A DNA stretch of 35,585 nt from Bacteroidales bacterium (GTDB lineage Bacteria; Bacteroidota; Bacteroidia; Bacteroidales; PUMT01), in assembly GCA_007123885.1 (NCBI GenBank), contig SLGC01000098.1:1-35585 (forward strand), read 5' to 3'. The notes beneath the pieces are model-generated. The model had not been told where the DNA came from. It worked only from the letters and a program-made list of their open reading frames with translations, and did not search any database. The position numbers were made by a program, and so were the translations under genes. Positions 1-35,585 of the stretch are shown here, piece by piece. Numbering within the stretch: the stretch's first letter is position 1; the number at the start of each line of letters is the position of its first letter.

Positions 1-138
1 AAATCCTGAGATCTCAATGTCTTCCTTAAGGTGATACTGATGTGGAACAAATATGGGATCTGATTCAATGAAAACACGATGGTTGTATTTATCAACCTTT
101 TCTTCCAGAAAATTTTTTAACCCGATAATATCTCTCAT
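1..138 (-). CDS. TIGR02757/DUF2400 family protein, N-terminal fragment
   Basis: This is a partial gene. Reading the minus strand from the ATG at 138 gives 46 uninterrupted codons that run off the left edge. The start, MRDIIGLKNFLEEKVDKYNH, followed by an ESDPIFVPHQY segment and KEDIEISGF, matches the N-terminus I know for the TIGR02757 (DUF2400) family, a conserved Bacteroidota protein of uncertain function. It is too short for the ORF track. It follows the ABC ATPase gene in the same direction after a 131-bp gap, so it may be the last gene of the secDF transcription unit or have its own promoter. No function should be inferred beyond the family name. Confidence 0.72.
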   Translation of the reverse strand, partial: MRDIIGLKNFLEEKVDKYNHRVFIESDPIFVPHQYHLKEDIEISGF

Positions 139-269
139 TTTATTTAACTGAAGAAACCCGGTTCAATATGTGCTGGTGTAATCTATACTGCAGTAGTTTT
201 TTCCCGAAATACAGGCAGGTGCAATAGAAAATATCGTGTTATGGCAACTTCCTTTATTAGAGTTCCGCT

Positions 270-941
270 TTACTCTTTTCTTTTTTTCTCATCCACAATC
301 CTGCCATCATGCATTGTCAGGCAGCGGTCGGCCATTTTGGCAAGTTCAAGATCATGGGTGACGATGATAATTGTCTGGTTGAACCTGTCTCTCAGAGAAA
401 AGAAGAGGCTGTGCAGCTCTTTCTTATTTTTGGAGTCAAGATTTCCAGAAGGCTCATCTGCAAGTATAACAGCAGGGTCATTAATAAGGGCCCTGGCAAC
501 AGCCACTCGTTGCTGTTCTCCACCCGAAAGTTCCTTTGGCTTGTGATCCATCCTGTCGTGAAGGCTCAAAAAACCAAGAATATCCATGGCTTTTTTTTCT
601 GTTTTTTCTGCAGCTTCCTTTGCTATATAAGCAGGCATACAAACATTTTCAAATGCCGTAAATTCGGGAAGCAGGTGATGAAACTGGAAAACAAAGCCAA
701 TGTTCCTGTTCCTGAAAACAGCAAGCTGTTTGTCGCTCAGTGACCGGTAATCTATATTGTTGATCATCACTTTTCCGTCATCAGGTTTACTGAGGGTTCC
801 CAGGATCTGCAAAAAAGTGGTCTTACCTGCACCACTTGCACCCACTATTGAGATCACCTCGCCTTTTCTGACCGAAAAGTCAATACCTTTGAGTACCTGT
901 AGTTGTCCGTATGATTTTGTTATATTTTCTGCCTTTATCAT
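270..941 (-). CDS. LolD-like ABC transporter ATP-binding protein
   Basis: A 223-residue stand-alone nucleotide-binding domain. Walker A is GASGAGKTT (about residue 34), the signature is LSGGEQQR, Walker B is [12 protein letters not shown], and the H-loop is IIIVTHD. The [17 protein letters not shown]-loop region and the SGNLD ending are typical of the LolD/MacB/FtsE group, which powers lipoprotein release or MacB-type export. I start it at ATG 941 ([12 protein letters not shown]), not at the longer ORF-track start, because the extra 21 residues look unlike the family and would overlap the upstream antiporter gene. It follows the antiporter stop by 25 bp. No permease lies beside it, so the partner is unknown. 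It could serve LolCE-like proteins elsewhere or the orphan MacB-type permease about 9 kb away in this window. Confidence 0.9.
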
Positions 942-966
942 TGGTGCAGCTATACAATTATAATTA

Positions 967-1902
967 TTATCTGAACACAAAAACAATATAAAGAATATAA
1001 ACAATCAGCAAAGCAATGCCTTCCCGCCTTGTGATATAGGATGCTAAACCCAGTGGAAGAAGCATAAGCAGTAAAAGCAGCACTGATATTGCCAGCATCC
1101 AGTATATATCAAGGAACAGGTGAGGTCCGACAGGTATACTTTTTATGATGCTGGTAATGCCAAGTATTCCAAAAATATTGAAAATATTGGATCCTATAAT
1201 GTTCCCGATCGATATATCAAGCTGTTTTTTTACTGCTGCCATAAATGAGGTGGCAAGTTCCGGCAGACTGGTGCCGAAAGCAATAATGGAAACAGATATT
1301 ACCCTTTCACTGACTCCGAGCCGGATGGCTATTGATTCGGCACTTTCAACAAGCCAGGATGCTCCTAAATACAGTCCCGCCGAAGAAATGAGCAGAAGCA
1401 GCACTGATAAGGGAACAGAATAACGGGCTTTTGCAAATGCATGGCCAATAAGAGTCAGCTCCCTGCGGGATTTCCTGATCGACCAGTAGAGAAATCCTCC
1501 CAGCAAAACAATAAAAACAATTCCCTCGAATAAAGCCAGTCTGCCATTGATCACAAATAGATAAAACAGCAGGCTGGCAAACATCATTATCGGCCAGTCA
1601 AACCTGAGAGAGGCTTTTTTAACAGGAACATCCATTAGTACTGCAGTAAAACCCAGCACGAGAGCGATGTTGGCAATATTGGATCCGATAACATTGCCAA
1701 CAGCTATATCAGGAAGGCCTTTCAATATGGCACCAATGCTGACAACCAGTTCCGGCAGCGAAGTGCCGAAGGATACTATGGTAACTCCAATGACAAGTGT
1801 GGAAACACGAAAGTGGCTTGACAAAGCCACTCCGCTTTTTACCAACAGGTCACCGCTTATCAGTAAAATAATAAAACCCAGGATCAGGTAAAAATAATCC
1901 AT
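967..1902 (-). CDS. Calcium/sodium antiporter (CaCA family, YrbG-like)
   Basis: A 311-residue inner-membrane protein with about ten hydrophobic segments and the two inverted alpha-repeats that define Ca2+/cation antiporters. The first repeat contains [13 protein letters not shown] and then [11 protein letters not shown] (about residues 46-85). The second contains [13 protein letters not shown] and then [11 protein letters not shown] (about residues 210-250). The Glu of each GTSLPE and the GSN motif are the ion-binding positions known for this family, which exchanges cytoplasmic Ca2+ for Na+ or another cation. The length is normal for bacterial YrbG-type members. It lies 38 bp after tatA and 25 bp before the ABC ATPase gene on the same strand, so cotranscription is likely. 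A functional link to its neighbours is not evident. Confidence 0.93.
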
Positions 1903-1940
1903 ATGGATGTGTTATATGCAACCGGGAGAGTAATGATTCT

Positions 1941-2609
1941 TTAATCTTCCGGGATTTCGCTGAAGTAGTCCGTATCCTTCCTGGTTTCCTTTGTCTGTGG
2001 GTTATCTTTCTTCACAGCATCTTTTCCGGTTCCTTTTCCTGAATCCTTTTTCTTAGCCTCTTTCACTGTATCTTTCTTCACAGTATCTTTCTTCACAGTG
2101 TCTTTCTTCACAGTGTCTTTCTTCACAGTGTCTTTCTTCACAGTGTCTTTCTTCACAGTGTCTTTCTTCACAGCGTCTTTCTTCACAGCGTCTTTCCCCG
2201 TACCTTCATCAGAGTATCCCATTGCGCTATCAAGCTCGGTTTGTTCTTCCCCGCTTCCTGCAACGGCAGCTTCATCGGTATTTACAGTTGAGCCCGCCGT
2301 CGTACTTGTGGTATTATCCAGATCTTTATTTATGCTGTAGGCGCTCTCTTGTATATCCGATGCATCCTCTTCGATCTTGTGTCTCACATCCTCCAGGTCT
2401 CTGCGGATCTCATTGGTCGTCTGGCGAATTCCGGAGGTGCTTTCATTCAGCTCTTTTTTGATATCATCTGTGGCCCTCTTGAATTCCTGCATTCCCTTTC
2501 CAAGACCTTTGGCAAGTTCAGGAATTTTTTTGGATCCAAAAAGTAGAAGTACTACGAGAAGTACTATGAATATTTCAGATCCGCTGATGAATAATATGCT
2601 TGCTATCAT
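1941..2609 (-). CDS. tatA: Sec-independent translocase TatA/E with lysine-rich repeat tail
   Basis: This is a pore-forming subunit of the twin-arginine pathway, which exports folded proteins across the inner membrane. Residues 1-24 are the hydrophobic N-terminal anchor. It is followed by the [17 protein letters not shown] hinge and amphipathic helix and then a charged helix with coiled-coil character (to about residue 100), as in Bacteroidota TatA. The protein is 222 residues, two to three times the usual length of about 60-90. The excess is an acidic linker and then tandem [10 protein letters not shown] pentapeptides (about residues 140-183), ending [11 protein letters not shown]. Its ATG overlaps the secDF stop (ATGA), suggesting translational coupling. 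No tatC is present in the window. The TatA core is certain. The role of the tail is unknown. Confidence 0.92.
2071..2190 (-). repeat. 8 x 15-bp tandem repeat inside tatA
   Basis: Eight head-to-tail copies of tctttcttcacagtg (plus-strand orientation). They are identical except at one or two bases near the unit end (cagta, cagtg or cagcg). Each unit encodes one K-K-D-T/A-V pentapeptide on the minus strand. A degenerate partial copy lies on each side. The 15-bp period keeps the frame, so copy-number change would lengthen or shorten the TatA tail without a frameshift. Confidence 0.95.
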
Positions 2610-5600
2610 TTTGGTTTCTTTTTTGTTTTCTGAAATCTTCCGATCATATCAAATACAACTGGTGATGCTATGAAAAGCGACGAATACGTTCCTACGATCA
2701 CACCGATCAGAAGGGCAAATATAAATCCGCGGATCACTTCTCCTCCGAAGAGGAATATTGCCAGAAGCACCACGAATGTACTGAGTGAAGTGCTGAAAGT
2801 ACGGCTTAATGTGCTGTTCAGAGCGTAATTGTAAACTTCGCTTCTTTCTCTTTTCGGGTGAAGCTTGAAATACTCACGTATTCGGTCGAATACTACCACC
2901 GTGTCATTGATTGAGTATCCCACAACGGTAAGGATAGCGGCTATGAATGCCTGATCTATCTCCAGTGAGAACGGGAGTACACCGTGAGCAAGTGAAAATA
3001 TCCCGAGTACGATCAATACATCATGACCCACAGCAGCAACGGCACCCAGGCCAAATTGCCAGTTCCTGAACCGGATGAAAATGTAGAGGAACATGATCAA
3101 CAGTGCAAAGAATACTGCCCATACAGCCTGTACCTTGATATCATGCGCTATCGAAGGACCGACTTTTTCCGAGCTCTGCCGGTGGTTGCTCATGAATTGT
3201 TCAAAGGTTACATCTTCTGCCATAAAAGGCTGCAAACCTTCATACAGCAATTGTTCAACCTCATGGTCAACCTCTGCATCAATCTCATCTATGCGGTAGT
3301 TTGTCGAGACCCTTACCTGGTCGTCACCACCGAAGGTAATAACCGATGTTCCTTCACCGAATACAGTGAAGAGCGAACCCTGGACTTCGGTAGTGCTGAC
3401 CGGCTGGTCAAATCTTACAATATATGTTCTTCCACCGGTAAAATCGATACCCTGGCTAAGTCCCCTTGTGAAAAGTGAACCAACTCCGATCAGTATTATG
3501 GCACCGGAAATAAAATAGAAGTTCCGGCGGTTGTTTATGAATTTGTAATGTATTTTTTTAAAGGCGCCTTCGGTTATCCTGGTGGCGAAACTCAATGGCT
3601 TGTTGCGGTCAAGGAACCAAATAAAAATCAGCCTGGTTATGAATATCGCGCAGAACAGTGAAGTCAGGATACCGATGATCAGGGTTGTTGCAAATCCCTG
3701 TATCGGTCCGGTGCCGAATATATAAAGTATAATACCGGTTAGAAGGGTAGTCACATTGGCGTCAATTATTGCCGAGTAGGCATTTTTGTACCCGTCTGAT
3801 ACAGCAAGACGCAACCCTTTACCGGCGGTTATCTCTTCCCTGATCCTCTCAAAGATCAGCACGTTCGCATCGACCGACATACCTATTGTCAGAACTATAC
3901 CTGCTATACCGGGCAGTGTAAGAGTAGCCCCCAGCGAGGCAAGCACGCCCATTATAAAGAACAGGTTTACCACCAGGGCTATATCTGCCACTACTCCTGC
4001 CTTCCGGCTATAATAGAGTATCATGTATAAAAGCACAATAAGGAAAGCAATCAGGAAGGAGCTCAATCCTGCATTTATCGCTTCCTGCCCAAGTGTCGGC
4101 CCTACAATGGCTTCCTGTACGATCCTGGCCGGTGCAGGCAGGGCACCCGACCTGAGCACATTGGCAAGGTCCTGTGCCTCGGCAATTGTAAAATCTCCCG
4201 TTATCTGTGACCTTCCACCGGTGATCTCCTGGTTCACCCTGGGCGCTGAATATACGTAATCATCAAGAACAATGGCTATGCTTTGCCCGACATTATCACG
4301 GGTCAGCCGTGCCCAGATCCTCGCTCCCTCGGCGTTCATAGCCATGTTAACTTCAGCGGTAGCCTGTGCCTGTCCGAAGTCAACCCTGGCATCGGTAACA
4401 ACTTCACCATCAAGCGGCGGACGGCCGTCACGGCTGGTTACCTTTATGGCATGCAGTTCGTAAAAAGATTCTGATGCATCCCAGCGCGGAGGTTTCACAC
4501 CCCAAAGGAACTTGACATTCCGTGGAAACAGCTGCTGTACCTGGGGAAGGTTAAGATAATGATTTACCAGTGCAGTATCACGAAATTCTGCAATACCTAC
4601 AACAGATCCTGGCATTAGCTGGCCATTTGCACCTGTCATGGGATTTAATACGCTGAACAGGGGATGGTCGGCCAGAAACTGGTCGGGCGTCAGTTCCTCA
4701 TCAATATCGGTGGTATCCCTTCCGAGAATATCGAGAAGAGATTCCTCTGCCGCACCGGGTGTTTCTTCGGGAGTCAGCACCTCACCTGGTTCGGGCTGCA
4801 CCGGGATAGTTTGATCGGCAGGTGTTTCTCTTCTCAAAGCATCTTCAGCTTCCCTGACTTCCCTGATCCTGTCATTTGCCTGAGCAAGATAGGGGTAGAT
4901 CTCCTGGTTCTCAAAAGTTTCCCAGAATTCCAGGTTGGCGGTACCCTGCAGCAGTGATCTTACCCTTTCGGGTTCCCTTATGCCGGGAAGTTCAACAAGT
5001 ATGCGTCCATGAGTTTCCAGTCGCTGTATGTTGGGTTGTGTTACTCCAAAACGGTCGATCCTGCTTCTGAGGATATTGAATGAGTTATCAATGGCCCTGT
5101 TAGCTTCACTGCGTATAACAGAAAGGACATCCTGGTTGGTGGATGCATATGTGATCCTGTCGCGCAGTTCGGGTGTGCTGAAAATGGCAGCCATTCTTGC
5201 ATCGGGATCTACGGCTTCAAAAGCCCTTCCAAACAGAGTGATAAAATCTTCGGTGCTTGTTTTCTGATATTCACGAGCCAGATCAAGCGCTTCTACGAAT
5301 GTCGGATCATCGCTGTAATTTGAAAGCGCACGGATGATATCATATGATGATATTTCAAGGGTGACATTCATCCCACCCCTCAGGTCGAGCCCGAGGTTTA
5401 TCTCCCTTTCCTTGGCTTCCCTGTATGTATATTGGCGAATTCCCAGAAAATTGTATACATTTTCCCTCATCATTGAATCCAGGTAGGCTTGTTCCCTAAC
5501 AGGATCCCCTGCTGCATAGGCTGCCGCATCCCTTTCCACACGGCGGGTAATGAAAGTGAATGACAACTGGTAAATACTTACCAGTGCCAAAGCAATTGCC

Positions 5601-5629
5601 AGCAGTTTTACTGCTCCTTTATTCTGCAT
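2606..5629 (-). CDS. secDF: Fused protein translocase subunit SecDF
   Basis: A 1007-residue inner-membrane protein that uses the proton-motive force to help SecYEG complete protein export. The SecD half has a first transmembrane helix (about 7-27), the LGLDLRGG motif near residue 80, a large periplasmic head and the [17 protein letters not shown] helix. The SecF half has [21 protein letters not shown] and the [16 protein letters not shown] helix. The fused form and length are normal in Bacteroidota. The head carries an acidic, proline-rich insert ([25 protein letters not shown]) between the two SecD head segments. The start ATG at 5629 lies about 60 bp below a TATATTTG promoter box. Its stop overlaps the tatA start by 4 bp, placing Sec and Tat components in one unit. 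Confidence 0.97.
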
Positions 5630-6096
5630 TTCCTATTTAATTTATCTTTAGTTAGATTATTCTAATATTCTTTTGGTGTCAGTTTTGATTGTGGCGCAAA
5701 TATATTATTTTTTTTTATAACGTGCGGAACATAGCCATTCAAATTGGCCTTATGCCTAAAACTTTACTATTGCTTTTTTATTTTCAGAAACTCCCCGATT
5801 TTAACAAAAAAAAGTTTTTTTTCGGATGAGTTGCCGGAAAGGAATAACGAAAACTGCCGACAGGTTATTGCTGAATATTTCCGATGCTTCCGGAATGCCA
5901 ACCAGCTGATAATTATATTTTTGTCCCTGAAGGTTTTCCACAAAGGTAACGGCAGTTCCTTCCAGGTTATTGCAGGCTTTCCTCTCCATCAGAAAGGCCA
6001 GCCTCCCAGTATTATTATTGTGTGACGTCCCGGAAAGGTGGTAACTATATCGGCCTGACCAGTGGCCGTGGATTGGCTTCCGGGATAAATGGTATT
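5630..6096. other. 467-bp spacer between mdh and secDF
   Basis: The part next to secDF (about 5640-5800) is AT-rich and holds the candidate -7 box. The part next to mdh (about 5801-6096) has the codon texture of a real reading frame but no usable complete gene (see the pseudogene entry). I see no strong intrinsic terminator after mdh and no RNA gene. Confidence 0.6.
5697..5704 (-). promoter_or_regulatory. Bacteroidota -7 box for secDF-tatA operon
   Basis: The plus strand reads caaatata, which is TATATTTG on the minus strand and matches the Bacteroidota -7 consensus TAnnTTTG exactly. It is followed by GCGCC, a context often seen at promoters of this phylum. It lies 68 bp upstream of the secDF ATG, so the transcript would have a leader of about 60 nt. 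I do not see a well-placed -33 TTTG. Confidence 0.5.
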
Positions 6097-6103
6097 TCAG
6101 CCC
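5801..6103 (-). pseudogene. Coding-like open frame without start, possible gene remnant
   Basis: On the minus strand, directly after mdh, one frame stays open for about 100 codons, from 6103 (inside the last mdh codons) to a stop at 5801. Its first ATG is at 5989, leaving only 62 codons. The part from GRLAFLMERKACNNLEG to NNLSAVFVIPFR looks like ordinary protein. Upstream of it a second frame (DIVTTFPGRHTIIILGG) also looks protein-like and ends just where the first begins to look convincing, which would fit a frameshifted remnant. I do not recognise the family. It could also be a short real gene or chance. Confidence 0.25.
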
Positions 6104-7050
6104 TCATATGAAGGTGTGAATAACTTCATATCATCAAGGACTTTTATTAATTTACGGACAGAATCGGCCGAATCGGAGAGAAGCTTTTTTTCATCCTTAT
6201 TCAGCTCTATTTCTATTACTTCTTCCACACCGTTGCGGCCAAGCTTGACGGGAACACCCAGGTAAATATCCTTCAGCCCGTATTCGCCGTTAAGGTGTGC
6301 GCAAATAGAAAATATACGGTGCTGATCGTGGACAATGGCCTCAACCATAAGTGCCACGGCAGCACCAGGGGCATACCAGGCGGAAGTACCCATGAGCTTG
6401 ACAAGTTCGCCGCCCCCCTCCCGGGTTTTCTGTACTATCTTGTCGATTTCCTCCTTATTCAGCAGCTGCGAAATAGGGATACCCGAAACGGATGTATATC
6501 TCGGGAGAGGGACCATGGTATCGCCATGGCCTCCAAGCAGCAGGGCCTGTACATCACGGGGAGAGGTATTCAGGATATCCGCTATGAAGGCCTTGTACCG
6601 GGCTGCATCGAGTATTCCGGCCATGCCGAAGACCTTGCTGTGATGCTTGTTTGCAGCAAGATAGACGGCATAGGTCATTACATCAAGAGGGTTCGATACG
6701 ACAATAAATACGGCATCCGGTGAATATTTCACTGCCTTCTCGGTGACTTCCTTCACGATCTTTGCATTGGTGGCAATGAGTTCGTCCCTGCTCATACCTG
6801 GCTTTCTGGGGACTCCGGAGGTTATCACAACTATCTCAGATCCTTTTGTCGCCAAATAATCATTGGTAACACCGACTATTCTTGTATCAAAGATGTTGAC
6901 CGGAGCTGTTTGCCACATATCAAGAGCCTTGCCTTCAGCCAACCCGGGTTTAACATCGACAAGAACGATCTGGTTTGCGAGGGCCTTGTGGGCAATTACA
7001 TTTGCACAGGTAGCCCCTACGTTACCTGCGCCAATTACTGTTATCTTCAT
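6097..7050 (-). CDS. mdh: Malate dehydrogenase (LDH-like, type 3)
   Basis: A 317-residue cytoplasmic enzyme of the TCA cycle that interconverts malate and oxaloacetate with NAD(H). It starts MKITVIGAGNVGATCAN, a Rossmann GxGxxG loop (residues 7-12). The mobile loop has RKPGMSRDEL near residue 83, where an Arg at the specificity position indicates malate over lactate. SNPLDVMTY and the catalytic-histidine segment GGHGDTMVPLPRY (about residue 173) follow. These and the length fit the LDH-like MDH group common in Bacteroidota. It lies 89 bp below the antiporter gene on the same strand and may be transcribed with it. I find no clear -7 box in that gap. Confidence 0.96.
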   Translation of the reverse strand: MKITVIGAGNVGATCANVIAHKALANQIVLVDVKPGLAEGKALDMWQTAPVNIFDTRIVGVTNDYLATKGSEIVVITSGVPRKPGMSRDELIATNAKIVKEVTEKAVKYSPDAVFIVVSNPLDVMTYAVYLAANKHHSKVFGMAGILDAARYKAFIADILNTSPRDVQALLLGGHGDTMVPLPRYTSVSGIPISQLLNKEEIDKIVQKTREGGGELVKLMGTSAWYAPGAAVALMVEAIVHDQHRIFSICAHLNGEYGLKDIYLGVPVKLGRNGVEEVIEIELNKDEKKLLSDSADSVRKLIKVLDDMKLFTPSYEG

Positions 7051-7139
7051 CTTTCGTGTTTTATATACGTAACAGTAAAGAGCCGTTTTGGTTCAAAAAG
7101 GGAGGTGTTTCTTATGCTCGATCCCATCAGTCGGCCGGA

Positions 7140-8435
7140 TCACCAATTGTCATTAATATCGCCCTCCGGGTCAATCTTTTTGCTGATAGATGTCTCATTT
7201 TCTGCATCCGGTCTTTTCCTCTTGTATACCCGTGTGAAGATAAGCGGGTCATTATTATAGGCAATTACCAGGAACGAAGAGATAATAATACTGAACAGGA
7301 CTATCGAATAGCCAAGATCCTGTATCCTCTCTCCGTTGACAATTCCAAGCTGAAGGGGTATTGAAGCAAGTACGGCAGGGACAAGTCCTTTGGGTGCCAT
7401 AATCGAAAGGGTGGTCAGATCCCGCAGATCAAGCCCCCGGGGGGCAAAAAGTTTTGTTACCAATGGCCGGTAAATGATGATGATGGCCACTGCCATGAGC
7501 CCGATCAAATATGTCCACAAGTTCCCGAACTGGATATTGATGCCGACATACACAAAAAAGTAGGTCTGCATTATAAAAACTATTTCACCGAAAAAATTTC
7601 TTTCATTTTCGGTCAGATTGGTGGTTGTTATGATAAAGATCTTCCTGAAGAATTTGTTGCTGTTAATGGTTTCACTGTTTCCCAGCATTATGCCGAACAT
7701 CAGCGTAGCAATGCCCCCATTGTATCCGATTCCTTCAACAAATCCGTAAAGAATAAAAACGAATGCAAGACTGGTGAACATCGAATTTTTTATGCTCCTG
7801 ATATTTTTAAGAAGTACCGACCAGATTGTCCCGGCCAGCACTCCGAGTATTGCTGCAAAAAGAAACGATTTCCACATTCCGGAAAATACGCCGCCGATTT
7901 TTATCTCGCCCTCCATCATCCCCTCAAGAAAAGCCAGTCCGACAACCAGGCACAATACATCACTCAGCACAGATTCAAGGTAAAGTATGACCTGGCTCTT
8001 TTCGCCGATATTGAGCTGCCTGACCATTGGTATCACAACTGCCGAAGAGGTGCCGCCTACAATTGCGCCCAGGAACAGTGAGCTTATCCAGTCCAGTCTG
8101 CCAAGTGTAGTGGCAAGCAGTGCGGCGATTACAGAACTGCCAATAAAATTAAAGAGCGTAATAAAGGTTGCCGATCCGATATTCCTTCTCAACTCTGCGA
8201 ATTTCAGGCTGATACCACTTTCAAAAAGAATGACTATCAGGGTTATGGTGGTGAATATCCTTCCCACCTGGCCGAAATAATCCGGCCTGACAATACCGCT
8301 TACCGGACCGAGAATAATACCTATCAACAGCAGTAAAAGGACATTTGGTATTTTTGTTTTATTAAAAAATTCGTTGAAGAGGTGGGCAAAGAAAATCAGA
8401 AGTCCCAGAAAAATTACGACAAAAGAGATATCCAT
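7140..8435 (-). CDS. Cation:proton antiporter (CPA superfamily)
   Basis: A 431-residue inner-membrane protein with about 12 hydrophobic segments and a charged cytoplasmic tail (KRKRPDAENETSISKKIDPEGD). It has the NhaP/KefB-like fold signatures: an early LLLIGIILGPVSG helix, ILFESGISLKF, GGTSSAVVIPMV, and a helix with LESVLSDVLCLV that corresponds to the ion-binding helix. Many CPA1 proteins have Asn-Asp there, but this one has Ser-Asp. It probably exchanges Na+ or K+ for H+ for pH and salt control. The substrate cannot be told from sequence. A candidate -7 box and a perfect inverted repeat lie just upstream. Confidence 0.88.
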   Translation of the reverse strand: MDISFVVIFLGLLIFFAHLFNEFFNKTKIPNVLLLLLIGIILGPVSGIVRPDYFGQVGRIFTTITLIVILFESGISLKFAELRRNIGSATFITLFNFIGSSVIAALLATTLGRLDWISSLFLGAIVGGTSSAVVIPMVRQLNIGEKSQVILYLESVLSDVLCLVVGLAFLEGMMEGEIKIGGVFSGMWKSFLFAAILGVLAGTIWSVLLKNIRSIKNSMFTSLAFVFILYGFVEGIGYNGGIATLMFGIMLGNSETINSNKFFRKIFIITTTNLTENERNFFGEIVFIMQTYFFVYVGINIQFGNLWTYLIGLMAVAIIIIYRPLVTKLFAPRGLDLRDLTTLSIMAPKGLVPAVLASIPLQLGIVNGERIQDLGYSIVLFSIIISSFLVIAYNNDPLIFTRVYKRKRPDAENETSISKKIDPEGDINDNW

Positions 8436-8479
8436 AAGTATCTGCCTGAGTGTTAGAGTAGGTGACGCCGATAAAATTG

Positions 8480-8487
8480 CAAACTTA
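8480..8487 (-). promoter_or_regulatory. Candidate -7 box for the antiporter gene
   Basis: The plus strand caaactta is TAAGTTTG on the minus strand, an exact TAnnTTTG match. It lies 45 bp upstream of the antiporter ATG. Its outer edge overlaps the first arm of the CTTAAGG inverted repeat. No convincing -33 element is seen. Confidence 0.42.
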
Positions 8488-8502
8488 AGGTTTTTCCTTA
8501 AG
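8484..8502. promoter_or_regulatory. Perfect 7-bp inverted repeat at antiporter promoter
   Basis: CTTAAGG-ttttt-CCTTAAG is a perfect palindrome with a 5-nt centre. It overlaps the candidate -7 box and fills the spacer toward -33, which is a good position for an operator. It is too AT-rich to be a strong terminator. The binding protein is unknown. Confidence 0.4.
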
Positions 8503-8553
8503 AATACGCGATTGTAAAAAGTGATATCGGTAGCTCAGAGGCTGACGGAAAAG

Positions 8554-8605
8554 GATCCGGTCAGGACCGCCCCGGAAGGCGGGCGTATGATTCAAAGGCC
8601 GGATC
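8554..8605. repeat. GC-rich nested inverted repeat
   Basis: The outer arms gatccgg (8554-8560) and ccggatc (8599-8605) enclose a second hairpin, ccgcc-ccggaa-ggcgg (8567-8582). The segment is clearly GC-richer than the rest of the spacer. It lies between the tolC-type gene end and the antiporter promoter. It could be a second terminator, an intergenic palindrome element or a structured RNA. Confidence 0.4.
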
Positions 8606-8636
8606 ACCGTTTGCCGGAAGACCGACGTTACTGGTA

Positions 8637-8656
8637 AAACTGCCAGATGGCAGTTT
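8637..8656 (-). terminator. Hairpin at the end of the efflux operon
   Basis: The minus strand reads AAACTGCCA-tc-TGGCAGTTT, a perfect 9-bp stem with a 2-nt centre (so effectively a 4-nt loop). The last arm ends TTTT. It spans the stop codon region of the TolC-type gene, the last gene of the operon. It looks like a weak intrinsic terminator because the T-run is short. Confidence 0.5.
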
Positions 8657-10145
8657 ACATCAGATCGTCAAAATCTTCTGTCAGAGGCATATCCCTCCTG
8701 AAATCAAACAGGGTCAGCCGTCGCAGGTTGTAATAGTTCTGCCAGTATGTACGCAGGGCCGAGATATAGGATCTTCTGGCAATATCCTGCTCTCTTATGG
8801 CATCATTCAGGTCGCGTACATCAATTCTTCCTATCAGGAATCTTTCCCTTGTTACTTCAAACCTCTGCCTTGCAATAGCGTCGGCTTTCAGTGCTATAGC
8901 CAGCTGATCATACTGCATATTGAACTGCATGACCTCCAGGTATACGTTTTGTTCAAAATCGATCCATGCCTGTTCAACCTGAGTCCGTACCACCTCCTGG
9001 CTGGATTGAGCCATCCTGTACCTGCCCCTTCCAAGTCCCCAGTCCATTATGGGAATATTCAGACCGATCCGCAATCTTTGGGCAACCTGCGGATCACGAT
9101 AGGCATGAGCTATTTCCGGATCGCTGGCTGACAGACCGTAAGAGGCAAAAAGATCGGCATTGAAGCCTCTTTCTGAACGCGCCCGGGCAACATCCCTGTC
9201 TGCCTCTATAAGCTGACGTTCATATTGTATGATCTCAGGATTATTATTCAGTGCTTCTTCAAGGGCTCTGGCAAGATCAAGCCGGAATTCAGGAACATCG
9301 GGATCAATGATCAATTCAATGTCAATCGTTTCATTATAACCAAGGAATGAACGTAAACGGAACTTCCTTACTTCAAGATCAAGAGAAGCCTCATTAAGGG
9401 CTGTCTCGGCATTCAGAAAGCCCAGTTCCATCTGCAGAAGCTGGTTTTCAGGAATTGTGCCTATATTGTAACGACCCTGGGCGATCCGGTAAAGGGTGTC
9501 GGTATTGGCGTAATTGAGCTGTGCAATTTCCAGGTTAACCTGGGCAAGTGCCAGGTCAAAAAACCGGTTGACAGCCATCAGGGAAACATTTTCAATGGAA
9601 CTGACATAGGTTCTTTTTGCCTCTTCAAATCTCAGGGGTTCAATCCTCCGTTGCCAGCGGAAAGCATTGTACCCTGAAAGGGACTGGGTAAAACCGATGT
9701 TAACAGGTATAGTCCTGTATGAATGTTCGTCAGCATCAATATTATCAATCCTCTCAAGTTCGGATGACATAAAGATCTGTCCGCCGGTCAGCCCGACACT
9801 CTGATTCAGGGACAGCCTTGCCAGGGAGTTTATCACGTTTCGCTCTATAAACCGCTGCGTACCGTCAGGAAGTGTATAGGGCTCTATATCCCGCCTGAAA
9901 TTAGGAAGGGTGCCCTGAAGATTAAGGCTGGGCAAAAACTCGGCCCTGTAGGCGCGGTGCTGCCAGTAGCTGGCGCGGAACCGGTGCTGGGCAAGAATTG
10001 CCTGTGGTGATTGTTCTTTTGCTATGTTTATTACATTTTCCAGATCAAGATGCATAACCCGGGTCCGGACCTGGGCAGTTAAAGGATTAAGGCCTGGCAG
10101 GATACAGATCAGCAGGCCCAGCAGGACAAACTTGAAATTCTGCAT
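8655..10145 (-). CDS. TolC-family outer membrane efflux protein
   Basis: An outer-membrane channel of the TolC/OEP family, the exit duct of a tripartite exporter. The start chosen at 10145 (MQNFKFVLLGLLICILPGL, then TAQ) gives a normal signal peptide. The ORF track extends 12 residues further to 10181, only 5 bp after the permease stop, and cannot be excluded. The mature part shows the repeated OEP architecture: long helices (ENVINIAKEQSPQAILAQHRF early, and EEALNNNPEIIQYERQLIEADRDVARARSERGFNADLFASYGLS in the second half) alternating with strand segments such as LRIGLNIPIMDWGLGRGRY. It is the third gene of the HlyD-permease-TolC operon, with a hairpin over its stop codon. Confidence 0.92.
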   Translation of the reverse strand: MQNFKFVLLGLLICILPGLNPLTAQVRTRVMHLDLENVINIAKEQSPQAILAQHRFRASYWQHRAYRAEFLPSLNLQGTLPNFRRDIEPYTLPDGTQRFIERNVINSLARLSLNQSVGLTGGQIFMSSELERIDNIDADEHSYRTIPVNIGFTQSLSGYNAFRWQRRIEPLRFEEAKRTYVSSIENVSLMAVNRFFDLALAQVNLEIAQLNYANTDTLYRIAQGRYNIGTIPENQLLQMELGFLNAETALNEASLDLEVRKFRLRSFLGYNETIDIELIIDPDVPEFRLDLARALEEALNNNPEIIQYERQLIEADRDVARARSERGFNADLFASYGLSASDPEIAHAYRDPQVAQRLRIGLNIPIMDWGLGRGRYRMAQSSQEVVRTQVEQAWIDFEQNVYLEVMQFNMQYDQLAIALKADAIARQRFEVTRERFLIGRIDVRDLNDAIREQDIARRSYISALRTYWQNYYNLRRLTLFDFRRDMPLTEDFDDLM

Positions 10146-10186
10146 TTTGGGATGAGGTATAAAATGAATATTAAAGGTCATTGTGG

Positions 10187-11548
10187 TTATTCGTATCTGA
10201 GTGATTCAATCGGATCTTTTTCAGCCGCTCTTTTGGCAGGTGAATAACCAAAGATCACTCCCACAGATGCTGAAACAAAAAATGCGATCAGCACCGACGA
10301 AAAAGATACGATGGTGGAAATACCGGCAAAATGTGTGATCAGGTTGGAAAGTATGATACCCAGGACAACTCCTATCAGTCCCCCGGTAACACTTATCAGG
10401 ACGGCTTCCGAGAGGAACTGCACAATGATGTCTACCCGGGTGGCTCCTATGGCCTGTCGTGTTCCTATCTCTTTTATTCTTTCCATTACCGAGGCAAACA
10501 TTATGTTCATTATTCCTATGCCCCCTACAATAAGAGATATACTGGCTATTGCACCAAGCACAATATTGAATATTTCCCTGGTACGCTGCTGTTGTTTAAG
10601 AAGCAGTTCGGGAACAGTAACCTCAAAATCCTTGACCTCCGAATGTCTTCTCAAAAGCATACGGCCTATCAATTCTGCTGTAGGGGAAAGATGTTCGGTC
10701 TCGGCAACCTGTACTACTATCTTATCCAGCTGGTGATAATTGGAGCTGGTATTCTGACCGGGGTTAGTGCTTAACATTTGCCTCATACGCATCATGCCTC
10801 TGCCTCCCACGCTCAGTCCCGACCCGGAGGCACTTCTGAGTATTCCCCGGTTCTGGTATCTCATCAGCATGGTCTTGACCGGAATGTAGATATTGTCATT
10901 ATAAACATTTATACCTACATTTTCGAAAGCCGATACTGACACATTGCTTCTTTCCAGTACACCGATTATCTGCAGCCACACATGTCCGAATTTTATATAA
11001 TTTCCTACGGGGTTGACGTCGGGGAAAAACCGGGATTTGATATTTGCTCCTATGACACAGACGGCAAGGCCGTTTTCTTCCTGATGTTCATTAAATACCG
11101 TTCCTGACTCAAGGGGAAGATTAAAAAGATCAAAGTAATCGACCGATACACCAATCAGTTTGGCCGCCTCTCTTTTCCCTCCGGATACGGCATGTGCATT
11201 AAGAGCTATTTCCGGGCTTGTACTTACGACTGTAGGAATAGTGGTGCGGATGGCTTCGGCATCAAGCAGGGTCAGCCCCCTGCTGAATTTTACTCTTTGC
11301 TGCGGCCCGTTTGAATTTTCCTCGTCTACATCGCCTGAAACCTCTACAATGGGAGTGATCATTATATTATTGACACCGACCATTTTTATCTGCTCAAGGA
11401 TCTCCTGCTGCGCCCCGTTACCTATTGCAAGCATACTGATTACAGAGGCCACACCGAAAATGATCCCAAGCGCAGTAAGGATGGACTTGAGTTTATTGGC
11501 CATGATTGATTCCATGGCTATGATCACATCATGAAAATATTTCCTCAT
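10187..11548 (-). CDS. MacB-type ABC transporter permease (FtsX/MacB_PCD)
   Basis: A 453-residue permease with the MacB layout but no ATPase domain. One N-terminal transmembrane helix follows an amphipathic start (MRKYFHDVIIAMESIMANKLKSILTALGIIFGVASVISML). A large periplasmic domain spans about residues 45-325. Three C-terminal helices belong to the FtsX domain, with MERIKEIGTRQAIGATRVDI between the first two. It probably drives a mechanotransmission-type export of a peptide, drug or lipid through the adaptor and TolC-type channel encoded beside it (9 bp and about 5-40 bp spacing). The ATPase it needs is not encoded next to it, unlike many related operons. Confidence 0.92.
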   Translation of the reverse strand: MRKYFHDVIIAMESIMANKLKSILTALGIIFGVASVISMLAIGNGAQQEILEQIKMVGVNNIMITPIVEVSGDVDEENSNGPQQRVKFSRGLTLLDAEAIRTTIPTVVSTSPEIALNAHAVSGGKREAAKLIGVSVDYFDLFNLPLESGTVFNEHQEENGLAVCVIGANIKSRFFPDVNPVGNYIKFGHVWLQIIGVLERSNVSVSAFENVGINVYNDNIYIPVKTMLMRYQNRGILRSASGSGLSVGGRGMMRMRQMLSTNPGQNTSSNYHQLDKIVVQVAETEHLSPTAELIGRMLLRRHSEVKDFEVTVPELLLKQQQRTREIFNIVLGAIASISLIVGGIGIMNIMFASVMERIKEIGTRQAIGATRVDIIVQFLSEAVLISVTGGLIGVVLGIILSNLITHFAGISTIVSFSSVLIAFFVSASVGVIFGYSPAKRAAEKDPIESLRYE

Positions 11549-11557
11549 AGCTTATCA

Positions 11558-12988
11558 TTATCTGTTTCCTGGTCTTTCCCCGGTAACGGAAGCCCCTCCG
11601 GGTCTTTCTGCCTGCCCTGAAGCACCGCCTGTGCGCATCTGCCTTATCCTTTCCTCGCGTTGCCGGTTGATCTCCTGTTCCTCAGCTCTTCTGGCGGCTT
11701 CTTCAGCTTTTACCTGTTCCTTTTTTTCTTCGATCACTGCAATAAGTTCTTCGCCCACCATTCTGTATCTGTCAGGGTTTTCGGGAATGGTAAGGTATAC
11801 CCTGTCATTTTCTTCAAGTCCATGCTCAACAACAACATGGTTGTCATTTGAACCACCAAGAACAACGATCTGCCTTGTTCCTCCCTTCTTGTAAACATAG
11901 GGAATGCTGTCTGAAAGGTTAATGGCTTCAAGAGGGATATACAGCACGTCATTGTATGTCCGGGTAATTATAATATTGCTGGTAGTCATAGCAGGCCGCA
12001 GGATAGGGTCGAATTCATTGATCCTTATCATTACCTCAAAAACCTTTGCATCAGTATTTTGCATCTGTTCACCCACATTTGCCACCTGCATAACCTGACC
12101 GGTATACTGCCGGTCGGGGAAAGCATCGACACCAATGCGGACTTGCTGACCCGCCTGGATTTTGCTGACATCTATCTCGTTCACGTAAGTTCTTGAGAGC
12201 ATTGATGACAGATCAGGAAGAGTAGCAACGGTAAGATCCCATGGACTGATACTGGATCCGACAGTCCTTCTGGCACCATTCCATTCCCTGTGATAAATGA
12301 CCATCCCTGCTTTCGGGGCCCGGATTGTAAATTTATCCAGTACATCAACCATTTCCTGGTAGCGCCGCCTTTGTTGTGACAAATTTATTGCGGCCTCGGT
12401 CATATCTTCATTTGACTGCTGTACCCTTAGCTTGTAGTTTTGTTTTGCCTGCTCAAGTGCTCTTTTTGCCCTGTCCAGGCTGATCTCTGCCTGCCTGATG
12501 GTAGCCGGCGGCTCGAACTGTGATTGTTCCAGGGTAAGTCTTCTTTCCTCAAGTGTGTATTCGAGGTTTATTCGGTCATCCCTGAGGTTGCTCAGGGTGA
12601 TTGTTGTATCAAGCTGTGTTCTTGCATATTGGGTTTCGGCCCTTTCAAGAGCATCTTCCATATCCTTGAGGGCGTTATCCGATTCCGAACGGTCCAGCAG
12701 GGCAACATAATCGCCGGCCTCAACAACTGTTCCTTCCGGCACCAGATCCTGTATCCTTATATTCTGGATACGGAGATTTCTGCTTCTAAGCTCCTGCGGA
12801 CCGGTAATTTGTTCGGAGTTTTCAGCCTGCAACTCTCCCGTAACAGTGACAAGTACCTCAAAGTTACCTCTCATTGCCGGTACATCAATCATTGCTAGAT
12901 TTTCCCTTTCTCCCGCCAGGGCATAATAAATGATACCCAGTATGAGAACGCCGATAACTCCGCTGGTAATGATCGTATTTCGTTTCAT
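11558..12988 (-). CDS. HlyD/MacA-type periplasmic adaptor subunit
   Basis: A 476-residue membrane fusion protein anchored by one N-terminal helix (TSGVIGVLILGIIYYALAG). A barrel-sandwich half-motif (ENLAMIDVPAMRGNFEVLVTVTGEL), a long coiled-coil hairpin (about 100-225, rich in LEQA/RAETQ patterns), the second lipoyl half (FTIRAPKAGMVIYHREWNG) and beta-barrel/membrane-proximal domains follow. It should link the permease with the TolC-type channel. The C-terminus has an extra charged helix (EEKKEQVKAEEAARRAEEQ) and a short tail with two GGAS..ERPG units, not typical of the family core. It is the first gene of its operon, and no clear -7 box was found upstream. Confidence 0.92.
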   Translation of the reverse strand: MKRNTIITSGVIGVLILGIIYYALAGERENLAMIDVPAMRGNFEVLVTVTGELQAENSEQITGPQELRSRNLRIQNIRIQDLVPEGTVVEAGDYVALLDRSESDNALKDMEDALERAETQYARTQLDTTITLSNLRDDRINLEYTLEERRLTLEQSQFEPPATIRQAEISLDRAKRALEQAKQNYKLRVQQSNEDMTEAAINLSQQRRRYQEMVDVLDKFTIRAPKAGMVIYHREWNGARRTVGSSISPWDLTVATLPDLSSMLSRTYVNEIDVSKIQAGQQVRIGVDAFPDRQYTGQVMQVANVGEQMQNTDAKVFEVMIRINEFDPILRPAMTTSNIIITRTYNDVLYIPLEAINLSDSIPYVYKKGGTRQIVVLGGSNDNHVVVEHGLEENDRVYLTIPENPDRYRMVGEELIAVIEEKKEQVKAEEAARRAEEQEINRQREERIRQMRTGGASGQAERPGGASVTGERPGNR

Positions 12989-13436
12989 TATCCTTGTTTG
13001 TAATTGGTTAATGCAACCGCATAATATAATAACGGCGCAGTGAAATTAATAATCTTCAAAGAAACAAAAAATAAACCCGGCAAATTGACAGCTTAACTTT
13101 TTTTAACCTTCCAATGTCGCAGTATATCGGGTTTTCGGAAGGTGACGCTTTAAGATAATAATATTTGACCGTATTTGACGAATATAGTTTAAAAGACAAA
13201 CTGTTTTTTATTCAATTTTAACACTAATGCAACGAAATTGCAGTATTGCCGGAATGATACTTATATCTTCCGGTCGTTTAAATTTTTACTGGAGTACATG
13301 GAAATAACATCCGGTAATTAATGAACAATTCAATACAACTTGCATGTGAGACCGATCACGGGACAATAAAGTATTTGGGGAGTACACCGGATTGAAATAT
13401 CAGCAGCAATCCTGAAATGAGGGTTTTCAGGGCATA
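12989..13436. other. 448-bp spacer between glmM and the efflux operon
   Basis: No gene on either strand. It should hold the promoter of the efflux operon (minus), but I see no exact TAnnTTTG box. It contains two copies of tatttgac 10 bp apart (13162-13179) and a hairpin next to the glmM end. The rest is AT-rich and unremarkable. Confidence 0.55.
13411..13431 (-). terminator. Hairpin just after glmM
   Basis: CCTGAAA-accctca-TTTCAGG on the minus strand is a perfect 7-bp stem with a 7-nt loop. It begins six bases after the glmM stop. It has no T-run after it, so it is either a weak terminator or a transcript-end stabiliser. Confidence 0.35.
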
Positions 13437-14828
13437 TCAATTCCAGGTGCCTTCCTTTATCTCGCTGATAATCATGGAAGCCAGCTTTTCAGCCTGTTCC
13501 CTGTCGTTTCCCTCGGAATAGATCCGTATTATGGGTTCTGTGTTTGACTTTCTCAGATGCACCCACCCTTCAGGAAAATCTATTCGCACTCCGTCTGCAT
13601 CATTTACCGGATACCCCGCATATCGTGATTTTATATTGTCCAATATTTTGCCGGTATCGGTTTCGGGCGACAGTTCGATCTTGTTTTTAGACAAGTAGTA
13701 ACCGGGATATTTTTTTCTTAATTCGCTGCATTTTAACCCTGATTCTGCAAGATGGGACAGAAACAGGGCTATGCCTGCAAGTGCATCACGTCCATAATGC
13801 AGGTCGGGATAAATTATCCCGCCATTGCCCTCTCCGCCGATAACAGCCCCTGCAAGCTTCATTTCCGTTACCACATTAACTTCTCCCACCGGTGATGCAT
13901 AATAGATCCCTCCGTGCTTTTCCGTTATCTCTTTCAGTGCTTTGGTAGAGGAAAGGTTTGAAACCGTATTGCCCGGCTCATTTTTCAGAACATAATCGGC
14001 AACTGCGACCAGGGTATACTCTTCGCCAAACATACTGCCATCTTCATTCACTATAGCCAGTCTGTCAACATCAGGATCAACCGCGAAGCCAAGATCGGCA
14101 TTGCTTTCGACTACCTTTGCGGAAAGCTCGCCAAGATGTTCCGGCAATGGCTCGGGGTTATGGGCAAACCTGCCATCAGCCAGGCAGTTTATTTCAATAA
14201 CCTCCTTTACACCCAGGGCTTTCAGTAATTGAGGCAGGATCAACCCGCCTACCGAATTGACACAGTCGATAACTACACTGAAATTTCTCCCGGCAATAAC
14301 CTCGGTATTAACAAGCGGCAGATCTAAAACTGATTCTATATGCATCTTATCAAAGCCATTCCGGGTCTCGTATTTTCCGAGACTGAAAACTCCGGCATAA
14401 TTTAAGTATTCACTTTCTGCAATTTCTAAAAGCTCTTCTCCGGCTTGCGCCGTAAGGAATTCACCGTGCTTATCCAGAAGCTTGAGTGCATTCCATTCTT
14501 CGGGATTATGACTTGCCGTGATTATTATTCCCCCATCTGCCTTTTCAGATTGCACAGCCATTTCCACTGTCGGTGTGGATGCAAGTCCGGTATCCGTGAC
14601 ATCCACACCCATTCCTGTCAGCGTTCCGCATACGATCTGGTTAACCATATGCCCCGAGATCCTTGCATCCCGGCCGACGATCACCCTGTAGCTATTTTTT
14701 CCGGTATGTTTTTTAAGCCATGCGGCATAAGCAGATGTGAATTTCACAATGTCAGACGGAGTCAAACTTTCACCCGGCTTTCCGCCAATTGTTCCACGTA
14801 TTCCTGAAATGGATTTGATAAGGGCCAT
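13437..14828 (-). CDS. glmM: Phosphoglucosamine mutase family phosphohexomutase
   Basis: A 463-residue cytoplasmic enzyme of the alpha-D-phosphohexomutase family, most likely converting glucosamine-6-P to glucosamine-1-P for UDP-GlcNAc and peptidoglycan synthesis. It shows all four expected motifs in order: the phosphoserine loop TASHNPEEWNALK (about 100-112), the Mg2+ loop DPDVDRLA (about 252), the sugar-binding GEGNGG (about 331) and the phosphate-binding RKSNTEPIIRIYSEG (about 427). The start MALIKSISGIRGTIGG is typical. The family also contains phosphomannomutase/phosphoglucomutase, and the exact sugar is inferred from the similarity of Bacteroidota members. It stands alone, divergent from the rluB block. 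Confidence 0.88.
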   Translation of the reverse strand: MALIKSISGIRGTIGGKPGESLTPSDIVKFTSAYAAWLKKHTGKNSYRVIVGRDARISGHMVNQIVCGTLTGMGVDVTDTGLASTPTVEMAVQSEKADGGIIITASHNPEEWNALKLLDKHGEFLTAQAGEELLEIAESEYLNYAGVFSLGKYETRNGFDKMHIESVLDLPLVNTEVIAGRNFSVVIDCVNSVGGLILPQLLKALGVKEVIEINCLADGRFAHNPEPLPEHLGELSAKVVESNADLGFAVDPDVDRLAIVNEDGSMFGEEYTLVAVADYVLKNEPGNTVSNLSSTKALKEITEKHGGIYYASPVGEVNVVTEMKLAGAVIGGEGNGGIIYPDLHYGRDALAGIALFLSHLAESGLKCSELRKKYPGYYLSKNKIELSPETDTGKILDNIKSRYAGYPVNDADGVRIDFPEGWVHLRKSNTEPIIRIYSEGNDREQAEKLASMIISEIKEGTWN

Positions 14829-14950
14829 AACTTATTTCGGTTTATTGTATTATATGCGAAGTTATATTAATTGTTTCAAAATTCCTTAATCATGCTTAAA
14901 AGGTATGACCGGTAAAACGCAAGCCGTTTAATATAACATCTGTTTGAGAA

Positions 14951-14963
14951 CCGGAATATCCGG
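14951..14963. repeat. Short palindrome in divergent promoter region
   Basis: CCGGA-ata-TCCGG is a 5-bp perfect inverted repeat 20 bp upstream of the rluB -7 box and inside the glmM/rluB divergent spacer. It is a possible operator, but is short enough to be chance. Confidence 0.22.
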
Positions 14964-14982
14964 TAATGGCATTAAAAAATGT

Positions 14983-14990
14983 TAACTTTG
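14983..14990 (+). promoter_or_regulatory. -7 box for the rluB-DUF5686-era unit
   Basis: TAACTTTG matches TAnnTTTG exactly and lies 45 bp before the rluB ATG, in the context ATGTTAACTTTGCAGG, which is typical for Bacteroidota promoters. No -33 TTTG is seen at the usual distance. Confidence 0.5.
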
Positions 14991-15035
14991 CAGGTTTACA
15001 AATTAATTCCTGACGCCGCACGTTAAAATTTTATT

Positions 15036-16244
15036 ATGAAGCAGCAAAAAAAGAAAGATCGTCCTGCCGGAAAAACTAACTCTGCAGGAGGGACCAGGAG
15101 CGGCAAAAAAGCGGATCCCGGGGAAGGATATATGAAAAGAAAAGATAATACGGGAGGCAGCAAAACTGCCGGACCGGGAAGAACCGGGAGAGGCAAAAAA
15201 GCGGATCCCGGGGAAGGATACATTAAAAGAAAAGACGATGCCGGAGCCGGTAAATCAACCGGTAAAGGAAGGACAGTACGTCCCGGAACCGGAGAAACTA
15301 TCAGCACCGGATGGAAAGGGAAGGCACCAGCAAGCCGGGAAAAGGTGAAAAGCAGGGTGAAACCGGGAGGTTTTCCGGGATCAGCTGAAGTTCGGCCGGC
15401 AAGTGACCATCCTTTTAAAAAGTTCAGGAAGGAAAAACCTGCATCATACGCCAGACGATTTGGTGAAAAGCATGCCGGCGAAGAACAAAAGAGCCGGTCC
15501 GTTGCTGCAAAGGATCATAAGGCCCCCCGGGAAATAAGACTTAACCGGTATATTGCAAATTCAGGGGTCTGTTCAAGACGGGAAGCGGATGATTATATCC
15601 TTTCGGGACAGGTGACCGTTAATGACGTGGTGGTCAGGGAACTCGGAACAAAGGTAACAAGATCTGATACAGTCAGGCTAAGGGGAAAGAAACTCAATCC
15701 GGAAAAAAAAGTGTATGTCCTTCTGAACAAGCCTAAGGATTACATTTCCACAGTAGATGATCCTTACGCCAAACGTACTGTCATGGACCTTGTGAGAAAC
15801 TGCTGCAGGGAAAGGATATATCCCGTAGGCCGGCTGGACAGGCAAACTACGGGACTAATACTTTTTACCAACGATGGCGAACTGACAAAAAAGCTGACTC
15901 ATCCTTCACACAAGGTTGCCAAAATATACCAGGTGGGAGTTGACAAACCCCTTGAAAGGGCACACCTGGAAAAAATTGCAGGTGGAATTGAGCTGGAAGA
16001 CGGTCCCATACAGGTTGATGAAATAAGTTATGTCGATCCGGCCGACAAGTCACAGGTGGGCGTCCAGATCCACTCGGGCCGGAACAGGATCATAAGGCGT
16101 ATTTTTGAGCATTTTGATTATAAGGTTGTAAAGCTTGACAGGGTCTTCTTTGCCGGTCTTACAAAAAAAAACCTGCCAAGGGGTAAATGGCGCTTTTTGA
16201 ATGAGAAGGAGGTAAACAGACTGAAGATGAATATATTCAAATAA
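15036..16244 (+). CDS. rluB: rRNA pseudouridine synthase (RluB/RsuA family) with basic N-terminal extension
   Basis: A 402-residue protein. The first about 160 residues are low-complexity and rich in Lys, Gly, Arg and Pro, with an internal duplication (GKKADPGEGYxKRKD twice, 30 residues apart). Then comes an S4 RNA-binding domain (RLNRYIANSGVCSRREADDYI, about 166-225), and a pseudouridine synthase domain with the catalytic YPVGRLDRQTTGLILFTNDG (Asp near 267), KTYQVG-like KIYQVGVDK and GRNRIIRRIFEHF. This is the RsuA/RluB/RluE/RluF group. RluB (23S rRNA) is the best guess, but the modified site cannot be read from sequence. It is likely the first gene of a unit with the DUF5686 gene and era. 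Confidence 0.9.
   Translation: MKQQKKKDRPAGKTNSAGGTRSGKKADPGEGYMKRKDNTGGSKTAGPGRTGRGKKADPGEGYIKRKDDAGAGKSTGKGRTVRPGTGETISTGWKGKAPASREKVKSRVKPGGFPGSAEVRPASDHPFKKFRKEKPASYARRFGEKHAGEEQKSRSVAAKDHKAPREIRLNRYIANSGVCSRREADDYILSGQVTVNDVVVRELGTKVTRSDTVRLRGKKLNPEKKVYVLLNKPKDYISTVDDPYAKRTVMDLVRNCCRERIYPVGRLDRQTTGLILFTNDGELTKKLTHPSHKVAKIYQVGVDKPLERAHLEKIAGGIELEDGPIQVDEISYVDPADKSQVGVQIHSGRNRIIRRIFEHFDYKVVKLDRVFFAGLTKKNLPRGKWRFLNEKEVNRLKMNIFK
15102..15220 (+). repeat. Two exact 29-bp direct repeats in rluB
   Basis: ggcaaaaaagcggatcccgg followed by ggaaggata occurs identically at 15102-15130 and 15192-15220. The similarity continues at lower identity on both sides. The 90-bp period keeps the frame and duplicates a 30-residue basic block in the N-terminal extension. 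Confidence 0.93.
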
Positions 16245-16272
16245 ATTGCCAGTTATACAAAGGGTCCTGATT

Positions 16273-18810
16273 ATGCAAAAGTTCGGTTTCATCTTGCTGG
16301 CAATGCTCTTCCTGAGCCTTCCGCTCCGGGGTCAGCAGCTTGTTACCGGTTATGTTTATGATATTGAAACAGGCGAGCCCCTGGCATTTGTTAATATCGT
16401 CTATAATGACAGGGGAACCGGTACCACTACCGGTCTTGACGGTCATTTTACCATTAAATCGGATGTCCTGTTTCTTAAATTAAGCTATGTCGGTTATGAG
16501 CCGGTTACAGTTTATCCTGCCGACAGGGATTTCCTGCAGCCCCTCCGGCTGGCCATGAAAAGAAAACCCTATCTTATTGAGGAGGTAAAGATTTTTCCCG
16601 GAGTGAATCCGGCCCACCGGATAATTGACGAGGTTTTCAGGAACCGGAATGAAAACAACCCTGAAAGATTGTCATCCTTCTCATACACCTCTTATAATAA
16701 GCTGTACTTCACGCTTATGCCCGATACCTTGCTTACAAGGATTGCATTGCCTGAACATGCAAGAATACGGGTTAATATTGGGGGTGTCGCAGCCGGGATG
16801 CAGGAAAACGAGAACAATATCCCGGATAATGATACCCTTGAGGTGCAGCAATCTGAAACAGAGGTCGATTCAAGCGAATTGAAAATAAAGGAATTCACAG
16901 AACGGCAGCACCTGTTTATTATGGAATCCGTGAGCCAGAGGGACTATCTGCGGCCGGGAAGGAACAATGAGCGGGTCATTGCTTCAAGGGTAAACGGTTT
17001 CCGGGATCCGTCATTCTTTCTGCTTGCCACGCAGCTTCAGTCATTCAGCTTCTATGAGGATTTCATTTTCCTGCTCGAGGGTAAATATCTGAACCCCATA
17101 AGCAGGGGAAGCACCACACGGTACTCATTTATCCTGGAAGACAGTCTTTTTACAGAACAGAATGACACTCTGTTTATTATTTCATTCAGGCCGTACCCTG
17201 ACCGTAACTTCGAGGGACTGCAGGGGGTATTGTATATAAATTCCAACGGCTATGCTATACAGAATGCAGTAGCATGGCCTTTTGAACCACGGGGATTTTT
17301 TACGGCGAGAATACAGCAAAACTACCGCCTGGTTGATGGCAGCTGGTTCCCGGTTGAGTTGAATTCACATATTATTTTGCGGAATGAATCACCCGGGCCG
17401 GGAAACAGATACAACCTGGTTGGAACAGGAAATTCATATTTAAGTGATATCCATATTGAGCCGGCACTGCGGAAAAGGGATTTCAACCATATTGAACTCA
17501 CAATTTCCCCGGATGCCCACCGGCGGGATGAAGAGTTCTGGGACAGGTACCGGAATGAACCACTTTCCGGTAAGGACAGGGAAACTTACCGTGTAATTGA
17601 CAGTATCGGGCAGGAAGTAAACCTGGACCGGTCGCTGCGGATTTTCGAGACCCTCGCTACCGGATATATTCCCTGGGGCATCTTTAACATCGACTATAGC
17701 AGCCTGCTTGATTACAATTATTTTGAAAGGTTCAGGCCGGGCATCCGTATCATTAGCGGCAACCGGCTGTCGGAACGGTTTACGGCCGGCGGACATATAG
17801 CCTGGGGCTCCGGCGACCGGAAAATCAGGTATGGGGGTGAAGCCTCCATACTTCTTTACCGCCCCGGTAACTTCAACCTCGGATTTTTCTATAAAAATGA
17901 TGTCGAAGAGCCGGGCACCTACAGCTTTGCAGGGGCTCACTCCGCCTTCCCTTCGGAAGATTACAGGCGATTTTTTGTCGGCCGTATGGATTATGTGCAG
18001 GAATATAATGGGTCTTTAAATTTCAGGTTTTTGCGTCATTTTGCCGGCAGACTTTATTTTTCCAGGCAGGAGGTCCGGCCACCCTACCCTTATGTTTTTT
18101 TGAATGAAGGCCGGGAACAGGATATTTTTTATTTTACCGAAACGGGTATAAAGCTCCGGTTTGCATGGCGTGAAAAATTCATGCAAACACCACGCGGAAA
18201 CCGGATATCCATGGGAAGCGATTTTCCGTTGATCTGGTTTAACTATGGCAGGGGACTTGATATTCAAGGCGGTGAATACGTTTATACACGTCTCCAGGCC
18301 GGCATACATCATTCCATCCATACCAAACGGCTGGGAAGAACTTACCTTACGGTGGAAGGAGGCACGATTGACAGAGATGTGCCACTGAGCAAGTTGTATA
18401 ACGGAAAGGGAAGCTACCGGAGTTTTGCAGTAGAGGCTGCCAATAGCTTTGCTACAATGCGCATGACTGAATTCCTGTCAAGTGAATTTGTCTCGGTTTT
18501 TTTCAGGCAGAATTTTGAAAGCCTTTTGTTCAAAACAGGCCGGTTTCGTCCGGAGATCCTGTTTATTACAAATATTGGCTTCGGAAGACTTGAAAACAGT
18601 GCCGGGCATCTCAACCTTCATCTCAGGGCGCCGGAAAAAGGATATTTTGAATCAGGATTGCTGATAAACAATATATTTACACGGTTATTTGCCGGTTATG
18701 GACTTGGAGTTTTTTACCGGTACGGGCCTTACCGTTTTGATGATACACTGGATAATTTTGCATTTAAAATGACCTTCAGCATGAACTTAAGGAACTTGAC
18801 GGACAGGTAA
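16273..18810 (+). CDS. Carboxypeptidase-like regulatory domain / DUF5686 outer-membrane protein
   Basis: A secreted 845-residue protein. I start it at ATG 16273 (MQKFGFILLAMLFLSLPLRG, then QQ), a clean signal peptide. The ORF-track start nine codons earlier is a TTG with no leader-like sequence. A CarboxypepD_reg-like beta-sandwich follows (VTGYVYDIETGEPLAFVNIV, then GTTTGLDGHFTI and LSYVGYEP; about 22-95). The DUF5686 region follows, with many alternating aromatic strands ending FKMTFSMNLRNL, consistent with an outer-membrane beta-barrel. Its function is not known to me. It lies 28 bp after rluB and 10 bp before era, so the three genes are probably cotranscribed. Confidence 0.85.
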   Translation: MQKFGFILLAMLFLSLPLRGQQLVTGYVYDIETGEPLAFVNIVYNDRGTGTTTGLDGHFTIKSDVLFLKLSYVGYEPVTVYPADRDFLQPLRLAMKRKPYLIEEVKIFPGVNPAHRIIDEVFRNRNENNPERLSSFSYTSYNKLYFTLMPDTLLTRIALPEHARIRVNIGGVAAGMQENENNIPDNDTLEVQQSETEVDSSELKIKEFTERQHLFIMESVSQRDYLRPGRNNERVIASRVNGFRDPSFFLLATQLQSFSFYEDFIFLLEGKYLNPISRGSTTRYSFILEDSLFTEQNDTLFIISFRPYPDRNFEGLQGVLYINSNGYAIQNAVAWPFEPRGFFTARIQQNYRLVDGSWFPVELNSHIILRNESPGPGNRYNLVGTGNSYLSDIHIEPALRKRDFNHIELTISPDAHRRDEEFWDRYRNEPLSGKDRETYRVIDSIGQEVNLDRSLRIFETLATGYIPWGIFNIDYSSLLDYNYFERFRPGIRIISGNRLSERFTAGGHIAWGSGDRKIRYGGEASILLYRPGNFNLGFFYKNDVEEPGTYSFAGAHSAFPSEDYRRFFVGRMDYVQEYNGSLNFRFLRHFAGRLYFSRQEVRPPYPYVFLNEGREQDIFYFTETGIKLRFAWREKFMQTPRGNRISMGSDFPLIWFNYGRGLDIQGGEYVYTRLQAGIHHSIHTKRLGRTYLTVEGGTIDRDVPLSKLYNGKGSYRSFAVEAANSFATMRMTEFLSSEFVSVFFRQNFESLLFKTGRFRPEILFITNIGFGRLENSAGHLNLHLRAPEKGYFESGLLINNIFTRLFAGYGLGVFYRYGPYRFDDTLDNFAFKMTFSMNLRNLTDR

Positions 18811-18820
18811 TAAAACAACT

Positions 18821-19702
18821 ATGGAACACAAGGCAGGTTTTGTAAACATACTCGGGAACCCCAACGTGGGAAAATCAACCATTATGAATGCTCTGGTGGG
18901 ACAGAATCTTTCAATAATCACCTCCAGGGCCCAGACTACCCGTCACAGGATAATGGGAATAGTAAACGGGGAGAATTTCCAGATCATCTATTCAGATACA
19001 CCAGGAATAATAAAGCCCAATTACAAGCTTCACGAATCTATGATGAAGTTGGTTAACAGTGCCCTGGAAGATGCAGATGTATTGCTTTATGTTACCTCTG
19101 TCGACGATGATGTTGACAGGCAGCATGATTATATTCAAAGAATTTCCCGCCTGGAAATTCCCGTTATACTTCTGATCAACAAGATAGATCTTGCCAGTAC
19201 CCAGGAAGAGGTGGAGGCTCTGATAAACAGGTGGAAGGAAAGGCTTCCCGGTGCCGTGACCATCCCCCTATCAGCCAAAGAGAATTTCAATACAGGCACA
19301 GTTTTTAACAAGGTTCTTGATTTACTTCCCGAATTCCCTCCATATTATTCCAAGGATGCCCTTACTGATAAACCGGAGCGTTTTTTTGCATCGGAGATCA
19401 TAAGAGAAAAGGTGATGCTGAATTACCGGAAGGAAATACCATATTCTGTCGAAATTGAAATAGAGGAATTCAAAGACAGCACAGATATTTTGCGCATCAG
19501 AGCTGTGATACATGTCATGAGGGAAACCCAGAAGGGAATTGTGATAGGAAAAAAAGGGACCGCATTAAAAAAAACCGGTACGCAGGCAAGGATCGATCTG
19601 GAGAGGTTTTTTGAAAAGAAGGTGTTCCTGGAAATGTTCGTAAAGGTGAACAAGGACTGGAGGACAAAAGAATACCAGCTGAGAAGGTTCGGGTACAGGT
19701 AA
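18821..19702 (+). CDS. era: GTPase Era
   Basis: A 293-residue ribosome-assembly GTPase that binds the 3' end of 16S rRNA. G1 is GNPNVGKST (residues 11-19), the switch region has SRAQTTRHRIMGI, G3 is DTPGI, G4 is NKID (about 120), and G5 is SAKEN. The C-terminal KH domain carries VIGKKGTALKKTGTQARIDLE (about 240-260), followed by VNKDWR. The length and all domains are standard. It begins 10 bp after the DUF5686 gene, inside the same apparent transcription unit. Confidence 0.97.
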   Translation: MEHKAGFVNILGNPNVGKSTIMNALVGQNLSIITSRAQTTRHRIMGIVNGENFQIIYSDTPGIIKPNYKLHESMMKLVNSALEDADVLLYVTSVDDDVDRQHDYIQRISRLEIPVILLINKIDLASTQEEVEALINRWKERLPGAVTIPLSAKENFNTGTVFNKVLDLLPEFPPYYSKDALTDKPERFFASEIIREKVMLNYRKEIPYSVEIEIEEFKDSTDILRIRAVIHVMRETQKGIVIGKKGTALKKTGTQARIDLERFFEKKVFLEMFVKVNKDWRTKEYQLRRFGYR

Positions 19703-19893
19703 AGGTGCTTTTTTATCAGCGGCAGCCGGATACATGAAGTTCACAGAATGTAACTTGTTCCTTCACGAAATATTTTAAGGTGTTCATGGTTATATTTTAA
19801 TGTAATTGTCATATGGAACGCCATTGTAATGATCATCATCATTTTTGATTGTCGTTTAACGGGTGTTTCTTTACTTAATGAATTAAATCAGTA

Positions 19894-21201
19894 ATGAGTT
19901 ATATTGTTGCAATAGTAGGAAGGCCCAATGTGGGAAAATCAACCCTGTTCAACCGCCTGAGCGGGGAGAGAAAGGCAATAGTGGATGAGACATCCGGAGT
20001 AACGCGAGACCGGCATTATGGTAAATCAGACTGGAACGGGAAGGAATTTTCAATAATAGATACAGGGGGATATATTACAAATTCCGACGATGTTTTTGAA
20101 GATGAAATAAGAAAACAGATTTTACTGGCCATAGAAGAGGCTGATTCTGTGATGTTTATTGTGGATGTGCTCAGCGGAATAACCGATCTGGATGATATCA
20201 TTGCTACCATCCTGAGAAAAGGCAGTAAAAGGACATTTGTTGTTGTAAACAAAGTTGATAATTCCCAGAGGCTGTATGATGCTACTGATTTTTATGGTCT
20301 GGGACTTGGTGATATCTTTCCTGTATCAGCCATTAATGGGTCGGGTACCGGAGAATTGCTGGATGAACTGGCAAAAGAAATACCTCCTGCAAAGGAACAG
20401 GATGAGGGAGATGAAATTCCCAGGTTTGCCGTTGTGGGCAGGCCAAATGTCGGGAAATCATCTCTTGCCAATGCGCTGCTGGGGGAGGAGAGGAATATTG
20501 TCACTCCGGTTGCAGGAACAACAAGGGATTCTATCCATACTCACTACAAGAAGTTTGGGAACGAATTTCTGCTGATCGATACAGCGGGATTGCGCAAGAA
20601 AGGTAAAGAAATGGAAAACATTGAATTCTATTCTATAATGCGGTCCATCAGGGCCATAGAGAATTCTGATGTCTGCCTCTTGCTGATTGATGCTACCCGG
20701 GGCATGGAGGCTCAGGATGTCAATATATTTCATCTTGTTGCAAGGAATAAAAAGGGTGTGGTAATACTGGTAAATAAGTGGGATCTGATAGAGAAGGATA
20801 CCGGCTCGGTCAAGGAGTTCACCCGTATTATCAGGGAAAAAACATCGCCTTTTGAGGATGTTCCTGTTATTTTTACCTCTGCAATTACCATGCAGCGCAT
20901 CCACAAGGCTCTTGAAGCAGCTGTTGAGGTATACAGGAAAAGGAAGCAGCGGATACCGACATCAAGGCTTAATGAATTTCTTCAGGAGGCAGTAGAACAG
21001 TTTCATCCACCGGCTGTAAAAGGCAAATACATAAAAATAAAATATGTTACACAGCTGCCGGGAAAGACTCCTTTATTTGCATTTTTTTGCAACCTGCCCC
21101 AATACATAAGAGATCCCTATAAAAGGTATCTGGAAAACAGGCTAAGGGAAAAATTTGATTTTACCGGTGTCCCGCTTCAGCTTTTTTTCAGGAAAAAATA
21201 G
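19894..21201 (+). CDS. der: Tandem-domain GTPase Der (EngA)
   Basis: A 435-residue GTPase needed for 50S ribosomal subunit assembly. It has two consecutive G domains, GRPNVGKST (8-16) with DTGGY and NKVD, and GRPNVGKSS (about 181-189) with [10 protein letters not shown] and NKWDLIE, followed by a C-terminal KH-like domain ([20 protein letters not shown]). All motifs are intact and the length is normal. It is separated from era by a 191-bp spacer, so it may have its own promoter, but I found no exact -7 box there. Its TAG stop abuts the stop of the next, convergent gene. Confidence 0.97.
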
Positions 21202-24200
21202 CTACATCTTTAATCCCATGAACAGTATGTCATCAACCTGTTCATTATCTCCCTGCCAGAGCTTGAAATTATTGGTGACATGCTCGAACTGCTCCTTCAA
21301 TGGCTTGTGGCAGATATCCTGCAGAAGGTTTTTGAGACGCATCATTTTGAATTTTTTACCGTGCGGGCCTCCGAACTGATCGGGATATCCGTCTGAGAAC
21401 AGGTAAACTAAATCACCATGATCCAGCTGAAATTCCCGGTTCTCAAAAGATTTTTCATGTGTGGCGTAGCCTCCGATAGAATTACGGCTTCCCCTGATAT
21501 ACATGAGCTCATTTTTATGAAATATCATAATGGGGCGCATGGCAGAGGAAAAACGGAGATAATTTCTTTTTATATCAAATTCACATACCGTCAGGTCCAT
21601 GCCATCTGTCGATCTTCCCAGGTTATCAACATTCTGGTTCAGGGTATTGGCGACTTCCCTGTCAAGTGTCTCAAGTATTTCGGAAGGTGATTTAACATCC
21701 GGCCGGATGCAGATATCCTTTATAAGTGTTGTGCCTATCATTGACATAAATGCCCCGGGTACCCCATGGCCGGTAGAATCGGCGCATACTATCAGGAACT
21801 TGCTTTCATTTACCCTGTCAAACCAGTAAAAATCGCCGCTTACAATATCCCGCGGCTGGTAAAAGACAAATGATTCTGCAAAATTATCTTCCAGTCTTGA
21901 AAAAGGAGGCAGTATACTTGCCTGTATCCTCTGGGCATAGTTTATGCTGTCGGTTATATCCCTGTTCTTGTATTCAATCTCGCGTTTCTGTTCCATCACC
22001 TCTTTGGTCCGAATTACAAGTTCTCTTTCAATACGTTCGTTCTCCAGTCTGAGGTTTCTTTCCCTCAGCTTTATTACAACCAGGATCACAAGTACGGCCA
22101 GAAAGGCAATACCAAGATAGAAATACCATCTCTTCCAGATGGGTGTTGCAATAGTTATGGAAAGTGCCAGGGGCGTTTCATTCACCATTCCTTCAGCAGA
22201 GTATGCACGAAGCAGGAAACTGAAATTCCCGTCGTCCACTCTTGAATAGTAGGCGTATTGTTGATTTGAAATATCAGACCAGTCCAGATCATACCCTTCA
22301 AGCTTATATTGATAGGTAACTTTTTCAGGAGATTTAAAATTCAATCCGACAAAATCGATCCTGAACTTGTAGCTTCCATATGGGAGGGATATCCTGTCAG
22401 TCACCTCATGCTCCTCATCTGAGATTGTAACCGAGGTTATGTTCAGCATGGGCGGGGTCCGGTTACTTCTTTCCAGTGAGGGATCAAAAGAAACCAGTCC
22501 CCCGGTGGTCCCGAATAAAAGAGTGCCTTCGGGTGCCATATGCACGGCATTCAGATTGAAGTCCCCTCTTATTCCACTTTCGGTACTATAGGTGCGAACG
22601 AAATAGTCGTCAGGATTAACCCTGCTCAGGCCGAGCTTGTGGCCCACCCATATGTTCCCGTCATTGCCGGAAGTTATGCTGTAACAGAAATTGGAATGAA
22701 GCCCGTCAGCAGCTATAATATTCACTATCGAATCGCCATCTACCTTGATTATTCCGTTCCGTTCCGTTGCGATCCAAAGACGGTCCCTCTGATCAAGGGT
22801 TGCTGCCACAAAAACAATCTCCCCCTGGGTGATCCTGATTTCCCGGGTATTTTGGATGTTCGCCAGTCTGTTGCCTCTGGTAAAGGCCCATGTTATTCCT
22901 TCGTTATCTTTAAAAATACTGTATATATTATTCCGGGGAAGCCCTTCCATTGTCGTATATCTTGCCTGTTCACCAGTCTGCAGTTTGAATTCGAATACTC
23001 CACCGTTGGTGGCAGCCAGCAGAATGCCATCAGAGAAGAGAAGATGGTTAATTGAGTTTTCGGTTGAATTGGCAGACAGATGAAAGGATGCTGCCTTTCC
23101 ACTTTCCTTATCCAGCCTGTAGATACCACTGTTATCCGTCCCTATCCATAGATCTCCACGGTTGCATTTTGTCAGCGCGGTAACCCTGTCAAATGGCAGT
23201 CCCCGTTGTGTGCCGTAAAATGAGGTGCTGTTGTTTTCCCGGTCTATCCTGAGCAACCCGCTTTCCCCGCCGAGCCATAACCATGAATCGTTGGCGTAGA
23301 CCGCGGATACATTTCGCCCGAAAGGCTCCTCGAAAATCCTCAAAAAGCTGAATGATTCATCAGGAAGCATTGAAAGGCCGTATAAGGTGGCGAACCAGTA
23401 GTTGCCTTCTATATCCTGGAAAACAGAGTAGACATGATTTGCGGCCAGCCCGTTGGCAGTTGAATAGTTTTTAACCTGGGGCAGTGCATCCTGCCCGAAC
23501 CAGTTATTTATTTTGTAGACACCATGACCCGATGTGCCTGCCCAGATATTTGTATCCCGGTCAATATAAACTGACTGAACATTGGAATATCCAAACCCGA
23601 ATCTTCCACCCAGGTTTGTTACATGGTATTTTCCGCCGCTTTCGTTATGCAGATGGAACAATCCTCTGCTCCCTGTTCCAACAAATATTCCCATTTCACC
23701 ATGGCAACTGATTGTTTCGACAGATACAGCAGGAATGCCTTCGATCCTGCCGACCATTTCGGGTTCCCTTCCGGGGATCCGCCTGAACCTGTACAAGCCT
23801 TCAAACGAGCCCACAAGCAGTTCCGATTTGCCTGTGACCGCCATTGCCGTAACAGGAGTCCCGGCAAAGAAGTTGCTGAAGCGGGTTACGTTCATATCGC
23901 TGTCAACAACCACCAAACCGTGCTGCTGTGAAGAGATCAGAATATTGCCGTAGCTGTCTTCGGTTATTCCGGTTATGCGGGTGCTTAAGCCCTGATTATC
24001 CAGAATTTCCAACCTGTTTCCCGCGAGCACCGATATACTTCCGTTGTTATGCCCGAACCACAGCCTGTTTTGGCTGTCGCGGAAACTGATCCTGGCAAAA
24101 TCTGAGGGAAGCGAGTCGCCTGTGGGACCTGATTCAAATTCAAAACCATTGAACCTGGCTAAATCCGTACCTGTTCCTATCCAGATAAAACCCGAAGAGT

Positions 24201-24354
24201 CCTGGTTAACGGTATAAACAAATCCATGCGGTAAACCATCGTCCAGACCGTAGTTCCGGAACTGGTAGATCTGGGCTGAGGCTGAAATCAGAATGCAAAG
24301 TTTTAAAAAGACTATGATTCCTGTAGTTCTGATTAGTGATCTGTGCATCTGCAT
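21202..24354 (-). CDS. Two-component-like propeller sensor with SpoIIE PP2C phosphatase output
   Basis: A 1050-residue membrane sensor. A signal sequence (to about residue 28) precedes a long periplasmic region of Reg_prop repeats (YQFRNYGLDDGLPHGFVYTV, then IWIGTG; similar xxxWIGT units throughout) forming beta-propellers, and a Y_Y_Y domain (YKLEGYDLDWS near 690). One transmembrane helix (WYFYLGIAFLAVLVILVVI, about 745-763) leads to a coiled coil and a SpoIIE-type PP2C phosphatase (about 818-1050) with SGDFYW, ADSTGHGVPGAFMSMIG, FSDGYPDQFGG and QVDDILF, so the metal-binding Asp residues are present. It probably turns a periplasmic signal into dephosphorylation of an unknown protein such as an anti-sigma antagonist. 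It lies 4 bp after the gene for a secreted unknown protein. Confidence 0.93.
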   Translation of the reverse strand: MQMHRSLIRTTGIIVFLKLCILISASAQIYQFRNYGLDDGLPHGFVYTVNQDSSGFIWIGTGTDLARFNGFEFESGPTGDSLPSDFARISFRDSQNRLWFGHNNGSISVLAGNRLEILDNQGLSTRITGITEDSYGNILISSQQHGLVVVDSDMNVTRFSNFFAGTPVTAMAVTGKSELLVGSFEGLYRFRRIPGREPEMVGRIEGIPAVSVETISCHGEMGIFVGTGSRGLFHLHNESGGKYHVTNLGGRFGFGYSNVQSVYIDRDTNIWAGTSGHGVYKINNWFGQDALPQVKNYSTANGLAANHVYSVFQDIEGNYWFATLYGLSMLPDESFSFLRIFEEPFGRNVSAVYANDSWLWLGGESGLLRIDRENNSTSFYGTQRGLPFDRVTALTKCNRGDLWIGTDNSGIYRLDKESGKAASFHLSANSTENSINHLLFSDGILLAATNGGVFEFKLQTGEQARYTTMEGLPRNNIYSIFKDNEGITWAFTRGNRLANIQNTREIRITQGEIVFVAATLDQRDRLWIATERNGIIKVDGDSIVNIIAADGLHSNFCYSITSGNDGNIWVGHKLGLSRVNPDDYFVRTYSTESGIRGDFNLNAVHMAPEGTLLFGTTGGLVSFDPSLERSNRTPPMLNITSVTISDEEHEVTDRISLPYGSYKFRIDFVGLNFKSPEKVTYQYKLEGYDLDWSDISNQQYAYYSRVDDGNFSFLLRAYSAEGMVNETPLALSITIATPIWKRWYFYLGIAFLAVLVILVVIKLRERNLRLENERIERELVIRTKEVMEQKREIEYKNRDITDSINYAQRIQASILPPFSRLEDNFAESFVFYQPRDIVSGDFYWFDRVNESKFLIVCADSTGHGVPGAFMSMIGTTLIKDICIRPDVKSPSEILETLDREVANTLNQNVDNLGRSTDGMDLTVCEFDIKRNYLRFSSAMRPIMIFHKNELMYIRGSRNSIGGYATHEKSFENREFQLDHGDLVYLFSDGYPDQFGGPHGKKFKMMRLKNLLQDICHKPLKEQFEHVTNNFKLWQGDNEQVDDILFMGLKM

Positions 24355-24358
24355 AAAT

Positions 24359-25333
24359 TTAATTTCTTCTTGGCCTCACACCAATACCGTACCGGTACAC
24401 CGGAACACCGCCAATGGGGATAACATAGAATGGGAGAGCCTCGTCATACTGGTTCCGGATATTAACAACCACATTATTGTTCCTGACCAGGGGATCCTGC
24501 TGCTTCCGGAACTGTATCTGCATTGAGGTATTGCGTTCTTCGGGCAGGATTTCCAGCCTGTTCTCTTTCCACTCATCATCGCCGGAAACTGTCAGTAGTT
24601 CCCCCTGCCTGGCAACAGAAATAACCCTTATTTCCCCGTCATAATCCCAGTCAAAATTCCTTATCTCCACGTAAATAGTATGCTCATCAATATAGGGAAA
24701 TATACTGGAGATTTGCTCTGCATCATTCCAGAGCCGGAAGGTATATTCATAGGCAAAAGCGTTTGCCCCTTCCACCGGGATATTCTGTTCGGGATGGGTA
24801 CTGAGGAAGTACCTGTACATGTTTCCGTCATTACCCTCCACTCCCTCGGCAATGACTTTGAACACATTCCCCCCGAACTGCTCCTGGTACTCGCCCTCTG
24901 CGGGATTGAAGGGTCCGAAGGTGTACCATTTATCGTCCCATTCAGGCTCATTACCGAAAGTCCGCGATGCCATCAGGTTGCCGCTGCGGTAGTTGCCCAC
25001 CGGATCGACCCCCTGTGCGTCGGGATCTGAATGGGCTCCTTCGCCTCCATATACAGAAAAATTTATTTTGGTATTCCAGAAGCCGTTTATCTCATCATGT
25101 TCACCCCCGGTATCAGGGTCGAAAACCCTGATATAGACCGGCTGGGTATGCGCTTCGGGGATTACAAAAAAGAATGCCTGGCTGAAATCGTCATCTCCCC
25201 ATGAGGGGCATGCATCGGGCCCGAAGGTGACCAGGTATGGTATGTTCTCATCTTTCGGACATGGAACCTCCTGTGAAAACAAATTCAGGCTAAAACAGGG
25301 AAGGATCAGCAGCAGTAGAAAGGTGAATCTCAT
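24359..25333 (-). CDS. Secreted protein of unknown function, partner gene of the SpoIIE sensor
   Basis: I do not recognise this family. From ATG 25333 the protein is 324 residues with a clear signal peptide (MRFTFLLLLILPCFSLNLFS, then QE). The ORF-track start 16 codons upstream would add non-leader sequence. The mature part is acidic, rich in Asp, Asn, Gly and aromatic residues, and probably all-beta, with two Cys early (VPCPKDE, DACPSW). It contains DPDTGGEHDEINGFWNTK and FDWDYDGEIRVIS, acidic loops that might bind Ca2+, and ends GVPVYRYGIGVRPRRN. There is no type IX C-terminal domain and no lipobox. The stop lies 4 bp before the SpoIIE-sensor start, so the two are almost certainly cotranscribed, and a periplasmic ligand or regulator role is possible. 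Confidence 0.75.
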   Translation of the reverse strand: MRFTFLLLLILPCFSLNLFSQEVPCPKDENIPYLVTFGPDACPSWGDDDFSQAFFFVIPEAHTQPVYIRVFDPDTGGEHDEINGFWNTKINFSVYGGEGAHSDPDAQGVDPVGNYRSGNLMASRTFGNEPEWDDKWYTFGPFNPAEGEYQEQFGGNVFKVIAEGVEGNDGNMYRYFLSTHPEQNIPVEGANAFAYEYTFRLWNDAEQISSIFPYIDEHTIYVEIRNFDWDYDGEIRVISVARQGELLTVSGDDEWKENRLEILPEERNTSMQIQFRKQQDPLVRNNNVVVNIRNQYDEALPFYVIPIGGVPVYRYGIGVRPRRN

Positions 25334-25561
25334 ATATATGTTTTGAATTGATGTGCAAAAATGGTGAGAATATAACGTCATGGTCTGGATTTAAGTATTC
25401 AGCGCATTGCGTTTAAAGAGATTTGAAATTGTAACTTCATATACGTGCAAATATTTAAACAGTTACTTTTTTTTGACCAAACCGGGAATAAAATTCTTCG
25501 GCTAAAGGGACCTTATCCTGGGTTGTCTTTCACCACCCGAAATGTCGCAGTTGATGAACCG

Positions 25562-26959
25562 TTACTCTGTTACAACTATAAACTTGTAAACACATGCTCT
25601 TTGCTGCCCGGATGAAGTACCGGGCAGGGGCAGCATACCGAGCCTTACCTGGTATGTACCCGGTTCGGCATAGGAATGGGTTATAGTTTCACCTTCATAT
25701 TTTGCCCCGTCGCCTGTTTCCCAGTAAAATCCCTCTTTGTCAAAATCCTTTATGTATGATTCAGATGCATCCAGGATAAATGACCTGCCTGCTCTTACCG
25801 TATCGGGCGCATGGATATATGGCTGCTGTATCCTTTCAATGGTAAATCTGTATTCAGCTACATTGTATTGCATTTCACCCGTTACCAGATCCAAAACGTT
25901 CAGCCTGATAATATAGGTGCCTGTATCCTTGAAACAATGATCTGCCTCCAGTCCCCTGATAATCGTGCCATCTCCCATATCCCACTGGAAATAAAAAAGG
26001 GTGGTGTCCACTGCCTCACCTCTTTGTTCGTAAAATTCATAGCAGAGTTCAGGTTCCTGTATGCTGCTGCACTGTGTAAACAGGGGAAAAGTAGAAATAA
26101 AGGAGTAGATATTATCGGTACCTTCCCTGTTTGAAGAAAAGTAGCCTTTGCCAAGATCCCCCTCTGCTATGAAACCAAACTCATCAGCCTCTGAATTTAT
26201 TGGTTTGGGAAGCCTTACAGGCTTCATCCATCCGCTGCTGCCGGGACTGCTGAAATACAGGTCAAGACGGCTGTTATTGTTATCGGAGGAAAAGTAGATG
26301 CGTCCGCCGGGATGTATATATGGAAATACCTCATCGCCCGGGGAGTTTATAATTTCTCCCAGATTTTCAGGAACCGACCACCTGTTGCCTTCCAGGCGGG
26401 ACATGTAGATATCCATTCCTCCGAATCCCCCCGGCATGTCGCTGGCGAAGAAAAGTATTCTGCCATCGGCGCTTATGCTGGGGTGGGTAAGGTTATAATT
26501 GTCATTATTCCACGGGAATGGTCTTATATTTACCCACTGACCGTTTGCATTGTCTGCCATGAAAATTCCCAGCGTGGATTTTTCATATCGTCTGCCGGGC
26601 AGATTTCTGGTGAAAAAGACCATCGACCCGTCGGCCGAAAAACTTACCGGACCGTCATGGTAATTACTTTGCAGGCTTTTAGAAAAAAGCCTGGGATTCC
26701 TCCAGTTGTCCAATCTACTTTGGTCAGTGTAAAAGATGTTAAACAGATTTTCGTCTTCCCTGGTCATTCTTGTAATAAGGAAGCCGGTACGCTGATTGGA
26801 AGTATAAACCAGTCCCCCGTCATAATAAGCCGGTGCAAATTCATCGTACCGGTCGCTAGTAAAAGGCAGCCGGCTGATCTCATAAAAACTGCGGTTCTGT
26901 GCCACCAGTCCGGCAATGTGGACAGAATAGATTACAAATATGAAATATAATACTCTCAT
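25562..26959 (-). CDS. PD40 beta-propeller protein with two C-terminal PKD domains
   Basis: A secreted 465-residue protein. The signal peptide (MRVLYFIFVIYSVHIAGLVA) precedes WD40-like/PD40 propeller blades (VSFSADGSMVFFTRN, ISADGRILFFASDMPGGFGGMDIY, IHPGGRIYFSSDNNN; about 20-290). Two PKD domains follow (FQWDMGDGTIIRGLEADHCFKDTGTYIIRLNV and FYWETGDGAKYEGETITHSYAEPGTYQVRLGM; about 320-460). It resembles the propeller part of PorE-type type IX proteins but lacks their OmpA domain. It starts 3 bp after the PorP/SprF stop and is the last gene of that operon. A structural or scaffolding role with PorP/SprF and the large cargo is likely but inferred. No type IX sorting tail is present. Confidence 0.88.
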   Translation of the reverse strand: MRVLYFIFVIYSVHIAGLVAQNRSFYEISRLPFTSDRYDEFAPAYYDGGLVYTSNQRTGFLITRMTREDENLFNIFYTDQSRLDNWRNPRLFSKSLQSNYHDGPVSFSADGSMVFFTRNLPGRRYEKSTLGIFMADNANGQWVNIRPFPWNNDNYNLTHPSISADGRILFFASDMPGGFGGMDIYMSRLEGNRWSVPENLGEIINSPGDEVFPYIHPGGRIYFSSDNNNSRLDLYFSSPGSSGWMKPVRLPKPINSEADEFGFIAEGDLGKGYFSSNREGTDNIYSFISTFPLFTQCSSIQEPELCYEFYEQRGEAVDTTLFYFQWDMGDGTIIRGLEADHCFKDTGTYIIRLNVLDLVTGEMQYNVAEYRFTIERIQQPYIHAPDTVRAGRSFILDASESYIKDFDKEGFYWETGDGAKYEGETITHSYAEPGTYQVRLGMLPLPGTSSGQQRACVYKFIVVTE

Positions 26960-26962
26960 TAT

Positions 26963-27877
26963 TTAAAAGTAACGCGGATTAACAACATTTACCCTGAACC
27001 TGAAATCATAGATCAGGGTTATTTCATGAGAACCATTGTTGAATTTGTTAAGCTGACCAAGTGAATAATCATATGTATAGCCTATCCTGAGCCTGTCGCT
27101 TATTTGTATCTTGAAAAGGCCGACCATGGAATCTTCCAGCCTGTATGATGCCCCTATCCATATGAGATCTGCCAGGATAAAAGAGAGGTTTGCATCGAGC
27201 TGCAGGGGATTTTTCTCACTGTACTTTAAAAGAAAGCTTGGTTTAACCTTGAACGGGCCCCGGCCGGCAACAAACCCGCCGCTGATCAGATAATTATAAT
27301 TGCTCATATCATGATAGAGGACAGCTTTGGAATTCCTGGTGCTGTCGCTCAGGAAAAATGGAACGGATGCTCCAAGAAAGAAACGGGATGTATAATAGTA
27401 AATTCCAAAACCAAAATTCGGAAGCATATCACTGGATCCGGGGTCAGAAAAAACAACATCTCCCGGGTCGTGCAATGAAAGTCTGCTCCAGTTCATATTC
27501 CTGTTAATGCCCCCCGCCTTAAGCCCAAGGGACAGTCTCCCTCCTGCAACGGGTATTCTGTATGCATAATTAAGATAAAGGCTGGTATTGTTTCTTACGT
27601 CGATCTGTTCATTATGAAGAAAGATCCCAAGGGCGACATTTTCATTCTTCATTGGAGTATGGGCACTCAGTGTTTGGGACACGGGTGCTCCATCAAATCC
27701 TACCCACTGGTTTCTGTATCCTATCGTTATGTTGAAGACATCACGGCTTCCGGCATAGGCCGGATTAAGGGCAAGTCCATTGAGCATATACTGGCTGTAT
27801 ACGGGAAAAAGATGCTGGGAACCTGCATCTGTGAACAGTAGTAATGGTAATGACAGTATTATAAGAAGCTTTCTCAA
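26963..27877 (-). CDS. Type IX secretion system PorP/SprF family outer-membrane protein
   Basis: A 304-residue outer-membrane beta-barrel of the PorP/SprF family, whose members are needed to secrete or attach partner cargo with type B C-terminal domains. After the signal peptide (RKLLIILSLPLLLFTDAGS) comes the hallmark HLFPVYSQYMLNGLALNPAYAGSRD, then VGFDGAPVSQTLSAHTP and alternating strands to FRFRVNVVNPRYF. The only usable start is TTG at 27877, because a stop (TAA) lies a few codons upstream in frame and the first internal Met is already past the signal peptide. It is 5 bp after the cargo gene and 3 bp before the PKD-propeller gene. Confidence 0.93.
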   Translation of the reverse strand: MRKLLIILSLPLLLFTDAGSQHLFPVYSQYMLNGLALNPAYAGSRDVFNITIGYRNQWVGFDGAPVSQTLSAHTPMKNENVALGIFLHNEQIDVRNNTSLYLNYAYRIPVAGGRLSLGLKAGGINRNMNWSRLSLHDPGDVVFSDPGSSDMLPNFGFGIYYYTSRFFLGASVPFFLSDSTRNSKAVLYHDMSNYNYLISGGFVAGRGPFKVKPSFLLKYSEKNPLQLDANLSFILADLIWIGASYRLEDSMVGLFKIQISDRLRIGYTYDYSLGQLNKFNNGSHEITLIYDFRFRVNVVNPRYF

Positions 27878-27882
27878 TGTCC

Positions 27883-30800
27883 CTAACGTTTTATTATGAT
27901 AAAGCCTTTATATGAATAGCTGTTATCAACATTTAAAATAAAATAATATGTGTCTTCCGGTAATGGTTCGCCATTGTAGTTTCTTCCATCCCAGTCATTA
28001 CGGTAATCCTGAGTCTTGTAAACTACATTTCCCTGCCGGTTGAAAACGGTTATTTCGTTGAACCGGGAATTTTCCAGTCCGCTGATAATGAAACTGTCAT
28101 TCAAACCACTGTTGTTGGGTGAAAATGCATTTGGTATCTGCAGGTCATTCACTGTTATTGTAACCAGGTCGGAAACCGGTTCGCATACGCCGTTATAAAC
28201 TGTCCACCGTAAAATGTTTTCGCCAAATCCCAATCCGGTCAGGAAAGTTTCCGGGTCATCAGGGAAAATTATATTTCCGCTTCCTGCAACAATTTCCCAG
28301 ATCCCGTATGATGACGGCATATGTTCGGGAAGCATGGCAGCCATATGTGTTTCAAAAACAAAGCTGAGATCCTGATCAGTACCGCTGATGGCTTTTTCCG
28401 GCTGTTCGAAAAATGTCACTGAAATTTCTGCATTTGCAGCACATTTCCAGTTCGTTTCTGTCCACCGGAAAGTATGGGTTCCGAAGGAAGATACCGTGGC
28501 AGCCGGATCAGAAGTATTTTCATGGGGAATAAAAATGGTTTCAGGTAAGGATGATTCCCAGTTTCCCCGGCCAATGCTCGGTGTCGCATTCAACTGGATC
28601 CGGGGTCCGCAGATTTCAATGTCGTATCCCGGATCCGGCACCGGGTAACCATACACCCTGATAGTTGCTGCACCACCCAGATTTTCATCAGGTGCCCGGC
28701 AGCCAAAACCATCAACAAGCGACACCAGCTGATAGTTATATGTTATGGAATCATCTGAGGCCGGGGTAAGGGATATGCTGTATTCAGCTGAGTTAATGTT
28801 GCCGGCTGAAAATTCATTGTTTCCATCCGAAAAGACAATATTCCAGTCTCCCTGCCCGCTTAGCAGGAAGGATAATTCGCTTTGACTGCCCGTGCATATG
28901 GTATCATGCGATTCCATCAGTTGGGCATATGAGAAAGGATGGAATTTGACAGAAACAAAATCGCTTGTATCCTTACAGGCATCACCTGATCCGCTGAATA
29001 TGATCCTTCTGAAGAAGGTCGTATCAGACAGGGGAGGTGAGAGGTAATCCTTTTGGTCTGATCCACCTTCTGCTGTTGCCCACATATCGTCTCCACCGGA
29101 TAATTCCCATGTATAATTAAAAATCCCATCTCCGCCGGAAGGCTCAGAACCTGTGAATAGTTCGGGTTGAGTCAGATAACAGATAATCTGGCTTCCGGAA
29201 ATGTCGTTGCCTGAAATTGGGGGCAGCACAAAAACTGTATAAGTGGAGCTTGTATCGGCACATTCTCCCGATTCTACTGTTCTTCTGAAATTGGAAGTGG
29301 CGAATAGCCGGTCAGGGGCATGCGAGGGATCATAATTGCCTGCAATAATTTCCCAGCTGCCATCAGATCTTGATTCCCACATGAAATTATATGTTCCGGT
29401 TCCGAGTCCCCCGGCCGGTTCCTCCGGTGCAACTATGGGCAGCGGGATATCGCCATGGCATATTGTCTGGTCCTGTCCGAGATAATTGTTCCTGATTGAA
29501 GGGTGAACATTTACCGGTACAATATTCGAGCTGTCGATACAGACTCCCGAAGTTGCTATCCGACTGTACCAGGTCGTATCATAAAGGGGGGGCGGATTAT
29601 AATTCAATTGGCTGTTGACATCAACAGCTTCTGTCCACGGCTCAGAAACTCTATTCTGTATCCATAAATAGCTGAAATCGCCTGTGCCCCCTTCTGTGAG
29701 CGGGGGACCGGTAATTTCAGCCGGTGTAGACCCTTCGCAAATTGTTTGATGATCTGAAATAATATTACCCTCTATCTTTGGCTGTATAACTATGGTAATT
29801 ATGTTGCTTGTATCGATTACCGGATCAGGGTCCTGATCAGTAACCACCCTTATAAAATCAGTGGTTTCATAAAGGATCTCCGGCTGATAATCCTTTCCGG
29901 CTGCTCCGTCGATCGGCGACCACACGTCACCTCCGTTTCTTTTCGACCATGAATAAATGTATTCAGGCCGGCCGCCTCTTGGCTGGGTTCCCTCCAGGAT
30001 ATCGGGCGCGGTTTCCTCGCATATAGTATACCGTTCAGTTCTTATGCCATTGAAAAGCAGGCCGTTCAGCAATATTTCAAGCTCTTCGATCTCCGCTCCG
30101 GGTCCCCCGGTTGTTGAGCCGAACGGATCGTTCTGCCGGAGATTTGTACCGCTTGCCCCGGGCCCCAGAGAGAGGCTGATTGAGGGGGACAGACTTTCTC
30201 CCGAATGGATCACACTGCCGCCGCCACCGCCACCACCGGCTCCTGCTTTTTCAGCATGATCCACATCGCCTCCTTTTCCGCCTTTGGCTGATATATTGAC
30301 AGTGCCATGATAATGGTCTATTGATGCAACAATGGTACCTCCTCCGCCACCTCCTCCAGCTCCGGCAGTTGAGGGAGTGAGTACCGATACTCCGTCGGCA
30401 TAGATGCCGTATCCGTCGGTGCTTTCCAGATGATTTGCAATAATAATTACCAGACCTCCGCCATTTCCTCCCGGTGTTGCCGTCCTTTCTTCAAAGCCGG
30501 TTGACCCCCCGCCTCCTCCTCCCATAAAAAAACGGTTTAAAAATAATCCGCCGGCATCAAATAAATGATCTACCAGCCAGTATCCTCCATATCCTCCCGG
30601 TTCTTCCTCACTGACAAGATCAGGGCAACTTTCAGATTCCCTTCCACCAAATCCTCCGGATCCTGAATTTGAACCTCCGCCTCCCCCTGCAAAGCGGCCG
30701 TTCCCCCCGCCCCCGCCGGTGGCCATCCTGCCCCTGCCGTGTACGATAACATTTTCGACAGACAATGTGTCTTCTCCTTCCAGATACCACGTAACAGGGC

Positions 30801-31467
30801 CCTCGCCCTTTTTGCCGGCTTTATCGGATCCTGCAGGGAATGAAAAGTTTTCATATGTGTCAGGATCACTTACGGCACATTCGTTATCAAGGCGCATGAC
30901 GGGTATACCTCCCCGAAAACCTGTTCCAGAAAGATCTATATTGGCTTCAAGCCTGAGAGTATTAGTAGCTATAAGGGCCAGGACACCCCCTGTTACCCCA
31001 TCCCAGGCTTTTGCTTCCAGGGTGCCGGTAACTGTTGCAGATTCATAGCCCCTCACTCTTACCAGCTGGACGGTTTCAACGGAAGTGTAACTGTTAATCA
31101 GCTCTCTGGTAAAAGTAACAGTTTTACCGCTTATGTCGCTTATCAGCAGGAACTCATAATTCCCCGCATCATTGATATCCTGTTGCCTGCCGTAATATTC
31201 CGGCGGAGATGTTTCTATGCTGAACCCCTTCATCTGGATCAACAATACGGTATCACCGGGATGAAAAAATTCAGGATCGGTGACTGTTACAGAATTGACG
31301 TCTACAATAGATTCAACTGCCGAATAATTATTTATTATTCCTGAAATTTCAGTTTGACCATAAACAGTCGCTTTGGATATAATTAAACCAATCATAAACA
31401 ACATGAGAAAAATGCAGGGAGCTTTTTGTCCTTTCCGGGGAAGGCCGATATTGTTAGAATCTATCAA
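27883..31467 (-). CDS. Large surface protein with glycine-rich domain, Ig-like repeats and type B T9SS C-terminal domain
   Basis: A 1194-residue predicted type IX cargo. The N-terminal signal (APCIFLMLFMIGLIISKATVYG) follows a basic stretch. A beta-rich domain and a glycine-rich block (about 250-420) with runs of five to seven Gly come next. About four Ig-like repeats of about 90-95 residues follow, each beginning near TICEGS/TICHGD/IICYLT and containing YxWxxR patterns and a Cys-Asp-Thr-Ser step. The C-terminus (LQIPNAFSPNNSGLNDSFII, then EITVFNRQGNVVYKT and DWDGRNYNGEPLPEDTYYFIL) is the gliding-motility-associated CHU_C/TIGR04131 domain. The start is TTG 31467, since an in-frame stop lies four codons upstream and the next Met would remove the basic leader. 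It is the first gene of the operon. Confidence 0.9.
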   Translation of the reverse strand: MIDSNNIGLPRKGQKAPCIFLMLFMIGLIISKATVYGQTEISGIINNYSAVESIVDVNSVTVTDPEFFHPGDTVLLIQMKGFSIETSPPEYYGRQQDINDAGNYEFLLISDISGKTVTFTRELINSYTSVETVQLVRVRGYESATVTGTLEAKAWDGVTGGVLALIATNTLRLEANIDLSGTGFRGGIPVMRLDNECAVSDPDTYENFSFPAGSDKAGKKGEGPVTWYLEGEDTLSVENVIVHGRGRMATGGGGGNGRFAGGGGGSNSGSGGFGGRESESCPDLVSEEEPGGYGGYWLVDHLFDAGGLFLNRFFMGGGGGGSTGFEERTATPGGNGGGLVIIIANHLESTDGYGIYADGVSVLTPSTAGAGGGGGGGTIVASIDHYHGTVNISAKGGKGGDVDHAEKAGAGGGGGGGSVIHSGESLSPSISLSLGPGASGTNLRQNDPFGSTTGGPGAEIEELEILLNGLLFNGIRTERYTICEETAPDILEGTQPRGGRPEYIYSWSKRNGGDVWSPIDGAAGKDYQPEILYETTDFIRVVTDQDPDPVIDTSNIITIVIQPKIEGNIISDHQTICEGSTPAEITGPPLTEGGTGDFSYLWIQNRVSEPWTEAVDVNSQLNYNPPPLYDTTWYSRIATSGVCIDSSNIVPVNVHPSIRNNYLGQDQTICHGDIPLPIVAPEEPAGGLGTGTYNFMWESRSDGSWEIIAGNYDPSHAPDRLFATSNFRRTVESGECADTSSTYTVFVLPPISGNDISGSQIICYLTQPELFTGSEPSGGDGIFNYTWELSGGDDMWATAEGGSDQKDYLSPPLSDTTFFRRIIFSGSGDACKDTSDFVSVKFHPFSYAQLMESHDTICTGSQSELSFLLSGQGDWNIVFSDGNNEFSAGNINSAEYSISLTPASDDSITYNYQLVSLVDGFGCRAPDENLGGAATIRVYGYPVPDPGYDIEICGPRIQLNATPSIGRGNWESSLPETIFIPHENTSDPAATVSSFGTHTFRWTETNWKCAANAEISVTFFEQPEKAISGTDQDLSFVFETHMAAMLPEHMPSSYGIWEIVAGSGNIIFPDDPETFLTGLGFGENILRWTVYNGVCEPVSDLVTITVNDLQIPNAFSPNNSGLNDSFIISGLENSRFNEITVFNRQGNVVYKTQDYRNDWDGRNYNGEPLPEDTYYFILNVDNSYSYKGFIIIKR
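30210..30720 (-). repeat. Polyglycine-coding segment of the surface protein
   Basis: This segment holds several GGN-rich runs (plus-strand ccgccaccgcca-type and cctcctcct-type) encoding GGGGG to GGGGGGG clusters. They are separated by ordinary sequence at intervals of about 30-50 residues. It is not a simple tandem array, and codons vary, which argues for selection at the protein level. Confidence 0.7.
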
Positions 31468-31553
31468 TGTTCCGTTTGGTTAATTGAATCCGGGCATACT
31501 GATTTACCGGATATTTGACAATCCATAAATACATTAACCTGTGCCCAAAAAAA

Positions 31554-31561
31554 CAAATATA
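31554..31561 (-). promoter_or_regulatory. Candidate -7 box for the surface-protein operon
   Basis: The plus strand caaatata is TATATTTG on the minus strand, an exact TAnnTTTG match, 87 bp upstream of the TTG start. It implies a leader of about 80 nt. No exact -33 element is seen. Confidence 0.45.
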
Positions 31562-31664
31562 GCAATAGTTTGAATACAGGAAACATATGAAGATTTTATT
31601 GAGCGCTCCAGGCCTGTTCTCATCCGGTTTATACGTACTTTGGGGTACCAGGTTTCAGAACATT

Positions 31665-31672
31665 CAAATATA
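31665..31672 (-). promoter_or_regulatory. Second candidate -7 box upstream of the surface-protein operon
   Basis: This is another exact TATATTTG on the minus strand (plus-strand caaatata), 111 bp further upstream than the first. It would give a leader near 190 nt. One of the two may be inactive. Confidence 0.28.
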
Positions 31673-31769
31673 CATGACAATTTTTATCCGAAAATACACA
31701 CAGACGGATGAAAAAAATTGACTTCGTCGATTACATATGCTGTGCATTGTGTTTTTCCCGGAAGGAGCA

Positions 31770-34700
31770 TTAATTTGCAGATTGTATGCCGGCATACGGG
31801 ATCCTGAAAAAGAAGCAGCTGCCTTTTCCATACTGGCTTGTAAAGCCGACGCTACCTCCATTTTGCTCAACTATGCTTTTGACAATAGCCAGACCCAGTC
31901 CCGTTCCTCCTGATTTGGTGGTAAAATAGGGAGTAAACATTTTCTTCCTGATCTCTTCAGGTACTCCCGTTCCGTTGTCATATATCTTAACCAGCACCAT
32001 TTCCTTTTCCCTTATCAGGTCAATGGTTATTTTCCCTTTTCTTTCAGGGGGAATTGACTGGACCGAGTTTTTTAGCAGATTAATAAAGATCCGGTTCAGC
32101 TGTATTTTGTCAGCTGCTACCGGAACATTTTCTATGCCATTTACATTTACAAATATTTCAATGTTCTCATTATTGGAAAACAGACCTGCAACATTTGTAA
32201 TTGCACTGACAATATTTGCATTGGAAGTTGTAGGTCTGGGCATCCTGGCGAAATCGGAAAAAGCTGAGGCTATAGATGAAAGATGGTCTATCTGTTCTAT
32301 CAGGTTACGTGTGGTTTTCTTGAATATTTCATCCCAGTTATCAACTTTATCTTCCCATGATCTTTGCAGATGTTGAATACTTAATTTCATAGGAGTCAGC
32401 GGGTTTTTTATCTCATGCGCTATCTGTTTTGCCATTTCCCGCCATGCACTTTCCCGCTCTGATCTGGCCAGCAGTTCTGCACTGTTTTCAAGTTCACCCA
32501 CCATTCTGTTATATTCCCTGATCAGGTTCCCTATTTCATCATCACCCTCATAATCAATCTGTTCATTTGACCTGCCAATTGAAAGTTTTCGCAGCTTGTT
32601 CTGTATAAGCCTGAGAGGCTTTGTTATGGTATTTGAAACTACAACAGCAATAAATACTGTTATCAGAATGAGAATAGCATATATGTTGACAACTGCAACC
32701 ACAAGAGTATAAATCTCCATTTGCAGGATGGATTGTCTTGTAAAATAGGGAAGGTTAATATATGAAAGCAGCTCATTTTCAGCATTTATAAGAGGCACAT
32801 ATGCCGAAAGGTAGGAAAGGTTACCTATAGATTCCCTGTGTACAAACCTTACACTGTTATTAAAAAGCATTGCTGAATATGCCTGTGGATTCATTTGTTC
32901 TCCTATCAGGTTCAGTTCAAAGACTTCCGGGCGGGATGAGGCATACAAAAATCCATCAGGATCGTACAGGTTTATATCGGTATAAAAGATATTTGACAGT
33001 TGTATCAGCATACCGGTAATATCATCCCTGATTTCAGGATCAAGTTGCCTCTCCATACCAAGATTATATTCCATATCTATCAGCACAGACTGTATCTTTT
33101 CGCTTATATTTTCATATTGCTGATCCTCAAACTGCCTGATAGTATAATAGATAGTTCCTACGCCAATAATGATAAGGGAAAGCAGCAGCACACCGATCAT
33201 GGAAATTTTGATCTTATTCTTGAAATCAATTCGCCATCTCCTGATATCCAGGGGGTATTTACAAACCAGAAGTCCGAGACTGTAAAGCAGGTAAAAAAAT
33301 ACGAAACTGTATGAGAATGAGGTAATAAGGTTAAAGGTTGTGAATTTGGGTTTACTCAGTATGATCAGATTTTCATGATCAACCTGATAAGCAAGATGCT
33401 TGTATCCTTCTTTCTCGAAAAAATCAATTACCACGTCGGATTCCCTGTCATTCTCCATTACCAGGGGATAGGAATAATATCCGGACCTGGTTATCAATCT
33501 GTCATTAATATATTTGGCATATGAGTAATCATTAATGATCTGGTTGCGGATAAATGTCCCTTCAATAAGCAGTTCGGGAAAACCTAGCTGGGTATCCATT
33601 ATTTTGCTGTCAAGCGAAATGAATATCCTTTTTTCATATGGATACTGCTCGAGTTCATACACAATTATTCCAAGATAACTTATTCTTCCGATCAGGTTAT
33701 CAAGAAAATAAAAACCCGAACCCGGAGAAACCGGTATGCCAAATTCTTCAGCCATATCATAAAAGAAGGAATAGCAGTCCACCAGCTCATCTACGTCGGC
33801 AAGATGAAGATCTGTAAGGTCATGGCAGGATGCAACCTGAAGGTCATATTTCCTGAAATACCCGCTGAAATGGTTGCTTCTTAGATAGTTATAAAGATCG
33901 TAGTCATCGTGAAGGTGTGATTGCAGCATGTAATGGATCACTTTATCTGACAGGAGGTTATCCTGGATTTCGTGCATCAGGAACTCGGCAACCTGATCAC
34001 GCTCATTTGCCAGGTTGACAGCAATTACCTGCATTATGTTTTTTTCCTTTTCCCTGCTTTTTTTTGTAATAAAGGCAAGGGTGAACATGGAGATCAGGAA
34101 AACAAGGAATACCTGGAATGAATAGGAATATCTGTACCGGAAATATCTTATACCTGCAATTGTTCCTGTAATCAAAATGAAAAAGAGAATGGCATATACC
34201 GATATCGGGTTTTCAAAAGCTATGTATGTCAGGATCCCTGCTGCAAATGAAAGCAAAAACAGGGAAATGAAACTTCTAAGTCCAAGCAGGGTTGAGGAAA
34301 TAGAAACTATCTTGTCTGCCAGAAGAACCAGTGATGCCAGCAGCATTGCAAGGATTAAATATGCAATAAGGCTGAACTGATTGAGATGGACAAAATTATA
34401 TACTTCAAGTTGAATATTTGAATTGAAGATCAGCCCGGAAAACATGTTATGGAAAAAAAACATAAAACCTACAAGGATCAGGTTTAAAAAAACAACCGTC
34501 AATACCCGCACAGACCCGGGGGAGTTGATTATTCTGGTTGGCAACCTGAAATGAGCAGAAAAACAGGCTGTTGCAAAAAGAATAAATGCTGAGTTAATAA
34601 GAAAATCTCCCAGTGATGGAAAAAGGGATGATTTTGCATAATGCTGGGGCTGGAACAGGGAGTAGCTTTTAAAAATCCGGGGAACATCTGCTTCAAGCAT

Positions 34701-35477
34701 AAAGTACCTGACCAGAAGAAGGATTATAATTACAGCTCCGAACCAAAGATTTTTTTTATCGGTGGCTAAAAAACTAAAGCTTTTGAATAGAAAAATCAGA
34801 AAAAATAAGAGGGCAAGTGAATACAACGAAACAGCAACAAGAGAAAACTGCCAGTGATATGACGGAGGGTGCGGTTCTATCAGTGAAAAAAGAAAATTGC
34901 CATCAGGATCTGTGATTACATTACCTGCATCAGGAAAAAATTCAAGTTCTACTTCGGGATGTAATTTGAAATCCGGATGAAAATTATTGACCAGGAATTC
35001 ATTTTCAAATACATAATCATTCTTAACAGGTATGAGGGCAAACAGGTTTACAGTATCGTCCGGTTGATTGTTTACAATAACATACCAGCCATTGCCCGGG
35101 TTTATCAGGCGCTGGTTATCCGGAGTTATGTTTTCTTCAAGATTAAGTGTGACTATATTACTGTTCCAGAATTTAAGATCCTGATTGTAGTACCCCAGGA
35201 AAACGGTGCCTTCTTTTTGAAATAGTTCAAAATACTCATCTGAATATTTTTTTATAAATGCATCGATGCCATTGTTTTCTATCAATGAACTCATTTCTTC
35301 AAGATGAGAGGATGCTTCCTTATATTTCTCGTCCAATACCGACTGGAAACGTGAAACATTGATTTTTCTGGCATCCAGAATGCCGATATTGCGTTCAATT
35401 GCGGTTGCTGTAAAAAGCAGCAAAAGTGCAATTATCAAAAATCTGTAATCGTTCAATATCTTAATATATTTTGCCAT
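31770..35477 (-). CDS. Large multi-span membrane sensor histidine kinase
   Basis: A 1235-residue histidine kinase. I start it at ATG 35477 (MAKYIKILNDYRFLIIALLLLF), because the ORF-track start is an upstream TTG. Layout: one N-terminal helix, an extracytoplasmic domain (about 28-205), about eight closely spaced helices (about 207-470), a second large domain (about 480-715), two helices, a third sensor-like domain (about 785-925), a helix and HAMP (TNTITKPLRLIQNKLRKL-like region near 955), HisKA with AWREMAKQIAHEIKNPLTPMKLS (His near 1022), and HATPase_c with NLLKNSVQS, YDNGTGVP and GGTGLGLAIVKSIVEQ. The kinase core resembles the NtrY group. No response regulator lies adjacent in the window. 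The signal is unknown. It begins 23 bp after rlmH. Confidence 0.93.
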   Translation of the reverse strand: MAKYIKILNDYRFLIIALLLLFTATAIERNIGILDARKINVSRFQSVLDEKYKEASSHLEEMSSLIENNGIDAFIKKYSDEYFELFQKEGTVFLGYYNQDLKFWNSNIVTLNLEENITPDNQRLINPGNGWYVIVNNQPDDTVNLFALIPVKNDYVFENEFLVNNFHPDFKLHPEVELEFFPDAGNVITDPDGNFLFSLIEPHPPSYHWQFSLVAVSLYSLALLFFLIFLFKSFSFLATDKKNLWFGAVIIILLLVRYFMLEADVPRIFKSYSLFQPQHYAKSSLFPSLGDFLINSAFILFATACFSAHFRLPTRIINSPGSVRVLTVVFLNLILVGFMFFFHNMFSGLIFNSNIQLEVYNFVHLNQFSLIAYLILAMLLASLVLLADKIVSISSTLLGLRSFISLFLLSFAAGILTYIAFENPISVYAILFFILITGTIAGIRYFRYRYSYSFQVFLVFLISMFTLAFITKKSREKEKNIMQVIAVNLANERDQVAEFLMHEIQDNLLSDKVIHYMLQSHLHDDYDLYNYLRSNHFSGYFRKYDLQVASCHDLTDLHLADVDELVDCYSFFYDMAEEFGIPVSPGSGFYFLDNLIGRISYLGIIVYELEQYPYEKRIFISLDSKIMDTQLGFPELLIEGTFIRNQIINDYSYAKYINDRLITRSGYYSYPLVMENDRESDVVIDFFEKEGYKHLAYQVDHENLIILSKPKFTTFNLITSFSYSFVFFYLLYSLGLLVCKYPLDIRRWRIDFKNKIKISMIGVLLLSLIIIGVGTIYYTIRQFEDQQYENISEKIQSVLIDMEYNLGMERQLDPEIRDDITGMLIQLSNIFYTDINLYDPDGFLYASSRPEVFELNLIGEQMNPQAYSAMLFNNSVRFVHRESIGNLSYLSAYVPLINAENELLSYINLPYFTRQSILQMEIYTLVVAVVNIYAILILITVFIAVVVSNTITKPLRLIQNKLRKLSIGRSNEQIDYEGDDEIGNLIREYNRMVGELENSAELLARSERESAWREMAKQIAHEIKNPLTPMKLSIQHLQRSWEDKVDNWDEIFKKTTRNLIEQIDHLSSIASAFSDFARMPRPTTSNANIVSAITNVAGLFSNNENIEIFVNVNGIENVPVAADKIQLNRIFINLLKNSVQSIPPERKGKITIDLIREKEMVLVKIYDNGTGVPEEIRKKMFTPYFTTKSGGTGLGLAIVKSIVEQNGGSVGFTSQYGKGSCFFFRIPYAGIQSAN

Positions 35478-35500
35478 ATTAATTGTCAAAACATGAATTT

Positions 35501-35585
35501 CTAATGATGATGATAAGGTTCTCCCTTTATTATTGTCATTGCCCGGTAGATTTGCTCCACAAGTATCAGCCTTACCATCTGATGC
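35501..35585 (-). CDS. rlmH: 23S rRNA pseudouridine-1915 N3-methyltransferase RlmH, C-terminal fragment
   Basis: This gene is cut by the right window edge. Only the last 27 codons and the TAG stop are visible. They read HQMVRLILVEQIYRAMTIIKGEPYHHH, which is the highly conserved RlmH C-terminus (HQ-x-R-x-LxEQxYRAxxIxxGxPYHH). RlmH methylates pseudouridine 1915 in helix 69 of 23S rRNA. The upstream part lies outside the window. The histidine kinase gene follows after 23 bp on the same strand, so cotranscription is likely. Confidence 0.93.
   Translation of the reverse strand, partial: HQMVRLILVEQIYRAMTIIKGEPYHHH

Follow-up and report, generated by a model that had tools for sequence, protein, structure and literature searches.

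In the stretch of Bacteroidales DNA analysed here (35,585 nucleotides, hereafter the window), we have identified a five-gene cluster that is conserved in many uncultured Bacteroidales and that encodes, in this order, a T9SS cargo (B), a PorP/SprF-family shuttle (P), a propeller/PKD protein (W), a secreted protein predicted to be all-beta (D) and a receptor-phosphatase (S). A preliminary description had delineated a three-gene unit made of B, P and W, whose coordinates, spacing and domains are borne out by ORF positions, Pfam and NCBIfam. These genes are real and adjacent, but the unit was cut too short, as D and S are equally tightly linked, and the three named genes are the front of the B-P-W-D-S cluster. 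Because D and S belong to the unit, its likely function shifts from export alone to export plus signalling. On an evenly balanced judgement, we propose that B-P-W-D-S could be a surface-display and sensing cassette, in which a statically anchored adhesin would be wired to a cytoplasmic PP2C phosphatase as an outside-in sensor.

Organization and Conservation of the Cluster

The genes of B, P and W run head to tail on the minus strand (31467-25562), with gaps of 5 bp between B and P and 3 bp between P and W, and are followed downstream by two further conserved genes, D and then S (Table 1). ORFs were called mechanically and gene starts are therefore approximate. The source genome carries the T9SS translocon gene sprA/sov (a 2510-aa open frame) and thus possesses a T9SS. 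Elsewhere in the window are located Na/Ca exchanger and Na/H antiporter genes (967-1902 and 7140-8435) and a MacB-type tripartite efflux set of three genes (8655-12988: membrane-fusion protein, MacB/FtsX permease and outer-membrane efflux protein).

Table 1. Features of the B-P-W-D-S cluster and of its upstream neighbour, in window coordinates
Feature	Position	Strand	Basis
T9SS cargo B, 1194 aa: signal peptide, AgmC-N-like glycine-rich head, Ig-like repeats, type B CTD	27883..31467	-	Pfam/NCBIfam; repeats by eye
AgmC_N-like head of cargo B	30193..31344	-	matches NF047640, below cut-off
CHU_C / TIGR04131 type B sorting domain of cargo B	27892..28140	-	Pfam/NCBIfam
PorP/SprF-family outer-membrane shuttle P, 304 aa, no cysteine	26963..27877	-	Pfam/NCBIfam
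Propeller/PKD protein W, 465 aa: signal peptide, PorE-type PD40 propeller, two PKD, no OmpA	25562..26959	-	
Secreted protein D, 324 aa, ORF open to 25381, new family, predicted all-beta	24359..25333	-	
Receptor-phosphatase S, 1050 aa: signal/anchor, Reg_prop propellers, Y_Y_Y, TM 745-763, SpoIIE/PP2C	21202..24354	-	
Histidine kinase H, conserved upstream neighbour	31770..35489	-	

A D-based scan of named bacterial genomes retrieved 449 relatives, of which the best 80 loci were read; as these are the best-scoring of the 449, locus diversity is under-sampled. Most of the records compared are metagenome-assembled genomes (MAGs), and sediment MAGs of the CSSed/T1Sed/T3Sed type supply most of the cassette's closest named relatives. 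Among these best 80 loci, S directly follows D in all 79 that are testable, W directly precedes D in 74 of the 80 and belongs to the same cluster in 79, P lies immediately ahead of W in 73 of 74, and the gene immediately ahead of P is a cargo in 69 of 69. With the order kept in about 80 loci, the arrangement is not due to chance. The dedicated cargo-plus-exporter pair postulated in the preliminary description is well supported, but it is already established biology, since type B substrates of F. johnsoniae are known to need the cognate PorP/SprF protein encoded next door (PMC12618676). The third gene of that description is likewise common to related cassettes, as the above counts for W indicate.

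All five genes are found together, for example, in Marinilabiliaceae bacterium ANBcel2 (L201), an organism that may be in culture. Deviations from the canonical order are few. The sole locus of the 80 without W in the cluster (L221) lies on a contig that starts just upstream, and in five further loci W is in the cluster but other genes separate it from D. In L168 and L217, whose genomes are related, these are two small unidentified ORFs of 105 and 129 aa, in L210 and L226 a second cargo-PorP pair is inserted, and L204 is rearranged to W-P-S-D, with PorP and a copy of S between W and D and further S pieces downstream. In another locus (L231), two S-like genes stand in a row. Over the loci, median gaps are 0 bp for B-P, 1 bp for P-W, 56 bp for W-D and 7 bp for D-S. 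No other gap inside the cassette is as long as W-D, which measures 228 bp in the window for a D start at 25333, and D-S may therefore be transcribed from its own promoter.

At a broader taxonomic scale, every one of the 16 genomes of the source family has full-length relatives of W, some of which run off a contig end (clearly those of G004 and G009), and ten more families of the order have them too. In the set of 99 genomes from the order, the families with D are precisely those with full-length W, namely 11 of 84 (Fisher p = 5e-14, by family). As only one of the approximately four cargo-PorP pairs of the source genome carries W, this protein characterises a subfamily and does not belong to type B export in general. 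Compared with the window, the best 80 loci show a median identity of 58% in D, 43% in S, 41% in P and 37% in W, which makes D the most conserved and slowest-evolving of these four members.

Cargo and Shuttle

Cargo B has a TTG start and a signal peptide-like N-terminus. Its residues 1110-1194 (of 1194) match CHU_C with 82 bits (cut-off 27) and TIGR04131 with 62.5 bits (cut-off 35), and this sorting domain at the extreme C-terminus, together with the porP/sprF-like gene directly downstream, identifies B as a putative type B substrate. The Ig-like repeats were read by eye and have no Pfam match. Regarding the head of the protein, residues 42-425 match the N-terminal model of the Myxococcus protein AgmC (NF047640) with 197 bits (E 4e-58) over positions 41-398 of 412, an alignment that clearly points to homology with the AgmC N-terminal domain. 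In B, the domain stands at the front of a T9SS cargo that ends in a type B CTD, and it scores below the family cut-off of 275 bits. AgmC membership was accordingly rejected, none of the 99 genomes having a protein over this cut-off. A PDB sequence search with the cargo head returned nothing credible, and nothing relevant on AgmC was found in the open-access literature.

AgmC-like heads are present in 26 of 26 cassette genomes compared with 5 of the 73 others (p = 2e-10, by family). The head varies among cassettes, being AgmC-like in most loci and not in others, for instance in G143, where HYR repeats are found. AgmC_N-like domains were also seen in genomes devoid of the D cassette (G079, with a 2470-aa open frame, G042, G063, G027 and G041).

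Shuttle P matches PorP_SprF (PF11751) with 253 bits and TIGR03519 with 257 bits, both over cut-off and along the whole barrel. In SprF, the shuttle of the movable type B cargo SprB, a C-terminal Cys-Xaa-Cys tail is bonded to GldK, and this twin-cysteine CxC motif has been shown to be necessary for continuous helical movement (PMC12635249). A CxC within the last 40 residues was found in none of 73 homologous P tails and, as these tails are without it, the front half of the cassette (B-P-W) is best read as static surface display. The SprB-SprF pair and the pair described here are alike in consisting of a type B cargo with a PorP/SprF shuttle directly after it; they differ by the shuttle tail, by the PorE-type partner and by the AgmC-like cargo head of the latter, the SprB sequence itself not having been compared.

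The Propeller/PKD Protein W

W contains PD40 (50 bits) and two PKD_4 stretches, and neither Pfam nor NCBIfam detects an OmpA domain in the window protein. Its residues 12-288 match the propeller part of the PorE model NF052230 with 185 bits, a likeness that, along with the AgmC-like head of B, had gone unremarked in the preliminary description. As this is far from the cut-off of 600 bits, covers the propeller part only and comes without OmpA, W is, judged from its sequence, PorE-like and not PorE; a true PorE, encoded elsewhere in the source genome, scores 699 on the same model. Two builds of W can be distinguished in the same cassette position: one of 467-498 aa, without OmpA and mostly accompanied by AgmC-type cargos, and a second of 618-724 aa, mostly with a C-terminal OmpA domain and accompanied by other cargos. 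In a tree of the propeller domains, nearly all W proteins cluster together next to PorE, and the OmpA-bearing W are nested within this cluster; the deeper branches are moderately supported, and two W on long branches are placed on the side of PorE.

The absence of an OmpA anchor, emphasized in the preliminary description, hence holds for the window protein but not for some of its homologues, and the suggestion of a specific scaffold or adaptor was roughly right, although a known model already exists in the PorE-type propeller (PMC12618676, PMC9143113). Indeed, operons combining a cargo, a PorP and a PorE-like protein have been described (PMC12618676, PMC9143113). In P. gingivalis, the peptidoglycan-binding PorE interacts with PorP, and static cargo-PorP-PorE-like complexes have been proposed (PMC9143113, PMC12618676), while the mobile type B cargos are not found in operons with PorE-like genes (PMC12618676). 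The closest known systems are operons of the Fjoh_3952-3951-3950 type in F. johnsoniae (PMC12618676) and the PG1035-PorP-PorE complex in P. gingivalis (PMC9143113), which share with the present cassette a cargo with a type B CTD, immediately followed by a cognate PorP/SprF and after it by a PorE-type propeller, and for which static anchoring is expected. In contrast to these systems, W has two PKD domains and is without the N-terminal part and the OmpA domain of PorE, the cargo bears an AgmC-like head, and D and S follow.

Protein D

D has no match in Pfam or NCBIfam and no credible sequence relative in the PDB. An earlier model built from 22 sequences was poor (pLDDT 73), and a model built from 82 sequences reached a mean pLDDT of 93 and a pTM of 0.90, with an all-beta fold consistent with two beta-sandwich domains. 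With Foldseek, the best probabilities were obtained for tandem binding domains (ColG s3a-s3b, SIDT2 ectodomain) and DeCLIC N-terminal domains, with TM-scores of at most about 0.26, too low for a family to be assigned. According to the model, D would be rich in beta-sandwiches and resemble tandem binding domains such as ColG s3a-s3b; no more can be said from it.

Elsewhere in the phylum, D was found in 16 of 396 sampled members, mostly as distant fusions. In another class, proteins about 1600 aa long begin with a D-like domain, which is followed by long PKD arrays (L138, L139, L140, L141-L145); one fusion protein that was scanned contains some 15 PKD domains. Response-regulator-SpoIIE and/or histidine-kinase genes lie close to several of these loci. 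Through such fusions and neighbours in another class, D is tied independently to PKD proteins and to phosphatase signalling. In L138, the D-like fusion adjoins a LysM-FecR protein.

The Receptor-Phosphatase S and the Upstream Kinase

In S, Reg_prop, Y_Y_Y and SpoIIE all score over the Pfam cut-off and a single transmembrane segment precedes the phosphatase. With a sensor, a transmembrane segment, a SpoIIE domain and the metal-binding aspartates, S has the hallmarks of receptor-type SpoIIE/PP2C phosphatases. The PP2C aspartates (Asp841, 859, 920 and 1042) are conserved in about 65-67 of 68-70 homologues. The periplasmic part resembles Bacteroides hybrid two-component sensors (4a2l, E 1e-47) and the phosphatase domain a solved serine phosphatase (6k4e, E 3e-35). 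Like the BT4663-type sensors (PDB 4a2l), S combines periplasmic Reg_prop propellers and Y_Y_Y with a transmembrane segment and a cytoplasmic output; unlike them, its output is a SpoIIE/PP2C serine phosphatase and not a histidine kinase/response regulator, and its gene resides in a T9SS cargo operon and not in a polysaccharide locus. Identity with SiaA was rejected, NF038263 giving 177 bits for a cut-off of 700. Next to S, no STAS or anti-sigma partner was recognised; the source genome encodes three STAS proteins, all located elsewhere, and five SpoIIE proteins in all.

Upstream of the cassette, the histidine kinase H precedes the cargo in 43 of 49 loci, with a median gap of 150 bp. Full-length homologues of H occur in the majority of genomes from the order, whether or not these carry the cassette. 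Given this distribution and the median gap, H was not retained as a sixth cassette member and is probably a conserved neighbour, not a dedicated part. Another contig (G000:C296:6966-7391) contains a fragment of 142 residues that shares 93% identity with the N-terminal end of the window H and is either a duplicate fragment or a strain variant in the assembly.

Proposed Mechanism and Alternative Explanations

The cassette as we read it would operate in four steps. In the first one, for which there is close precedent, B would cross the outer membrane via the T9SS, be extracted by its cognate P through the type B CTD and stay attached to P, with the AgmC-like head outside. In the second, suggested by the PorE family, a periplasmic W would bind the periplasmic side of P and hold the complex still; the twin-cysteine motif by which SprF is coupled to the gliding track is absent from P. 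In the third, argued from gene linkage, the periplasmic all-beta D may bridge W, or the occupied P-B complex, to the propeller/Y_Y_Y part of S. Finally, as its domain architecture and intact catalytic residues suggest, S would span the inner membrane and switch its cytoplasmic PP2C serine phosphatase on or off, thereby informing the cytoplasm of contact, assembly or loading of the surface complex. The gene order, co-occurrence, domain composition, topology signals and intact PP2C aspartates are direct observations; the wiring of the surface complex to S we infer from gene linkage, co-occurrence, fusion and domain content.

The most serious alternative, which we nonetheless find rather unlikely, is that B-P-W is an ordinary static anchoring operon and D-S a separate signalling pair making no physical contact with it and controlling, for example, expression of the cassette. 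Cargo, PorP and PorE-like operons of F. johnsoniae have indeed been described with no mention of D or S (PMC12618676, PMC9143113), and the long W-D gap would fit such a division. So would G077, in which the cassette is split between different contigs into B-P-W and D-S, and L181 and G056:C129, in which W-D-S stands without an adjacent recognised cargo or shuttle. However, G077 has kept both halves of the split cassette, D tracks W perfectly across families, even where the two are unlinked, its conservation is far above what would be expected for a bystander, and another class has D-like domains joined to PKD arrays in single proteins.

Two other explanations deserve consideration. It appears improbable that D and W serve in assembly or attachment, as periplasmic chaperones or cargo-loading accessories, with S acting in secretion quality control as an envelope-stress-like assembly sensor. 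This would accord with the predicted periplasmic location of W and D, with the conservation of D while the cargo head varies, and with the T9SS surface component PorZ, which also has a propeller and Y_Y_Y-type domains and to which S gives a weak, partial match of 50 bits; yet this match is far under the cut-off (260 bits) and shared repeats account for it, and no chaperone family was recognised in D. We regard as very improbable a gliding system in which cargo B would be a mobile adhesin and its AgmC-like head a mark of motility. Although NF047640 is named after an adventurous gliding motility protein and SprB, with its SprF shuttle, is itself a type B cargo (PMC12635249), the AgmC match stays below cut-off in all 99 genomes, the 73 shuttle tails are without the CxC that continuous helical movement requires (PMC12635249), and mobile type B cargos lie outside operons with PorE-like genes (PMC12618676).

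Conclusion

The prevailing view of type B T9SS proteins is that they serve as adhesins, some moved and others anchored. While the cargo-PorP pairing and the triad of cargo, PorP and PorE-like protein are already known, the presence of D and S after them is new. Searches of the open-access literature found nothing joining type IX secretion, SpoIIE, phosphatase and Bacteroid-, and nothing relevant on Reg_prop/SpoIIE with the T9SS. We advance, as a reading nearly as likely as not, a widespread and hitherto undescribed form of outside-in signalling in Bacteroidota, in which a T9SS-exported surface protein, retained by its shuttle and a PorE-like propeller, would signal through D, a new periplasmic family, to an inner-membrane receptor with a PP2C serine phosphatase as output. 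As the most conserved member of the cassette, with a confidently predicted fold and without annotation, D offers a defined entry point into this system. The existence of a cassette with D and a receptor-phosphatase suggests that some type B proteins report to the cell interior, which, if true, would give Bacteroidota a means of surface sensing that spans two membranes.
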